Source of the DNA: Gimesia alba
GTDB taxonomy: Bacteria; Planctomycetota; Planctomycetia; Planctomycetales; Planctomycetaceae
Assembly (NCBI RefSeq): GCF_007744675.1
Contig: NZ_CP036269.1
Location: 1,441,501 to 1,505,500, forward strand
Reading direction: 5' to 3'
DNA: 64,000 nucleotides
Position numbers and translations under genes: made by a program. Position 1 is the stretch's first letter. Every line of letters starts with the position of its first letter. Below the pieces are notes generated by a model, which did no database searches, was not told the DNA's origin, and was given only the letters and a program-made list of their open reading frames with translations. Below, piece after piece: positions 1 to 64,000 of the stretch.

Positions 1-172
1 TTCGGTGCCCCTGATCTCTGTATGATAAGGGTAACTCTATTGGTAGCAAGCAGATAGTCGAAGGGTTGATTTGAGTGAGTCGAACCAATCGACGCGATTT
101 CAACGAGATTCTAGGGATCGAACTGTTTCCAGGGCGCTTTGATATCAGATGTATCAGAGCTGCAGGGTGAAT
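1..172. other. Left-edge non-coding segment
   Basis: No gene that I can support lies between the window edge and the stop codon of the first gene. Short open frames here continue antisense into that gene and look like shadows. Operon A may continue beyond the left edge, but no coding start is visible. Confidence 0.5.
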
Positions 173-1213
173 TCAGCGTTGATAGATGGGCAGATACTGG
201 TATTCGACGGCGAGTGCGAGGACAGCCAGCGTGGTGGCATAAACTTTGCCGGCTTCTTTTTCGCTGCCTTTGTTCGCCAGCCAGCTGCCATCATGTTTTT
301 GCATTTCCAGCAACTGGGGCACGATCGTGGCGCGGGTCTTTTTCCAGTATTCGCCCCCCATCTGAAACATGCCAACACTGCAGTAGTAAGCGCCATAAAA
401 ATAATAGAATTCATCCGGATGCAACGGGCGCTGTACGAGATAATCACCCGCTTGCAAGGCATCTTGGGTATGATGTTTCCCGCAAATTTCCAGAGCGAGA
501 ATACCCGTACCGGTTCGCGTGGCACTGGGGGCTCCGCCGGGTTGATAAGCAAACCCGATATTGTTACGGCCGCGACAGTGCCGCACATAGGCGACTGCTT
601 TATCGATATGGTCGGCGGAAATATCACAGCCGATATTTTTTGCAGCACGCAGCGCTAATAATTGCCAGCCGGTGACACTGAGGTCACTGTCTTTGCTGGT
701 CTGAGTGTAACGCCAACCGCCGATGTTTCTTTTATCTTTGGAAACATCCTGTGCAGACACAATCAACTTAATAGCACGTTCCAGAACCTGGCGGCACTTT
801 TTTTCACGTTCCCCGGTGAGCATTCCCGCAACTTCCGCCAGCATCAGAGTACTGATGCCGTGGCTATACATGGGCCCGTGACTTTTATGATGCACGACTA
901 ACCCATTGTCGAGTTGATGTGCCAGTACCCAGTCGATGCCTTTGTTAATCTGATCACCGTAAGGACCTTCCTCCGGAACATAACCGGCGGCCATGAAGGC
1001 CATAATGGCCAGCGAAGTTGCAGCCGTCGATTCTCCATAAGAGTTAAATGACCAGGCGCCAGAAGGCTGTTGAGATTTCGATAAGAACTGCACGGCCCGT
1101 TGAATGCTTGCGTCGAGCTGTTTTTTTTGTTGATCCACTCCCTGCGCCCGGCAAACTGCGGTCATTTGCAGAGAGGATCCCAAAAGCAGTAATACGGTCA
1201 ACCAGCGCGACAT
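173..1213 (-). CDS. Secreted prenyltransferase/squalene-cyclase repeat protein
   Basis: A 346-residue exported protein. Residues 1-24 form a signal peptide with a Leu-rich core ending CRAQ. The rest is an alpha-toroid of repeats in which a QxxxGxW/GGW strand motif is followed by a TxxAL/TGWQLLAL helix, as at residues 43-50 (QQPSGAW), about 165-190 (IGGWRY, then TGWQLLALRAA) and 303-330 (MQKHDGSW, then ATTLAVLALA). This pattern belongs to the prenyltransferase/squalene-hopene-cyclase repeat superfamily. The DxDD acid motif of true cyclases and the CxEQ thioester of alpha-2-macroglobulins are both absent, so a scaffold or glycan-binding role is more likely than terpene cyclisation (inference). 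It is the last visible gene of operon A, 35 bp after the 1335-aa gene and on the same strand. The family call is firm; the function is unknown. Confidence 0.8.
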   Translation of the reverse strand: MSRWLTVLLLLGSSLQMTAVCRAQGVDQQKKQLDASIQRAVQFLSKSQQPSGAWSFNSYGESTAATSLAIMAFMAAGYVPEEGPYGDQINKGIDWVLAHQLDNGLVVHHKSHGPMYSHGISTLMLAEVAGMLTGEREKKCRQVLERAIKLIVSAQDVSKDKRNIGGWRYTQTSKDSDLSVTGWQLLALRAAKNIGCDISADHIDKAVAYVRHCRGRNNIGFAYQPGGAPSATRTGTGILALEICGKHHTQDALQAGDYLVQRPLHPDEFYYFYGAYYCSVGMFQMGGEYWKKTRATIVPQLLEMQKHDGSWLANKGSEKEAGKVYATTLAVLALAVEYQYLPIYQR

Positions 1214-1248
1214 CGGTATGTTCCTCTAGTTCAAAACACAAAACATTC

Positions 1249-4200
1249 TTACTTGCTGTCGGATTTGGATTTGGCGATTGCTTCAAAATAATGTTTGATC
1301 AAACGGGCATACTCCGGATCGGTTCGACTACGAGAGCCCTGCAGAATTTCCGTGTCGAGATGACCGGGAAGTTCGCCCCAGTTACGATTTGACATCGCCA
1401 TCAGTTTGGTTTTGAGTTGGGTAAAGTCCACACTGGTTTTAGCGCCACCTCCCTCGCTTTCGCCTTGCCCTTTGCCTGGAGCCATATTTTTAGAAGCGGT
1501 CTGCGACTGTTGTCCTTTACCAGGATCGGAACCCTGTTGGGCTTTCGATTTCAATTCGGTAGCTGCTTGTGAAAGTGATTCTGCGGCCCGTTTAAGCGCT
1601 TCGGCTGCTTCTTTGGAAGCGGACGGTTTTCCTTTCTCTGACTGCTGGCTCTGGTTTTGGGAATTCTCGGAAACCTGCTGTTCACTGGATTGTGAATCGT
1701 CGCCGGGTTCTGCTTTCGCCTGGCTGTTCTGGTCTTGCCCTTGGGAACCGTCTTGTTTCTGGTCAGCCGCTTTTGCCTGTTTCGGATCGGAATTTCCTTC
1801 GGAAGGAGCGGCCTGTTTTTTCTGGGCCATGTTTTGATCGCCGGCGTTTTTGAATTCGGGAGTCTGTTCCAACTGCTTCTGTGCATTGCGCAGCTGTCTA
1901 GCAGCATCGGTAACCTGATCGCCTACTTTTTCAGGAACAGGCGATTCTTTCTGAAATTCTCTTTTTGCATGTTGTGCTTTGCGGGCGGCGTCCTGAAGTG
2001 CCTGGGCTGCCTGTTGCGCCTGTTCGGCAGCCTGAGCCAGGTTTTCCTCTGAGAGTCCTTCGACTGCTTTCTGCATTGCCTGACCGGCTTTGGCTGTTTT
2101 TTCCTGCGTTCGTTCAGCCTGTTGACTCTCTTTTTTCAGACCGATCGGATCGGTTTCCAGTTTTTCGGATGTTTCGGCCAACTGTTGGGTCAATGCCTGG
2201 GTCTGTCGCGCAAGGCCTTCCTGTGAATTCTTCAAGGCTTCCTGCCGCATTTCTTCAGAGTTAGAAGCCTGCGCCAGTTTCCCTGCCAGGTCCTGTTGCA
2301 GATTTGCCATTTGTTCGGCTTGCTCCAGAAAGGCATCGCGTTCTGTCGGTTCTTCTTTTTTGGACTGATGAGCTTGCTTCATCGCTTCGGCCATTTTTGC
2401 TGCGCGGTTAGCAGCCTGGCTTGCTTCATGCAGCTGACCGGCATTCGCGGCCTGCTGTGCTTTGATCGCTTCTTCTGCCAGTTGAGTGGCTTTGCGGGTT
2501 GGCTCTGACTCGGGACCAAATTGTTGTGCTGTTTCTAGAGCAAGATTCGCTGCCGCCTGGGCCAGCATCTGCTGCTGTTTTTGTAAATTGCTTACGGATT
2601 CCGTTTTCGCCCGTGATGGTTCACCACTCATGTTAGCTTCGGCCGGTTGGGCGTTGGCCGCTGGTTCTGCATTGGCGGCATTTGAGGCGGCTGTCTGTGG
2701 TTCGTTCCCGTTGGCAGCCGGCGGTGAAGCTTGCCCGGAAGGCGTCGCTTCTTGTGGGGCCGCCTGTTGTTGGGGGGCAGCGGCATCTGGCCGGCTCGCT
2801 GCGACCGGCGCCTGCTGCTGAATCGCTTCAGCCAGCTGTTGTTGGGGTTCAACCAGCTGTGAGGTTTGATTAACCAGTGAATCGAGTTGTTTTAGCTGAT
2901 GATTACGAGCAGCGTCGACCAGCTCTGGACGGCGTTCCAGTAACTTGTCCAGATCCTTCGCGAGACTGGATTGGCGGTGTTTCAGTTCCGCTTGCAGATT
3001 CGCCAACTCCTTTTCCATTTCCGGTGTCAGCTTCTGGTGAGGCTGATCCTGCTGTTGTTCTGGTGATGGAGGATTTTGCTCATTTTTTTCTCCCGCCTGC
3101 GGCTGCGGTTGCTTGTTGTCTGATTTGGCCTGTGGCTGCTGAGTGGCGGACTCCAGTTTATCGTTGAATGCCAGCAGGTCATCGGCGAGATGATCGGTCT
3201 CCTCAGCAAGTCGATTCAAATTCAGTAAATCATTTTCCAGTTCCACCAGCTTTTCATACTGTTGGACAAGGTCTCCGAGTTTTTTCTCGGTCGCGGTCAT
3301 AGCTGGGGGGACCGGTTTCAGGTCATCTTTTGCCTGTTTGACGGTTTCTGAACCAGCTGCAGATTTCAATGTGTCATGATTTTTCACGAAATCGGTTCGT
3401 GCGACAGACTGGGTCTGTGCCGCCAGTTTTTGATACAAGGGGAGTTGCAGAAATTCATTCGCCACGTTTTCCAGTTGCTGGGCGAGCTTGCGTTCCTCTT
3501 GTGTCATTTTTTGCAGTTCAATCTGATCTCCAGCAGCAAGTTGATCCTGCTCTTTTAATTTTTTCAGATCGGCAATCTTTTGATCCACGTTCTGCTGATG
3601 CTCTTTGTAATCCTGTTGAATTTTTCTCAGCTCATCACGTAACTTTTGCTGGCGGGAAATGACGCCTGCTGATAGCTGCTCTTCCGCGTTTTTATCAATT
3701 CCGAACACACGGGGCGTCGACCAGACCTCATTGGGAGAGGGAATCTCGCGGTTGTCGACGGCCCGAACGCGGTAGGTGAAAATATCAGCCTGCTGTGCCT
3801 GCAGATCCGCAAGCGGAATTTTGAATTCATAAGCCACGGCAGAGCTGCCCAGCAATTCTGCGGGAACTTTGGTAATGGTTTCTTTTTCATCCAGCTTTTT
3901 GACATGAATTTCGAGTGCTTCGACAGAAAAATCATCAATGACTTTGACGGGGACCGTCAGGCTTTCATCCGGTTTGAAGAACTCCGGCTGGTCGTAGATC
4001 GAAAGTTCAATTTCCGGTGCGCGGTCAAGCACGACTTTGACCAGATGCTCTGATGTCTGTGTTTTCAGGTTTCCTTCTTTGCCTGTTAGCGCAATATGAA
4101 ACAAAAAGCTCTTTTTGTGGACCGGCAATTCCAGTTGGGCGGTCAACAGATCGTCGCTCAATACAAACTCTTTCTGCTCAACCGGGGGATGCTCTTCTGG

Positions 4201-5256
4201 ATTCGCGCCGGATGTATAAAGCTGGTATCGCAGTGATGCTTCTGTGACAGGGCGGTCAAAGCTCAGATTGAAAGAGAGCTGGCTCTGTTCCAGGACTCTG
4301 ATTTCACTGGGAAGAACCGTTAATTCCTGCTGTTTCGTTTGTGTGTAATCGGGGGGGACGATGCTGAGTTGTGTGTCGGTAATAGACGGTGGCTCTGCGA
4401 TCTGGATTGCATATTGTTTGCTGCGGCTGCGATCAGTCGTGATCTGATACTGGAATCCCGTCAGTAGACGTGAGAATTGAGTCAGGTAATGGCCAGCTTC
4501 CTGATCCAGATCCATCCGTCGCGAAAAATGTTCCCCCTTGGCATCTTCCCATTCAATCCAGACTTCATCGATCGTCCCGGGTTGTTTGGTGTGCCAGTGC
4601 GGGATTGCGATAATTTGCAGATCTTCACCGCGGGCAACCGTTTCATCGCCGGGTTGTACGTCAAAGTACAGTGAACTGACTGTCGCGAAATTTCCCCAGG
4701 GAATGACACTTCGCGATAGCAAGAGACGATAAGCGTCAGGCCAGATCAACAGCGGCGTCAAAAAAATCAAGAGAGCGATGCCCGCACTCATAATAAAGCG
4801 CATCGCGCGATCAGAGGGGACTGTGTCAGAAATATTAAACGTCGTCAGCGAAGCAATCGTTTCTTTGGCCAGGCGTTCTCGCATGACGACCGAGCTAGAT
4901 TCATTTTGTGCGGTGGATAATTCCAGTACCGATGTCAGCCGTTCGTTCAGAGCAGACTGCGATTCTTCCACAATCGCAGCTAATTCTACCGGCGTTCTTT
5001 TATGAAAGACGCGACGCAGCATCGCAAACCAGATACAAGCGACGAGTACCGTGACAGAAAACGAACTCAATACAATCCGCGCCTTCGTGCCCAGAGAAAA
5101 CAGAAAGTCCAGACTGATCTGCATCGTGACCAGACAGATCAGAACGAGTACAATGAAACCCATGCCTCGAAGCAGAGCCAGAGAGCGGATTCTACGATCA
5201 AGCTGGTTCAACTGACGTTTCAGTTCATTAACAAAATGATCTAACTGCCCATCCAT
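1249..5256 (-). CDS. Giant DUF4175-like membrane protein with Q/A-rich coiled coil
   Basis: A 1335-residue protein. Two membrane helices lie near residues 32-53 and 60-80 and a third near 153-175. A beta-rich region, probably periplasmic, covers about 180-510. Then come roughly 750 residues of charged and Q/A-rich coiled coil with very low complexity at about 700-900 and 1150-1270. The C-terminus has a WGELP motif near residue 1291 and a Tyr-x3-Ile-x2-Tyr-Phe motif near the end. The segment after the second helix (LAAIVEE...LNERLTSVLEL) resembles the same segment in the 826-aa protein at 53637-56117, so the membrane part is a paralogue. The C-terminal motif recurs in the 378-aa protein at 50491-51627. 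The protein therefore looks like one polypeptide carrying what operon B encodes as separate genes. It sits 131 bp downstream of the VWA/GATase gene. The reaction or role is unknown; an envelope scaffold is my inference. Confidence 0.75.
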   Translation of the reverse strand: MDGQLDHFVNELKRQLNQLDRRIRSLALLRGMGFIVLVLICLVTMQISLDFLFSLGTKARIVLSSFSVTVLVACIWFAMLRRVFHKRTPVELAAIVEESQSALNERLTSVLELSTAQNESSSVVMRERLAKETIASLTTFNISDTVPSDRAMRFIMSAGIALLIFLTPLLIWPDAYRLLLSRSVIPWGNFATVSSLYFDVQPGDETVARGEDLQIIAIPHWHTKQPGTIDEVWIEWEDAKGEHFSRRMDLDQEAGHYLTQFSRLLTGFQYQITTDRSRSKQYAIQIAEPPSITDTQLSIVPPDYTQTKQQELTVLPSEIRVLEQSQLSFNLSFDRPVTEASLRYQLYTSGANPEEHPPVEQKEFVLSDDLLTAQLELPVHKKSFLFHIALTGKEGNLKTQTSEHLVKVVLDRAPEIELSIYDQPEFFKPDESLTVPVKVIDDFSVEALEIHVKKLDEKETITKVPAELLGSSAVAYEFKIPLADLQAQQADIFTYRVRAVDNREIPSPNEVWSTPRVFGIDKNAEEQLSAGVISRQQKLRDELRKIQQDYKEHQQNVDQKIADLKKLKEQDQLAAGDQIELQKMTQEERKLAQQLENVANEFLQLPLYQKLAAQTQSVARTDFVKNHDTLKSAAGSETVKQAKDDLKPVPPAMTATEKKLGDLVQQYEKLVELENDLLNLNRLAEETDHLADDLLAFNDKLESATQQPQAKSDNKQPQPQAGEKNEQNPPSPEQQQDQPHQKLTPEMEKELANLQAELKHRQSSLAKDLDKLLERRPELVDAARNHQLKQLDSLVNQTSQLVEPQQQLAEAIQQQAPVAASRPDAAAPQQQAAPQEATPSGQASPPAANGNEPQTAASNAANAEPAANAQPAEANMSGEPSRAKTESVSNLQKQQQMLAQAAANLALETAQQFGPESEPTRKATQLAEEAIKAQQAANAGQLHEASQAANRAAKMAEAMKQAHQSKKEEPTERDAFLEQAEQMANLQQDLAGKLAQASNSEEMRQEALKNSQEGLARQTQALTQQLAETSEKLETDPIGLKKESQQAERTQEKTAKAGQAMQKAVEGLSEENLAQAAEQAQQAAQALQDAARKAQHAKREFQKESPVPEKVGDQVTDAARQLRNAQKQLEQTPEFKNAGDQNMAQKKQAAPSEGNSDPKQAKAADQKQDGSQGQDQNSQAKAEPGDDSQSSEQQVSENSQNQSQQSEKGKPSASKEAAEALKRAAESLSQAATELKSKAQQGSDPGKGQQSQTASKNMAPGKGQGESEGGGAKTSVDFTQLKTKLMAMSNRNWGELPGHLDTEILQGSRSRTDPEYARLIKHYFEAIAKSKSDSK

Positions 5257-5387
5257 AGTTTGTCTCAGCAGAAATGGTGGTTGAATGATTTTGAGGCGAA
5301 CGGCCCTTGCAGACCGGGTACCCTAATATTGTAACAAGATCTGGTGCGAAATCGTGCTGAAAAAGCCGTTTGAGGCCTAAAATCTTG

Positions 5388-7931
5388 TCAAGGCAATCCA
5401 TTCAGTTTGCGAATCGCCCATTCTACCGTGAGAATACCCATGATCAGCGTCAGAATCAGCCAGTGATCCCATAGTGAAATTTCATCCTGATTCGTCGTTT
5501 CCTGGCTTAAATTGGGTAATAATTCCAGCAGTTGATCGATTGTCCCGGGCGTCAGCATTTTTCCACCACTGGATTCTGCCATTTCCGAGAGCAACTGCGG
5601 GTTCGATGTCAAATTGCCCAATTCAATCGTTTTAATTTCATGGACGAACAGGGGGGTCGTGATCTCTTTTCCTTCCGCGACTTCAGGCGACGTGATCAGC
5701 TTGAGCTGGTATTCCCCGGCGGGAAGTGAGGGTAGATTTGCTTCCTGGATGGTCGGCTGGTTCTTTTGTCGGTTGAGATCAAATGAAGCAATGATTTTGT
5801 CCGGCTCGGCTGCAGAGGAAATGGTCACACTGGATTTCACGTCCGGGAATCGGTCCAGGTATTCCTGAGTCCAACGAGCCGTCGCGGTAGTGATTTCTCC
5901 GGCATCAATGTCCGTCTTACTCAGACTGAATTTGACAAATTCATTGCCAGCAGACGCTTTGTTCCGAGCAGCCCAGCGTGCCAGTTGACCCCAGAAGCGG
6001 TGATGATATCGGTCTCCCACTCGATACCGCCAGCGCCAGGTACTGTCGATCCCAATCCAGATTACTTTCCCGGAACCATATTGACGCTGGATGATTACCC
6101 CATCTTTTTCTTCATCAAGTGGCGCATTAAAAGGAGAAATGCCATAGGCTAATACGGAAGCACCCGGTTTCAGTTCCCCTTGCAGGAACCAGAGGTGCCC
6201 CGGAAGTTGTTTCCAGATATCACGGTTGGTTTCCGGATTCACATCAAACTGGAACAGCGGTTCCGCTTCTCCCTCCGGTGTCAGTTGCAGCCGCATTCCT
6301 CGCTCAGCGGGAGGGACTTTGAAATTTGCCTGATTCCAGTCAACCACTTTCAGATTTTCGAGTGGCAACAGTTCATTCAGAATTTCCGATTGGTGTCCCA
6401 GAGGCAGATATTTTTTTCCCGCCAGTAATACAAGAGTTCCTCCCTGATCGGCGACGAACGTTTGGATGTGCTCCCAGTTTTCCAGGTGTTCGGGTGAAAC
6501 ATCGCCGATGATGATCAGATCTTTGTCTGCGAAGGGATGGGTTTTCTCTTCCAGGTTCGGCTGTTCGTTTTCAGGCTGGGTTTTAATCAATAATTGATTC
6601 GGGAAAAACGGCTGCGGGAGGAGGCCCATGTAGGGTTGTTCAAACAGGACCTGCTGCAGGTCGATTCGTTTGTCACGTTCGAGAGCGTTATGCAGAAAGC
6701 GGAATTCCCAGCGTGCTGTCTCTTCGACCAGCAATACGTGCGATTTATCATCCACAATATTGATCGCGAAGCTTTTTTCGTTGTTGTCGTCACGTGTCTC
6801 GCCCGGCAGGAGGTTTGTTTCGACTGTGTATTCCTGTCTTCCCAGTTTTTCGGAGTCGAGTTCAAATTCAAGCAATTTGCTGATGCCCCGGGACTTAAAA
6901 TTTTTCACAGCGACTTCGCGATCATTCTGTTTTAAGACCACGCGTATTTCCTGACCGTCGTAACCGCTGGTGCCAATCCGGGCTTTGAGTAACGGTTTGT
7001 CGTCTTTGAAAGCGGTTTGAGGATAATCGAGGGCGGCAACTGAAATATCTTTCGGTTGATGAGAAGATCCCAGAATTACAGGATAAACCGGCACCTGCAT
7101 TTGTCCCAGTTGCTCCGCCGTGGAGACCGGGTTGAGTTGGCTGTTGTCGCGGCCATCAGTCAACAGGATGTAGCCGGAGACCGGCGAAGCACCGGATTCG
7201 GCACTGCCGGAGGAGGCTTTGAGCGCCTGCGAGAGGTTGGACAAGCCCATATGAACCTGATCCGGGACCTGATCGAGCCCCGATTCCAGTGTGGTTTTCT
7301 CTGCGGAAACCGCATCACCGGCAAATAGAACGAGATCGACTTGTCCTCGCTGTTGTAGTTTCTCCAAAATTGGATTGGCTGGGTTCAATAACAGTTTTTG
7401 CGCGATTTCTTTACGGGATAGTTTGTCTATTTCCGCGAAAATTTCTTCGAGATTCTGTTTACGACTGGCCGCCAGTTGAGCTCTTTTTTCCGGATTGGCT
7501 GTTTCACTTTCGTCGACCCACGGGGGGTCCTGTTTTAAAGAGTACGCATTTTCCCAGCGGTCCAGGCGGTCATCGATCTGATCGTTGCCGATTATTTTCA
7601 ACGCCCGCGCCAGTTGCAGTTTTTCCAGATCACTGGCATGGCGATCCTGGGTATTCATACTGTCGGAAACATCCACGGCGACTACGAGGCGTCCCGTTTT
7701 TTCCGTATTGAAGGACCAGGTTAAAACTGGTTCCAGGAACGTAAGCAGAATGAAAATGAGTGTCATCACGCGCAGAGCAATCAGTATATTTCCCACTTTA
7801 GGCGCAACCAGGCGTCTTTCGTAACGAAAGAGCAGGATGATGGTGACCAGCGCCAGCACGACGGCACAGACGCTGACAATCGTCCATCCGCTCAATTCAA
7901 AACTGTTAAACTGGAAGTGCCGTTCACTCAT
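5388..7931 (-). CDS. VWA/GATase-fold membrane protein (operon A copy)
   Basis: An 847-residue membrane protein. Helices at about 16-35 and 48-72 precede a von Willebrand factor A domain whose MIDAS motif DxSxS is D87, S89, S91 (DVSDSM). A second VWA landmark, LLTDGRDNS, follows. A class-I glutamine-amidotransferase-like fold comes later: the stretch DLIIIGDV...GGTLVLLAGKK has the layout but no catalytic Cys. One helix closes the protein and ends in EWAIRKL. The 818-aa protein at 56182-58638 has the same plan and an equivalent ending, EWLTRKL, so the two are paralogues. The gene lies 13 bp after the BatA-like gene. Proteins of this type are found in planctomycete and Bacteroidetes VWA operons; the metal-binding VWA probably mediates protein contacts in the periplasm (inference). 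Confidence 0.82.
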   Translation of the reverse strand: MSERHFQFNSFELSGWTIVSVCAVVLALVTIILLFRYERRLVAPKVGNILIALRVMTLIFILLTFLEPVLTWSFNTEKTGRLVVAVDVSDSMNTQDRHASDLEKLQLARALKIIGNDQIDDRLDRWENAYSLKQDPPWVDESETANPEKRAQLAASRKQNLEEIFAEIDKLSRKEIAQKLLLNPANPILEKLQQRGQVDLVLFAGDAVSAEKTTLESGLDQVPDQVHMGLSNLSQALKASSGSAESGASPVSGYILLTDGRDNSQLNPVSTAEQLGQMQVPVYPVILGSSHQPKDISVAALDYPQTAFKDDKPLLKARIGTSGYDGQEIRVVLKQNDREVAVKNFKSRGISKLLEFELDSEKLGRQEYTVETNLLPGETRDDNNEKSFAINIVDDKSHVLLVEETARWEFRFLHNALERDKRIDLQQVLFEQPYMGLLPQPFFPNQLLIKTQPENEQPNLEEKTHPFADKDLIIIGDVSPEHLENWEHIQTFVADQGGTLVLLAGKKYLPLGHQSEILNELLPLENLKVVDWNQANFKVPPAERGMRLQLTPEGEAEPLFQFDVNPETNRDIWKQLPGHLWFLQGELKPGASVLAYGISPFNAPLDEEKDGVIIQRQYGSGKVIWIGIDSTWRWRYRVGDRYHHRFWGQLARWAARNKASAGNEFVKFSLSKTDIDAGEITTATARWTQEYLDRFPDVKSSVTISSAAEPDKIIASFDLNRQKNQPTIQEANLPSLPAGEYQLKLITSPEVAEGKEITTPLFVHEIKTIELGNLTSNPQLLSEMAESSGGKMLTPGTIDQLLELLPNLSQETTNQDEISLWDHWLILTLIMGILTVEWAIRKLNGLP

Positions 7932-7944
7932 GTCAGCATGGATC

Positions 7945-10218
7945 TTAAATAGTAGAATCGGGGTGATTATGATCAGCGAGGGTGGCGTGCCCGCCTTGTA
8001 CCAGTCGCCTTGTCAGAAATAGCTCTCCCACCATTAGCAGCAGGAAGATCAATAACAGAACTCTCCAGAATTCCGTTTCCGAGACATCCGAAAACATCGC
8101 CTGTTTCAGTTCATCGAGTGTCTTAAAAAATGTCAAATGATAATCGTCGCTCAATGTTTTCTGTTGTGCTTCGGTGAGAGGCGTTAAGTCTGATTCACTG
8201 CGGTCAAAGTTGACGACAAATCGATCTGCTTTCAGTTCGGTTTCTACGCCCTGTTTGGGATTCAGCGCATACACGCCGGGCAGCGATGTATTTGGTGATT
8301 GAAACGTTGCCCCGTTTGCAGAAGAATCGATTGTACCTGCGACCGGGTTGTTGTTCGGATCGAGAAATTCGAGTTGGTCGATCGTCGTCTTGGCTGGTAC
8401 CGGGACGACGATGGGTTCGTCGGTATTGATATTTCGGAACACGCGTCCCGCAGAAAGTTCAAATATGGCTTCGTGCAGAAAGGGGACATAATCCGGTTTG
8501 GTCGGCAGATTATTCCAGTCGGCATCAATTGATGACGTCAGCAGCATGACTCGGCCACGTTCGTGATTCATTAAGAACATCAGTGGTTTGTTATTACTCA
8601 GTTCGGCAATTTTGACAGGCGTCGACTTCGGTTTGGCCTTCGATTCCTCTGTCTCATCGTCGGGAGGTTCAACAGCCTGGTCGAGAATTGAGACATCCCA
8701 CCAGTGGTTAAACCGGGCTGAAGTCAGGCCGCTGGCATATTCACCTCGAAAACGAGCGAGCCAGGGAGTTTGCAGGCTGTCGGAACTGATTTGAATCAGA
8801 TTGCCGAAGTCGATCCCCGGATTCGATTCGTGTGCTTTGAGTTTAACGGGGATCAAGCCCTCAGCGTGAAACAGCAGCTTTTGGTATTGCTCGGGATTGA
8901 TCTGATCACCGAGGGCAATCATCACGCCTCCCCCTTCGTGATTGACAAAATCAATCAGGTCACCCGCTTGTGTTTCGGTGAGGGCATCCACATTTGCCAG
9001 AATGACAACCGCCTGATTTTTTAAGATCTCTGCATTTAGCTGTTCTTTTTCAATGACAGTGGTCTGAATCCAGGGGGTGCGGTTTGTAGGTGCCATTAAC
9101 GCCAGATTGGTAAAAAAAACTTCGCTACGTGTCGGGTCAAAACTGGGTGTGCCATCGACCAGCAATACCGGCAGAGCGCTGGTTACATGTAAAGCCGCGT
9201 CAGATCGATCATCTCCCGGAAGCTGATCCGGGTCCAGTACAACACTAACGACGTGGGTTCCTTCGTCTTCAAAGCGATACTGGAACTCAATAGCGGCTTC
9301 GCCATGATTTTCAATTTTCACTGATTGTGTTTTTTCATTGATCCGCTGGCCATCGACTTCAAAATAGACAGGAGAGATCAACGTCGGTTCAGGGCCGTCG
9401 TAGCGGATGGTGGTCGCGATCTTCACAGGGAGATTTTTCACACAGACTTCACGGGAAGCCATTAATTTATCGACTCGTAAATTAGATTGGACTCCCTGAT
9501 TCTTTTCGCCCCCCACGTTGGTGGCCCACAAATCAATGGGGACCGCCGACTGCTGCAGCAGGTCATTCACCTGATCCCATAGAATGGTATCTTGTGGAGA
9601 CCAGCAGAAAGCCTGGTCGTCCGTGAGGACAATGATTTCGCGTTCCAGATTGGATGTTGTACTTAGAGTCTGAATGGCTTTGGAGACCGAGTTTGCCAGA
9701 TTGGATGAACCGGCCGGTGGTGGCAGTTGATTTAACTTTTCCCGTACCAGTTCAAACTGATGAGTGGGAGACTCGGTCACCAGCCGCGGTTGGTCACGGG
9801 CATCAATGATCGTAATGGTATCTCCCGAGTTCAGTTCTTCCATAAAACGGTGGATCCATTGAATGGCGGCAGAATGTGGCGTGGTCGCTTCTCCCTCCCA
9901 GCCCATGCTGTAGGAACCATCAATAATGAAGACTACGTCTCGGGATTGTGTGGAAATAAATTTCGATAAAAAACCGCCGGAAATCCAGGGGCGTGCCAGC
10001 GCAAATGTGATTAAAGCAATCAGTAGCATGCGAATGGCCAGCAGCAGCCAGCCTTCCAGGCGAATACGGCGCCGGGTCCGTCGTCCCAGTTGCAGAAACT
10101 GCATCGCTCCCCAGTGCACGATGTCGTAGCGTTTACGACTCAGTAAATGCACCAAGATGGGCAATGAAATCCCCAGCAAGCCGAGTAGCATCATCGGATT
10201 GAGGAAATCAAATGTCAT
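7945..10218 (-). CDS. BatA-like aerotolerance-family VWA protein (operon A copy)
   Basis: A 757-residue protein. It opens with the BatA N-terminal signature FLNPMMLLGLLGISLPILVH, then basic residues, a second helix and ALARPW, which is the layout of the aerotolerance-regulator N-terminal domain. A VWA domain follows with MIDAS residues D100, S102 and S104 (DGSYS). A GATase-like segment (VVILANVDALTETQ...GGGVMIALGD) and a C-terminal helix (about 725-748) complete it. I chose the ATG at 10218: an in-frame ATG at 10284 would add 22 residues unlike the family and would sit almost on a candidate -10 box at 10290-10295. An AGG lies about 6 bases before the chosen start. It is the first gene of operon A and is divergent from the FAD oxidoreductase. 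Its paralogue is the 755-aa protein at 58635-60902. Confidence 0.82.
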   Translation of the reverse strand: MTFDFLNPMMLLGLLGISLPILVHLLSRKRYDIVHWGAMQFLQLGRRTRRRIRLEGWLLLAIRMLLIALITFALARPWISGGFLSKFISTQSRDVVFIIDGSYSMGWEGEATTPHSAAIQWIHRFMEELNSGDTITIIDARDQPRLVTESPTHQFELVREKLNQLPPPAGSSNLANSVSKAIQTLSTTSNLEREIIVLTDDQAFCWSPQDTILWDQVNDLLQQSAVPIDLWATNVGGEKNQGVQSNLRVDKLMASREVCVKNLPVKIATTIRYDGPEPTLISPVYFEVDGQRINEKTQSVKIENHGEAAIEFQYRFEDEGTHVVSVVLDPDQLPGDDRSDAALHVTSALPVLLVDGTPSFDPTRSEVFFTNLALMAPTNRTPWIQTTVIEKEQLNAEILKNQAVVILANVDALTETQAGDLIDFVNHEGGGVMIALGDQINPEQYQKLLFHAEGLIPVKLKAHESNPGIDFGNLIQISSDSLQTPWLARFRGEYASGLTSARFNHWWDVSILDQAVEPPDDETEESKAKPKSTPVKIAELSNNKPLMFLMNHERGRVMLLTSSIDADWNNLPTKPDYVPFLHEAIFELSAGRVFRNINTDEPIVVPVPAKTTIDQLEFLDPNNNPVAGTIDSSANGATFQSPNTSLPGVYALNPKQGVETELKADRFVVNFDRSESDLTPLTEAQQKTLSDDYHLTFFKTLDELKQAMFSDVSETEFWRVLLLIFLLLMVGELFLTRRLVQGGHATLADHNHPDSTI

Positions 10219-10289
10219 GAATGCCTGCTGTGTCTGGGGGATGAACGGGGAACGGATACAAGGAGTGTTTCTAAAAAGGAACACCCATA

Positions 10290-10295
10290 ATTATA
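10290..10295 (-). promoter_or_regulatory. Candidate -10 box for operon A
   Basis: On the minus strand this reads TATAAT, a perfect sigma-70 -10 hexamer, 71 bases before the chosen start at 10218. No good -35 hexamer is found at 16-18 bp, so the call rests on the -10 alone. It lies in the 269-bp divergent intergenic region 10219-10487. A short inverted repeat (GTGTT/AACAC) lies just downstream of it. Confidence 0.35.
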
Positions 10296-10487
10296 TGTAG
10301 GAATCGTCGTAAATGGTATTGCTTACACAATTAACAATTTAAGTCTGGCAGAAATACAGTTTTCGGGCGAACTGGTTTTTAAATCGCTGTTCAATGATTA
10401 TGATGGACTGAACAGGGGCATGTAAACATGTCCGCTTGTTTTTCACATCCGATTAATAAACTCCGTCATCGTAATGAGGTTTAGGGA

Positions 10488-12599
10488 ATGCTCTCTGTTT
10501 ATACGAAAATGGTCCGCGCCGTGTTAGTAATGATTCTATTATTCGTCGTTAGTACGACAACGAATGCGAAGGAAATCAAGCCGGACCAAGTGGAACCCGC
10601 CTATGATGTTGTCGTCTACGGTGGTGCCTCAGGGGGGATCGCCGCGGCCCTTCAGGCAAAACGGATGGGGAAATCTGTGTTATTAATCGAGCCAGGGAAT
10701 CATCTGGGAGGACTTTCTTCCGGAGGTCTGGGGGCGACTGATATTGGGAACAAAGCGGCCATCGGGGGGATTGCCCGCGAGTTTTATCGCGCACTGGGTA
10801 CACATTACAGCCAGCCTGAATCCTGGGTTTATCAGAAAGCAGCCGAGTATAAAAGCCGTCGCAAAAAGAGCAATGAAGCGGAAATGTGGACGTTCGAGCC
10901 TCATATCGCGGAAGCGACATTTGACAAAATGCTCGATGATGAATCGGTGCCAGTTTTAAAACGTCAGCGTCTGGATCTGAAGCAGGGGGTTCAGAAACGA
11001 GGGACACGCATTGGTTCCATCAAAATGGAAAGTGGCCTGGTCATTAATGGTAAGGTTTTCATTGATGCAACATACGAAGGTGACCTGATGGCGGTTGCTG
11101 GCGTGTCCTACCATGTCGGACGTGAATCGAATGCAACGTATGGTGAAACACTCAATGGAATTCAAACCAAGAATGCCGTTTATCATCAGTTTATCAAACC
11201 CGTTGATCCTTATATTGTTCCCGGTGATCCGAAAAGTGGTTTATTGCCGGGAGTCCAGCAGGAAGGTCCCGGCGGTGAGGATGGTGATGGCGATCATCGA
11301 GTGCAGGCTTACTGTTTTCGCATGTGTACGACCGATGTCCCGGAAAATCAGCGGGAGTGGGTGAAGCCTGACAATTATGATCCTCTGCGCTATGAACTGT
11401 TGCTGCGAAATTTTGAAGCCGGCGACCATCGTACTCCCTGGGCGCCTAGCCTGATGCCAAACCGAAAAACCGATACGAATAATAACTTCGCGATCTCGAC
11501 TGATAACATCGGCATGAACTACGAATATCCGGATGCCGACTATCAAAAACGGGCGGAGATTATTCAGGAGCATTTAACCTATCAGCAGGGACTCATGTGG
11601 ACATTGGCCAATTCTCCCCGGGTTCCTGCAGCAGTCCGTAAGAAGTTTCAGACCTGGAAGCCGGCCAAAGATGAATTTCAGGATACGGAAGGCTGGCCGT
11701 TTCAGCTTTACATTCGCGAAGCGCGGCGGATGATTTCGGAATATGTGATGACAGAAAAGAACTGTATGTCCGAAATCGTAGCGGAAGACAGCGTCGGAAT
11801 GGCCGCTTACACGATGGATTCGCATAACCAGCAGCGTTATGCCATCAATGGAAGAACGTTGAATGAAGGAGACGTCCAAGTGGGGGTGCCGCACCCTTAT
11901 CCGATTTCCTATCGTTCCATTCGTCCGAAAAAATCAGAATGTGAAAATCTGCTGGTTCCCGTCGCGATGGCGGCATCGCATATTGCCTATGGTTCGATTC
12001 GCATGGAGCCGGTCTTCATGGTATTGGGGCAATCCGCGGCGACAGCCGCCTGCCAGGCAATTGATGCGGACAAAGCGGTGCAGGATATTGATTATTCCCA
12101 ATTAAGAAAGCAACTGTTACAGGATAAGCAAGTCCTGGCGTGGGATGGGCCGCGTCGTGTTCCCCCGATTCGCGTTGCTCAACTAAAAGGGATTGTAGTT
12201 GATGACCGAGATGCCAAAGCAACGTTAGGCTGGAAAAAAAGTTCATCGAATACTCCCTATGTTGCGTATGGATATCAGCATGACAGCGATAGCAACAAAG
12301 GAGAAATGCAGGTCACTTTTTCAGCAGACATTCCTGAGGCTGGTTTGTATGACGTTCGCGTTTATTACGCACCCAATTCCAACCGAGCCACAAATACGCC
12401 CTATACTGTTCAGCATTCCGGCGGTTCCAAAACCATTCTGGTGAATCAGCGACAAAAGCCGAATCAAGGCAAATATCATTCACTGGGACGTTTTGTGCTT
12501 GAAAAAGGCAAACAGGAGATTTTGGTGATTACTAATAAAGGGACCGACGGGCATGTCATTGTTGATGCCTTGCAACTGGTTCCCGTCGAAACGAACTAA
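10488..12599 (+). CDS. Exported FAD-dependent oxidoreductase with golvesin-like C-terminus
   Basis: A 703-residue protein with a signal peptide (about 1-27, ending TTNA). It is followed by a Rossmann FAD-binding start VVVYGGASGGIAAALQA and EPGNHLGGLSSGGLG, typical of the FAD-dependent oxidoreductase family often found beside carbohydrate-degrading genes (PF12831-like). Near residue 470 the FAD family block RSIRPKKSECENLLVPVAMA is present. The last 130 or so residues form a beta-sandwich (GLYDVRVYYAP...VIVDALQLVPV) matching the golvesin/xanthan-lyase-type C-terminal domain, probably carbohydrate binding. It starts a plus-strand cluster with the next four genes. The substrate is unknown; oxidation of a sugar or glycan outside the cytoplasm is my inference. 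An AGG-containing purine stretch lies before the ATG. Confidence 0.85.
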   Translation: MLSVYTKMVRAVLVMILLFVVSTTTNAKEIKPDQVEPAYDVVVYGGASGGIAAALQAKRMGKSVLLIEPGNHLGGLSSGGLGATDIGNKAAIGGIAREFYRALGTHYSQPESWVYQKAAEYKSRRKKSNEAEMWTFEPHIAEATFDKMLDDESVPVLKRQRLDLKQGVQKRGTRIGSIKMESGLVINGKVFIDATYEGDLMAVAGVSYHVGRESNATYGETLNGIQTKNAVYHQFIKPVDPYIVPGDPKSGLLPGVQQEGPGGEDGDGDHRVQAYCFRMCTTDVPENQREWVKPDNYDPLRYELLLRNFEAGDHRTPWAPSLMPNRKTDTNNNFAISTDNIGMNYEYPDADYQKRAEIIQEHLTYQQGLMWTLANSPRVPAAVRKKFQTWKPAKDEFQDTEGWPFQLYIREARRMISEYVMTEKNCMSEIVAEDSVGMAAYTMDSHNQQRYAINGRTLNEGDVQVGVPHPYPISYRSIRPKKSECENLLVPVAMAASHIAYGSIRMEPVFMVLGQSAATAACQAIDADKAVQDIDYSQLRKQLLQDKQVLAWDGPRRVPPIRVAQLKGIVVDDRDAKATLGWKKSSSNTPYVAYGYQHDSDSNKGEMQVTFSADIPEAGLYDVRVYYAPNSNRATNTPYTVQHSGGSKTILVNQRQKPNQGKYHSLGRFVLEKGKQEILVITNKGTDGHVIVDALQLVPVETN

Positions 12600-12664
12600 A
12601 AGCGCCCAGAGACTGTCCATTACCATTATCCGGTAGGAACGAAATAACGACATAAAGGAAAACC

Positions 12665-14203
12665 ATGCGAAACGGCATTTTCAAATATAGTGTGAGTCTG
12701 CTGATTTTTACCTTCACCTGCACTCTGGGGATCACTAATCTTCAGGCTGACCTTTTCACATACGTGGATGAGTCTGGCAAGACCGTGACAATCGAAGCAA
12801 TGCTCTACGGTTCGGGGAAACATCGTGGAGAGATGCAGCACGGCCTGTTGAAACCAGATGGCTATCTGCAATTGGTGCCGCAGGGGAAAATTAAAAAACG
12901 GGTTCTAAAAGCAGCACCTCTACCCCTGACCGTCGAGCAGATGTCAGAGGGGTTGTTAAAAAAGTTTGGTAGTGAAAAATTCCGTTTTCATCTGCAGGAG
13001 CCCTTCGTCGTCGGCGTTGTGTTGGCGGCACCTCTGGATGGTTCGGACAGAACTGAGCTACGCGTTAAAACGTTTCTGGAAAAGGCAGGGCGTTTCATGC
13101 ATAACGTGGAAGTGATCTTCGAGACATATGCCAGAAAAATGAACATCGAACTCAAGGAATATGATTTTCCGATGGCGATGCTTATTTTCGAGTCAGATGA
13201 CGATTTTGAAAAATATGCCAAAGAAACTTCTGCGCTGGGCGAAGGAGCGAGCAATGTACTCGCTTATTATTCTCAGATTTCCAACAACCTGATTCTCAGG
13301 ATGAGCGAATGCAGCTCTTTTGAAACGCCGTTACACGAAGCCATCCATTTGCAGACGACCAATCGAGGCGTTGCCAAAAGATTGGCGCCGGTTCCATCGT
13401 GGTTTATGGAAGGCATCGCCACCGGTTTTGAAGGCAAGGGGGATCGCATTAATGTCAGCCCGGATCGAATCAATTCGCATTATGCACTGCTTTCCGGAGT
13501 TGCCAAATTATTAAACTGGGGGCATGTGGTCTCATACAATGGCGCCTTCAGTGGAAGTATTTTATCGGGCGATGCCTACGTCCACGCCTGGGGATTGCAT
13601 TGGATGCTGGTTACCCAGTATCCGAAAGAATATGTCGAATACATTAAAAATATTTCATCTAAAGAGCCCTTCGAAAAATTAACGCCGAAGGAGCAATACG
13701 ATGAGTTTGTCGAAATCATGAAAGTGCGACCGGAATCTCTGCAGCTCCAGTTCAAGGTGAAACTGGTGCGGGCCATTCTGGATCAAAAAGTGAAATTGCC
13801 GCCATTAGACGATCGAACCATGCACCTGGAAAAACATAAACAGGAAATGGCCATTGTCAAAATGACGGCGACTTCTTATTCGCCGCTTGCACCGCCTCGC
13901 ATTGAAGGCTGGCTGCAGAATATTTCGCCGTTTCGTCCAATGACGTTTCATGTCACGGTGCAGACTGATGCGGGCACATATGCAGAGTGGTATTTATCGG
14001 AAGTGGGAATTCGCAAGAAAATCAAACTAAAAGCAAAGAATGCTACTCATTTGATGCGCGGCGGCAGGGGAGGTAGTTGGAAAACGTATCACGTGGAAGT
14101 TGAGTCGGCTTATCCCAATAGTGAAATTGCCAAAGAATGGGCTGCGGGGAAATTGCCTGTTCCCGTTGTTTCTCGTAGAGTACAAGTTACTCCCTCAAAT
14201 TAA
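12665..14203 (+). CDS. Exported DUF1570-like zinc metalloprotease
   Basis: A 512-residue protein with a signal peptide of about 28 residues (ending NLQA). The zinc site is HEAIH at residues 224-228, followed about 20 residues later by WFMEGIA, where E249 should be the third ligand. This gluzincin layout is typical of the DUF1570 family, which is abundant in planctomycetes. The N-terminal region (about 29-80) is a small beta domain, and the C-terminal 120 residues (GWLQNISPFRPMTFHVTV...) look like a beta-sandwich. It lies 65 bp after the FAD oxidoreductase and 27 bp before the next gene. All catalytic residues expected for a peptidase are present; the substrate is unknown. Confidence 0.8.
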   Translation: MRNGIFKYSVSLLIFTFTCTLGITNLQADLFTYVDESGKTVTIEAMLYGSGKHRGEMQHGLLKPDGYLQLVPQGKIKKRVLKAAPLPLTVEQMSEGLLKKFGSEKFRFHLQEPFVVGVVLAAPLDGSDRTELRVKTFLEKAGRFMHNVEVIFETYARKMNIELKEYDFPMAMLIFESDDDFEKYAKETSALGEGASNVLAYYSQISNNLILRMSECSSFETPLHEAIHLQTTNRGVAKRLAPVPSWFMEGIATGFEGKGDRINVSPDRINSHYALLSGVAKLLNWGHVVSYNGAFSGSILSGDAYVHAWGLHWMLVTQYPKEYVEYIKNISSKEPFEKLTPKEQYDEFVEIMKVRPESLQLQFKVKLVRAILDQKVKLPPLDDRTMHLEKHKQEMAIVKMTATSYSPLAPPRIEGWLQNISPFRPMTFHVTVQTDAGTYAEWYLSEVGIRKKIKLKAKNATHLMRGGRGGSWKTYHVEVESAYPNSEIAKEWAAGKLPVPVVSRRVQVTPSN

Positions 14204-14230
14204 TTCTGAAGATGAATTGAAGGTCAAACG

Positions 14231-15061
14231 ATGAAACTGTCACTTTCAGTGAGGATCGCTGAAGCTGCCTGCAAGACGAAATTAAACATTCCCTTTGCTG
14301 AAATTGCTCAAATTGCCGCTGATCTGGGGTATTCTGCATTGTGTATGCGTGCCAGCGTAGCGGGCGTGCATAGTTCGCAAGCAGAACTGGAGCAGGTTCG
14401 TTCCATTGTTGATCAGGCGGGACTGGTGGTTTCAATGGTCACAGCTGATTTTAATATTCCACAAAATAACGACCAGGCTCCCGACGCGCTTAAAAATATT
14501 GAGCCCAGTCTGCACGTGGCAGAAGTCTTAGGCAGCCGCATGATCCGCGTCTGCTTGAAAACGGAAGCAGATATTGCCCATGCTCAAAAAGCTGCCGACC
14601 TGGCCGCTGAGCGGGGGATGCAGTTGGTGCATCAGTTTCATCCGGCTTGTCTGTTTGAAGAAGTGGAACGGTCGGTAGCCGTTCTCAAACAGATCGATCG
14701 TCCCAATGTTGGTTTGATATATGAACCGGCAAGCCTGCTGATGTGTGGTCAGGAATACGGCGAAACAACACTGCGGCAGATTCTTCCCTGGCTGATGAAT
14801 GTCTATGTGCAAAATCTGGTGATTACCGACGATGGACCAGACCATTTGGAAACATGGTGTCTGGGAGATCGCCCGTTCCAGCTTTTGCCTTATTGGGACG
14901 AGAGCGGACGTGGGATTGATTTTCAGAAAGTGGTCGACGGACTACAGGCGGTTGGCTACGGTGGCTTTTTTACCGTCCATCAGGCAGAAGGCATCGTGAC
15001 AGCCGATGATGCCCGCGCGTATGCGGTCCGCTGTAAAGAATGGGTTGATTCACTTCTTTGA
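14231..15061 (+). CDS. Sugar-isomerase/epimerase-fold protein with altered metal site
   Basis: A 276-residue cytoplasmic TIM-barrel protein of the sugar phosphate isomerase/epimerase (xylose-isomerase-like, AP endonuclease family 2) superfamily. This is shown by the strand/helix pattern, the YGGFFTVHQAEG stretch near the C-terminus and the VLGSRMIRV strand near 100. The usual four metal ligands (Glu, Asp, His, Glu) do not seem to be kept: by eye the positions hold Q135 (LVHQFHP), E165 (IYEPASL), Q194 (VYVQNL) and a His near 252. It may use a different metal site or be a non-catalytic relative. Its stop overlaps possible starts of the next gene, so translational coupling is likely. The family call is good; the activity is uncertain. 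Confidence 0.72.
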   Translation: MKLSLSVRIAEAACKTKLNIPFAEIAQIAADLGYSALCMRASVAGVHSSQAELEQVRSIVDQAGLVVSMVTADFNIPQNNDQAPDALKNIEPSLHVAEVLGSRMIRVCLKTEADIAHAQKAADLAAERGMQLVHQFHPACLFEEVERSVAVLKQIDRPNVGLIYEPASLLMCGQEYGETTLRQILPWLMNVYVQNLVITDDGPDHLETWCLGDRPFQLLPYWDESGRGIDFQKVVDGLQAVGYGGFFTVHQAEGIVTADDARAYAVRCKEWVDSLL

Positions 15062-15081
15062 TGAGTGGTAGAAGCAATTCC

Positions 15082-16458
15082 ATGAAAAAAGCATTCGTCG
15101 TCAGTTTTGAGCAACTTCCCGCCTGCATGTTGGGCTGTTATGGCCATCAGTGGATTGAAACTCCCAATTTCGATCGCCTGGCTTCCCTTTCCGTTGTCTT
15201 TGATCAGCATTTCGCAAATGATCTTTCATCACAAAACTCATACCCCTGGTGGACAGGCCACACGATTCCCTGCGATTTTGGAACACAGACGAATGAGAAT
15301 GACACGGGTCTGTTTGAGCTTCTGCGAGAGCAGAGAATTCAATCCACCTTATTGTTGGAATCAGACAGCGAAGCCGGGCGCAATGCAGATACTCGGGCGC
15401 AGGAAACATATTTCAATCAGTTTGATCAGGTGGAGACGGTTTCAGGCCAGAACGGATTTAAGGTCAGTGAGGTCAACACACCGATTGCGCAACTGATGCA
15501 AGTCGTCTTGAAACGTCTGCCGGAATGGATGGAATCTTCACAGGACCAACTTGTCTGGATCCGATCCGAAGGCGTTCCGCTCCTGCCCCTCGCGCCCGAA
15601 TTTTTCTCGACATTATATCTGGATGAAGTCCTTGATCAGGGAGAGAGTGAAGACGATTTCGAGGAAAAAGCAGAACTTGCAGAAGAGTTTGATCAGCTCG
15701 ACTCAGATGAGAATTCGGAGTCAGACCTCGATGTTGAAGACTGGCAGGAACTGGTAACCGTTGTTGCAGAATTGTTTACCAATCCTGAAGAGTGGTCTGA
15801 ACTGGAAGATCATGAACGACAGATGGCACGGGCCGTCTATGCCGGGTATGTCACGCTGCTGGATCAATGGTTTGGACGCTTGCTGGATCAACTTTTGGAT
15901 TATGCAGAATCGCAGTCGATTCTGCTAATTGTGACTGCAGCGCGGGGCGATTCCGAATTGCTGGGACCTGTCAGGCAGGTGGAAAACTGGGACCTGTTCG
16001 AGGAAGCGACGCACGTTCCACTCTTGATTTTTGATTCAGAGAATGAGCAACAGGGAACACGGCGGCAATTCCTGTCACAGTCAGCAGACATTCCCGTATC
16101 GCTGTTATCCTGGTCGGGCATTCCTCGTGAGAAAATTACCAGCGCTGGATCGAACTTGCTGACTCTGACTCGTGATCAGACGACGCTACCGGAACCGGTC
16201 ATTTATGCGGCCAGTGATCGGGCGATTGCATTACGGACTGCCGAATTTTATTATCTCACATTACGTGAAGAACGAGAGACTCCTGATTCAGAAGAACCAC
16301 CCTATTTGGATGAATCGTTAAAAACACAACTTTATCAAAAGCCGTCCGATCATTGGGACGTCTATGAACTGCACACGCAACTGCCTGAAATCGTAGCGCA
16401 GATGTCTGCGTTGCTGGATGAAAAAAGAATCGAACAGCATGATGAAGATTTATCATAA
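15082..16458 (+). CDS. Sulfatase-fold protein lacking catalytic residues
   Basis: A 458-residue protein with the layout of the alkaline phosphatase/sulfatase superfamily: LGCYGHQWIETPNFDRLA near residues 17-34 matches the sulfatase LGCYG...TPNLDRLA block, and EEATHVPLLIF matches the usual ATRVPLI block. The CxPSR formylglycine motif expected near residues 46-55 is absent (HFANDLSSQNS), the N-terminal metal-binding Asp pair is replaced (SFEQLP), and the usual SDHG is AARG. A strongly acidic insertion, rich in Asp and Glu, lies near residues 180-225. No signal peptide is seen. I prefer ATG 15082 because the family fold starts there; TTG 15058 and ATG 15061 are possible earlier starts that overlap the previous stop. 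It is probably a pseudoenzyme, though a divergent phosphohydrolase cannot be excluded. Confidence 0.72.
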   Translation: MKKAFVVSFEQLPACMLGCYGHQWIETPNFDRLASLSVVFDQHFANDLSSQNSYPWWTGHTIPCDFGTQTNENDTGLFELLREQRIQSTLLLESDSEAGRNADTRAQETYFNQFDQVETVSGQNGFKVSEVNTPIAQLMQVVLKRLPEWMESSQDQLVWIRSEGVPLLPLAPEFFSTLYLDEVLDQGESEDDFEEKAELAEEFDQLDSDENSESDLDVEDWQELVTVVAELFTNPEEWSELEDHERQMARAVYAGYVTLLDQWFGRLLDQLLDYAESQSILLIVTAARGDSELLGPVRQVENWDLFEEATHVPLLIFDSENEQQGTRRQFLSQSADIPVSLLSWSGIPREKITSAGSNLLTLTRDQTTLPEPVIYAASDRAIALRTAEFYYLTLREERETPDSEEPPYLDESLKTQLYQKPSDHWDVYELHTQLPEIVAQMSALLDEKRIEQHDEDLS

Positions 16459-16783
16459 TCCCCGTTGTGGTAAGAGCCGACAAACGCTGGCCTTAATTGA
16501 AGAAGCGGGCATAGAGCCTGAGGTGATCGAATATCTGAAGACACCACCCACGGCTGAAGAGCTGGATTCCATTCTGAAAAAATTAAAGATGGAACCAGGC
16601 GATTTGATGCGGAAAGGGGAAGCCATTTATCGCGAACTGAAACTGGCGGAACGCGAACTGCCTCGCGAAGAAGCGGTCGCGATTATGGTAGAGCATCCAA
16701 AATTGATAGAACGTCCGATTGTGATCAAAGGGCGTCAAGCAATTCTCGGGCGACCTCCCGAGAATATCAAGACCCTGCTTTAA
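16439..16783 (+). CDS. arsC: ArsC-family arsenate reductase (glutaredoxin type)
   Basis: About 114 residues, the normal ArsC length. The N-terminus MKIYHNPRCGKSRQT carries the catalytic Cys in the thioredoxin-fold ArsC motif. LMRKGEAIYREL and ERPIVIKGRQAILGRP match the family blocks that hold the three arsenate-binding arginines. The known reaction is reduction of arsenate to arsenite with glutathione/glutaredoxin-type thiols; the wider ArsC/Spx/YffB family has other roles, but the three Arg blocks favour reductase. The start ATGATG at 16439 overlaps the end of the sulfatase-fold gene by 20 bases; an ATG at 16418 would add seven non-family residues. No arsenic efflux gene is nearby. Confidence 0.85.
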   Translation: MMKIYHNPRCGKSRQTLALIEEAGIEPEVIEYLKTPPTAEELDSILKKLKMEPGDLMRKGEAIYRELKLAERELPREEAVAIMVEHPKLIERPIVIKGRQAILGRPPENIKTLL

Positions 16784-17065
16784 TCAGGATTCAGATTGGT
16801 ATTTCTACGAGAAAGTGGAATCCGGTCTAATCTTCCTTAAAGTTTACTATAGCGCAAATGAGAAGTTTCGCGAGTAAAATCTACATTCTGATGACTCATT
16901 TGCATTCGTTGGTGGAATTGAGCACTTGGAGCGAATTTAATGCTTTATGTATTTTGCAACAAATCGATCTGAAAAACTCACCCACTATAGTTTCACTACA
17001 TTACAGATGTCATCTTTGGTTTTTCGATTTCTCGTGGAACAGTACTTGTGCCAAAATGACTCTAC

Positions 17066-20000
17066 TTAATTAAAGACTCTATACCGCATTTCTTTAGAGA
17101 TGACCCAGTAGACGTTGAGTACGTTGCGACTGGCAATTTTTCGGCGGAATGCCATTAAACGTTTTCCGGCTAGTCCGGTTGAGGTTTTACCGTCTTTGAG
17201 AGCAGCTGCCAGCAATCGACCGTGTTGCAGCCCGAAGACAATATTTTCAAAACGATCGCGTTCCTCTTCTGTCGCCAGCTTTGCAAGCGGCTTTGCTTTG
17301 TTGAGAATCGATTCTGCTTTTCTGAAAACGGCCTCATTGTAAATTGATGAGTAAGCTCGCATGCGGTCGGGTCTTTTTAAATTGATAAAGTTTTTGTTGT
17401 TTCCCAGACCAACAGTGAATTTTTCCCAATATTCGTAATACTCTTTGGCGACATCTTGAAATGGGCCGAAAGAATCATAGAACTCGGCTAACACCTGCTC
17501 GACATCGGCTTCCGTATCCCATAGCATTCTTGCCAGCACATAGTATGTGGGGCCGGTGGCAGCCCAGTACCCTTGTAGTGCGTCGAAGTCAGTGGCCTGT
17601 AAACCATTTTGGACCTGAAATTGCAAGTCTTCAGCCACTTGCTGGCTGGTTACATATGGTGCCCCTTCACCCAAATAGAACAGCGAATTTGACCGCAGGA
17701 AAACTGTTGCCCCCAGTTTTGACCAACCGAACCATTCGTCGGTCGACATTTTTTTATAATCGTCTGGTCGTGGATAGGCATTGAAGCCAACATAACCGAT
17801 CCAGACATTCGGTTCGATGTGTTTCAAGCTGGTCGGCGGCGAACGGTATTTACTGTAACCATAGGCAATGATCTTGGATTCTGGATCAATTTTTCGTGCG
17901 CGGATCGCCAACTCGTTGTACCAGCGAGCATATCGATCGGATAAACTTTCCGGAAGATTCGAGTGTTGAGGCTTCCCATCTATATCCGAACCATCTTCGA
18001 CTGACGGCAGTGATGTAAGTGCCGTGTTTGGATCGGCGTCCCACGAACGACAACGTTTACAAACACAAAATCCACCGCTGCCATCGTTTTCACAGGCATT
18101 CACCCATAACCCTCGGGCTCCCTGTTGAGCATACTTCTTCAGATGAGCCAGTTGCATGTCCCATAGTTTTGGATTTGAAACGCACATCTTGACAAAATCT
18201 GGCTTCGACTTGGAGCGCGGACGGCGTTGTCCATCTGGTTGCAATGCAAATATTTCCCGGTTCGTCTTGTTGTATTTCTCCCACCAATCGGTAAAAGCAT
18301 GGCCATACGAAAGTTTGAACGATCGCCCTAACCGCATTCTGCGGCTCCAGACTCGTTCGTCTTCCGAAATTTTGTCGTAAGTTTTTCCTAAATCGAGAAG
18401 ACGACCTATCCCCTCCTTCTCGTAGCCAACACGGTGTTTGTCTTGGGCGAGTAACCTAATGAAGCGGATTTTGACAGTCGGTGTTTCACGAATGTTGAGC
18501 GAGGGCACCTCAATGGTTTTTCTGCGGGGGATACGTTGCCCTGTTTCACCGGGCCAAATCCAACGGCAACCAAGTTGGTCTTGCAGAAAATCATACACGG
18601 CCCATAAAGTTCCATTGCGGGCGTTCCTTTTACTGCCGCCATCCTCGCCAGCTAAAATCAGCACATTAGGCATTGTTTTAACCACGAATGTTTCCGGTTC
18701 CATGGTTTTCGCCACTACGCCGAGTCTCTGCGTGAGCTTGCCCGGTCCAATTAAAATCAATGCCTTGGATGGATTTGGCCGTAATTCGTTTTCTTTGATA
18801 ATCGGCAAAGTTGCACCGGACATGATGCGAATGTGTTCCTGCAATTCGGCAGCAGCAGTAATCTGACTCTCCTTCGGATTCCCATTCGTCACGATGATGG
18901 CCATCGGTTTGCCATTTCTTACGAGTGTGACTTCTGTACCAGAGGATACAGATTTCTTTGTTTTTTTCGATCGTGATGTTGAGGAAGGTGCGGGCAGCTT
19001 CTTAGTGTTTGTTTTTTTCTGAGGGGATTTTGTTGAAGCGGGAGTACGGACGAATTCACTTAATTGAGAGAGATTGCTGCTGAAAACCTCACTTGACAGA
19101 TACTTCTCACCGACAGGCATCTTGGCCTGACCAACGAGACGTTCGCCGTTATAGGTACTGATCCAGCGGCCTTGAGGGGTGAGAGATGAGAGAATTTTTC
19201 GCGTATCTACTTCTTCAATTTTTGGTTTGGGAATTAAACCACCTGCTTTTAATATTTCATATTTCTTTTCTAATTGCTCAATTTTGGAGACTGTCTTCCA
19301 ACCATAATGAGCGGGCAGCTTTGAATCGTCGTAGGTCAATTCGTATTTTTTTCCACGACGGACCATGTAAAGTGGTTTGTTCGATTTTAACTCGTAATAC
19401 CGAGCCAGTTTTCCTTCGGGTAGCAGAGATCGTTTTAGATACGCCAATGCGTTCGGGATCGGATCGAGATATTTTGTATCGCCGGTCAGAGCGAAAATCG
19501 TCATTAACGTTTCTATTGCTTCCTGTGTTTCATCTCCTGAAACTCCCGGCGGTTCAAACTTGCGAGCCCAGATCGGTTGCATGTCATAATTATATTGCTG
19601 AGCCCAACCTGACTGCGGCTCAGGCATTTGTGCTTGAATTAGAAACTGCCCCAAATTTTCTAATGCGGTCTTATACTTTTCTTCGCCGTAAACTTGATGA
19701 GCCAGTAATAATGCGTCGGCTACAGATCCCGCTACGTTGTCGTTCAAAGTATACATGTCCCAGTAGTTTTTGATACGACCTTCGGTTCTCCAATCGTAGT
19801 CTGGATAGTTTGCTTGCTTCACTGGCGGGTCGGGTACAGTGTCTTCATCCCACACCTGGGGAAAAGCCCCGTTCGGAAACTGTGCTTTCAATAATGCATC
19901 AAGCGCAACTTGAACGGATTCGTGAATTGCCTCATGTTTGAATTCTAAAGCCTGGTCGGCTTTGATCAGAAAGAGAATGGCGGTACCAGTCTGACCGTCA

Positions 20001-20671
20001 TCCAGAGAGGATACATTCCGGCCATGCCCTTTGCCGTTCCGATAGAGGGCAACCCGTGTTCCCTTTGGATCAAAATCAATACAGTTCGTCCAGCCACCAG
20101 ATTTCATCTGGCCGTAAACCAACGCCACCGCAGCATCCCGGGCTGCATTGAGATAAAACGTATCGCCCGTAGCTGAATAGGCATCGAGATATGCCATTCC
20201 CACTGTCGGCGTACCAGGCGGTTGTACCCAAATTTGATCCGGAGTCGCCACTCCTTCACCCCATCTACGAGACAAATCGAGTGCGTAGTGGTACACATAC
20301 CCGCCGTGAGTTGCGACTTTCTCACGGTAATATGTCGCTGCCTTTTTCATAGTCGCAACGGCTTGGGTTTGCAGAGGCGAGAGTTTTTTTGGGGCCGAAA
20401 TCATCAACTGCTCTGGTGCTCTGTTGATCGATTCAACAACTCTGTTCTTCTCGTCCTGCGGTTCTACAGTAGGATTAAGGGTGTTTAAACTCTCGAATTT
20501 TGGAGTTGGATTTTGGCTGGCGACGCTTGATTGAGATTCTTTCGTGGCCGCTACATTATTTATTGGCGATGGATCGGTCGCCGTCTCCGGTAATTTTACG
20601 GGAGTAGCATCTCCACAACCACAAATTACGAGCAAACTAAATGTGAAGAACCAAGTTGAACAGCGATGCAT
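17066..20671 (-). CDS. PL10-like pectate lyase fused to DUF4838 domain, probable lipoprotein
   Basis: About 1201 residues. The start at 20671 opens with a signal peptide ending LVICGCGD, a near-lipobox. An upstream in-frame start at 20731 would precede the signal with non-signal residues. Residues about 100-460 form an alpha-toroid with blocks TVGMAYLDAYSATGD, GGWTNCIDFDP, NGAFPQVWDED and YTLNDNVAGSVADALL, which match polysaccharide lyase family 10 (pectate lyase). After a Lys/Ser-rich linker (about 555-585), the second half is DUF4838 with its GH67-N-like start: TLWAVYDFLQDQLGCRWIWPG, then NACENDGSGGFCVCKRC. It is separated by 60 bp from the M56 gene and shares its strand, so it should be under the BlaI promoter. 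It probably degrades pectin-like or other uronic-acid glycans outside the cytoplasm; the exact substrate is unknown. Confidence 0.78.
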   Translation of the reverse strand: MHRCSTWFFTFSLLVICGCGDATPVKLPETATDPSPINNVAATKESQSSVASQNPTPKFESLNTLNPTVEPQDEKNRVVESINRAPEQLMISAPKKLSPLQTQAVATMKKAATYYREKVATHGGYVYHYALDLSRRWGEGVATPDQIWVQPPGTPTVGMAYLDAYSATGDTFYLNAARDAAVALVYGQMKSGGWTNCIDFDPKGTRVALYRNGKGHGRNVSSLDDGQTGTAILFLIKADQALEFKHEAIHESVQVALDALLKAQFPNGAFPQVWDEDTVPDPPVKQANYPDYDWRTEGRIKNYWDMYTLNDNVAGSVADALLLAHQVYGEEKYKTALENLGQFLIQAQMPEPQSGWAQQYNYDMQPIWARKFEPPGVSGDETQEAIETLMTIFALTGDTKYLDPIPNALAYLKRSLLPEGKLARYYELKSNKPLYMVRRGKKYELTYDDSKLPAHYGWKTVSKIEQLEKKYEILKAGGLIPKPKIEEVDTRKILSSLTPQGRWISTYNGERLVGQAKMPVGEKYLSSEVFSSNLSQLSEFVRTPASTKSPQKKTNTKKLPAPSSTSRSKKTKKSVSSGTEVTLVRNGKPMAIIVTNGNPKESQITAAAELQEHIRIMSGATLPIIKENELRPNPSKALILIGPGKLTQRLGVVAKTMEPETFVVKTMPNVLILAGEDGGSKRNARNGTLWAVYDFLQDQLGCRWIWPGETGQRIPRRKTIEVPSLNIRETPTVKIRFIRLLAQDKHRVGYEKEGIGRLLDLGKTYDKISEDERVWSRRMRLGRSFKLSYGHAFTDWWEKYNKTNREIFALQPDGQRRPRSKSKPDFVKMCVSNPKLWDMQLAHLKKYAQQGARGLWVNACENDGSGGFCVCKRCRSWDADPNTALTSLPSVEDGSDIDGKPQHSNLPESLSDRYARWYNELAIRARKIDPESKIIAYGYSKYRSPPTSLKHIEPNVWIGYVGFNAYPRPDDYKKMSTDEWFGWSKLGATVFLRSNSLFYLGEGAPYVTSQQVAEDLQFQVQNGLQATDFDALQGYWAATGPTYYVLARMLWDTEADVEQVLAEFYDSFGPFQDVAKEYYEYWEKFTVGLGNNKNFINLKRPDRMRAYSSIYNEAVFRKAESILNKAKPLAKLATEEERDRFENIVFGLQHGRLLAAALKDGKTSTGLAGKRLMAFRRKIASRNVLNVYWVISKEMRYRVFN

Positions 20672-20731
20672 AGGCCTAATTCCAATCTGAAAAAAATTCA
20701 TGAACAGAAAAGTCTGATTCAAGGAACTCAA

Positions 20732-22501
20732 TCAGCCTTCATCTTTGGGACCAGATTTCACTTTTCCTTCCCCATCACGTGGCCCTTTTTTAATTCCCTC
20801 ACCATCCCGGAGACCTTTTTTAATCCCTTCCCCATCGCGGGGGCCACGTTTCTTGCCCTCACCATCACGTCTGTTTTTGTAGCGTCCAACTGTGTAGTAA
20901 AAATTGAATTCAGCTTGGCTCAACTTTTTATCATCGCCGGTACCAGTTGCATGGAATCGTCGAGTTTGAATTCTGCGGCGTGAGTCAGAAATATTCCCAT
21001 TGGTCATCGCCAGCCATTCTTCCAAACTGACAAACTTGTCGCCGTTTTTGTCGTAGGCTTTGAATACCTTACCAACCTTACTGCGTTCCCAACCGGCGGG
21101 AAGCGTTTTTGCTGCTCCTGCTCGGTCTACCTGCTCCGGGGCTCCATCTTTAAAGGAATCTCGCATAAGCTCACTTTCTCGGAAACGGTCTCCTGTGCCT
21201 CTTGACCGCACTTCACGTCGCAAAGCAGACACTTCTTGTTGAAGTTGTTGAATCATCTGAAACAATGCTGCTTCCCGTTTCGATTGAGGTTGGAAGCCTT
21301 GCAGTGCCCCTCCGCCGTCTCGTTCAGCTGATTTACGAACTCCCACTTTTCCTTCTGCAGATTTTCTTGGTCCGGCTTCCGCCTCAGCAGATTTGCCCCC
21401 TTCTTGCGCAACTGCTTGGTTTCCGATCGACGAGCTTCCAGAAAAACCGAACAGCATCAAAGGCACTGCCACCACCATGATCCCCACCAGGCAGGCAGGG
21501 TTGTGTTCTGGTGGATTTGATTGTCCCAATATGTTTCGAACTCGACTCAACAGATTCATCTTTTGTTCTCCCATAAATGCCGGTGCCAACCTTAAGCCTC
21601 CCTGCGCCTGAATCCTGGCAACTCGTTCTAATGCAATGGCATAATTTCCACGTTGTTCCGTTACTGAGACAGCGATTTCATCACAGCACATTTCACGTTC
21701 CTGCCGTATCTGGTTTGACAACCACCATACAGCAGGGTGATAAAACAAGAGTGTCTCCACCACTCGTTGCAATAAATTGACCCACACATCAAATCGGCGA
21801 ATATGTGCTAATTCGTGGGCAATGACTGCTTCCAACACATCGACAGGTAGTGCACTTAACCAGGATGCGGGTAACAATACAACTGGATTCCAAAAACCAA
21901 CGACGGCTGCTTCTCTGATTCGCATTGAAGAGTACACTCTGGCTGTTTTCAACCCCATGCGTTTCGCGAATTCTATTGAGCGTTGGGATAACTTTGCTGC
22001 AATTGGCATTCGCCCCGATCGCAGCCATTCGATATGGAATACTCCAGCAGTCAGCCGGGCTCCCGACAGTATCACTCCCGCTAACCAAATCACTAAGACA
22101 TAAGGCTGTATAGCGGTTAAGAAAGTATTCAGTTTCCATTGTTTTTTAACTGTCTTAACAGTCTCAGAATTCTCTAACGCATCCTGCATTCTCGCTGTTT
22201 GCAAATCACGAGTAACAATCTTGTGCGAATCGACTAGCTCAGCCTGCTCATGGCTTAAGTCTGCCAGCCCAGAATTCATCGAAGAAATCGAATCAGATAA
22301 TACTGCAAAGGTCAATATTGGACAGACTGCCAGCACAGCTAACATAACCAACGACGACACATACCGTACTCTCGCCGATTTAAATCCAAAGGTAGTTTGC
22401 AGTCCCCAATACACAAGAGCAATCGCTGCCCCTTGCCATAAGAAATGTAATAGCGTCACTGAAACCGTCTGAGCAGTCGGAGATGTGAGGTGTTCAATCA
22501 T
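20732..22501 (-). CDS. M56 (BlaR1/MecR1-type) membrane protease sensor with EF-hand
   Basis: About 589 residues, starting at ATG 22501 (MIEHLTSPTAQ); longer in-frame starts would read back through the repressor gene. Several N-terminal helices precede the zinc site HELAH (H229 onward) and the downstream QEREMCCDE block, which together define peptidase family M56. Another helix near 300 leads to an extracytoplasmic part with a coiled region (FQMIQQLQQEVSALRREV) and a canonical EF-hand loop, DKNGDKFVSLEE (bases 21017-21052), followed by a second, degenerate one. The usual beta-lactam-binding sensor of BlaR1 is missing. Its start overlaps the repressor stop by 8 bases. M56 proteins cut BlaI-type repressors on receiving a signal; the EF-hand suggests calcium or a partner protein as input (inference). 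Confidence 0.85.
   Translation of the reverse strand: MIEHLTSPTAQTVSVTLLHFLWQGAAIALVYWGLQTTFGFKSARVRYVSSLVMLAVLAVCPILTFAVLSDSISSMNSGLADLSHEQAELVDSHKIVTRDLQTARMQDALENSETVKTVKKQWKLNTFLTAIQPYVLVIWLAGVILSGARLTAGVFHIEWLRSGRMPIAAKLSQRSIEFAKRMGLKTARVYSSMRIREAAVVGFWNPVVLLPASWLSALPVDVLEAVIAHELAHIRRFDVWVNLLQRVVETLLFYHPAVWWLSNQIRQEREMCCDEIAVSVTEQRGNYAIALERVARIQAQGGLRLAPAFMGEQKMNLLSRVRNILGQSNPPEHNPACLVGIMVVAVPLMLFGFSGSSSIGNQAVAQEGGKSAEAEAGPRKSAEGKVGVRKSAERDGGGALQGFQPQSKREAALFQMIQQLQQEVSALRREVRSRGTGDRFRESELMRDSFKDGAPEQVDRAGAAKTLPAGWERSKVGKVFKAYDKNGDKFVSLEEWLAMTNGNISDSRRRIQTRRFHATGTGDDKKLSQAEFNFYYTVGRYKNRRDGEGKKRGPRDGEGIKKGLRDGEGIKKGPRDGEGKVKSGPKDEG
20735..20869 (-). repeat. Tandem DGEG-type repeat at the C-terminus of the M56 sensor
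   Basis: The last 45 or so codons of the M56 gene encode four to five tandem units of about 10-11 residues of the form RDGEGxKKGPR, rich in Lys, Arg, Gly, Asp and Glu. The matching DNA shows clear near-repeats of CCATCxCGxGGxCC-type blocks. The segment is predicted to be disordered and extracytoplasmic. Confidence 0.8.
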
Positions 22502-22892
22502 TGGACCGCTCCTGCTCTTGCCAGGCTTCAATCGTCCGCCGGATTTCATCCAGTTCAGCCTGGGAAGGTTTGGATTGTTCCAGCACCTGTGTGATGAGTG
22601 AAGTCGATGAGCCATTGAACGCACGGCCCAGCAAATCTTTGACAACGCCGCCCAACGTTTTTTCGCGAGAGAGCTTGGCTTGATAAATGTGAGCCCGCCC
22701 ATCCAATTTCCGCTTCACCAATCCTTTTTCAAACATGACGTTCAGCATGCTGAGAATTGAAGTATAAGCCCGTGGTCGGCTCTCGTTCAGAACGTCCACC
22801 ACCTCACGTACAGTTGCTTGCCCGTTTTCCCACAACACGTGCAATATTTCCAATTCCACTTCTGTAGGGGTTCCTAACCGATGTCGCGACAT
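22494..22892 (-). CDS. BlaI/MecI-family transcriptional repressor
   Basis: A 132-residue winged-helix protein. The blocks LGTPTEVELEILHVLWENG, TVREVVDVLNESRPRAYTS and ILSMLNVMFEKGLVKRKLDG are the BlaI/MecI DNA-binding domain; the C-terminal part (about 75-130) is the dimerisation helix region. The start is ATG 22892, with GGAG six bases upstream (22899-22902); a TTG at 22904 would add four residues and use up the ribosome binding site. It represses transcription as a dimer and is inactivated by its partner M56 protease (family knowledge). Two operator-like palindromes precede it, so autoregulation of the operon BlaI-M56-PL10/DUF4838 is expected. Confidence 0.92.
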   Translation of the reverse strand: MSRHRLGTPTEVELEILHVLWENGQATVREVVDVLNESRPRAYTSILSMLNVMFEKGLVKRKLDGRAHIYQAKLSREKTLGGVVKDLLGRAFNGSSTSLITQVLEQSKPSQAELDEIRRTIEAWQEQERSND

Positions 22893-22930
22893 CCTTAACT
22901 CCAATTAAATAAATTTGATCATCACATCCC

Positions 22931-22959
22931 ATACTACTGATTCATTAGTAGTATGTCAA
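22931..22959 (-). promoter_or_regulatory. Promoter of the BlaI-M56-PL10 operon
   Basis: On the minus strand a perfect -35 TTGACA (22954-22959) and a -10 TAGTAT (22931-22936) are separated by exactly 17 bases. Transcription should begin near 22924, giving a leader of about 30 bases to ATG 22892. The spacer and -10 are covered by the first operator palindrome, so a bound repressor would block polymerase. Confidence 0.75.
22932..22953. promoter_or_regulatory. BlaI-type operator O1
   Basis: A 22-bp palindrome with perfect 7-bp arms TACTACT and AGTAGTA around an 8-bp centre. TACTAC/GTAGTA dyads are characteristic of BlaI/MecI-family operators. It overlaps the -10 and spacer of the promoter. Confidence 0.78.
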
Positions 22960-22976
22960 CTAATTCACTAGTAGAT
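22955..22976. promoter_or_regulatory. BlaI-type operator O2
   Basis: A second, weaker copy exactly 23 bp from O1. A 16-base core, ACTAATTCACTAGTAG (22959-22974), matches the O1 core at 14 of 16 positions. The arms GTCAACT and AGTAGAT pair at 5 of 7 positions. It overlaps the -35 hexamer and extends upstream of it. The 23-bp shift, about two helical turns, would suit two dimers binding on the same face. Confidence 0.65.
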
Positions 22977-23049
22977 AGATGGAGTATCGAAAAAAATTGG
23001 AGATGTACCGAGAATGGTTAGAGTTCTCCGGGCGTGTGCGGCATCCGTT

Positions 23050-23736
23050 TTAAGGTTGATTTGCATTCACGGTCGGCAAGATGGGCGACATGTTACGTCC
23101 AACCAGTAGACCGATGGAGAATGTCAGTGCAGCGAATGTGATCAGGATAATGATCCAGGTGCTCGTTGGCAGCTCATATCTGGCAGAGCGTTTTAAACGA
23201 TTCTTCTTTTTTTCAGCTAAGACATCTGAGGCACGTTTTTGTGCGAGACTGGCCAGATTTGATAATTCTTCTTCATGGTTGATCTCTGTTTCGTTTGCCG
23301 GTTCAACTGACAACTGACTGACAGGCGCAATCGGAGCTTCAGGCTGCTGAATCGGACTCGCTGATTCCGCCTGTTGTGGAGCGACAACGGGACTGACAGG
23401 TTTGACGGGAATTGCTTTGAATGCTTCTTCATGGGCGGACTGCATTTGAGGTGCAGGACGCACGGAAGCAGCGGGCTGCAGGTTCAACTCTGGTTCCACA
23501 TGTTGCTGTTTATCGAGAGTGACATTTGCGCCGATGGCTGCCAGTTCATCGAGGGCGTTCGTCAGCTCAGCATCTTTCAGATCCAGTTTCGGCTGCGGAA
23601 TCGGAGCAACCTCTCCATCCAGACCAGGCACCCGCACAGACAAACCACAGGTAGGACAGTCGACAACCTCGCCCGCCTTGGAACGAGAGATTCCCATCAA
23701 CTGATCACAATGTTGACATCGAAATTTGATCGGCAT
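23050..23736 (-). CDS. Zinc-ribbon protein with C-terminal membrane anchor
   Basis: About 228 residues from ATG 23736 (MPIKFRCQHC). Upstream in-frame codons to 23802 add 22 residues unlike the family. Residues 4-40 hold two CxxC pairs (CQHC and CPTC) separated by about 20 residues, a zinc-ribbon found at the start of many planctomycete membrane proteins. A Pro/Ala/Gln-rich linker follows, and one helix near the C-terminus (STWIIILITFAALTFSIGLLVG) anchors the protein. It stands alone between two divergently placed units. The function is unknown. Confidence 0.75.
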   Translation of the reverse strand: MPIKFRCQHCDQLMGISRSKAGEVVDCPTCGLSVRVPGLDGEVAPIPQPKLDLKDAELTNALDELAAIGANVTLDKQQHVEPELNLQPAASVRPAPQMQSAHEEAFKAIPVKPVSPVVAPQQAESASPIQQPEAPIAPVSQLSVEPANETEINHEEELSNLASLAQKRASDVLAEKKKNRLKRSARYELPTSTWIIILITFAALTFSIGLLVGRNMSPILPTVNANQP

Positions 23737-24055
23737 ACTGCAATTTCTTTGTTTCGTCTTCGTTATTTTAATAATTGTTTTGCAGGGGCAACCTATCGCC
23801 ACACGACAGCCCTCTTACTATTGTATTTCTATTAGTAACGGCAGGAATCTGGCTTGTCTACCTGTTTTCTCGTCTTACGGTCCAGAGACTACCCACAAAT
23901 GTGACAGAAATGCGTATTCTATATAGGAGGATGGGATATTAAATGCTCTTTTACCTGTTATAATAATAGGCAGTTAATGATACCGAATAAATCCATGATC
24001 TGAAACAAATTCAAAAGTTCTAATTAGTGAACGAGTTAAAGCAAGAGGTTTTTTT
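23737..24055. other. Intergenic region between divergent genes
   Basis: About 320 bases without a supported gene. It should hold promoters for both flanking genes. On the plus strand a perfect TATAAT (23959-23964) lies about 92 bases before the GTG start at 24056, but no clear -35 accompanies it. Nothing else is recognisable. Confidence 0.45.
24043..24048 (+). promoter_or_regulatory. Ribosome binding site deciding a GTG start
   Basis: AAGAGG sits seven T residues before the GTG at 24056. No in-frame ATG precedes the Tat signal, so this site supports GTG initiation. Confidence 0.7.
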
Positions 24056-25381
24056 GTGGACGTAGAGGAATTTCTGAAACGAGATGTAAATCGCCGTCAA
24101 TTTCTGGATCGGAGTGCGCGGAATGCTGCCGGAATGGCCGCGGGGATGGCTGCTGGAGTTGTGGGTCTGGCTAGCGATATGGCACAGGCGGAAACATCAC
24201 CCAATGAACGCGTTGTTCTGGCTGGCATTGGTGTCCGGGGGCAGGGGAAGTTTCTGACATCCAGTATGGCCGGCTTTACCGATGTACGTATCAAAACGAT
24301 TTGTGACGTGGATGAATCTGTCGCACCGGCTGCGGTTAAATCGATTGAAAAAGGGCAGGGGGTCGCGCCTCAATTTGTCACTGATTTTCGTCGCGTTCTG
24401 GATGATCCGGAAATTGATGGGGTCGTCATCGCGACACCCGATCATTGGCATGCTCTGATGGCAATAATGGCGTGTCAGGCCGGCAAAGATGTCTATGTGG
24501 AAAAACCGGTCTCACACAATCTGACGGAAGGCCTGAGAATTGTTGAAGCCGCCAGAAAGTATCAGCGTGTGGTGCAATCTGGAATTCATCAACGGAGCGG
24601 AGCGCATTTTCAGTCAGCCGTTGATTTCGTAAAGAGTGGAAAACTGGGCGAGGTCAAACTGGCTAAAGCCTGGATTATTCACCGACGAAAATCAATCGGG
24701 AGAAAGAAAAACACAGCGGTTCCTCCGGGTGTGAATTATGATCTCTGGTTGGGGCCCGCTGCCAGCCGCCCGTTTAATCCGAACCGGTTTCATTATAACT
24801 GGCATTGGTTCTGGGATTATGGGACGGGCGAAATGGGAAACTGGGGCGTGCACATGCTGGATATTGCACGCTGGGGCCTTGATGTCGATTTGCCGGAACG
24901 CATCTCTGCTTCGGGCGGAAAATATTTTTTCGACGATGATCAAGAGACGCCGGATACTCAGGTGGTTCAATATAATTATCCAGGCAAAACGATCGTCTGG
25001 GAGCACCGCCTCTGGAGCACGCACGGCATGGAAGGCCGGAATGCTGCTGCCGCTTTCTATGGTGATAAGGGAACGCTGATTGTGGACAGGGGAGGCTGGA
25101 AAGTCTACGACCAGAAAGAAGCAGCTACCTCAGGAACCAGCGATCAGGCAGCCACTCACCACCGCAACTTCATCGATTGTATCAAGACCCGCGATAGGCC
25201 AACGTCTGATATTGAGATCGGCCATACTTCCAGTGCACTATGTCACTTGGGAAATGTCGCCTATCGGGCTGGTCGGGAGATTCAATTCGACCCCGCTCAG
25301 AATCGTGTGGTCGGCAATGAGCTGGCAAACTCCTTGCTGGGACGTGAATACCGGAAGGCCTGGGAACTGCCGTTGCTTTAA
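24056..25381 (+). CDS. Tat-exported Gfo/Idh/MocA-family oxidoreductase
   Basis: A 441-residue protein starting at GTG. Residues 12-16 are RRQFL, a twin-arginine motif, followed by a hydrophobic Ala/Gly-rich segment to about residue 45 (DMAQA), so export by Tat in folded form is likely. The NAD(P)-binding Rossmann fold begins at VVLAGIGVRGQGKF; the family motif EKPVSHN (about residue 148) carries the catalytic Lys, and the second domain block is GTGEMGNWGVHMLDIARWG. It probably oxidises or reduces a sugar derivative; the substrate is unknown. It is a single-gene unit closed by a strong terminator and is convergent with the Tad cluster. Confidence 0.88.
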   Translation: MDVEEFLKRDVNRRQFLDRSARNAAGMAAGMAAGVVGLASDMAQAETSPNERVVLAGIGVRGQGKFLTSSMAGFTDVRIKTICDVDESVAPAAVKSIEKGQGVAPQFVTDFRRVLDDPEIDGVVIATPDHWHALMAIMACQAGKDVYVEKPVSHNLTEGLRIVEAARKYQRVVQSGIHQRSGAHFQSAVDFVKSGKLGEVKLAKAWIIHRRKSIGRKKNTAVPPGVNYDLWLGPAASRPFNPNRFHYNWHWFWDYGTGEMGNWGVHMLDIARWGLDVDLPERISASGGKYFFDDDQETPDTQVVQYNYPGKTIVWEHRLWSTHGMEGRNAAAAFYGDKGTLIVDRGGWKVYDQKEAATSGTSDQAATHHRNFIDCIKTRDRPTSDIEIGHTSSALCHLGNVAYRAGREIQFDPAQNRVVGNELANSLLGREYRKAWELPLL

Positions 25382-25400
25382 ATGAATTCATCACATCATA

Positions 25401-25445
25401 AAAAATAACGTCCTGGCAGTACGACGACTGCCAGGACGTTTTTTG
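25401..25445. terminator. Bidirectional rho-independent terminator
   Basis: A perfect 13-bp stem, AACGTCCTGGCAG (25407-25419) with CTGCCAGGACGTT (25428-25440), encloses an 8-base loop. It is flanked by an A-run on the left (25401-25405) and a T-run on the right (25439-25444), so it can end transcription of the oxidoreductase and of the Tad operon, whose last gene ends at 25469. Confidence 0.9.
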
Positions 25446-25468
25446 TTGAGTTCAATGAATCAGACTGT

Positions 25469-26572
25469 TTATTGTTGTGTACCCACCTGTTGGAACAAGT
25501 CTGTTGTGCTGTTCAGGCTGTCGCTTCCACCGGAATGGAAGAAGTCAGACAGTTCCACGATGGCCGGGCCCAGTAAAAAGATATAAATGGCCGGCATCAG
25601 ACAGAGTACTGTCGGGAACAGCAGTTTGAATGTTGCTTTATTCGCTTTTTCGTCTGCCCGTTGTGACAGACTTTCACGCATGTTATCACTGTATTCCTGC
25701 AGTGCCGAGGTCACGTTTGTTCCCATTTGATCGGTTTGAATCAACAGCGAGGCAAAGGAGTGCACTTCAGGAACATCAATCCGGTTACTAAAATTCGACA
25801 ACGCTTGCGAAAACGTTCCGATCGAAGCTTGTTCAATCACGATACGAAGTTCCTGCGCTAAAGCCGGATAAATTTTTGCCAGTTCGGTAACAATTTTCTT
25901 TAAGGCGTGCGGAACAGTCATCCCCTGCGAGACGCACATATTCAGCATGTCCAACATGTCAGGAATCCCCTGTTCGATTTCACTTCTCCGGTCGGAAGCC
26001 TTGCTGGTGATAAACAGGAAGGGAACCGCCCAAACTAGAATCGGTACCAGAATCATCGAAATCAGGATTGGAATTTCAAAACGTTCCGGAGCGAGAATTA
26101 AGATCACACCAAAGAACAGCAGAGTTCCCAGAATCGACAGATAGCGAATTGCAGAGAAGTTCTGGAGAGCATGTGGTTGATAATAACCGGCTGCCTGCAG
26201 TTCCTTTTTGGTTTGCAGACGTCGGCCTTCCGACTCTGGCATCATTTCCGATAGAGCAGGGGTCGCCGATCCGAATACATAATCATCAGATCCCATTGAA
26301 GGAACATCGCCCGCTTCGACCGGAGGCAATTTTTGCTCGGCTTGTTGATTTGTCGAATCTCCCCCGGAGAACAGTCGACGATTTTCCCATGAAGGGGGTG
26401 TCGAAACCGATGAGGATGCGGAATGCTCGAGCGAAGTCGGTTCCGGTTCAACGTGTTCTGTTTTGTGCTCGACAGGACGCAGGTTTCGCTTACGAATGAT
26501 GCGATACAACATCCAGAGAACGATAACACCACAGGCGGCATAAAAAATTGTAATCGTTGTTGGTGTAAACAT
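25469..26572 (-). CDS. tadC: Tad secretion platform protein TadC
   Basis: A 367-residue inner-membrane protein of the type II secretion F superfamily. An N-terminal helix (about 6-23) is followed by a low-complexity cytoplasmic insert. Two helices at about 140-185 (the LSILGTLLFFGVILIL and LISMILVPILVWAVPFLF stretches) precede the T2SSF domain: LDMLNMCVSQGMTVPHALKKI and ALSNFSNRIDVPEVHSFASLLIQTDQMGT. A last helix lies at about 310-335. It probably pairs with TadB as the membrane platform of a Flp/Tad pilus. It is the last gene of the cluster, 49 bp after TadB. Confidence 0.85.
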   Translation of the reverse strand: MFTPTTITIFYAACGVIVLWMLYRIIRKRNLRPVEHKTEHVEPEPTSLEHSASSSVSTPPSWENRRLFSGGDSTNQQAEQKLPPVEAGDVPSMGSDDYVFGSATPALSEMMPESEGRRLQTKKELQAAGYYQPHALQNFSAIRYLSILGTLLFFGVILILAPERFEIPILISMILVPILVWAVPFLFITSKASDRRSEIEQGIPDMLDMLNMCVSQGMTVPHALKKIVTELAKIYPALAQELRIVIEQASIGTFSQALSNFSNRIDVPEVHSFASLLIQTDQMGTNVTSALQEYSDNMRESLSQRADEKANKATFKLLFPTVLCLMPAIYIFLLGPAIVELSDFFHSGGSDSLNSTTDLFQQVGTQQ

Positions 26573-26621
26573 AAGGTTGCCCTCGCCAAATTATGGCAGG
26601 TCTGAATAGTTTCTTGTTGGA

Positions 26622-27482
26622 TCAGCTACGTTGACTCGTTTTCAAAACTCGCAGAACCCACAAGGATCCAATGACTTGTAATGCAATAGCGGTAAACGTT
26701 GCACCCCGTCCCCATGATGAAGCCATCAAGGTTGTTAAATAGGTAGGATCACGTAAGACGAAGAATCCCAGAATCAAAGGGGGGAGCAAAATCATCAGTA
26801 CTGCGGTCGCACGGCTACCTGCAGTGGCGGTACGCAGGCGACCCAAAAATAACATACGGTCCCGGATTGTACGTGCCAGCCGTTCGAGCACTTTCACCAG
26901 GTCTCCACCGGTTTCCTGATGCACGATCAATGCCATCGAGAGAATGTTCAAACTGGCAACACCTGTTCGTTCATAAAGTCCGTCCAGAGCCGCCTTCATG
27001 GAGACGCCCATTTCCAGGCGCCGGGCAGACTCTTTCAATTCATCTCCCAACGGGGCAGGCGTTTTTTCAGCCACATTGATGAAACAGTGTGTCAAACTGC
27101 GACCTGTCTTAGCGGCACGTGCCAGTTCGTCAATCATATCGGAAAGCTGTTCATTGATTCGTTTCTGGCGTCGGCTGCGTAGGAAAATCAGATAACCAAT
27201 GGGAGCCATGCCTCCCACCATGAACGCCAGCGATGTGGAGAGGAAATTTTCCTGTAACACAAAAACAAGACCACCGATCAGGATCCCAGTCAGCAGGCAG
27301 AGAAACAGAATCACTGCCGGATTCGCATCGACTCCGGAATGGATGATCAATTCATCGAATCCGCCATTCACACGGTTACCGATCTGATTGGAATCAGAGA
27401 CAGCGTATTTATTTCGATCGCGCAGGATTTCTGAAAAATCATCCGCAGCATTGATTGTATTTATTGTGGCATCTGTGGCCAT
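26622..27482 (-). CDS. tadB: Tad secretion platform protein TadB
   Basis: A 286-residue T2SSF-domain membrane protein. Paired helices at about 53-100 are followed by the signature RRLEMGVSMKAALDGLYERTG and LSMALIVHQETGGDLVKVLERL, then two C-terminal helices. It follows TadA by 2 bases and precedes TadC, the normal gene order. It acts with TadA ATPase to move pilin subunits (family knowledge). Confidence 0.87.
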   Translation of the reverse strand: MATDATINTINAADDFSEILRDRNKYAVSDSNQIGNRVNGGFDELIIHSGVDANPAVILFLCLLTGILIGGLVFVLQENFLSTSLAFMVGGMAPIGYLIFLRSRRQKRINEQLSDMIDELARAAKTGRSLTHCFINVAEKTPAPLGDELKESARRLEMGVSMKAALDGLYERTGVASLNILSMALIVHQETGGDLVKVLERLARTIRDRMLFLGRLRTATAGSRATAVLMILLPPLILGFFVLRDPTYLTTLMASSWGRGATFTAIALQVIGSLWVLRVLKTSQRS

Positions 27483-27484
27483 GG

Positions 27485-28846
27485 TTAAATCTCCTGTCCA
27501 TCCTGCTTATCAGATTGACGGTCCGTTAGCTCTAATTCACGGGCATGAAACAGATTTTCGCAGTCATTAAAGTTTGTTTGAGTTAACCAGTTCATCGCGA
27601 CAGGCTTATGTCCGGTAGCATAAAAGGAACCGTTGACATGACCATCCGGATCAACATTGGTAATTCGAAAGACGAACAGGTCTTCCACCATATATTCGCC
27701 GTTCTGGAAGCCAATCAATTCTGAAATACGCATCACTTTTCGTTCACCATTAGGCAGACGTGTGATGTGCACCAGTAAGTGGACGGCTGAAGCGATATAC
27801 CGTCGGGCAATTGAGTTTGGAAGTTCCGCACCCGAAAGGGCGATCATCAACTCCAGTCGGTCCAATGCGTCGCGGGTATCGTTGGCGTGGACGGTACTCA
27901 TCGAACCATCGTGACCTGTATTCATCGCCTGCAGCATTTCCAATACTTCACCGCCACGCGATTCGCCGACGATAATTCGGTCAGGCCGCATTCGCAGACT
28001 GTTTTTCAATAAGTCCCGCTGATTAATTTCTCCCTGACCTTCAATGTTGGATGGCCTGGCTTCCAGTGACACCACGTCGGGTTGCTGAAGCTGGAGTTCT
28101 GAAGTTTGTTCGATGGTGACGATTCGCTCTTTGCCGGAAATATAACGGCTGAGGTTATTTAACAGTGTCGTTTTTCCAGCACCAGTACCACCACTGATCA
28201 AGATATTGAGCCGTCCGTGAACTGCCATTTCCAGGAATTTCGCCATGTCGGGAGCCAATGATCCCATTTGTACCATGTCATCAAATAGCAGAGCCTGTGA
28301 TCGAAAACGTCGAATGGAAAGGGTGGGGCCTTTCAGCGCCAATGGGGGAATTACTGCGTTAAGACGAGAACCATCGGGAAGCTTGGCATCGACCATCGGA
28401 GAGACTTCGTCAATGCGTCGCCCGGCCCGTCCGACCAGTCGGTGAATTAACTGAATCAGATGTGCGTCATCCGCAAAACTAATGTCGGTTTCTTCCAGTA
28501 CCCCGTTCCGTTCCACGAAAACCCGGTCGGCACCATTTACCAGCACATCGCTGATTTCAGGGTCACTCATTAAAGGCTCCAGGGGACCGAATCCGTAGAT
28601 CTCGTCCAGAATTTCTCGAACCATGATTTCACGGTTTTCATGATCGAGTTTAATTTCCTGCTGCATACAAAGATGCTCAGCCAGCCCGCGGAGTTTTCCA
28701 CGCAATTCCTCTTCCGGAAGTTCGCCTGCTTTGGAAAAGTCGATCGCATCAACCATCTGGTGATGCAGCTGTGTTTTTAACCTCTGAAAGGCTTTTTTCG
28801 CATCAACGGCTGAATTAGCAACTCTGGTTTCGCTTTGTAATACCAT
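27485..28846 (-). CDS. tadA: Tad/Flp pilus assembly ATPase TadA (CpaF)
   Basis: A 453-residue secretion ATPase. Walker A is GGTGAGKT at residues 219-226; [21 protein letters not shown] is the Walker B/Asp-box region and [17 protein letters not shown] the His box. The N-terminal helical domain contains [22 protein letters not shown], typical of CpaF/TadA rather than PilB. It drives pilus assembly from the cytoplasmic face. It is 15 bp after the TadG-like gene and is translationally close to tadB. Confidence 0.92.
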
Positions 28847-28861
28847 GTTTCGTCTCCGCCC

Positions 28862-30121
28862 TTACTGGGTCAGATAAAGCTTGTAAATGTATTTGTTTGT
28901 ACTTTGTTTTTTGTCGTCTGCGGTTGGTTTTGTATTCGATGCAGACGCGTTTACATTTTCTGTTGGTTTAGGCTTGGCCAGCACGACTGCTCGTGAGGTA
29001 ATGACTCCGGGTTGCAAGATGATTTCACATGCCTGATTCTCAAGCCGTTTGACAGCCATGATCCGGCCCGCTACGAGCTTTGTGCAGTCGGCAATGCCGT
29101 TGTAAGATCTTGGTGTGGCATTCACTTTGTTATAGAGAAAACAGATGCGGCACTGACCGAGCATGTCTTTAAATGCGTTTTGCTCATCATTTTCGATATT
29201 GGGACTGCATTTGATTTCAACGGGTTGTGCATTAAATACTAATTCACCGTGAAACTGTTTCAGATTCTGTTTAGTCAGACCTGCTAAAATCTGTCGGACA
29301 ACCGCCTCGGAATGGAATTTTGATCCAAAATCGAGGATCTGCATATTGGCATCAGCAATATCACCCCGTCGAGGCTTTCCCGTCAGCTTGATTTCCGGAA
29401 TCCCATCTGAGCCGCGAGTGACCTTGCCAGTTTTCGGGTCGAATTGATATTCATCGCTCCCTTTTTTCTGAATGATCTGGAGTTCCCAGGTTTCTGTGTG
29501 TTTTCCCGTAGGGTCATCTTTCAGAATTGCCAGAGGAAATGCGGGAACTGCCACATTCTCAAAAGGGCGAATGCCAATGACGTGATTATCGATTGAGGCT
29601 TCGATCTGTGTCCCTGGCGTCCCCAGATTAGTCCGGGTTACCTCAGACAATAATTCTGCGACAGGGTTATTGAGTCGGCTGGCGTGATCTGTTTTGATTT
29701 GTACGCTCAGCGGCTCATGGTCGGTTTGTAAAAATTGTCTTTCTCCGGTTTCAGCTACGGGAACGGTCTTTCCAAACAGGAGATTGTCGCCTTTGGTCAA
29801 TTGGATTCCGATACGCTGTCCAGCGACCGTATTTAATTTGAGCGCACGATTTGCCGATTTTTCCGCCCTCGTCATGAGCTTGTTGTAATCCGGATTTTCC
29901 TTGAGCAATTCATCTGATGCGAGTTCGTGACCTGCGGCTAAAACCGCGGTTTCAATACAGGTAGTGACTTCCAGGGTAGCTGCATCCAACCAGAGTCGAT
30001 TCACAATCAAAGCGATCCCCACCATGACAGCCAGCAGCACCATCGCAGCGAGAGGAGTGATCACTCCTCGTCGACCGACGTGCTGTGGTCTTGTGATGTG
30101 GGTTCGCTGAAAACGTTTCAT
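28862..30121 (-). CDS. TadG-like pilus-associated exported protein
   Basis: A 419-residue protein. It begins with basic residues and a single helix (GVITPLAAMVLLAVMVGIALIVN, about 19-41), as in the TadG-like N-terminal domain, followed by a large extracytoplasmic region without recognisable motifs and an Asn/Lys/Thr-rich tail. Its place between cpaB and tadA supports a role as a minor pilus or envelope component. The N-terminal family call is reasonable; the rest is unassigned. Confidence 0.68.
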   Translation of the reverse strand: MKRFQRTHITRPQHVGRRGVITPLAAMVLLAVMVGIALIVNRLWLDAATLEVTTCIETAVLAAGHELASDELLKENPDYNKLMTRAEKSANRALKLNTVAGQRIGIQLTKGDNLLFGKTVPVAETGERQFLQTDHEPLSVQIKTDHASRLNNPVAELLSEVTRTNLGTPGTQIEASIDNHVIGIRPFENVAVPAFPLAILKDDPTGKHTETWELQIIQKKGSDEYQFDPKTGKVTRGSDGIPEIKLTGKPRRGDIADANMQILDFGSKFHSEAVVRQILAGLTKQNLKQFHGELVFNAQPVEIKCSPNIENDEQNAFKDMLGQCRICFLYNKVNATPRSYNGIADCTKLVAGRIMAVKRLENQACEIILQPGVITSRAVVLAKPKPTENVNASASNTKPTADDKKQSTNKYIYKLYLTQ

Positions 30122-30195
30122 GACAGTGATTTCGGTAATCGTCTCTTTGGGAATAAGGCAGAAATCCTGAATGCGGGTATTAACTCTGTTGTCAA

Positions 30196-31296
30196 TTACC
30201 GCCCTGCAGGCCGATTTTGTGAATAGGAACTTGCGACGGGCCCTTGCTGTCGATCAGGAAAACTCTGGACGTTCGGGTTACTCTGTGGACCTCGCTGTGC
30301 AGACGGTCCTGCACTTCCGGGGGCACCCGGTGTCGGGCGAACAGGAGCACTGATGGAACCACTGTCGCTGTCATAACCGCCGCCACGTCCCCAGTTCGGA
30401 TTGAGATATCCGCCGGAATTAAAGGCACGGCTGCCGCCACGATTAAAATTATTGTAGTCGCCAATCCGCACACCATTTTTGTCGAACTGATTCACACTGC
30501 GACTCGAACCGTAATAACCTTCTACGACAAACGGTTTGGGAGGTTCTTCTTCTTTTGGCTTTTCCGGTGTCTTTAATCCCAGGATTTCATATAAAGTTGC
30601 TTTGTCGGCATTACTGATCGCGACGCCGCCATTCCCTTTCCCTTCAGGCGTGTAGCTCATGGTGATCTCACCACGATCACGGGCAAGAATCATAATATTG
30701 GCCTGTTCCGGAGTTAATTCGAGTGTCACATTCGTACCTCGTCGGGAACTGCTGTTTTGTGTGTAGCTGCGATTGATTGCGATGACGCGAACACCTTTGA
30801 ATAAGGTTAACGTCATCCCGCCATTCAAGCGTCTGTCGTTGTTCATGCCCGTGGGGGTCATGTGAACGTCGACATACTCACCCGGTTTAATCAATCCATC
30901 AACGAGGTCAACCGATGATTCAAGCGGGACTGAAATGGCTCGCATTCCTGGTTCAACCTGAATCGGCGGCGTTTCACCTGCTGGATAGAGTTGACCGGTT
31001 GAAATGGGAGTGGCAGCCGGAATGCGTTCTTTCACGATTCGGCCGACAATGACACGATTTGATGTCATCATTTCCGGTTTCAAATTTTTGATCGCAATCG
31101 GACCCAGTCCCAGGTGCTCTTCGGTTACCAGTGTGCCTGGTTCCAGTTCACTAATTGCCATGGGAATGTTTCGTGTTGCAACCGGCGGAGCTTCTTCTTT
31201 TCCCGCCAATAATCTTTTTCCGATATATGCTGCAATCAGTATGCCGAAGACGCCAAACATCAACAGTGATACTTTTGCAGGGGTCAGACTTTTCAC
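30196..31296 (-). CDS. cpaB: Flp pilus assembly protein CpaB (RcpC)
   Basis: A 366-residue protein. A helix at about 10-26 anchors it; a SAF-type domain follows (NIPMAISELEPGTLVTEEHL, GRIVKERIPAATPISTGQL) and then the CpaB/RcpC domain (MRAISVPLESSVDLVDGLIKPGEYVDVH...GVRVIAINRSY...VTLELTPEQANIMILARDRGEI). The last 100 residues are Gly/Ser/Pro/Asn-rich and probably disordered, longer than usual. CpaB is thought to work with the outer-membrane secretin, yet no secretin gene is in view. Confidence 0.87.
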   Translation of the reverse strand: MKSLTPAKVSLLMFGVFGILIAAYIGKRLLAGKEEAPPVATRNIPMAISELEPGTLVTEEHLGLGPIAIKNLKPEMMTSNRVIVGRIVKERIPAATPISTGQLYPAGETPPIQVEPGMRAISVPLESSVDLVDGLIKPGEYVDVHMTPTGMNNDRRLNGGMTLTLFKGVRVIAINRSYTQNSSSRRGTNVTLELTPEQANIMILARDRGEITMSYTPEGKGNGGVAISNADKATLYEILGLKTPEKPKEEEPPKPFVVEGYYGSSRSVNQFDKNGVRIGDYNNFNRGGSRAFNSGGYLNPNWGRGGGYDSDSGSISAPVRPTPGAPGSAGPSAQRGPQSNPNVQSFPDRQQGPVASSYSQNRPAGR

Positions 31297-31410
31297 CGGA
31301 TCAATCTCCCGTAACTTGATGAAGCAGGGGTTCTACCTGACTTCCAACATTCCCTCCTGTTAAATCGTCGGAGGGCTACACGATTATTTCCAAATCAAAC
31401 CAGAAGAGAT

Positions 31411-31827
31411 TTACTCTTTAATCATCCTGGTTTCTGAATACAAATTTTGTCCTTTAATGTCATAGCCAATCGGCCAAAGCAGATTGGGGGAAGCGAATGT
31501 CATGGGAATGCTGACAGCCACCATGACGATGTCTCCCGGCTTTTCTCCCATGTCAGCTTGAACAACGGCCCCTTGTCCCAATTGGGGAGGCAGAATTTTC
31601 TTTACTTCCTGTTCCACATTTTCCTGGGTCACACCCGGCAATGTTGCCAGACGAGCACCAATCCGACTGGCTTCGACAACATCAGCGCGTGCGTAAAACA
31701 AGAGCGTAAACTCAAAAAGGGCGAACAGGACAATACCGAAAATCGGTAAAACCAGGGCCAGTTCCATGCTCAGGAAGCCCTTGCGTTCTGTTCGTTTCTG
31801 GTTTTTCTGAATTCGTTTTACATTCAC
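31411..31827 (-). CDS. TadE-like pseudopilin
   Basis: A 138-residue protein. After a basic N-terminus, KGFLSMELALVLPIFGIVLFALFEFTLLFYARADVVEASRIGARLA carries the TadE-like signature: a hydrophobic helix with Glu in its first turn and a following helix that gathers small residues. Such proteins are minor pilins processed by the prepilin peptidase. It lies 53 bp after the prepilin peptidase gene and 114 bp before cpaB. Confidence 0.82.
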   Translation of the reverse strand: MNVKRIQKNQKRTERKGFLSMELALVLPIFGIVLFALFEFTLLFYARADVVEASRIGARLATLPGVTQENVEQEVKKILPPQLGQGAVVQADMGEKPGDIVMVAVSIPMTFASPNLLWPIGYDIKGQNLYSETRMIKE

Positions 31828-31880
31828 AGCAGAAATACTTTCATCGATTTCCGGATACTATGAGTTTTGATCTACAACAA

Positions 31881-32453
31881 TTACTGCAGTACGATTGATT
31901 TAATCACCATCCAGGTCGTCACACTCCAAGTTGCCAAGACCACGGGAAGGGCAAACGGCATCAAACCGCGTTTCTGTTTTTGTTCCATGGTTTCCGCTTT
32001 ATATTTTTTCTTCTTGCCTTTTAAGGTCTTGCCCGTTGCCAGATACGTTTCTTTTGTTTTCCGTGCTCCACGTCTAATCACGCTCCAGAACAGAATCACA
32101 AAAGAACCAATCAGTACAAAGAGCGTGCCTACTATCATGACGGCCAGTGTTGCTTTAAAACCCAGCCAGACCGATAAGGCCCCCATCATTTTGACATCTC
32201 CCGCAGCGCCGCTGCCCGCCATCCAGATCAGGAAAAACGAGCCGAAACCAGCCAGAAAACCCAGGCCTCCATACATCAGGCCTTCCCAGCCATTGAAAAC
32301 GGCCTGATAAATAATCCCTAAGACAAAGAAAGGAACAGTCAGGACGTTATAGATTTTTCTGGCTTTGTAATCCGTAATGGCGGCGATGACGGTAAAGATT
32401 CCGACGCTAATCGCCATGATGTAAAGTGAGAGCTGTGTGAGCGGAAAATCCAT
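31881..32453 (-). CDS. cpaA: Prepilin peptidase CpaA/TadV (type IV, A24)
   Basis: A 190-residue polytopic membrane protein. The two catalytic aspartates are seen as D28 in ITDYKARKIYN and D86 in AAGDVKMMG, a variant of the GxGD motif. About six helices fill the rest. It lacks the N-terminal methyltransferase domain of PilD, as is usual for TadV/CpaA. A Lys-rich stretch (KTLKGKKKKYK) lies near residue 150. It is the first gene of the Tad cluster and should cleave the TadE-like pseudopilin and a pilin encoded elsewhere. Confidence 0.87.
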   Translation of the reverse strand: MDFPLTQLSLYIMAISVGIFTVIAAITDYKARKIYNVLTVPFFVLGIIYQAVFNGWEGLMYGGLGFLAGFGSFFLIWMAGSGAAGDVKMMGALSVWLGFKATLAVMIVGTLFVLIGSFVILFWSVIRRGARKTKETYLATGKTLKGKKKKYKAETMEQKQKRGLMPFALPVVLATWSVTTWMVIKSIVLQ

Positions 32454-32473
32454 TTGTTATCTTTTCAATCAAT

Positions 32474-32503
32474 TTGTCTGGTTAGGAATTGTCTGGTTAG
32501 GAA
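32474..32503. repeat. Perfect 15-bp tandem duplication
   Basis: TTGTCTGGTTAGGAA occurs twice back to back (32474-32488 and 32489-32503), followed by a partial third start. It lies 21-50 bases upstream of the cpaA start, within the likely leader or promoter of the Tad operon. It could be a replication-slippage product or a regulator site. Confidence 0.9.
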
Positions 32504-33189
32504 ATGTCTACCACACAAGGCAGATCTGGTTCTCAGAAAAACAATAATGAAACCAATACTAGTGGAGTGTCATTTTAAAATTGGGGTTGATAGATATCAC
32601 GAGAGTGTGACAACGGAGCACGTAAACAATACCCCCAACCCTTTATTTCTAGCTTGACAAAGCACTAGGTGTTGAAAATATACCTCATGTTTCCAACCTG
32701 ATACTTTCAATCTGAAAAAAATCCACACCTTGACTGGCTTCACTGTTTTGAATAAGCAACATTAATCAATGGGATTGATAGAATTGATATTTTGCTTAGA
32801 AACCAGAGAACAATAAAAATCGCTATAAACCGGTCGCAGCTGAGTCTGCTGAGATCTGTTGAGGTCTGCTTTGGGAGCGTTCATCATGAGTCGCAGGTGA
32901 GGGTTCCTGCGCAACTGATTGCTATTGCTGGGAGTCTGACGCCTCGGGGTCGGTCAGCGGTTGACCTTGTGTTTCTCAGTAAGACTATAAAAGAATGATG
33001 AAATCCGGACGTTGACGGTTCACGAGCTGCGGTTTGATTCATAGAATGGTGATAATTCGATTATTCAGCATAATCATGATAATCGAACAAACTTCTGGGG
33101 ATTTTCTCTGCTTCTTGATCCCCCTGGATGAATTGAGATTCTGAATCTGATTTAAGTGTGCAGAAGACTGAATCTAAAATGTGTTTCAT

Positions 33190-33195
33190 GGAAGG
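33190..33195 (+). promoter_or_regulatory. Ribosome binding site deciding a TTG start
   Basis: GGAAGG lies seven bases before the TTG at 33203. Upstream in-frame sequence contains a stop, so TTG is the only start that gives the full N-terminal helix of the family. Confidence 0.65.
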
Positions 33196-33202
33196 TTGAA
33201 CA

Positions 33203-33988
33203 TTGAATTCCACTGAGTTGATTGACGCTGCTGAAACTGCCGCGCGGCTGGGAGCCAAATGCCTGCTGGACTGGATTGACGAGTTTCGCGTTTCTGAAAA
33301 AGGAAGATCCGATCTGGTGACGGACGCTGATTTTGCGTCGCAGACCGCAATTGTGAATCACATAAGCGAGCGATTTCCCCTGCATCATATGCTGGGGGAA
33401 GAGGGTTTGACGCACGAAGAAGGCGACTCAGATTATCGCTGGGTGATTGATCCTCTGGATGGCACTTCGAATTATGTACATGGCTTCCCTTACTATTGTG
33501 TCTCGATCGGTTTAGAGCATCAGGGGGAACTGATACTGGGGGTTGTATACGATCCGAATCGCGATGAGATGTTCTCAGCATTTCACGGAGAAGGCGCACG
33601 GTTGAATGGAGAACCAATTGAAACTTCCCGAATTCCGTCTCTTGATCAGGCAATGTTAGTTGCCAGTTTACCCGTTGGTACAACAGGTCAGGATATCGCC
33701 GTAGATCGATTCTTACGCGTTTTGCCCGAAGCACAAACATTGCAGCGCACCGGGTCGGCAGCGCTCAATTTATGTTATGTCTCAGCAGGGCGGATTGAAG
33801 GATATTGGTCCAGCAATTTAAAACCCTGGGATATGGCAGCTGGCGTACTGATTTGTAGAGAAGCGGGAGGCGCGGTGACCTCCATCGAAAATGCTAATTT
33901 TTCAATTGAAACGCCCAGTATTTTGGCGACTAATGGAACAAATATTCATACAGAATTGCAAACATTATTAACCGGACCGCTTTTTTAG
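33203..33988 (+). CDS. Inositol-monophosphatase-family phosphatase
   Basis: A 261-residue cytoplasmic enzyme with all family metal motifs: GEEG (E66, E67), DPLDGT (residues 83-88) and WDMAAG (D210). Known members remove phosphate from inositol-1-phosphate or related substrates with Mg2+; some act on PAP or fructose-1,6-bisphosphate, so the substrate is not fixed. Initiation is at TTG 33203, with GGAAGG seven bases before it (33190-33195). The nearby in-frame ATG at 33188 meets a stop after three codons, which rules it out. The gene appears to be a single unit. Confidence 0.88.
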   Translation: MNSTELIDAAETAARLGAKCLLDWIDEFRVSEKGRSDLVTDADFASQTAIVNHISERFPLHHMLGEEGLTHEEGDSDYRWVIDPLDGTSNYVHGFPYYCVSIGLEHQGELILGVVYDPNRDEMFSAFHGEGARLNGEPIETSRIPSLDQAMLVASLPVGTTGQDIAVDRFLRVLPEAQTLQRTGSAALNLCYVSAGRIEGYWSSNLKPWDMAAGVLICREAGGAVTSIENANFSIETPSILATNGTNIHTELQTLLTGPLF

Positions 33989-34223
33989 TCAGCTTTGAGA
34001 TTCCTTCTTTAATGTGCCCAAAAAACGACGTATGATATAAGGACTGAAATGCATTCTTCTCATACATTGTTTATGTTCTTATGAACACTTTCGTGGATTG
34101 CGCTTCGATCAGACAGAGTAGAAGAATTCCTCGGTTTTAGAATAGATTTAGCTCCTTCCAGGTCAATGAGTTAGATTTTTTCAGTGTTTTCCGGTTCCCG
34201 CAATATGGGATCAATTTGCGATT

Positions 34224-37200
34224 ATGTCATATCTTGCTCGTTTCGTTATAGTCTCTTGTGGACTACCTTTGCTGTTGTTTTTCTGCGTAGGACGTACGTC
34301 TGAGAATGTTTACGCACAACAACAGCCAGGTGATCGGACCAGTGAGAAGCAGGATGAACGGAAAGCAGATTTTGGAGCCAGGCTCCTGAATGCTTCCAGT
34401 CAGCCCAAACCTGAAGCAAAGTCGTCAAAGACTGATTCAAGTTCAGAGACCTCCAACTCGGTTTCCGAGGACTCACCAAATACACCAGGCCAGCAGGGAG
34501 TCTATTTTAAAGGGGCTGATGGCCAATACATTCCTCTCCCAAATCTCAACCTGGATCAAATTCTCGAGTATCTGAAACAGAAGCAGGCTGCTCAGGTAGA
34601 ACAGTCGCCCGAGTACGCGGTTTCTTCCGTTTCACTCACGGGTACCATTAAAGATGATCGCGCCATTCTTGATGCTCGCATTGTTGTGTTGATCAATGAA
34701 GATCAGAAATGGATTCGTGTCCCTTTAAAATTGAATGAATCGATCTTCCTGAAAACTGGATATGCTGGCGCAGGTGAATCCAGTCCAGGTGGTTTTAACC
34801 GAACGGATGGTTATCTATGGTGGTTTCGTGGAAAAGGGACGCATGAGCTGAATCTGACGTTAAGCATATCGCTCAAACAACAGTTACCTTCACGGCGTCT
34901 GCAATTAGTGCTGCCGCAAACCGCCGTCAGTAATTTACAATTGACAGTTCCATTGTCTCAAATCAGTCTGGAGGTTCCCAGCGGAGTCGCGGTTTCGAAA
35001 AAGGCCGTTTCCGAAGAACAGAGTCAGGTAGAAATGTTCGGGTTGGGTGAACAGCTTGATCTTTCATGGCAACCCATTCCTGATGAGAAGAAAGTCGAAA
35101 CTGTATTACAGGCCGAGACTCTGATCACAGCTGATTTCACTTCAGACTCGGTTCTACTGAATGCGAACCAGTCTATCAAAGCCTTGACGGGCAGTTTTCA
35201 GTCGGTCCAGGTTAAGTTGCCAGAATCGTTTCGGCTATTGGATGTGAAGTGTGAAGGTTATAAGAGTCACCAGGTGACAAAAGGAAATCTGGTTGACGTC
35301 TCGCTGATTGAACCCACGGTCGGCCCCATCGAATTGCAGTGGACCCTGGAGACGGATTTTCCAGAACAGAGCGGCCACTTTCTGATTGATGGCTTTGAAG
35401 TGAGTCGGGCTAAACGGCAAACAGGTTTGATTGATGTTCAGACATTGGATGGTTATCGCATCTTTCGTACTGAAGGGCAGAATCGGTCTGTCTATCAGAT
35501 CAAGGCCAACCAGAAAGACCTGGATAGCTCATATCGCTTTCTGAAACAGCCATTTCAACTGCCGCTAAATATTGAACGCGTCAAACCCTACTTCTCTGCC
35601 AAGCCTTTCTACCTGGTTCAAATGTTTGGAAACCGGGCAGAACTGGAAGCACGTGTGAAAATTAACGTATTTCAAGGTGCGCTCGATCAAGTTTCGTTCA
35701 ATTGGCCTCATCGGAAAGAAGAAGGCTGGGAACTGGAATTGATGCAGGAACCATCTTTGACGGAAGCGATTAAAGTTGATCAGTCTCAGCCGGACAGAAT
35801 TAACATTAATCTGCTAAAACGCTCCAAGGGAGCATTTGAAATTTCCTTCCGTGCCCGGCGTCCTGTGATTGCAGATCAGGAACCCTTCAAATTTTCGCTT
35901 CCCGAAATCAAAGCCCCCAGTCTGTCTGCCACGTCACTGGTACTTGCCAATGATACCAATGTCGTTACCGATTTGACCTCCGCACCAAAAACGCAGGTCC
36001 TGTCAACTCCTTTGGTACAACTAGATCAGTTCGCGCTGCCGGCGGAAATTCAGATTCTGCGAAAGAACATGTTTCAAATTCAACCGGGAGTCAATGAGTT
36101 TTCGGCTGTTGTTTCGATTCATAGCCAGGAAATTACTGCCGCAAGTACTGCCCTGATAGAAATCGATGGTTCAGAGACCCGTGTTGAGCAGGAAATTCAA
36201 TATCAGATTGAATATGAACCACTATCTGAAGTTCGTTTGCTGGTGCCTCTGTCTTTGAAAAATCGTGTTAATTTTTATCTCGATGATGAGCAGAACCCGC
36301 TTGTACCAACCTGGACCTCGGACGAAACAGATCCGATCCAGAATGCTCGACTTTCTCTACGCAGCAAAAAACTGGGATCAGTAAAAATTACAGCCGTCTA
36401 TTTATTGACGCAAACTTCTCAATCCGAATTAGATATCCCCCTGATCCGTTCTGACGATGTGGCTTTTTCAGAAAGCCAGTTTGAACTTTTAATGATGAAC
36501 GACGAAGATGCACAGTCGTTCGAAGTTGAAAGTACGGATGCGGCCTGGCAGCAGCAGTTGGCCATGAATAATAATGCGTTCTGGCGTGCTGTGGATCCCG
36601 AAGCAGACATTAGTCTCAAATTCAAAAAAAGCGAATCGGGCTCTCTCTTGGCTTATTCAATCCGTCAGGCATGGATCGATTGCAGCATCGATTTGGCTGG
36701 TTCCTATCAGGCACGCGCTCAGTATCAGTTTCCAGTGTCACCACGAACTCTTTCATTCAGAATGCCAGAAAACTCAGGGATCAAGATCGATGAAATCTGG
36801 TGGAACGATCAACCGGTCACAGCTAATCTGACACAGGGGAGCGCTCAGGACTACCAACTCAGTTTGCCAATCGCCAAACGGAAAGAAGCACAAACACCAG
36901 CGAATATTCTGACGATTGATTATAGTTCCACCAGACACCAGCGTGACTCCCAATTCGGCCCATTGACGGTTGGTGCTGCCGAATTTTCAGATAATCTCTG
37001 GATTGAAAAGACGATGTGGAAAATCCGACTGCCCAATCACGAACATCTCTTTACAATTCCTCGAGGGTACACCCCTCAATTTCGCTGGGAACATCAGGGG
37101 GTCTTCTGGTCACGGCTGTTTTCAGGCCAGGATGAAATTCCGATCGACATGAATAAAACACCACCCCAACGAACAGATTTTATGGGAGTGAACGACTATC

Positions 37201-37652
37201 AATTCTATCGGATCGGTCCGGCAGCTTCGCTACAGTTTCATGCGCTCTCTCGTTCAATGATTGTGTTCATTGGTGCCGGGACTGCCTTACTGCTGGGATT
37301 TATTTTAATGAGTATCTCAGCGCTCAGAAGCGCGCTGGTGCTGTTAGTTATGATGACGGCCGTTTCTACAGTTGCACTATGGTATGCTGCTCCGGTGGAA
37401 GTGCTTTTGCAGCCTGCGGTCTTCGGATTACTTCTGGCTGTCGTCGCGGCATTGATAAATGGAACTTCACGAAAACGACGTGAATCAAAACTGTTGACTC
37501 TCTCTGCACCGAGTGACTTTATTCCTCCGCCTTCTTATTCTGAACGTATTCGACCATCGGAAGTGGATCCTGAAGATATTACGGCTGTCAGACCTGGTTC
37601 TGAAGTCGTCGATAAACCCGTCTCATCATCAGAAGCCGGGGCCAGCCGATGA
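34224..37652 (+). CDS. Giant exported membrane protein, unit 1
   Basis: A 1142-residue protein without a recognised family. Residues 1-32 are a signal peptide ending VYAQ. A Ser/Gln/Glu-rich linker (about 35-95) leads to EYAVSSVSLTGTIKDDRAILDARIVV-like sequence near 130, the start of a long, all-beta extracytoplasmic region to about 1010. Three C-terminal helices (about 1012-1085: the MIVFIGAGTALLLGF, ALVLLVMMTAVSTVALWY and AVFGLLLAVVAALI stretches) anchor it, and a short Pro/Ser-rich tail is cytoplasmic. The same plan and the YxxxxxxxGTIxDD motif recur in the next gene, so these are paralogous units. The stop overlaps the next start (ATGA), implying coupled translation. The function is unknown; a role in the cell envelope is inferred from topology. 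Confidence 0.75.
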   Translation: MSYLARFVIVSCGLPLLLFFCVGRTSENVYAQQQPGDRTSEKQDERKADFGARLLNASSQPKPEAKSSKTDSSSETSNSVSEDSPNTPGQQGVYFKGADGQYIPLPNLNLDQILEYLKQKQAAQVEQSPEYAVSSVSLTGTIKDDRAILDARIVVLINEDQKWIRVPLKLNESIFLKTGYAGAGESSPGGFNRTDGYLWWFRGKGTHELNLTLSISLKQQLPSRRLQLVLPQTAVSNLQLTVPLSQISLEVPSGVAVSKKAVSEEQSQVEMFGLGEQLDLSWQPIPDEKKVETVLQAETLITADFTSDSVLLNANQSIKALTGSFQSVQVKLPESFRLLDVKCEGYKSHQVTKGNLVDVSLIEPTVGPIELQWTLETDFPEQSGHFLIDGFEVSRAKRQTGLIDVQTLDGYRIFRTEGQNRSVYQIKANQKDLDSSYRFLKQPFQLPLNIERVKPYFSAKPFYLVQMFGNRAELEARVKINVFQGALDQVSFNWPHRKEEGWELELMQEPSLTEAIKVDQSQPDRININLLKRSKGAFEISFRARRPVIADQEPFKFSLPEIKAPSLSATSLVLANDTNVVTDLTSAPKTQVLSTPLVQLDQFALPAEIQILRKNMFQIQPGVNEFSAVVSIHSQEITAASTALIEIDGSETRVEQEIQYQIEYEPLSEVRLLVPLSLKNRVNFYLDDEQNPLVPTWTSDETDPIQNARLSLRSKKLGSVKITAVYLLTQTSQSELDIPLIRSDDVAFSESQFELLMMNDEDAQSFEVESTDAAWQQQLAMNNNAFWRAVDPEADISLKFKKSESGSLLAYSIRQAWIDCSIDLAGSYQARAQYQFPVSPRTLSFRMPENSGIKIDEIWWNDQPVTANLTQGSAQDYQLSLPIAKRKEAQTPANILTIDYSSTRHQRDSQFGPLTVGAAEFSDNLWIEKTMWKIRLPNHEHLFTIPRGYTPQFRWEHQGVFWSRLFSGQDEIPIDMNKTPPQRTDFMGVNDYQFYRIGPAASLQFHALSRSMIVFIGAGTALLLGFILMSISALRSALVLLVMMTAVSTVALWYAAPVEVLLQPAVFGLLLAVVAALINGTSRKRRESKLLTLSAPSDFIPPPSYSERIRPSEVDPEDITAVRPGSEVVDKPVSSSEAGASR

Positions 37653-40600
37653 GGGGGTATCAAAAACTCGAATGGCAGCAAAGTCCTGCTCTCAGAATAA
37701 TTTGTTTGATGATCGTAGGGATATCCTGTCTATTGAATTCAGGGAGTCTCTCCGCTGCTGAACAGAATACGTTGAATCTGAGTCCCTCATTGCGAATTAA
37801 AGAAATGACTGTTTCTGGTCGTGATACGTCTCAGTGGCCTGAGGGAAACTGGTATCCCGTCCCTTTAAAGAAATATCAGTCACTTAAAAAAGCGGCTGTA
37901 TTAAAAAAAAACACGCCTCCAAATTCCTGGATTCAGGAAGCAACTTATACTGCTACGCTCAAAGGTGATCACCTCATAGATGGACGTCTGGAGTATGTTC
38001 TACATTGTTCCCGGAATGAGCCAGGGTTTATCAACCTGTCAAAACTGAATTTAGCGATTCATGAATTAAAGTGGGGTCAGCAGGACGCCGTCTGGGGACT
38101 GGCCCCGGATCAACAAACCTTGTTACTCGTTGATCATTTTGACGATACTCTGTCGGGACAGTGGAGTTTGAAAGGCAGACAACTGCCGCAGCGCACGGAG
38201 TTTACTTTTCAATTACCCGAGACAGTAGTCTCACGTGTTCAACTGAAAGTCCCCCGAGGCATGGTTCTGACAACGTCTGTCGGTTATGTTTCAGGTCCAT
38301 TGAAATCCGGACTACCCAATTATGATTTATGGCAGATCGAACTCGGCGGACAGTCCGAATTTCAAGCCGTCATTTACCAGAGCGAGACACAGAAACAGGC
38401 GCCTACACAAATTCTGTATCATCAATTTGCTCAGGTTGGCGTACGGGAAGATGGTTTAAGGCTTCGGGAAGATTTCCAGATTGAAGTTTTGAATCAACCT
38501 GTTCAAAAACTGGAATTTGAAGCACCTGTGGAATATGAAATCTATTCTGTGACTCTAGGCAATGATCTGGCTTTACCATTTGAAGTGAAACAACAGAAAG
38601 GTCAGAACCGGATTACAGTAGATCTCATCGATCCTCTGGTAGGGATCAGTCGTCCCTTATCGATTCGTGCATTGGCATCACCTTCTTTAGAGGGTGATGT
38701 AACCATTCCCCGGCTAAAATTGAATCAGGCCCACTTTTTAGGGGGGACAGTGCATCTTGATATTTCCTCTCCCTTGCAGACACATGCGATCACTTTATCA
38801 GATCTACGCCAGACCGGGGTGCTTATTCAAGAGGAACAGGGAGAATCATACGACTTCAAGCAATATACTCCCGATGCACGTTTGCAGTATCGCCTGGCTT
38901 TACCGGACCTGAATCTTTCTGCCAGGGTTCATAGTATGGTTCAGGTCGAAGATAAAGTCTGGAATTTGAAATCACGCATCCATTGGACTTCCGCTGCAGG
39001 GACGACCTATCGCCTGGAGGCAATGATTCCTGCTGGTTGGGAGATCACTCAAGTCAAAAGTCTGGCCACTGAGAAACATTCCGGTGATCTGGTCTGGGAT
39101 GTAGAACGGAGTGGCCGACAACAAAAGTTACGTATCCGACTTCCGATTTCCGTTTCGCCTGATACTCCCTATTCACTGGAAATTCAGGCCAGACGACTGG
39201 TTCCCGTTTTAAAACGGTCGATCGATTTGTTTGGAGTAAGGCCATTAGGATGTGACAATATTGATCGGGTTTTAGAATTAGCCGCGAGCCCTGAACTGGC
39301 TTCGCTGTTTGAGCCAGACAAAGAAGTAGAAGAAATCGCAGCGAATGAGCTTCCTAAAAACTGGACATTTCCAGTGACCGATTCAAACATGTCGCGTTTG
39401 TTTCATCTTTCCCCTTATTCCGGTTCAAGATGGGGAGCTCTGAGACTTTCGAAAATGGAACAGTCACTTCAGGTTGTCGGCAGTACGTTTCTTGCAATCA
39501 ATGATGACGTAATCCAGGAAAATTATATTTTAAACAGTGTGCCTGTACGAGGGGGGATTCAACGTGTGCTTGTTTATCTCTCTGAGACAGGTGAACCTGT
39601 GGAATGGACGCTTCCTTCCGGAAGTAGCTTGCAGTCAAAACTCAATACTCAAAAGCTGCCGGTTTCTGAGCATCAGAAGTGGCAACTCCCCGATTCAGGT
39701 GAGCTTTGGGAGTTGAATTTTTCGACACCTGTTTTCAGTGAAATAGAAATTCGTGGAGAACGCCGACGACCTTTCCAGAAAAATATGAGAGCATCTTTGG
39801 TGTTTGCACCCCAGGCTAAGCCATTTCGCGGTGTAGTCCGAGTATTGAATTCAAACGAGTTGAATTTACGCATCCAGACTGAAGGTCTTTTGGCAAATTC
39901 TGATTCAAAAAACAGTACAAGATTAAAACGCAGTCAGCGAAACTATGAGTGGGATTATGAACGTCCTTCGGGGGTATTAACAATCTCGCGCGCGTCTGAT
40001 TTTTCAGACACTGGTTTAGAGCAAGGGACAGCAACGATTGTTGTTGATACTAAGTTCGGTCACGGAAATGGAGAACCTGATGTCCATCGGGCAACGATTG
40101 ACCTCGATTTATCAAAAACATTTGATGATGAAGTTTTGTTTCATTTCCCGTCTGATGTGAAGCTAATTTCAACAGCCGTTAATCAGCAGCGGGTGACACC
40201 GATTGAAACAGAAAGTCAATTCCTGGTTCCTCTCTTTGATCAGTTAGACTCATATCGAATTACGATTCAATATCAGACTTCGTCAGTTCCCGATGGGCTG
40301 AGCGTGACACGCCAGATCCCCTTTCCTCAAATCAATCAACGGGTCCTGGAAACAGACTGGAATTTTACACTTCCGGAAGGCATAAGTTTGCTGAGCGGTC
40401 CCGAAGATATGGTCCTGCAACAGGCGATCCCTGATGGAACATTGACTCGCAGATTCTTTGGAGTACTCGGGAAAGACCAGGGACCGGCTGAAAGTGTTGA
40501 GTCCCGCTGGAATGCGATCGTGTTGTTTCCGGTGAAGTATGGCATCCTGGAAACTTCTAACACGGGTCAGTCAAAGATTATCTCTTGGATTGTATTACTG

Positions 40601-43600
40601 TCGACTATCATCGTCGGGATGTTATTGCGAATATTCAGTGTTGGAATTCGAGAGAAGCTCTGCATTATGCTGGCACTGATCTCATTAGCTCTAGCCTGGA
40701 TCTTTCCACTGCCGTTAGCACAAATCGCAGGCAGTTGTTTCACGGGAATCTTAATCGTGATGTTAATTCCCCGCCGATTCCTCCGGCAGGAAACAAAAAT
40801 ACAAATTGAGGATCAAAGTACAAAAGCATATCAGCAACCGGTCTCTTCACTTTACTCAGCAGCCCGCATCATCATGATCGGACTCCTGGGGATTTCAGCT
40901 GCTGCCAGCTATGCGCAAAATTCACCAGCACCGGTTTTGTCGACTCCTGCGAATCAGTCTAAGGAACTCAAAACGGAAATGGTTCTTCTGCCTGACTCAT
41001 CAGGTTCAACAACGGAATCGTTTGCCTATCTCACACCGGACTTACTTCAGGAACTGGAAGCGCTTACAGAATTTACGCAGCAACCGGAATATCTGATTTC
41101 TTCGGCTCACTACGACGGTACGATTCATGATGACCAGTTACTGACTGTGAAGGCGACCTTTCAAGTAAAGGTTCCTATTGAAAAAGAAAATGCAACAGTT
41201 CAACTGCCCATCAGCGGTGGAAATCTGAGTGGCCCAGATTCCTGTCGAGTCGACGGGAATATTGTTCCGGTTTTACTGGGGGCAGATGGGCAAGGCATCC
41301 AGGTGAATGTGAAGAATCAACAAATGACAACCCAATCGCCGTTAGGCCCGGATGTACCTGTTGAAGCACAAAAACCAGTTTTACCATATTCTTATCAGGA
41401 ACATCTGATTGAGTTGATCTTGCATCCGGCAGTGAAGTTCAGTGCTACCAGCGGGCAATTTGAATTAGGGATTCCTCCTGTCACGATAAATCAGTTTACA
41501 TTTCAATGCAATGATCCGATTTATCTGGTCGAACTCACTGAAACGACCGGTGTTTCCCAATACCAGTTGGCCGGAAAAAAACAGTTTTCTTCTTTCCTGA
41601 AAGAAAATACTCTACTTAAAGTGAAATGGCTCACCAGCCAGAATTCAGAAACAACCCCCTTAAATCTTGGGGCGACAGTTTTAACGAATGCTGAAGTATC
41701 TCCTTCACTGATTCGGATGGAAGTCCAGGTGAAATATACAGTGCTGAGTGGGAAAGTCGATTATCTGTCTTGGAAACTTCCTGTAGGTGCAGTCTTAAGG
41801 GATGTGAAATCTGCAGGAATCACAGTCGTTCCTGCTTTACGCCCGGCTGAGAATGAAGAGAGTGAAGAGTTACTGTTGGAGTTGTCAGAATCAAAAACGG
41901 GTAAATTCGAAATTAATGCCACCTTTGATTTACCGGCCAACGATCCATTGACGGAGGTCAAGGTTTTACCAGTCGATTTCGGTTCTGGGAATCAGGATTC
42001 CCAAGTCACAACGATTAAAGTCGTGTCGCATCAGGTGGGGGTGCGTGCTGGTCCGGAGTTTGAGATCGAACAGGCAGGGGCACTTCCAGAGGGCGTTCTG
42101 TCGGTCTCGTCTAAGACATCTGGTAAACAAATCGATGACAGTATTGTGAAGTCGTCCGCATTGCTGTTTCAAGTTAATCAACCTGCTCCTATTTCACTGG
42201 TCCTCAGACCAAAAAATCCCAAACGATCAGCACGAATAAATCAGACAGTGGTGGTGAATCGCAAGAATATCGATTGGACTTTTGCGGCAGAATTACGAAT
42301 CAGTCAGGCACCGGCGTTTCAACATTCACTTGTTGTACCGGAAGGTCTTCGAATTGAATCACTGTCAGTGAAAGAAGAAGATGTGGAGAGGCTGGCTCAC
42401 TGGCATCGCATTGGAAATCAAATCACGCTGTTTTTGAAAAATAAAACCTCGGGATTGCAGGACCTCACACTTAAGGGCTGGCTACCGATCCGAAAACTGG
42501 GAAGCCTGAAAATACCGGGTATTCAGTTGCAGGGAGTAGAAGTTGAAGAGTCTCTGTTGAGTTTATATAAAAAGCCTCAACTCGATGTCGAATTAACCTC
42601 ACCTCATTTTCGCCGAATTCAAGAGAATTCAACACAACCCGCGATCGTCGATCATTTTTCTTTAGTGGGGCGTTTCCAGGAACGCGATTCTGTCGGTCAG
42701 CCTATTTCACTGATGGTCAAACTGCAAAAATCCATGATCGCCGTTGATACGCTAACCATCATTGATTCAGTGGAAGATCAACAAATTGAGGTGACACAAT
42801 CTTTACGTTTCACCTTACCTGCTGCTGATATGAAAAAATTAAATTTGCTGATACCGATTGAGTTTGGGGATGAGTTTTCGATTGATGGAATGCCATTTGA
42901 AATTCAGGATAAAATGCCCGATGGATTACAACGGGTCGAGCTACAGTCTACGGCTTCCGCTTCGAAGGAAAAAACGGTCACGATCAGGGCAACAATCATG
43001 AAGCCAGCCGACGAGTTGGTGGTGATGCCTGTGACTCTGGAAAATTCAAACATCCAAAATAACTATCTTCTGCTTTCTAAAACTCAGGATTTTCAATTAA
43101 CCGACAAAAAAGCAAGACAAACACTGTTAGCAGACAATGTTCCTGCCTGGGTACAGGCCCGCTGTGATGCCTCCTCTGATATCGATTGCAGTCGTGTCTA
43201 TACGGCTTCGCAGTTGCCGTGGAAATTAAGCATGGCTTCGCACAGTGCTGGCGTAATGAATGCAGCGTTTATTCCTTATCTTGAAACAGAAATTATTTTG
43301 AGCGATCAGGGAACCATTCATGGTGTAACCCAGATCAAATTATTTAATCAAAGCAACCGCGTGTTAACTCTGGATTGGCCTGATAAAACTAAACTGATGG
43401 CATTGCTGATTAATGGTGAAAATGACAGTTCTCTCAAGCCGGAAAATAGTACATTGGCAATTCCTCTGAATGGAAGCGGACAAATTGATGAAATTACTTT
43501 GTTCTGGGAATCTTTTCAAATCGAACATCAGTACTTTCTGGAGAAAGCCTGGTTGCAAATACCGCAGCCAACAAATTTCTCGTTTGATAAAAATTTGATT

Positions 43601-44323
43601 AAAGTCATCGCGTCAGATAGCCAGCGAACTTTTCTTTCAGATTACGTAACCCCGTTTACCTACTTTGCTGATAAGCTGGACGAACAACTCAAAATTGCTG
43701 AACTTGAGCTTGAATTGGGGGAGGAGAACCGTCTGTCTCGATCCACGTGGGATGCTGTTGCAAATGAATTTACTAAACTGGAGTTGATCCTGGCAGAACC
43801 TGTTGAGAATGGCCAGGGAACCAGTGAAGAGCTGAATCGATTCGATGATTTAAAAAAACGCGTGTTTGTTTTAAAACAATATGTCAATCAGGCTGAAGAA
43901 CCAGATCAGAAAACACTTTCTTTTGTGCATCAGTTTCAACAGAAATTAGGACCAGTGCCCCTGCAGAAAGTGCGTTATTATTCCAACTCAGGAGATTCAA
44001 AACCTGATTCTGATGTTTTGCTGGCATGGATTATTCCCAATTTTTATCTGGACGTGGTACTGGCTGGTTTCTGCCTGCTCATCCTGCTTCCGATACTGGG
44101 GCGATGTGTTCAATCTCGGTCCGCTGATTGGCTGGATACTCAGCCAGCGATTGGATTGATTACTTTAGGAATCCTCTGGATTTTGTTTTTGTCACCTCAA
44201 TATCTGGGGCTGGCATTTATTGCACTTGCCGTTTTGATGGTGTTCAAAAACAGGAAATCAGTTCCTGCAAAATCAGATCTGTCGCTGGCAAACCATTCCG
44301 GTGCTCACAGTGTCGTTGAGTGA
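37649..44323 (+). CDS. Giant exported membrane protein, two fused units
   Basis: A 2224-residue protein. A signal-like helix lies at about 12-32 (IICLMIVGISCLLNSGSLSAAE). The first beta-rich unit runs to about 970 and is followed by three helices (about 975-1050). After a short basic and polar stretch, a segment near residues 1072-1091, ARIIMIGLLGISAAASYAQ, has the full form of a signal peptide although it is internal. A second unit then starts with LTEFTQQPEYLISSAHYDGTIHDD (about 1136-1160), matching the equivalent region of the previous protein, and ends with three helices (about 2125-2205). The most economical reading is a fusion of two neighbouring genes, the inner signal peptide having become a membrane helix. 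No enzyme motif was found. It is convergent with operon B. Confidence 0.75.
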   Translation: MRGYQKLEWQQSPALRIICLMIVGISCLLNSGSLSAAEQNTLNLSPSLRIKEMTVSGRDTSQWPEGNWYPVPLKKYQSLKKAAVLKKNTPPNSWIQEATYTATLKGDHLIDGRLEYVLHCSRNEPGFINLSKLNLAIHELKWGQQDAVWGLAPDQQTLLLVDHFDDTLSGQWSLKGRQLPQRTEFTFQLPETVVSRVQLKVPRGMVLTTSVGYVSGPLKSGLPNYDLWQIELGGQSEFQAVIYQSETQKQAPTQILYHQFAQVGVREDGLRLREDFQIEVLNQPVQKLEFEAPVEYEIYSVTLGNDLALPFEVKQQKGQNRITVDLIDPLVGISRPLSIRALASPSLEGDVTIPRLKLNQAHFLGGTVHLDISSPLQTHAITLSDLRQTGVLIQEEQGESYDFKQYTPDARLQYRLALPDLNLSARVHSMVQVEDKVWNLKSRIHWTSAAGTTYRLEAMIPAGWEITQVKSLATEKHSGDLVWDVERSGRQQKLRIRLPISVSPDTPYSLEIQARRLVPVLKRSIDLFGVRPLGCDNIDRVLELAASPELASLFEPDKEVEEIAANELPKNWTFPVTDSNMSRLFHLSPYSGSRWGALRLSKMEQSLQVVGSTFLAINDDVIQENYILNSVPVRGGIQRVLVYLSETGEPVEWTLPSGSSLQSKLNTQKLPVSEHQKWQLPDSGELWELNFSTPVFSEIEIRGERRRPFQKNMRASLVFAPQAKPFRGVVRVLNSNELNLRIQTEGLLANSDSKNSTRLKRSQRNYEWDYERPSGVLTISRASDFSDTGLEQGTATIVVDTKFGHGNGEPDVHRATIDLDLSKTFDDEVLFHFPSDVKLISTAVNQQRVTPIETESQFLVPLFDQLDSYRITIQYQTSSVPDGLSVTRQIPFPQINQRVLETDWNFTLPEGISLLSGPEDMVLQQAIPDGTLTRRFFGVLGKDQGPAESVESRWNAIVLFPVKYGILETSNTGQSKIISWIVLLSTIIVGMLLRIFSVGIREKLCIMLALISLALAWIFPLPLAQIAGSCFTGILIVMLIPRRFLRQETKIQIEDQSTKAYQQPVSSLYSAARIIMIGLLGISAAASYAQNSPAPVLSTPANQSKELKTEMVLLPDSSGSTTESFAYLTPDLLQELEALTEFTQQPEYLISSAHYDGTIHDDQLLTVKATFQVKVPIEKENATVQLPISGGNLSGPDSCRVDGNIVPVLLGADGQGIQVNVKNQQMTTQSPLGPDVPVEAQKPVLPYSYQEHLIELILHPAVKFSATSGQFELGIPPVTINQFTFQCNDPIYLVELTETTGVSQYQLAGKKQFSSFLKENTLLKVKWLTSQNSETTPLNLGATVLTNAEVSPSLIRMEVQVKYTVLSGKVDYLSWKLPVGAVLRDVKSAGITVVPALRPAENEESEELLLELSESKTGKFEINATFDLPANDPLTEVKVLPVDFGSGNQDSQVTTIKVVSHQVGVRAGPEFEIEQAGALPEGVLSVSSKTSGKQIDDSIVKSSALLFQVNQPAPISLVLRPKNPKRSARINQTVVVNRKNIDWTFAAELRISQAPAFQHSLVVPEGLRIESLSVKEEDVERLAHWHRIGNQITLFLKNKTSGLQDLTLKGWLPIRKLGSLKIPGIQLQGVEVEESLLSLYKKPQLDVELTSPHFRRIQENSTQPAIVDHFSLVGRFQERDSVGQPISLMVKLQKSMIAVDTLTIIDSVEDQQIEVTQSLRFTLPAADMKKLNLLIPIEFGDEFSIDGMPFEIQDKMPDGLQRVELQSTASASKEKTVTIRATIMKPADELVVMPVTLENSNIQNNYLLLSKTQDFQLTDKKARQTLLADNVPAWVQARCDASSDIDCSRVYTASQLPWKLSMASHSAGVMNAAFIPYLETEIILSDQGTIHGVTQIKLFNQSNRVLTLDWPDKTKLMALLINGENDSSLKPENSTLAIPLNGSGQIDEITLFWESFQIEHQYFLEKAWLQIPQPTNFSFDKNLIKVIASDSQRTFLSDYVTPFTYFADKLDEQLKIAELELELGEENRLSRSTWDAVANEFTKLELILAEPVENGQGTSEELNRFDDLKKRVFVLKQYVNQAEEPDQKTLSFVHQFQQKLGPVPLQKVRYYSNSGDSKPDSDVLLAWIIPNFYLDVVLAGFCLLILLPILGRCVQSRSADWLDTQPAIGLITLGILWILFLSPQYLGLAFIALAVLMVFKNRKSVPAKSDLSLANHSGAHSVVE

Positions 44324-44381
44324 CTTTCACTGTCTGGAGCAGGAGAAACTGGTGTGTCGTAATTTGACGAACCAGATGACG

Positions 44382-46376
44382 CTAAATTCGATCTAGACTG
44401 TCCGCCCAACGCCCTATTTCTTCTAACTGCGGCTGCTTCAGATATTGCCCGGCTTGTCTATCGTCCTTAAGAAGCTGGAACACGGTTGGGTAATTCATTT
44501 TTCGAATCGCCTCGATTCGGGGCTGCAATAACTGATTCAGTGGGTTATTGGCATTCAGAACAAAGTACAGGCTGAGCGGATAATCAGGGTCTGTCTCTGG
44601 TGGCCTGTCTTGCAGGGAAGCATCGGAAACGGCGACACCGCGAAACAAGTCTCGATATTTAAACGCCAGTTGAAATACGAACTCTGCACCGTTCGCATGG
44701 CTGACAAGAAAAATACGTTTGGCATCAATTGCATATCTTGTTTGCATTGATTCGACTACTTCTTTGACAAATTCTGCTTCATCCCGATTCCAGCGAATGA
44801 CATCTTGTGCGGCAGGTCCTACAAGAATAATGCCACGTTGTTCGCAGATACTCTTCCATTCCTTGAATACTGTGGACTCCATTGTGTTCCCCGGAGGATG
44901 GATCCAGACCATCAATCCATATTTATAACTGGGATCGTAATTTTCTGGAACGTATGCCCAGAAGCTCTGCTCATGACCGGGAAGTTGATCTTTAAAGTGT
45001 CCGACTTTGATCTTGTCCTGTTCGTTTTCTTCAGCAGTTCGGGATGGTCGCGCCTGGCTTGGTAAAGAGGATTCTACTATGTTTGGTGTTGCCTGTAATT
45101 TGACATTGACGGTTAACGGTTTCTGATCTCGGGAAACCAGCAGGGTGGCAGTTTCGCCGGGGCGCAGGTGGTTTACCATTAATGCTAGCGCTTCCGCAGA
45201 TGCCACTTTTTGTTTATTGAACTCCAATATTCGGTCTTTGGGTTTTAAGCCTGCGTTAGCAGCCGCTGATTTGGAAAAGACAAAACGCACACCCACTCCC
45301 GGCTTTGTTTCTGTTTTTGATTCACGTTGTGGTAGGACCCCGAGAAAACCCGACTCAAATGGAACCAGTTTTTCTACCAGCGTGGTTTTAAACGTCAACG
45401 GCTCCTTAGCACCCTCTCTGGTTACGGTCAGGCTGACTGCTTCACCAGCGTACTTGCTCATTAGAACCTGTTTGACCTGTGAGTGCATGTTGACCGGTTT
45501 ACCATCCAGTCTGGTTAGAGTATCTCCTGTCTTGACCCCTGCAACTTGAGCCGGGCTTCCATAGCGTACCCGATCTAGTTTCATGTTGCTCGACAGGTCG
45601 CCTTTTCCAGTCATTGTGATGCCTAATAATCCCGGATGAAGATCTTTGCCGGTATTCAGGCGGGGAATGATTTTCAATACATCATACATGGGAATCGCAA
45701 AACCAATTCCTGAGTCATACCACTCCACGCCAGCAGTTTCTCCCGTGGCACCCGGCGAGAGTGGGACCAGAATCCCCATCAAGCGGCCGTTAATATCTAC
45801 CAAAGGACCGCCATAATTGATGGGGGAAATCTTGGCGTCTGTTTGAATGGCTTTTCCCCAGATTCTCTCCAGGGCACTAACAATGCCGACAGAAATACTG
45901 GGCTGATCCAGATCGAATGTTCGTCCCAGTGCAATGGACCACATCCCTACCTGAAGTTCATTTTCCGGGACGGCTAAAGGCACCGGCAGGTTTTGTGCCT
46001 CGATTTTTAACAGGGTCAACATCTTCAAATGGTCGGTGGCAACGACCTGTGCCGGAAAACGACGCCCATCGGGTAATGTCACCAGGATTGAAGATGGTTT
46101 TCCAATGAAATTGAATGCGCTGGAAATGATCAGCCCATCGCGACTGACAATCACGCCCGATGTTGGTCCGGTGCCGGTTAATATTTTTCCGACTCGTTCC
46201 TGACCACCCACCGTTTCTATTCTGACAATGGATGGGTTTACAAAGGCAGCCGCCTGTTTGAAGGCGCGTTCTTCCAGTGATTCCAGATCAGAGGCTGGTG
46301 GCTGAGCCTGTGTAACAGAAATGCCAGTCAGGCACAACGCAATAATAAGAATGTAGATGTTTCGAATGTATGTCAT
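44382..46376 (-). CDS. HtrA-like pseudoprotease with two PDZ and an esterase-fold domain
   Basis: A 664-residue exported protein (signal peptide about 1-24, ending TQAQ). The trypsin-like domain (about 35-235) keeps the fold landmarks but has lost the triad: F88 replaces His (LIISSAFNF), M119 replaces Asp (DHLKMLTLLKI) and Y188 replaces Ser (SPINYGGPL). Two PDZ domains follow (about 245-330 and 345-435). The C-terminal part (about 465-664) is an alpha/beta-hydrolase of the PHB-depolymerase/carboxylesterase type (FWAYVPENYDPSYKYGLMVW), but its nucleophile elbow reads SHANG (559-563) with Ala where Ser should be. It is the last gene of operon B, 20 bp after the next HtrA relative. It is probably a binding or scaffold protein; an unexpected catalytic mechanism cannot be excluded. 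Confidence 0.82.
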   Translation of the reverse strand: MTYIRNIYILIIALCLTGISVTQAQPPASDLESLEERAFKQAAAFVNPSIVRIETVGGQERVGKILTGTGPTSGVIVSRDGLIISSAFNFIGKPSSILVTLPDGRRFPAQVVATDHLKMLTLLKIEAQNLPVPLAVPENELQVGMWSIALGRTFDLDQPSISVGIVSALERIWGKAIQTDAKISPINYGGPLVDINGRLMGILVPLSPGATGETAGVEWYDSGIGFAIPMYDVLKIIPRLNTGKDLHPGLLGITMTGKGDLSSNMKLDRVRYGSPAQVAGVKTGDTLTRLDGKPVNMHSQVKQVLMSKYAGEAVSLTVTREGAKEPLTFKTTLVEKLVPFESGFLGVLPQRESKTETKPGVGVRFVFSKSAAANAGLKPKDRILEFNKQKVASAEALALMVNHLRPGETATLLVSRDQKPLTVNVKLQATPNIVESSLPSQARPSRTAEENEQDKIKVGHFKDQLPGHEQSFWAYVPENYDPSYKYGLMVWIHPPGNTMESTVFKEWKSICEQRGIILVGPAAQDVIRWNRDEAEFVKEVVESMQTRYAIDAKRIFLVSHANGAEFVFQLAFKYRDLFRGVAVSDASLQDRPPETDPDYPLSLYFVLNANNPLNQLLQPRIEAIRKMNYPTVFQLLKDDRQAGQYLKQPQLEEIGRWADSLDRI

Positions 46377-46396
46377 GATCGTCAGGCTATGAAAGG

Positions 46397-47440
46397 TTAT
46401 TTCTTTTCGGGAGGGACCTGGAATTCCACGGACACCAGTTGATTGTTCCGGCGTACTACCAGACGCAGCAAGTCGCCTGTCTCAAGTTTTCCCAGTTCCG
46501 TTTTGAGTGTCTTGCAGGATTTAATCAGTTCATCGTTTACAAATACCACCAGGTCATTCGGTTGTAGACCAGCTTTGGCAACTAAGGAATCAGGCAGAAC
46601 GCTATCGATATATGCGGGAGTTCGATACAGAACGTCCGGCACCATGATCAGGCCAAAATCAACGGGGCGATAACGTTCTGGAGTGGTTTCCGGCTCTTTT
46701 TTCTCTTCACTGGAATCAAACTTGCCGGTAATAATCTGTTCAATGCTTTTGCTGAGTACGTCAATCGGCAGGGAATAGTTGACCCAGGTATTGGTTTTTG
46801 CGTTGCGGACCTGTTTTCCGATCATTCCCAGGAGTTTGCCATCATACGTTAAAATGGCTCCCCCGGCGGCACCCGGGTTGTTGGTAATCGCATCGACAAC
46901 ATACACGTCTCCCGAGTAAGAAAGCTCAAACGCACCCCGTCTCCGGGGTAAATCGGTGCGGGCTTCAATCACGCCGTGCAGAACTGAAACCGGTTCATCC
47001 CCGGTCGCAACACGAAACATATTGCTGAACCCCAAGATGCGAGTACCGGGACCAGCGATGGTTTTTTCACGATAATGGAAACAGGGGAGATTGAGTTCAC
47101 GTTCCGATTTTAATTTGATGATGGCCAGGTCCAGATGTGGCTCGGCTCCCAAGACTTCAGCTTCAAATTTTCGTCCATCGTGAAGTACAACAGATAAACG
47201 ATCTGTATCAAGTACCGGACTCCAGATTGTGGCGATGTGTCCTTCGGGTGAGACGAGAAAGCCTGTACTGTAACCATATAGATTTTTTACGCCACCTGCA
47301 CCAAAGATCTTGACTATGCGGGGCAGGGCATACTTGATCGTTGACTGAGACGAGGCCTGGGAAGTTAAAGGGACCGCCAACACGGAACCAACCAGGCACA
47401 AGTAAACGAGAACGGACTTTACGGTTTTTTGTTTAATCAC
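46397..47440 (-). CDS. HtrA-like pseudoprotease with one PDZ
   Basis: A 347-residue exported protein (signal peptide about 1-29, ending SQAS). The trypsin-like fold covers about 35-240. The Asp is kept (D104, PHLDLAIIKL), but the His position holds S74 or the neighbouring P75 (HIATIWSPV) and the Ser position is A192 (NNPGAAGGAIL instead of NPGNSGGPL). One PDZ domain (about 255-345, with LPDSLVAKAGLQPNDLVVFVND) follows. It lies between the active HtrA relative (29 bp) and the double pseudoenzyme (20 bp), so the three are surely co-transcribed. It may regulate or target the active protease (inference). Confidence 0.82.
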   Translation of the reverse strand: MIKQKTVKSVLVYLCLVGSVLAVPLTSQASSQSTIKYALPRIVKIFGAGGVKNLYGYSTGFLVSPEGHIATIWSPVLDTDRLSVVLHDGRKFEAEVLGAEPHLDLAIIKLKSERELNLPCFHYREKTIAGPGTRILGFSNMFRVATGDEPVSVLHGVIEARTDLPRRRGAFELSYSGDVYVVDAITNNPGAAGGAILTYDGKLLGMIGKQVRNAKTNTWVNYSLPIDVLSKSIEQIITGKFDSSEEKKEPETTPERYRPVDFGLIMVPDVLYRTPAYIDSVLPDSLVAKAGLQPNDLVVFVNDELIKSCKTLKTELGKLETGDLLRLVVRRNNQLVSVEFQVPPEKK

Positions 47441-47469
47441 TGAGGATCAACCTTCATCACAAATCGATG

Positions 47470-49218
47470 CTATTTCTTGGGAGTATCCAATGTTTCTAAC
47501 TTGAGACGTTCAACTTTTAATTTCATCACAGGTCGATTTCCGTAGAGTATATCAAGTTCTCCCGGAAATTTTTGTCCGTTGAGAGTTTGGAACTGTTCGA
47601 AGCGAATTGAGCACACCTCCGAATTTTCGGTGAGATAAAAATCAAACCCTCGTAGAGACAGATCTGCTTTATTAAAGTACCAACGGGAAATCGTTCCGGT
47701 CTGCGTCGCAACCAGTACATCAACCAATTCATTTTTTCCATCCAGGAGTTCGCTGCCCAGGTAATAAAAGTCGGTAAAGCGATCACTCTGTCCAGACAGC
47801 AGTAAACGGAAGTGGTGTAATGCTGCGAGTAATCCACCTGTTCCCGGTGGCTCATCCACGAAGGTTCCCGTCTCCAGCGATTGCAGAAAGATATCGTTGC
47901 CAGCTTCAAATCCCACACCTTTGTCGGCCAGCGTGAGTGTGAATTCACTGCCGTCTTCCTGTTTTCCGGTCAGTGACCAGGTCCCTTTACGGTCCGAAAA
48001 ATTGCTGGTTGTATTTAAAGCTTGCAGTAACCGATCCTGTTGTTGCTGATTAAAGTAGTAATTCGTAAATCCGGTTTTAGGAATGTAAAGGTGCTTGTAC
48101 TGTTCTGGTGGCGCGGGTTCTGGTTTGGCGTGAGGATTTGGCATCTGGGGAGGCTTTTCTTCGCCCGGTCGTGAAGGTTTGACAGGAGGTTTTTTCTTTT
48201 GCCCAGCCTGTTCCTGTAATTCCGCTGCAGTATGCAATGCCTGCAAACGTACATAGATGGTGTGCTTTTTCTCATCCCGTCGATACACGAGTGGCAGAGT
48301 CCAGCCCGCGGGATAAATACCGAGAATGTTTTTAAACTGGTTTACACTCCGGATCGGTCTGCCTGCAAAAGAAACGATTTCATCACCGAGACGCAGTCCT
48401 TTCCGATACGCGTCTGAATCTTCCAGTATTTCGGCGACGTCAATTGTGGAGTCAAGGCTGGTCGTCACAGTTGCACCGAGGGAAGCGTGGTCAACAATTC
48501 GCCCGCTTTTTAAGTGATCCCAGAAGTGTTTAATCTGATTGATGGAGATAGCGTAACCTGCGCCCGAATTGACGCGGCCTCTTTTTTCAAACGAACCACG
48601 ACCATTGATACCGATCAGTTCTCCGCGGTCGTTGAACAGAGGACCTCCCGAATTACCCGGATTAATTGAAGAGTCGACCTGAATACAGTCGGTATATTCG
48701 AGAAACGTTCCTGCAGGATATTGATAACGGTGTACCCCGCTGACGATTCCGTAAGTAATCGTCGGCTGAAAATCGGTGGCTAATAGAAAAGGATTTCCCA
48801 TTGCATAGGCCCAGTCACCCACTTGAACCGTGTCGCTGTTGCCTAGCTTGGCGACGGGAAAATCGGTTCGCCCGAGCAACTTGATCAGTGCCACATCGCC
48901 AGTAGGGTCAATGCTGACAATCACAGCGTCATAAAGTTTGCCATCATTCAGCCCACATTTCATGAAGTTGCCTGCACCCGAAACAACATGGAAGTTGGTC
49001 AACGCATAGCCGTCCTGCGTCACCAGAACGCCTGAGCCACCTCCCGCGCCCTCAGCCCCAAAGATCGCGACGACTGAAGGGGAGACTGCTTTGATGACAT
49101 CGATGCGTTGTTTTTGCGCTGCTAAAACAGCCGGATCAACTGACGAAACTTCTGCAAAGGCAGGTACGATCAGAAGCATGCTGATAATAAGCGTGGCACA
49201 GAATACATTTTTCTGCAT
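47470..49218 (-). CDS. HtrA/DegP-type serine protease with PDZ and extra C-terminal domain
   Basis: A 582-residue exported protein (signal peptide about 1-22, ending AFAE). The triad is complete: H77 (ALTNFHVV), D108 (DPTGDVALIKL) and S190 (NPGNSGGPLFN). One PDZ domain lies at about 240-325. A Pro/Lys-rich linker (about 335-370) leads to a C-terminal domain of about 200 residues (LQSLETGTF...GKNELVDVLVATQTGTISRWYFNKADLSLRGFDFYL) whose strand pattern recalls LolA/LppX-like or outer-membrane lipoprotein-sorting folds; this last point is tentative. It is the only one of the three adjacent HtrA-like proteins likely to cut peptides. It probably acts in periplasmic quality control linked to operon B. 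Confidence 0.87.
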   Translation of the reverse strand: MQKNVFCATLIISMLLIVPAFAEVSSVDPAVLAAQKQRIDVIKAVSPSVVAIFGAEGAGGGSGVLVTQDGYALTNFHVVSGAGNFMKCGLNDGKLYDAVIVSIDPTGDVALIKLLGRTDFPVAKLGNSDTVQVGDWAYAMGNPFLLATDFQPTITYGIVSGVHRYQYPAGTFLEYTDCIQVDSSINPGNSGGPLFNDRGELIGINGRGSFEKRGRVNSGAGYAISINQIKHFWDHLKSGRIVDHASLGATVTTSLDSTIDVAEILEDSDAYRKGLRLGDEIVSFAGRPIRSVNQFKNILGIYPAGWTLPLVYRRDEKKHTIYVRLQALHTAAELQEQAGQKKKPPVKPSRPGEEKPPQMPNPHAKPEPAPPEQYKHLYIPKTGFTNYYFNQQQQDRLLQALNTTSNFSDRKGTWSLTGKQEDGSEFTLTLADKGVGFEAGNDIFLQSLETGTFVDEPPGTGGLLAALHHFRLLLSGQSDRFTDFYYLGSELLDGKNELVDVLVATQTGTISRWYFNKADLSLRGFDFYLTENSEVCSIRFEQFQTLNGQKFPGELDILYGNRPVMKLKVERLKLETLDTPKK

Positions 49219-49270
49219 TGAATTACCTTTAAACTTTAATCACAAAACCGTTGGTTGATCTTGCGTCAGG

Positions 49271-50437
49271 TTACTTAATTAAGCGTGCCTCACAGAGATC
49301 GAGATGATCACAGATCTCCAGGTTGTCACCAAAATCCACTAAGATTTCGAGATCGCGCACGCCGCGAACATCGAGGTCTAATTCGATCGGTGCGTCAGCA
49401 CTCCGCACGTTTCCAGAATAGAGCGTTCGCCCATTACCTTTAATTTCAACATACACAAAGCCGATGCCGGGAACAGAATCATCAATCCCCATGATTGCCC
49501 GAAAGTTTCGGTATTCCTCTTTGATTCGATATTGCAGGAGCGTTTTAGAGTGAATGTAAAGTCCGCGTGCATATTCTTTACCGTCCAGTCGGAGTGGACC
49601 ACCATCACGATGTTTATCTTTGCGGTACTTCCACACGGTGTCAAAGAAGGGCGTGTACTCGATCTTTCGCGGTTCCAGGTCGGAAAGATACCGAACTTTG
49701 CCTTGGCTGAAGTCCAGGTTTGCAATCGATTGAGGAGCAAATTGGGCTCGTGTACCGCTTTGCAGTGTGGCATTGAATTCGGCTCCCGAGTAGCTGATCG
49801 CAGAAGCATTAATCAGCCCGCCGTTGGTCAGACGGATAGAACAGAAGGGGGACGCATCCGATGTTGGTTGTCGAAAATAAATGATGCCGAAGACACGCTT
49901 GCGATTCACGGCAACTTCATCGTCGCCAGTGAAAAACTGAATCTTATCATCGGTAATGGAACCGACGACACCATCAATAAAATCAAGAACATTCTCCTTC
50001 TGTACGACGAGCAGATCTTTGTTGCTCTTGTTGTTCAGGAGTTTATCCCAAGAGGCACTGATATTGGAATTCAATGTTCCAAAGCGGATTGAAGTGACCT
50101 GATTCGTCGGCAGGAGAAGTGTGCCGGTCTGATCTCCACTGACTTTGATCTGCCGTTCGTTGCTCTGCAGCGTTTGAACGGGGAATTTTGATCCATCGGT
50201 TAAGCGAATTGTTAATGGGGTTTCCAGGCTGCGCTGATACCGGTTTTTGGGAAAACGTACATTCAAGGTTTCTGCGAGTGGGTGTTCTTTAGCTGTTTCA
50301 CCTTGTTTGAGGCCGATCACAGCTTTATTCAATGACTGCAGGTTTCCTGAAACGGACGTTCCACTGAGTGAAGTCATTTCGACTTCTGGTGAAACCGCCA
50401 GCAGCATCGTCATTGAAACACAAAACAGGGAATGCAT
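49271..50437 (-). CDS. Exported NPCBM-domain protein
   Basis: A 388-residue protein with a short signal peptide (about 1-18). The middle part is beta-rich and contains repeats of the form RLTDGSKF...RLTNGGLINA, joined to short SIRFG/LDFS strands. The C-terminal 140 residues (GGPLRLDGKEYARGLYIHSKTLLQYRI..., VYVEIKGNGRTLYSG..., DLEILVDFGDNLEICDHLDLCEARL) match the NPCBM/NEW2 carbohydrate-binding fold, known as an accessory domain of glycosidases. No catalytic domain is present. It sits 52 bp before the active HtrA gene in operon B and may bind a cell-surface glycan (inference). Confidence 0.78.
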   Translation of the reverse strand: MHSLFCVSMTMLLAVSPEVEMTSLSGTSVSGNLQSLNKAVIGLKQGETAKEHPLAETLNVRFPKNRYQRSLETPLTIRLTDGSKFPVQTLQSNERQIKVSGDQTGTLLLPTNQVTSIRFGTLNSNISASWDKLLNNKSNKDLLVVQKENVLDFIDGVVGSITDDKIQFFTGDDEVAVNRKRVFGIIYFRQPTSDASPFCSIRLTNGGLINASAISYSGAEFNATLQSGTRAQFAPQSIANLDFSQGKVRYLSDLEPRKIEYTPFFDTVWKYRKDKHRDGGPLRLDGKEYARGLYIHSKTLLQYRIKEEYRNFRAIMGIDDSVPGIGFVYVEIKGNGRTLYSGNVRSADAPIELDLDVRGVRDLEILVDFGDNLEICDHLDLCEARLIK

Positions 50438-50490
50438 GAAAACTCTCCAGGACTCAACGAAATCTGTGGGGACTAAGTTTGAGAAGAAAT

Positions 50491-51627
50491 CTATTTATTG
50501 GTATTTGCTTTTTGGGTTGCCAGCTTTTTGAAATACTTTTCAATGGCTTTGCGATAGTGTGAAGGAAAATTACGATTGATAATATTTTTTGCCGAAGCTT
50601 GTTTTTTAGGGGGAAGTTGTCCCCAGCCACCATTGTTGGATAATTTTTTCTTATCAACTTCGCCTGGTGCGACCTGACCTTTCACACGGCTCTCATCTGC
50701 TCCTCCCTCAGGCGAACTCGAGCTGCCTGCCCCGGCTCCTGAAGACGAGCTATTTTTGGCCTGGTCTTCCATTTTTTTGATCAATTTGTCCAGAGAGGCG
50801 ATGATTTCATCTTCGACCTTCTGAACTTTTTTACCGGAGTTTCCGAGATCGAGCCTGCGTTCAACATCACTCATCTTCCGCGAAATCTCGTCCAGGCTTT
50901 CCTCTTTCAGGGTTTCAAGATCCGCCTGCATCAGGACTGCCACCTGTCGATAGCGTTCCGGTACGCTTTCGGTGTAGTTCAGCAACTGGTCCAGAGTTTT
51001 TCCACAAGATTTCTTCTGTAATAAATGATGCTCGCAGGCTGCTTTAAAAAACAGATAACCGGCGGGGTCGATAAGTGTGTTTGGCTTGATGGAGTTAAAG
51101 ATGGTCAGAGCACGATCAACCATTCGAAACTGGGTTAGGTTGCGTGCGACATAATAGCGAACATTCGCCAGATAAATCGTATCTGCGTCTCCTTCAACTA
51201 ATAAGGGAGGACTGGAAAGCTGAGGGAGTCGATCAGAAAGCTGGTAATCTTTCAGTAACTGTTTTGCTTCCGGTTTCACGTTTGAAAACACTTCTAATGC
51301 CAGATTCAGTTTTTCTTCTGCAGAAATTGGGGACTCCAATTTCGCCAGTAGATTAGCGATCATCTTTAACTGGGTCGGGTTTTTGACCTTTTGTTCGGCA
51401 ACCCAGCTTTGCAATTGCAGTTTGAGATCAACCCTCGATGGTGCCGCCAGTATTTCAACCGGTTCCGCTTTTTTTACAGCTGGCTCTTTGAGCGGGATTG
51501 GGACTGGGATCGGCTCCTGTGCGAACACAGAAGCAGACAGTGCACAAACAAAAACAATCACCGTGAACCGTTGCAAAAGGCATTCGACGACTGCTTTTTT
51601 CTGAATCGATGGGAACCAATGTTTCAT
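50491..51627 (-). CDS. Exported operon B protein of unknown function
   Basis: A 378-residue protein. A hydrophobic segment at about 21-36 (VIVFVCALSASVFAQE) is a signal peptide with a long basic N-region. The middle is helical with a repeat-like helical-hairpin character (YYVARNLTQFRMVDRALTIF, YLFFKAACEHHLL), and the region 280-330 is Ser/Gly/Lys-rich. The C-terminus carries GWGQLPP and, about 22 residues later, YRKAIEKYFKKLA, the same ending as the 1335-aa protein of operon A (WGELP...YARLIKHYFEAIA). No enzyme motif was found. It lies 40 bp after the coiled-coil gene. Confidence 0.7.
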   Translation of the reverse strand: MKHWFPSIQKKAVVECLLQRFTVIVFVCALSASVFAQEPIPVPIPLKEPAVKKAEPVEILAAPSRVDLKLQLQSWVAEQKVKNPTQLKMIANLLAKLESPISAEEKLNLALEVFSNVKPEAKQLLKDYQLSDRLPQLSSPPLLVEGDADTIYLANVRYYVARNLTQFRMVDRALTIFNSIKPNTLIDPAGYLFFKAACEHHLLQKKSCGKTLDQLLNYTESVPERYRQVAVLMQADLETLKEESLDEISRKMSDVERRLDLGNSGKKVQKVEDEIIASLDKLIKKMEDQAKNSSSSGAGAGSSSSPEGGADESRVKGQVAPGEVDKKKLSNNGGWGQLPPKKQASAKNIINRNFPSHYRKAIEKYFKKLATQKANTNK

Positions 51628-51667
51628 GTCAGTTTGTGACCTTTTAAGGATTCTTCAATCGAAATGA

Positions 51668-53422
51668 TTATTTATTCTTACCTGTCGCCAGAATGTAAGT
51701 TGCGTTTTGAATCCGCGTCTGACGATTTGAAAGTTGTTGTAGTTGTTGAAAAATCTCTGCCTGGTTAGCGTCTTTTTCCAAAGCCAGCTTTTCAATCCGG
51801 CGGGTTCGTTTATTCACACGGAGTTGCAACGAACGCAGCATTTTAATTTCTGCCAGCATGTCAATCAAAGCTTGATCCTGGGGAGAGCCTTGTTGCTGTT
51901 GTTGCTGCTGCTGTTTCTTTTCTTCGTCTGATTTTTCCATTTCTTTCTGCAGGGCTTCGATCATTTCTTCGAGTGCACTAATGATATCTTTTTCGATTTC
52001 CTGAGTCAGTTCGCCGACCTGTGTTCGATTCAAACGATACGCGACCGTTTGCACATCTTCCCGGACTTCTGATAATGCTTCACTGAACGCCACCGACGAT
52101 CCTTCGTCTTTGATCAATAAAATTGCTTTTTCGATTTCCAGACCGAGCAGGCTTTCTTCTCGTGATAGCTGAACGGCTCTGGCGGTGTGTCGGCTGGTTC
52201 GTTCTTTTTCGGGAACCTGGCCGATCGTAAGTGTCCCAGCATAGACACGTTTTTGTTGTGCCAGAATTTTCTGCAGTCGGGCTTCCATTGCCGCTAGCAT
52301 CAGTTCACGCTCTTCTTCGCGAAGCTGCCGCAGCATTTCTTCCAGTTTTTCCTTGGCTTCTGCCAGTTTCTGAATGGCATCGTCCTGGTGTTTGGAAGCG
52401 GCTTCTTTCTGTTTTTTCTCCAGCTCCTCAATTGCTTTTTCCATCTCTTTTCGGGCCTGCTCGATTTCCTCACGCCCGGGAGTTTTCTGCTCCTGTTTCT
52501 GGGACTGCTGGTTTTGCCCTTCCTGAGACTGGCTTTGTTGTGCCTGTTGTTGTTGAGACTGCTGCTGTTGCTGAGACTGTTGACTCTGCTGGGAGGACTT
52601 CTGCTCGGGAGACCCTTTCTGATTGGGGTCGGACTTACCATCTTGTGGAGTCTTGCCTTTCGATTCAGAGTCTTTTGATTTTTCGGATTCGGATTTCGAA
52701 TCTGATTTCCCGTTTTTTGATTTTTGTTCCTGTTCGTTTTCTTTGCTGTCTGTTTTCTTATCCGACTTCTTATCGGTGGATTTCCCCTGTTGATCTTGTT
52801 CAGATTTCTGAGAATCGTTCTTTTCGGCATCCTGTTGATCGATTTTATCAATCAGTTTCTCAGCGTTCTGTGCTGTCTGTTTTTGCTTTTCTTTCAAGTC
52901 TGCAGGGTTACCACCTCGTTCCGTAGCCGCTCTGACATCCCGTTCCTGACCGATCAGTCGATTGACGTCTTTGAGCAGATCCTGAATGCGTTTTTTCTCT
53001 TTTTCGACTTCACTCATGCGGTCTTCACTTTGAAGCAACGCGAGGAGGTCCTGCATATTTTTGACCAGGTTTTCCTGACGCTCTACCGCATCACCCAATT
53101 GCCCTTTTTCCAGCATTTGTAACACTTGCTGCATTTCTACGGTCATCTGGTTTTGTTTACTCTGGCCGAATGCGCGAAACAGCAGGTCTGCACGGGCAGG
53201 ATCAGTTTTTTTCATATACTCTCCCAGATCGTGGAGAGTCGATTCGAATCGTTTGAACTGTTGCGAAATCGCTTCCTGCTTATCAGTGAGATTGCGATCC
53301 TGGCCATTGGTATTGCTGGCTTTGGGCTGTGGATCCTGATTCTGAGCACTGACGAGATGAGGGCAGAGCAAGCCGCTGATCAAAGCGATCAGCAGAACGG
53401 CGGTCCGAGGACGATTCAACAT
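51668..53422 (-). CDS. Exported Q/S/K-rich coiled-coil protein
   Basis: About 584 residues. I chose ATG 53422 ([20 protein letters not shown]...LVSAQ), which begins a proper signal peptide; an ATG at 53449 adds nine residues. After a helical region (30-180) comes an extreme low-complexity stretch of Gln, Ser, Lys and Glu (about 190-320), then a long heptad-rich coiled coil (about 320-580). The rest of the family is unknown to me. It lies 187-214 bp after the DUF4175-like gene and may have its own promoter (53537-53542). In operon A similar sequence is part of one long protein, so it probably binds or follows the membrane DUF4175-like part. Confidence 0.72.
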
Positions 53423-53536
53423 GAGTGGTGCTCCTGCCAAAGATTCCATATTGTTCTCAGAATTGATGAAGGTGGGTAAAGGTAAGATGAGTGTCCCTCT
53501 GATGATTAAGCGCGCAGAGAAAAAGCCATCGGTCCT

Positions 53537-53545
53537 ATTATATCA
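53537..53545 (-). promoter_or_regulatory. Extended -10 promoter inside operon B
   Basis: On the minus strand the sequence reads TGATATAAT: a perfect TATAAT with an upstream TG, the extended -10 form. The -35 region at 17 bp (TTCGAA) is weak, as is usual with extended -10 promoters. It lies 88-115 bases before the two possible starts of the coiled-coil gene, in the only sizeable gap of operon B, and could drive the 3' half (coiled coil to HtrA trio). Confidence 0.5.
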
Positions 53546-53636
53546 AGTATTTGACTCTGTTCGAAGTGTGTTTTTGTGTTCAACTGTCAAGGTGCGGAGA
53601 ATCACTTCAAGTAGAGATAATTTAGCTCGAGCGGGA

Positions 53637-56117
53637 TTACTCCAGTCCCAGCCCTTTAAGACGGTCCAAAAGCTTGTTTTTGCGAAACTTTTTTGTTTCT
53701 TCTGCGAGCTCTTTTTCTCGTTCGATTAAATTTTTCAACATTTCGATCGCTTCGTGAAACTCTAATAAATCCTGCATTTCATTGAGGACACTCTTCATCC
53801 GGACCAGCATCGCGTCCAGAAGTTCAATGCTGGCCTGTATTTCTGGTAGAGGATCACTACCCTTTTCCATTGCCAGACGGTACAAACCCAGACGCTGATC
53901 AACGTCGGGAAAGTCTTGCTCATGGATGGTCGTGAGTGGCTTGAGAATTTTGTCATCGATCCGCCCCATAATCTGTGCGGTGGCTACGCCATTATTGACC
54001 AGTTCTTCCCGAATGTCATAGAAGGATTCGACAATCGAAGCGGTTTCGGTCGCGTTTTTTCGTGTTCCATATAATGAGCGGTCAGCCGAGACGGCTACTG
54101 CGTTTTGAATTTCCGTCAACGTTTCAGACCAGCGGGGATCAGTCTGTCCCTGTTTCTGCTTTTCTCTGATGGTCTGTGCTTGCTTTAACTGTTCTACTCG
54201 CTGCGCAAGATCATCGCGTGTCTGGGAGACTTCTTTATAAATCTGTTCGAATCGTTTTCGCAGATTCAGTTCTTTAGAGTATAGAATCGAAAGTAATTCT
54301 TCATCGGTCACAATTTCGAAGTGATAGGTTTCGCCGTGGACCTGATGAGGCCCACTCAGGTTGTCGGCGTCTTCCGCCTGAACAGTGAGGCTGACTTTCT
54401 GTCCTACTTTCAAATCGAGTGGCAGGACTTCAAAACGTTCCCAGACTTCGTCGTCACTGCGTTGCAGAGTAAACTCTTTGGGTCGGTCGGATGGTTTTTT
54501 ACGGAAAGGGCGCGGCCTGAAGTTCTTGTCCTGATCGACAAGAAAATCAAAACGGGCGGCCTGAATTCCGTAGTCATCGGTGATCATACCTTCGATGGGG
54601 ATCGTGGCTTTACGAGTAATCGATTTACCAATGCCCGTCAGTCGGGTGTCGACTTTGGGAGGTTGATCAACAATGCCGTTTATGATCAGCCTGATGGGTT
54701 CTGTGACCAGTAAACCGTCGGCATCTTCCAGGTAGATCCGAATCGGTTGGTCTGCTACTAAGGGAATGGACTGGGGAAGGGGGGCAGCGTTTGAAGTAAC
54801 CTCTTCCTGATTTTCCGACACGAGTTTGAAGGGAATTCGAAAAGTGCGGCCATCGGTGTCTCGCATCTGGTTCAGGAGTTGCGGCGTCAATGCGATTTGC
54901 TGTACGATTTCTCCCTCAGGATTTTTCCATGCCAGGAAGTTTTCGGCGGCCGTCGTTGCATCTTCTGCAGCTTGTTCTAACTGTAGATTGAATCGATCGG
55001 TCTCGAAGGAAAAACGCGTGATCGGTTTGTTGGCGGTTGAGACCATTTCAAATTCAGAGTTGACGGGTAAAGAAATTTGTGTTCCCTGTACTGTATGCAG
55101 ATCTGGAATCCGCTGGCCCGTTTCGGTATCGGTTTGATTCAGACCGGTATATTCCGGGTAAAGACAAGCCAGTTGAATTTGATCCAAAACGGGTGTTTCA
55201 ACGATTTCGACCAGATAGGGTTCGGGGTTGGTAAAGTCATTTCCGGAGACCCAGATCTGTATGCTATCCAGCAGATCTGTAATGGTATGTTTGAATCGTC
55301 CTTCACCCATCCGCGACATGACAGTGCGGCCTCCGCCCCGTCCATTTTGCATGCGGTAGGTTAGTTGCACACGTTCCGGGATCTTTTTGCCGTCTACGGT
55401 TTCGACAAGCAGCGTTAGATCGGTTCCCAGGCCATGTTTGTAGGTCTGGTTATGAAATTCTTTGATGCGGTCGCCCGGTTGTGCGATGACTTTCACAATC
55501 AGGCCGGTTTCCCGATTCCAGTAGTCACTGCGGAGTTCCAGATATCCTTTAGCCCAGCGCGCCATCGCAGGCTGATTGATAATCGCCAGAGTCAGAATTG
55601 AGATCGTCAGCGCAAACGCAAAGAAAAAGGCACGTCTTAAGGGGCGCTTATCGAATACGTCTTCCAGCGGAAGGTCCCGACTGCCCTCGGCGACATCATG
55701 GACGGTTCGTTCGAGCATGGCACGTGTGAGCGCATTTTGAGGTTCGTGTGTTTCATGCAGTTCAATTGCCGTCGCCAGGCGGTCATTTAATTCAGGGAAA
55801 CGTCGTTCCAGCACCAATGCCAACGCTTTCCGTCTCATTTTTTTCATGAGCCGAAAGAGGAGAAAACTGGCAGCCAACGCCAGAATGACGGCGAGAGAAA
55901 TCAGCACAAATGAGGCACGAAACCAGACGGGTAACTCGAGATGGCTGAGTTGAAAGTACGCCCAGTCAACCAGGAAACTGGCCCAGAAAATCACGCCGAT
56001 GACAGCCAACAGTCTGGCTGTTCCTTCCAACAGGATATATCTGCGGATTTTTCCTCGCAACCGGTTGAGTAGCTCGGTGATTTCCTGAGGTATGGTTGAT
56101 TGAGAAGGTTTGCTCAT
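53637..56117 (-). CDS. DUF4175-like membrane protein (operon B copy)
   Basis: An 826-residue protein. Helices at about 33-55, 62-88 and 160-183 precede a beta-rich extracytoplasmic region (about 190-610) and a helical end (about 620-826) with coiled-coil pattern. The block after the second helix (ALALVLERRFPELNDRLATAIELHE) is the DUF4175-like signature and matches the 1335-aa protein of operon A. It lies 64 bp after the VWA/GATase gene. Two long helical segments near the end suggest contact with the following coiled-coil protein. The role is unknown. Confidence 0.75.
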   Translation of the reverse strand: MSKPSQSTIPQEITELLNRLRGKIRRYILLEGTARLLAVIGVIFWASFLVDWAYFQLSHLELPVWFRASFVLISLAVILALAASFLLFRLMKKMRRKALALVLERRFPELNDRLATAIELHETHEPQNALTRAMLERTVHDVAEGSRDLPLEDVFDKRPLRRAFFFAFALTISILTLAIINQPAMARWAKGYLELRSDYWNRETGLIVKVIAQPGDRIKEFHNQTYKHGLGTDLTLLVETVDGKKIPERVQLTYRMQNGRGGGRTVMSRMGEGRFKHTITDLLDSIQIWVSGNDFTNPEPYLVEIVETPVLDQIQLACLYPEYTGLNQTDTETGQRIPDLHTVQGTQISLPVNSEFEMVSTANKPITRFSFETDRFNLQLEQAAEDATTAAENFLAWKNPEGEIVQQIALTPQLLNQMRDTDGRTFRIPFKLVSENQEEVTSNAAPLPQSIPLVADQPIRIYLEDADGLLVTEPIRLIINGIVDQPPKVDTRLTGIGKSITRKATIPIEGMITDDYGIQAARFDFLVDQDKNFRPRPFRKKPSDRPKEFTLQRSDDEVWERFEVLPLDLKVGQKVSLTVQAEDADNLSGPHQVHGETYHFEIVTDEELLSILYSKELNLRKRFEQIYKEVSQTRDDLAQRVEQLKQAQTIREKQKQGQTDPRWSETLTEIQNAVAVSADRSLYGTRKNATETASIVESFYDIREELVNNGVATAQIMGRIDDKILKPLTTIHEQDFPDVDQRLGLYRLAMEKGSDPLPEIQASIELLDAMLVRMKSVLNEMQDLLEFHEAIEMLKNLIEREKELAEETKKFRKNKLLDRLKGLGLE

Positions 56118-56181
56118 GTACTTGTTTCACACTGTGGATATAAGGGGCAGTGATCTTTTCTCTTCATATGTATTCAAAATA

Positions 56182-58638
56182 TTATGACAATTTAAACAGT
56201 TTTCGGGTCAGCCATTCCGTTGCTAATAAACCAGCTAACAGGAAGAAGACCCATGCCTGATCCCAGAGAGTTTTCAGACGTTCATCAACGAGAAACTCTT
56301 CTCCCAAATCGGGCAGGAGTGAGGGGATTTTTTCCGCTTCATCAATGGCAAGGTAAGCCCCACCGGTATCGCGGGAGAGTTCTTTGAGGCCTTTGACATT
56401 CTGGCTCAACGACTCATCTTCCAGTCGCGGGAGTAACACTGTCAGGTTACCTTCGACAATCTGACCTTTGGAATTGGGAACGGTGAGTTCGAAACGATAC
56501 TTACCGGGCAGACTGGCACGGAAACTGGCGACATATTCTCCCGGACGATTGCGATCATGCATTAATAACAGGTTGGGAACCAGCGGTCTGCCGCGGGGGT
56601 CGATGACTTCCATGGGGACCGATTCCTGAATCAATGGCTTAAATTCCGGGTTCAGTAAGCGGACGCGTACGGAAACAGTCTGGCCGAGCAGATATTCATC
56701 CCGTTCGAGAATCAGGGTGCCTCGTTTTGTGCCCCGTTTCGTACGACCTTGTCCGACATAGCGGATGAGCTTGGTCCAGAAACGGTCATAATAGTCTTCT
56801 TCAATGGACCGTAATCGCCAGATTTCAGGACTACCCAGATAAAAGGAGCGGCCTTCACCATAATACTGCGAAGCCATCAAGATCGAGAAGCCGAACTCTG
56901 TCTGTGTTTTGGGATCGGGGAAATGCGAATAGACGGTGGCAGCTGCCTTAGGTCCATTGGTCGGGTAGCAGCGATAGATGCCAGGAAAGTTTTCCCACAG
57001 TTCTTTGGATGTCGCGGGGTCATCTGTCAGCATCAGGAAGCCGGCATCGAGACCAGCTTGAGTCCATTCGATCCGACGGATTTGCGTTGCTTCCTGATCC
57101 AGATAGTCACGGACAAAGGAATTGATGGAAACGGGATACAGGTCGAGGATGGGTTGATAGCGTTCCGCATCCTGCGCAAGCCGGGGTGTATAAACATCGC
57201 CGGCAACCAGCACGATTCCCCCGCCACCTGTAGCGACCCATTCATTCAACGTCAGCATCTGTTCTGGTGAGAGCAGTTCCCAGTTGACGTCAAATGCCAG
57301 GATCACATCATATTCAAACAGATCTGCCCGATCGGGGAATTCGTATAACAGTTTGTCGGCGTCCTGCGAGACACCCGGCGGCGCTGTTTGCAGCCAGACA
57401 TCGGACTTGATCGAAGGGTGGCGATAGAGCATGGTGCGAGCGAAACGGTAATCTCGCATCGGTCCCCCCGCGATCACCAGCACACGTGTGGGACGACTAA
57501 ATACATTTACGCTATGTTCCAGCTCATTGTCCATCGCGTTGGCATCCTGCGCCAGTTGATTGCCGCGCACCCGAACTAGATAGCTGATCTCTCCTTCTTC
57601 GCTGGGTGTGCGTTCAAATTTGACATCGATGGGGAGCCCATCTTCTGTCGGCAATAAGATATCACGGGATTCCACGACGGTTGGTTGTGCTTCACCTTCG
57701 ATTTTTTTCAGGAGTTCCAGGGTGATGTTTTTTCCAGGCATGCCTACTGCTTGCAGTAGAGCTGTAATTTCAAACGCATCTCCAAATTGCACGTCAGTGG
57801 GGGCGATGATTTTCGAAATTTGTACGTTAGCAGGTTTGGTGGGGCTGCCTACGCCGAGTGTGATGAGGCGTACTTTAGAGTCTTTCGCCGTTTCATTGGC
57901 AGAGAGTAAATCGGTGCCTGCATTCGAAGCTCCGTCAGTGGCAATGATGATTCCAGAGAGTGTTGAACCATTGATTTCGCGGATGAGCTGCCCCAGTAAT
58001 TCTCCTAATCGGGTCTCTAGCCCCTGTGGTTGCAAGAGACTGTTCCAGTCGACCGGAATTTCGGGTTTCGTTTCGATATCAGGAGATGGAATCGCCGCTG
58101 ATTCCTCTGATACTTGTTCACGTTGAAATACGTGGTGTGGGCCGGTTAAAGCTTTATCGAAAGTGTATATGCTGACCTGATGTTTTTTTTGCAGGTCTTT
58201 AATCAGCGGTGAATCGGCCAGCAGTTTTTCCACAACCTGCATGCGGCTGGGCACATTTTGACTTGCAGGCGAACTGGCGTTAACCGGAGCCTGTTGATTG
58301 GGATGTCGCATCGAAAGCGATGTGTCGACGAGCACGGCCACGCGTGAAGGACGAAACGACATTTTTTGTGTTCGTTCGTGTGGATTGAAGACGATCACAA
58401 TCAAGGCAGCGAAGACACACAGTCGTAATCCCGTCAGCCAGCAACGCCAGAACAGGGGTAATTGAACTGAATCTTTCCAAACGGTCCGGAACGAAAGTGC
58501 CAGTACGAGTCCCAGGCATCCCAGCAGTAGCAGCCATCCCCAGCCTGAATCGGGCGTATCGTATTCGATCGAACGAAACGAGGTCGTTTCGCCGGCGGCC
58601 AGGATCAGGGAATTGGAGATCGTAGAAAACAAGTTCAT
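56182..58638 (-). CDS. VWA/GATase-fold membrane protein (operon B copy)
   Basis: An 818-residue protein with helices at about 33-52 and 67-85 and a VWA domain with MIDAS D105, S107, S109 (DTSLS) and the later ATDGASNAG. A GATase-like fold follows around residues 430-480 (DVILAFDVNWELLSPEQ...GGGIVLVAGD, no catalytic Cys) and a final helix ends in EWLTRKL. It is paralogous to the 847-aa protein of operon A. The start codon overlaps the stop of the BatA-like gene (ATGA at 58635-58638), so translation is coupled. Confidence 0.83.
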   Translation of the reverse strand: MNLFSTISNSLILAAGETTSFRSIEYDTPDSGWGWLLLLGCLGLVLALSFRTVWKDSVQLPLFWRCWLTGLRLCVFAALIVIVFNPHERTQKMSFRPSRVAVLVDTSLSMRHPNQQAPVNASSPASQNVPSRMQVVEKLLADSPLIKDLQKKHQVSIYTFDKALTGPHHVFQREQVSEESAAIPSPDIETKPEIPVDWNSLLQPQGLETRLGELLGQLIREINGSTLSGIIIATDGASNAGTDLLSANETAKDSKVRLITLGVGSPTKPANVQISKIIAPTDVQFGDAFEITALLQAVGMPGKNITLELLKKIEGEAQPTVVESRDILLPTEDGLPIDVKFERTPSEEGEISYLVRVRGNQLAQDANAMDNELEHSVNVFSRPTRVLVIAGGPMRDYRFARTMLYRHPSIKSDVWLQTAPPGVSQDADKLLYEFPDRADLFEYDVILAFDVNWELLSPEQMLTLNEWVATGGGGIVLVAGDVYTPRLAQDAERYQPILDLYPVSINSFVRDYLDQEATQIRRIEWTQAGLDAGFLMLTDDPATSKELWENFPGIYRCYPTNGPKAAATVYSHFPDPKTQTEFGFSILMASQYYGEGRSFYLGSPEIWRLRSIEEDYYDRFWTKLIRYVGQGRTKRGTKRGTLILERDEYLLGQTVSVRVRLLNPEFKPLIQESVPMEVIDPRGRPLVPNLLLMHDRNRPGEYVASFRASLPGKYRFELTVPNSKGQIVEGNLTVLLPRLEDESLSQNVKGLKELSRDTGGAYLAIDEAEKIPSLLPDLGEEFLVDERLKTLWDQAWVFFLLAGLLATEWLTRKLFKLS

Positions 58639-60902
58639 GCGGCTGCACTCGCCATCTTGGGATGATAACTTAATCGATACGCGAGTAACTGTTCACAAAT
58701 CAATAACAGGAACAGAATCACTAAAATGGAATTGGTAATTTCCCGGCCCGCTTCCTGCCCTTGAATCCACTGGAATTCGCCGGGTTCCTGGATCTGAATG
58801 AGCGGGGAATTCCCGGTCTCATTCCGGAGTTCATCTGAAGTAGCCAGGGTCAGGTTACTTTCCGAGACGGGAAAATTAAACGCATACATTTGTGGTTCGA
58901 CGGTCTGGTCCTGACGTTTCAATTGCACGGAATACACGCCGGGTTGATCCGTTTCGCGAAACACGGTGATTAACTTCAATGAATCATTTTCAGAGGCTTC
59001 GTCTGCCTGTCCGGGGGTGGCCTTTAACCGCACGGTTCGTTCTCCCTGAGCGATTGGTGTTTGAATTTCGATTTCATCGGAAAACGAAGCCGCATCGAGA
59101 GAAAATTCGATCGGTTGACCGACGATTTCAGCCTGATCATGCGAGCGAGATTGGACCAGATATTTTTGTAGTTCCAGTTGGAAGACAATAAAGCTTGGAT
59201 TGAGCGCCCAGGAATTCCACGGTTCACCTGCATTCGACATGACTGGCCCCGCTGAAGTCAGGCAGGTAATGATGCGGCCTTTACCCAGGCGGTGTTCAAT
59301 GATAAACGGGGCCTGGTTTCGGAGCGTTGCGATGACATTAACGCCCGAGGCATTGGCGGCTTCAGTCTGGAGCCACTTTTCTGAAAGGGGAAAGTATCTC
59401 GAAATCGTGACCGCTTCAATCAATGGGTTGTCCTGGCCGGCAAACACGGAAAACAGAGGGTGATCACTAACCTGCATATCGACCATTGTGTTTGTTTCTC
59501 GAGCAGGAAGATCTCGCGGAGAGACTTCCAGTGGCGCAGGAAACAGGCCTTTTCCTTCTTTGTATAACTTGTCGTTATAGAATGCGGTTTGAATCGAAGG
59601 ACCTGCAAACCAGATTAAACCTCCGCCGTCTTCAACAAATGTTTCTAATGCGGCCACCGCATCCAGGGGCAACTCAGCCACGTTCAGCAAATAAATGTTT
59701 TTGTACTGACTTAAAGGATGCCGTCTCAAATAATCGATGCTCTCCACGGAGGGGGCAAAGCCTGTAGTTGAGGCGTCAGGCGCGATCGCGGTTTGGATAT
59801 ACATCCACTCGTTACCCGAGGGGTTGCCGTCGATGATCAATACCGGATTAGACGGTTTTACGTCAACCGCCAGAAAGCGGGCGTTATCGCCGTCCAGGGC
59901 ATCGTTTGTCAGACTGACGTTGATTTGGTGCAGATTTGGTTGATTGAACACGACATCAAAATCCTGCGAAATTTCGCTGCCAGCTTCGATCTTGTCAAAG
60001 ACAATACTCATTGGAAGTTTATTGTGATCGACGAACGCTGCCACGCGCACATCCTGAGCGACCTGGTCGCCAAAATTCTTGATGCTGACCCGCAGGCGGA
60101 GTGGTACATCTACGGCTGCGACTTCTGTTGCTCCTGACAGTTCTGTAATCGCCAGGTTCGGTTGGGAGTCGGGAACGGTTTTGACCAGATTGATCGCGGT
60201 ATCATTTTTGCTCAATTTTTCGATCGTGTCTGCAACCCCTTTTTTCTCCTGCCAATCCGACTTTCGGAAGTCAGAGATCAGGTGCAGCGTTTTGATCACA
60301 GCCCGGTCTTCATTCAGGAGGTCTGCCGCTGCTTCCAGACCCTGATTCAGATCCAGGCTTTGATGTGAGCAGGACAGATTGGTCAGCTTGGCGTCCAGTT
60401 CGTTGATTAATTCTTCGTTGATGTCTCTTTGAAGGAACAGTGGGGCATCGGCGCGTGAGAGTACGATCAGTGACATTTTTTCTGTGTTAGGACGATTCGT
60501 GCCCTCTGCAGCGATTTTCCGAATGACCTGCAGACCTTCATTAAAGGCACTCTGTTCTCCCCAGACATTTTGCATTGAGCCGCTGTCATCGAGCACAATC
60601 ACATGATGCGATTTGGCGCCATGGAACATGGATAACTGGTTCGGATCCAGAATCAGCCGCGCAATGAGCAGTAACAGGCAGATAATCAGCAGAATTCGCA
60701 GTAACAGCAGCAGCAGTTGTTCCAGCAGAACGCGTCGTTGGTTGGTCTGCTGGCTCTGCAACAGAAACTCCATCGCTGCAAAATGAACCCGCTTGTATTG
60801 GAACCGGTTAATTAAATGAATGATGATGGGCGCAGCAACCATCGCGGCACCGGTATAGACCAGTGCGGAATTCACAAAATGTTGAGTTAACCAGGCTTCC
60901 AT
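58635..60902 (-). CDS. BatA-like aerotolerance-family VWA protein (operon B copy)
   Basis: A 755-residue protein. The N-terminal block (AAPIIIHLINRFQYKRVHFAAMEFL, then a Leu-rich helix at about 62-82) is the BatA/aerotolerance N-terminal domain. The VWA MIDAS is D105, S107, S109 (DDSGSM). A GATase-like segment (VAALETFVEDGGGLIWFAGP) and a final helix (about 728-748) follow. It comes 64 bp after DUF58 and overlaps the next gene. In well-studied bacteria Bat proteins, MoxR and DUF58 act together in envelope stress or metal-dependent assembly; the exact function here is unknown. Confidence 0.85.
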   Translation of the reverse strand: MEAWLTQHFVNSALVYTGAAMVAAPIIIHLINRFQYKRVHFAAMEFLLQSQQTNQRRVLLEQLLLLLLRILLIICLLLLIARLILDPNQLSMFHGAKSHHVIVLDDSGSMQNVWGEQSAFNEGLQVIRKIAAEGTNRPNTEKMSLIVLSRADAPLFLQRDINEELINELDAKLTNLSCSHQSLDLNQGLEAAADLLNEDRAVIKTLHLISDFRKSDWQEKKGVADTIEKLSKNDTAINLVKTVPDSQPNLAITELSGATEVAAVDVPLRLRVSIKNFGDQVAQDVRVAAFVDHNKLPMSIVFDKIEAGSEISQDFDVVFNQPNLHQINVSLTNDALDGDNARFLAVDVKPSNPVLIIDGNPSGNEWMYIQTAIAPDASTTGFAPSVESIDYLRRHPLSQYKNIYLLNVAELPLDAVAALETFVEDGGGLIWFAGPSIQTAFYNDKLYKEGKGLFPAPLEVSPRDLPARETNTMVDMQVSDHPLFSVFAGQDNPLIEAVTISRYFPLSEKWLQTEAANASGVNVIATLRNQAPFIIEHRLGKGRIITCLTSAGPVMSNAGEPWNSWALNPSFIVFQLELQKYLVQSRSHDQAEIVGQPIEFSLDAASFSDEIEIQTPIAQGERTVRLKATPGQADEASENDSLKLITVFRETDQPGVYSVQLKRQDQTVEPQMYAFNFPVSESNLTLATSDELRNETGNSPLIQIQEPGEFQWIQGQEAGREITNSILVILFLLLICEQLLAYRLSYHPKMASAAA

Positions 60903-60966
60903 AAGTTGTCGTGTCAGTTCATTCTGTTGGGGTTATGATGAAAAGAATTCAGTCGATGATCTCGAT

Positions 60967-61878
60967 TTACTGGCGAATCGATTGCTGCATGCCGATCCGA
61001 TGGTTCAGATAATGAGCCAATGCCGCATCGAGGTACTCGCTGGTTCTGATCGTTTGATAATCAAATTTATTTTTGGCACAACGCCTTCTGATTTCATTTA
61101 AAAACTCATGCATGGCAGTCAGATAACCTTCGCGTAAGGAGCGGGGATCACAGACTAGTTCGCCCGTTTCTTCCATGCCTTCAAAACGGGTTGTTCCCGC
61201 ATAATCAAAATCGAGTTCCTGATCGTCCAGAATATGCAGTAACATGATGTCGTGGCCGCGATACTGCAGGAGACGTAAACCTTTGAACAAGCTTTCCCGA
61301 TTGACGAATAAATCGGAAATAAGGATTATCGTACCTTTTTGGGATCGCGTTTCGGCGACTTCTTTTAATACGTCAAAAATGTCAGTTTTTTGAGCAGGTT
61401 TTTCTGTTGCCAGCGCAGTGAGCAGGGCATTGAGATGATTTCGTTTACTTAAGGCGGGAACGCGGGAACGAATGGCATCATCAAAGGTAATCAAACCGAC
61501 GGCGTCCTGCTGTTTCAGTAACAGATAAGCCAGCGCTGCTGCCGCCGTACAACCGTATTCGTATTTGTTGAGTGGCCCGGTTCCGAATTGCATTGATTCG
61601 CTGACGTCCACCAGCAGGGTTGTTCTTAAGTTCGTATCTTCTTCGTATTGCTTGATGTAATACTTGTCCGTTTTCGACCAGACCTTCCAGTCGATGTTGC
61701 GCACATCATCGCCGGGTGCGTACTCGCGGTGTTGAGCAAATTCCACCGATTGGCCAAAAAAAGGACTACGGTGCAATCCGGATAAGAACCCTTCGACAAT
61801 CGAACGTGCCCGAATTTCGAGTCGTGAAATTCGGGAAATTGCTTCAGGCAGCAAAAATTTTCTGTAATCTTGGGTCAC
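60967..61878 (-). CDS. DUF58 protein (VWA-like)
   Basis: A 303-residue protein. It carries the DUF58 signature ([20 protein letters not shown], then [16 protein letters not shown]) and a VWA-like domain with DVSES (D91, S93, S95). The start is GTG 61878: it gives the family N-terminus and has AAGGAAGG about 11 bases before it (61890-61897). The gene overlaps the end of MoxR by 35 bases, so the two are translationally coupled. DUF58 proteins are the typical partners of MoxR ATPases. Confidence 0.92.
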
Positions 61879-62920
61879 TGGTCAGTTCGCCTTCCTTAGA
61901 CGGAGTCTCTTCAATCAATCGCTCAATCACACGGTCTGAAGTAATGCCTTCAGACTCTGCAGAGAAGTTCGTTACGATGCGATGTCGTAACACGGGGGCG
62001 GCCAGAGCGCTGATATCATCCGTAGAGACGTGAGCATGACCATTGAGTAACGCTCGTGTTTTTCCACCTAGTAACAGGTTTTGGACTGCGCGAGGGCCTG
62101 CGCCCCAGCTCAACCATTCATTGATAAATTCAGGAGTCCCCGGTTCATTGACGCGAGTTTGTCTGACGAGAGCCAGTGCGTAATCAATCACGTGGTCCGA
62201 AACAGGCACCTGACGCACGATTTTTTGAATTTCCAGTACATCGACGGCGTTCAAAACGTGTTCGATTTTCTGGTTTGTATCGGACGTGGTTTTGCGAGCG
62301 ATTTCCCGTTCTTCCTGGAACGATGGATATCGCACGTAAACTTTAAACATGAACCGGTCCTGCTGGGCTTCCGGCAGAGAGTAGGTCCCTTCCTGCTCGA
62401 TCGGGTTTTGCGTTGCCAGTACAAAAAAGGGATCGCTCAGCAGGTGCCGTGTCTGCCCGACACTGACTTGATGCTCCTGCATTGCTTCCAGCAAAGCGGC
62501 CTGTGTTTTGGGAGGCGTTCGGTTAATTTCATCCGCCAGAACCACGTTATGAAATAAAGGACCGGGGATGAAACGGAATTCTCGTTCTCCCGTTTCACGA
62601 TTTTCCTGTAATACGTCGGTTCCTGTAATATCAGCGGGCATCAGGTCGGGGGTAAACTGAATGCGGCTAAACGACATCGAAAGTGTTTGGGCCAGCGAGC
62701 TGATCATCAGCGTTTTGGCAAGCCCTGGAACTCCTTCTAGTAAACAGTGACCACGACTGAATAGTGCGATCAAGAGCTGCTCAATGACATCATCCTGACC
62801 CACAATGACTTTCGACATCTGACCGTGGATCTGCTGATAGGCATTACTCAGCTTATCAATTGATTCCTGAGTGATTTCAAGCTCAGGAGATCCGGTTACA
62901 TCATGATTCTCTTCCGACAT
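61844..62920 (-). CDS. MoxR-family AAA+ ATPase
   Basis: A 358-residue cytoplasmic ATPase. Walker A is GVPGLAKT at residues 63-70, Walker [10 protein letters not shown] at 126-134, and sensor-1 [12 protein letters not shown] at about 169-180. [19 protein letters not shown] is the typical MoxR stretch. These chaperone-like ATPases help assemble or activate VWA-domain protein complexes (family knowledge). It is the first gene of operon B; AAAGGTG lies a few bases before the ATG. Confidence 0.95.
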
Positions 62921-63270
62921 CCGTTTTCACACCTTTCTACAAAGGTAAACACTGCTTAGCACAGATAGTTCCGTAAGTTCTATCGTAATGCCTGAGAAGG
63001 GACTTTGCGACTATAAACCAAGAAATTACAGGGGTTTCCTTCCAATCTGCGAGCGTTCACGAAAGGCAGGATTTTCTCTGAAGAATGCTTCGAATACAAG
63101 AAACAAAAATTCAGACCTTTTTGCCTATTTTACTCGACCCGGGTGGGTGGGGAAGCCTTATTTTGAAGCTTCCTGTCGAGATTGACTGGAAAGACTCTGT
63201 TAAGCCGGCCTCAGCCGATCGATTTCCAGTAGAAAACATCAGCGTGTATCCACACAGACGGGGTGACTCA
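62921..63270. other. Intergenic region between purL and operon B
   Basis: About 350 bases. The operon B promoter should be here, but I found no hexamer pair of convincing spacing on the minus strand. A 6-bp inverted repeat, GGAAGC (63151-63156) with GCTTCC (63168-63173), is too short and lacks a T-run, so I do not call a terminator. Confidence 0.45.
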
Positions 63271-64000
63271 TCAGTCCCACGCCAATGGATTTTTCCAGGC
63301 GACTTTCAACTCATCCAGGCTGGCATTGATCGCGACATTACCCGAATTGCCTTTCACAGTGAACTGGCGGCTACTGATGACTTCCCCGATTTCGACCAGC
63401 GGCAGTTTTTTAAAGCAGGCCTGTAGCGCCTCGATTTTATCCGGGGCAACTTCGATCAAAAAGCGGGTGTTGCTTTCTGAGAATAGCAGACTGGGGGTTG
63501 AAAGCTCAAGTGCTTCGGGAAGACGCGTCGGGTCCAGTTTCATTCCAAATCCACCAGCAAAGGCCATCTCAGCCGCTGCGACAGCCAGTCCGCCTTCACT
63601 CAGGTCGTGACAACTTCTCACGAGTTGTTGCTGAATGGCAGCGTGCATCGCTTTGAAAATTTCCGGTGCCTCATCTTTATCGACGTGTGGAACCTGCCCC
63701 CCTTCCAGTTGATTTACAAGTGCAAAGTGGCTGCCTCCCAATTCATCCTGTGTCGAACCAACCAGGAAAATCCGGTTGCCGGGTGCTTTCAAGTCCATCG
63801 TGACTGCTTTACTGACGTCGGCAATTTGTCCGATGGCGCTGATTAAGAGTGAAGCGGGGATAGCGACAGTCTCTTTTTCCCCTTGTTCATTCTCATATGA
63901 AAACTCGTTGTACAAACTGTCTTTACCACTGATAAAGGGAGAGCCGAAGACAATTGAGAATTCCTGGCAAGCCAGGGCTGCGGCAACCAGGCTGCCTAAC
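63271..64000 (-). CDS. purL: Phosphoribosylformylglycinamidine synthase subunit PurL, C-terminal part
   Basis: The minus-strand frame is open to the window edge, so the gene starts outside; about 243 codons are seen. The block GSPFISGKDSLYNEF (near 63900-63950) is the conserved PurL ATP/substrate loop; SCHDLSEGGLAVAAAEMAFAG and LLFSESNTRFLIEVAP are further PurL blocks of the AIRS C-terminal domain. The known reaction converts FGAR to FGAM with glutamine and ATP in purine synthesis. It is a housekeeping gene, 350 bp upstream of operon B on the same strand, and is probably not part of it. Confidence 0.93.
   Translation of the reverse strand, partial: LGSLVAAALACQEFSIVFGSPFISGKDSLYNEFSYENEQGEKETVAIPASLLISAIGQIADVSKAVTMDLKAPGNRIFLVGSTQDELGGSHFALVNQLEGGQVPHVDKDEAPEIFKAMHAAIQQQLVRSCHDLSEGGLAVAAAEMAFAGGFGMKLDPTRLPEALELSTPSLLFSESNTRFLIEVAPDKIEALQACFKKLPLVEIGEVISSRQFTVKGNSGNVAINASLDELKVAWKNPLAWD

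Follow-up and report, generated by a model that had tools for sequence, protein, structure and literature searches.

Assemblies that mix live and dead paralogous protease subunits are known from the ClpP/ClpR rings of cyanobacteria and plastids. Among HtrA proteins, pseudoprotease partners have already been described in MamO and in plant Deg7. In the MamE/MamO system an active and a degenerate HtrA protein act in one pathway, and MamO is reported to activate MamE-dependent proteolysis, its own triad being dispensable (PMC4794232). MamO has the catalytic His and Asp with Thr in place of Ser, its TauE-like domain is required for activation, and metal binding is also described for it (PMC4794232). 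In plant Deg7, an active and a degenerate protease domain are joined with PDZ domains in one chain, and the inactive one is reported to take part in trimerisation (PMC3473262). The HtrA proteins characterised so far are all homo-oligomers by the account of a 2024 review (PMC11642142).

The Gimesia locus described here would be a further variant of such pseudo-HtrA partnerships. It lies in a 64-kb window, i.e. the whole stretch of DNA that was analysed, and contains three HtrA-like genes, here called P1, P2 and P3. Fold and PDZ domains are common to the trio and to DegS, DegP, DegQ and MucD, and P1 also shares their triad and activation cluster, whereas P2 and P3 are dead. Unlike MamE/MamO, the trio has two pseudoproteases, with other losses; unlike in Deg7, the parts are separate genes and a third member (P3) is present. 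P1 also has a C-terminal domain. The mixing of live and dead members would be the same as in ClpP/ClpR, which differs in fold and compartment and in being ATP-driven. A literature search found no paper on this trio.

Organisation of the locus

Three complete open reading frames were found adjacent to each other on the minus strand, separated by gaps of 29 and 20 bases, with further genes of the same strand upstream:

47470..49218, minus strand: P1 (582 aa), with a signal-peptide-like N-terminus followed by an intact protease domain of the HtrA type, a single PDZ domain, a Pro-rich linker and a C-terminal domain
46397..47440, minus strand: P2 (347 aa), with a signal-peptide-like N-terminus followed by a dead protease domain of the HtrA type and a single PDZ domain
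44382..46376, minus strand: P3 (664 aa), with a signal-peptide-like N-terminus followed by a dead protease domain of the HtrA type, a pair of PDZ domains and a C-terminal alpha/beta-hydrolase domain
49271..50437, minus strand: NPCBM-domain protein, 388 aa, the next gene upstream of the trio
50491..62920, minus strand: MoxR ATPase, DUF58 protein, BatA-like protein, second VWA-like membrane protein, and proteins of 826, 593 and 378 aa

All three proteins scored above the Pfam cut-off for Trypsin_2. Together with the reading frames and the alignments, this bears out the initial annotation, which had described three adjacent HtrA-like genes with an intact H77/D108/S190 triad in P1. It had also assigned PDZ domains to all three, and these were recovered: one in P1 (25.7 bits, just below the Pfam cut-off of 27, aligning along the PDZ domain of MucD), one in P2 (32.8 bits) and two in P3 (92.2 bits). 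Scores stayed below the NCBIfam cut-offs for TIGR02037, the Do family serine endopeptidase (416.2 bits; P1 226.1, P2 84.1, P3 207.6), and for MamO (800 bits; P1 60.4, P2 35.5, P3 23.8). Since the triad is present in P1 and absent from P2 and P3, the latter two are taken to descend from HtrA and are not filed as HtrA proteases. Models of P1 and P3 gave structural matches of the DegP/DegS/DegQ type, and all 50 Foldseek matches listed for each were HtrA proteases; P2 was assigned to the HtrA type by sequence only.

Spacing and recurring gene order suggest that the three genes are carried on one transcript. Counts of promoter-like and terminator-like sites are of no use for this question: nine promoter-like sites in or between the trio genes correspond to the expected level (shuffled mean 9.7), and the 16 terminator-like sites slightly exceed theirs (shuffled mean 10.8, sd 3.4), with 13 of them on the opposite strand. 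The trio may also be functionally linked to the upstream MoxR-DUF58-BatA genes.

Active-site positions and additional domains

The positions of interest in the three proteins are the following:

48988..48990, minus strand: P1 catalytic His77
48895..48897, minus strand: P1 catalytic Asp108
48649..48651, minus strand: P1 catalytic Ser190
47470..48096, minus strand: P1 C-terminal domain, residues 375-582, confidently modelled as a helix plus antiparallel strands
47219..47221, minus strand: P2 Ser74 at the catalytic His position
47129..47131, minus strand: P2 Asp104, the sole triad residue retained
46865..46867, minus strand: P2 Ala192 at the catalytic Ser position
46110..46115, minus strand: P3 Phe88-Asn89 at the catalytic His position, register ambiguous by one
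46020..46022, minus strand: P3 Met119 at the catalytic Asp position
45864..45866, minus strand: P3 Arg171, equivalent to DegS Arg178 (L3 loop)
45843..45845, minus strand: P3 Gln178, equivalent to DegS Gln191
45813..45815, minus strand: P3 Tyr188 at the catalytic Ser position
44382..45014, minus strand: P3 C-terminal alpha/beta-hydrolase domain, residues 455-664, from sequence profiles
44694-44696, minus strand: P3 Ala561 at the hydrolase nucleophile position
44385..44396, minus strand: P3 C-terminal tail, Leu-Asp-Arg-Ile-COOH

Sequences were reduced to distinct ones before triad residues were counted (P1 from 121 to 108, P2 from 130 to 116, P3 from 104 to 92), and the locus sets may hold the same genome twice under different names. 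Counts were taken from family-wise alignments, because a joint alignment misplaced the His column and another put Asn89 of P3 at the His position.

The H-D-S triad was present in all 107 readable distinct P1 sequences, and P1 also retains the HtrA activation cluster. In two of the further loci, L210 and L211, the alignment around the P1 His seems to be out of register. The C-terminal domain of P1 may be LolA/LolB-like, at most weakly: weak Pfam matches among 34 members were to DUF4292 (8), DUF6287 (5) and LolB (2), and a profile search revealed no solved relative (best E 0.19). DUF4292 and LolB are members of the same superfamily.

P2 keeps only the triad Asp, as had been proposed. A Ser at its nucleophile position was found in none of 115 readable sequences (of 116), 40 further loci and 120 database sequences, the position being occupied by Ala, Gly, Gln, Pro or other residues; loci L099-L178, the best 80 of 352, are biased here because the search pattern demanded Ala or Gly at this position, and L050-L098 and L191-L230 were chosen without that pattern. 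The oxyanion glycine is retained in P2 (115/115 readable), and the activation cluster, i.e. the equivalents of DegS Arg178 and Gln191, is lost. In the source records, P2 is named “serine protease Do” or “S1C family serine protease”.

For P3, the initial annotation had given Phe, Met and Tyr in place of the triad. Met119 and Tyr188 stand, and the Phe is perhaps one residue off: Phe88 occupies the His position in gap-free register to P1, and Asn89 does so if a gap precedes it; the two registers were read from HMMER alignments to DegQ and from the helix start in the models. A His is absent from the position in either register. Tyr occupies the nucleophile position in 91/91 readable sequences and 39/40 further loci, and the activation Arg and Gln are present in all 91 readable sequences and all 40 further loci (131/131). 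Positions 88 and 119 showed covariation that ignores relatedness and is a hint only, Trp occurring with a small residue in 6/6 sequences vs 15/111 for Phe, and Tyr with a polar residue in 7/9 vs 18/111 for Phe.

The C-terminal hydrolase domain of P3 was not mentioned in the initial annotation. Its assignment comes from sequence profiles, because the Foldseek matches listed for P3 were all to HtrA proteases. In the window's P3 the hydrolase Ser, Asp and His are all lost, and a test for an LC-Est1C/PHB depolymerase-type triad was negative; six relatives (L066, L069, L070, L121, L124 and L126) retain a readable Ser-Asp-His triad. Tails of the form L-[DN]-[RQK]-[ILV]-COOH were found in 79 of the 85 distinct complete P3 sequences of the near set, where the last residue was hydrophobic in 84/85 P3 vs 3/107 P1 and 2/115 P2. 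In 15 further loci of the class Planctomycetia, P3 ends in LDR[IL] in six and in LDRS and LDKT in two, and the motif is absent in seven; outside the class it occurred in one (L191) of 24 P3 whose end was seen. Two of the ten other hydrolase-like proteins of the same genome end in a hydrophobic residue, both without the motif. Near the window, the P3 tail looks like a PDZ ligand and might bind to one of the trio's PDZ domains. It was modelled with a pLDDT of 95 right after a helix and may therefore be part of the packing of the hydrolase domain.

Distribution, linkage and selection

All three genes were present in 146 of 198 Planctomycetia genomes, none in 49 and part of them in three, one of which (G048) has only a P2-like gene; 6-10 candidates were scored in each genome, and the genomes were compared one by one from the listings. 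In evaluable named loci, P1 adjoins P2 in 74/78 and P3 adjoins P2 in 60/74, and some genomes have P2 or P3 apart from the other members. Outside the class, 25 loci were seen at an E-value of 1e-50 or better, in scattered lineages including other planctomycete classes. P1, P2 and P3 occurred together in 24 of these, and the remaining one is cut by a contig end. The 25 loci and 15 class genomes make up 40 of 246 genomes, so that the trio is an exception outside the class. P1 and P2 are fused into one polypeptide in three of the 25 (L201, L205 and L214), which is alike in principle to the Deg7 arrangement (PMC3473262); in the window, active and inactive domains are in separate genes.

In the tree, P1, P2 and P3 each formed one clade. 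Median dN/dS was 0.037 for P1, 0.047 for P2 and 0.057 for P3 (for each gene, from the 22 pairs of genera, out of 120, that had dS <1.5), and all three genes are under purifying selection. The degenerate genes are also present in close relatives. The “gradient of decay” read by the initial annotation was not upheld: each state is that of one ancient paralogue, which forms a single clade, the Tyr of P3 is nearly invariant, and the three are anciently separated HtrA paralogues instead of stages of a decay in progress. Its suggestion that non-catalytic roles are under selection has good support from co-inheritance within the class, presence in other classes and low dN/dS. That the trio is kept side by side in many planctomycetes suggests a function for the dead copies, which may be partner subunits of P1.

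Possible roles of the three proteins

With modest confidence, we favour a reading in which P1, P2 and P3 would form one hetero-oligomeric HtrA of catalytic, scaffold or trap, and activator subunits. The trio would work as a single machine, presumably periplasmic, with P1, a quality-control enzyme, as its only protease. P2 would pair directly with P1, to which it is fused in some lineages. With its oxyanion glycine kept and Ser, His and the activation cluster gone, it would probably be a structural or substrate-holding subunit. P3 would most likely be the activator of P1, since it keeps the Arg and Gln that stabilise an adjoining subunit's active site in HtrA assemblies; these residues could instead stabilise the fold of P3 itself. 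In much of Planctomycetia, P3 also carries the hydrolase-like domain, whose usual C-terminus is LDR[IL] with a free carboxylate; this end may be held in a PDZ domain of the trio. Hetero-oligomers had been proposed in the initial annotation, and the fusions and activation residues speak for them, the complex itself being what we infer. Against a complex stand the homo-oligomeric state of the reviewed HtrA proteins (PMC11642142), the unlinked P2 or P3 of some genomes and the P2-like gene alone in G048. A more elaborate version is tentative: an obligate three-paralogue HtrA in most Planctomycetia and scattered other planctomycetes, with a cutter, a second, dead subunit as scaffold or trap (fused to the cutter in some cases), and a dead activator whose L3 Arg would reach over into the neighbouring subunit and which, in many species, would be clamped by a PDZ ligand at its own C-terminus.

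A DegP variant in which the Ser has been exchanged serves as a substrate trap. P2 and P3 might similarly be independent non-catalytic peptide binders, chaperones or anchors that share a pathway with P1 and form no complex, which we hold to be unlikely. The protease and PDZ domains retained in both, the P2 oxyanion glycine and the fact that the genes can be unlinked agree with such binders; however, P1-P2 fusions exist, co-inheritance with P1 is near-perfect, and P3 retains inter-subunit activation residues. Quite improbable is that P2 and/or P3 are built-in inhibitors, which would join P1 trimers and damp their activity until a signal removes them. The genetics (fusion, co-inheritance, adjacency) would be the same as for an activating complex, and a P2 neighbour lacking the activation cluster could leave P1 inactive, but an inhibitor would have no obvious need for the activating Arg and Gln kept in 131/131 P3 sequences.

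We give very little credence to catalysis by P2 or P3 through other residues, such as the P3 Tyr or a shifted P2 His. The near-invariance of Tyr188, a His one place past the His position in many P2 outside Gimesia (WSHVLD), a Thr nucleophile in 1/120 database P2 and a His at the His column in 1/40 further loci (L205, where Gly and Gln occupy the remaining triad columns) would fit it. However, no His column in P3 is conserved above 85%, the only such column in P2 (column 68) lies six residues ahead of the site, the P2 nucleophile position is held by varied residues, and P3 is without the oxyanion glycine. Judged by conservation, another triad was rejected, P3 having no conserved His and P2 no Ser nucleophile, which is in line with the initial annotation. 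That P2 and P3 are pseudogenes on their way out has practically no probability, the lost triads being its sole support against open frames, median dN/dS near 0.05, one clade each and conservation through most of the class and beyond it, and decay was rejected.

P2, under its protease names, cannot cut by the usual triad. If the trio does form one hetero-oligomeric HtrA, it would be a natural system for learning how activation passes from one HtrA subunit to the next, because cutting and signalling have come to lie in separate genes in the course of evolution.

Gene block and catalytic residues

The window spans positions 1441501-1505500 in a genome of 7.77 Mb that forms a single contig. The three HtrA-like genes close a minus-strand run in which genes are spaced by -35 to 187 bases, and two large genes adjoin its end:

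minus strand: MoxR ATPase
minus strand: DUF58 protein
minus strand: BatA-like protein
minus strand: second VWA-like membrane protein
minus strand: 826-aa protein
minus strand: 593-aa and 378-aa proteins
minus strand: NPCBM-domain protein
minus strand: P1, HtrA protease of 582 aa
minus strand: P2, dead HtrA of 347 aa
minus strand: P3, dead HtrA of 664 aa
34224-44323, plus strand: two large genes (1142 and 2224 aa), convergent, adjoining P3, without Pfam match at E 0.01

P1 and P2 are separated by 29 bases and P2 and P3 by 20, and all three proteins open with a hydrophobic stretch that reads like a signal peptide. Gene order suggests a possible link between the MoxR-DUF58-BatA genes and the trio.

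Alignment to HtrA references among DegP, DegQ, DegS and MucD placed the P1 triad at H77, D108 and S190, and the corresponding P2 residues at S74, D104 and A192. In P3, aligned to HtrA references, F88 or N89 stands for His, followed by M119 and Y188. The initial annotation had thus named the right triad residues for all three proteins, with the Phe at the His position of P3 doubtful by one residue. Family-wise alignments of distinct sequences gave His and Asp in 107 of 108 P1 proteins (one gap each) and Ser in all 108. Among 116 P2 proteins, the His column holds Ser (101), Asn (11), Thr (2), Gly (1) and one gap, and the Ser column Ala (92), Gly (21), Glu (1), Phe (1) and one gap. P3 (n = 92) has Tyr at the Ser column in 91 with one gap, Phe at position 88 in 83 and Met at the Asp position in 72. 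Neither His nor Ser was found at the P2 triad sites among the top 120 P2 proteins from a protein database, one of which has Thr at the nucleophile position. None of the loci sampled outside the class Planctomycetia has Ser at this position, where Gln, Tyr, Phe, Pro, Glu or Asp occur instead. The Ser column of P3 is Tyr in 39 and Val in one of 40 further loci, which were picked without a requirement at the P2 nucleophile.

Two further loci of the same genome stood out. At G000:C1:4691881-4693220 (L010, L019), a second neighbouring pair encodes a 359-aa protein that carries TAAHV and GDSGGPL, and a 378-aa HtrA-like protein for which a motif search detected no His motif and no Ser motif. An 837-aa frame at G000:C1:7410289-7411899 (L014, L017, L018) contains three trypsin-like domains, with a GxSGG motif only in the middle one.

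Age and distribution of the trio

With the triad columns taken out, a tree of 18 rows per family resolved P1, P2 and P3 as one clade each (100% bootstrap); the grouping of P2 with P3 was weakly supported (95/68), with long branches. Median dN/dS within the genus was 0.037 for P1, 0.047 for P2 and 0.057 for P3, each from the 22 of 120 pairs with dS < 1.5, and 0.024-0.094 for eight upstream genes. Judged from sequence, the states of the trio are fixed rather than fading.

A P2 orthologue of at least 185 bits was present in 48 of 59 near and far relatives (own genome counted), weak in one and absent from 10. Among 198 genomes taken from the class, P1 and P3 each turned up in 147 and P2, at E no higher than 1e-50, in 149. 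Compared one genome at a time, 146 carry the full trio, 49 carry none of the three genes and three carry part of it: G048 (P2 only), G211 (P1 and P2) and G217 (P2 and P3). The single P2-like gene of G048 (L095) is diverged, with Thr/Gln/Phe at the triad, and lies beside the upstream genes; P1 and P3 were looked for in this 89% complete assembly and neither was found. No genome of family f2 was among the trio matches in the 198. The 378-aa upstream-block protein gave only partial, weak matches in 11 f2 genomes searched, and is complete in G144, a genome with no trio among the matches listed.

Among 80 named loci, the best 80 of 352 and picked with a pattern demanding Ala or Gly at the P2 nucleophile, P2 has P1 in front of it in 74 of the 78 that could be evaluated for this, and P3 behind it in 60 of the 74 that could be evaluated. 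In four genomes of the window's family (G021, G022, G027, G035), P3 is not beside P2 in the fetched stretch but is elsewhere in the genome.

The P2 profile at 1e-50 was found in 40 of 246 phylum genomes, 25 of them outside the class and from 15 families. All 25 outside-class loci were fetched with 15 further class loci. P1, P2 and P3 lie side by side in 24 of the 25, the remaining one being cut by a contig end. The 378-aa and 593-aa genes precede P1 in most of the 25 and the NPCBM gene was detected in 13; in L207, MoxR and DUF58 genes sit between the NPCBM gene and P1.

Hydrolase domain and tail of P3

P3 consists of the dead protease domain, two PDZ domains and an alpha/beta-hydrolase domain; over its last 210 residues it matches esterases of the LC-Est1C type (E 1.1e-16). 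The hydrolase domain is dead too, with Ala561 at the nucleophile position and both Asp and His gone. Six relatives (L066, L069, L070, L121, L124, L126) retain a recognisable Ser-Asp-His set that is lost in Gimesia, so the hydrolase seems to have been inactivated after the protease domain. The domain is mostly absent from P3 outside the class (L191 has one) and seems absent in six of the 15 further class loci.

The motif L-[DN]-[RQK]-[ILV] forms the C-terminus of 79 of the 85 distinct complete P3 proteins in the near set (window and L050-L178). The last residue is hydrophobic in 84/85 P3, 3/107 P1 and 2/115 P2 of this set. Among ten other hydrolase-like proteins of the own genome with the end seen, none has the motif and two end in a hydrophobic residue. 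In the 15 further class loci, P3 ends in LDR[IL] in six, LDRS and LDKT in one each, and without the motif in seven; outside the class the motif occurs in one (L191) of 24 P3 with a seen end. HtrA PDZ domains bind peptide ligands via a carboxylate-binding loop (PMC11642142), and the tail may therefore be a built-in PDZ ligand. Alternatively, it could belong to the hydrolase fold, since it is modelled at pLDDT 95 directly after a helix.

Proposed subunit contacts and division of labour

The best evidence here for a putative P1-P2 contact comes from fusions. P1 and P2 form a single open frame in L201 (979 aa), L205 (979 aa) and L214 (1126 aa), from three different families: a P1 match is followed by ~240-300 residues, which by eye resemble the P1 C-terminal domain, and then by mature P2. 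The P2 part has no hydrophobic leader in L201 and L214, with a best 16-residue hydropathy of 1.1 and 1.0, compared with 1.6-2.7 in five unfused P2; the best value in L205 is 1.8, but it is located at the start of mature P2.

In DegS, according to PMC11642142, Arg178 in the L3 loop extends to the adjacent subunit; together with Thr167 and Gln191 it belongs to a cluster of hydrogen bonds setting up the active site. In a joint alignment with some rows misplaced, the equivalents in 108 P1 proteins were Thr in 99, Arg in 100 and Gln in 102. P3 has the Arg and Gln in all 91 sequences with letters and in 40/40 further loci, and mostly Asn or Ser for Thr167. At the three positions P2 carries, in order, mostly Val, varied residues, and Val or Ile; the oxyanion glycine is present in all 115 P2 with letters and gone from P3. 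P3, dead with the neighbour-acting residues retained, would fit an activator of its neighbour, and P2, which lacks these residues and keeps the oxyanion glycine, would fit a scaffold or trap.

Activation of a live HtrA by a pseudo-HtrA is known for MamE and MamO (PMC4794232), and a tandem of live and dead proteases for plant Deg7 (PMC3473262). Within the literature searched, which included few subscription papers, the new elements are a fixed trio that occurs in the majority of one class and also in other classes and, in the same scope, two distinct dead states, P1-P2 fusions, and activation residues kept in a dead subunit.
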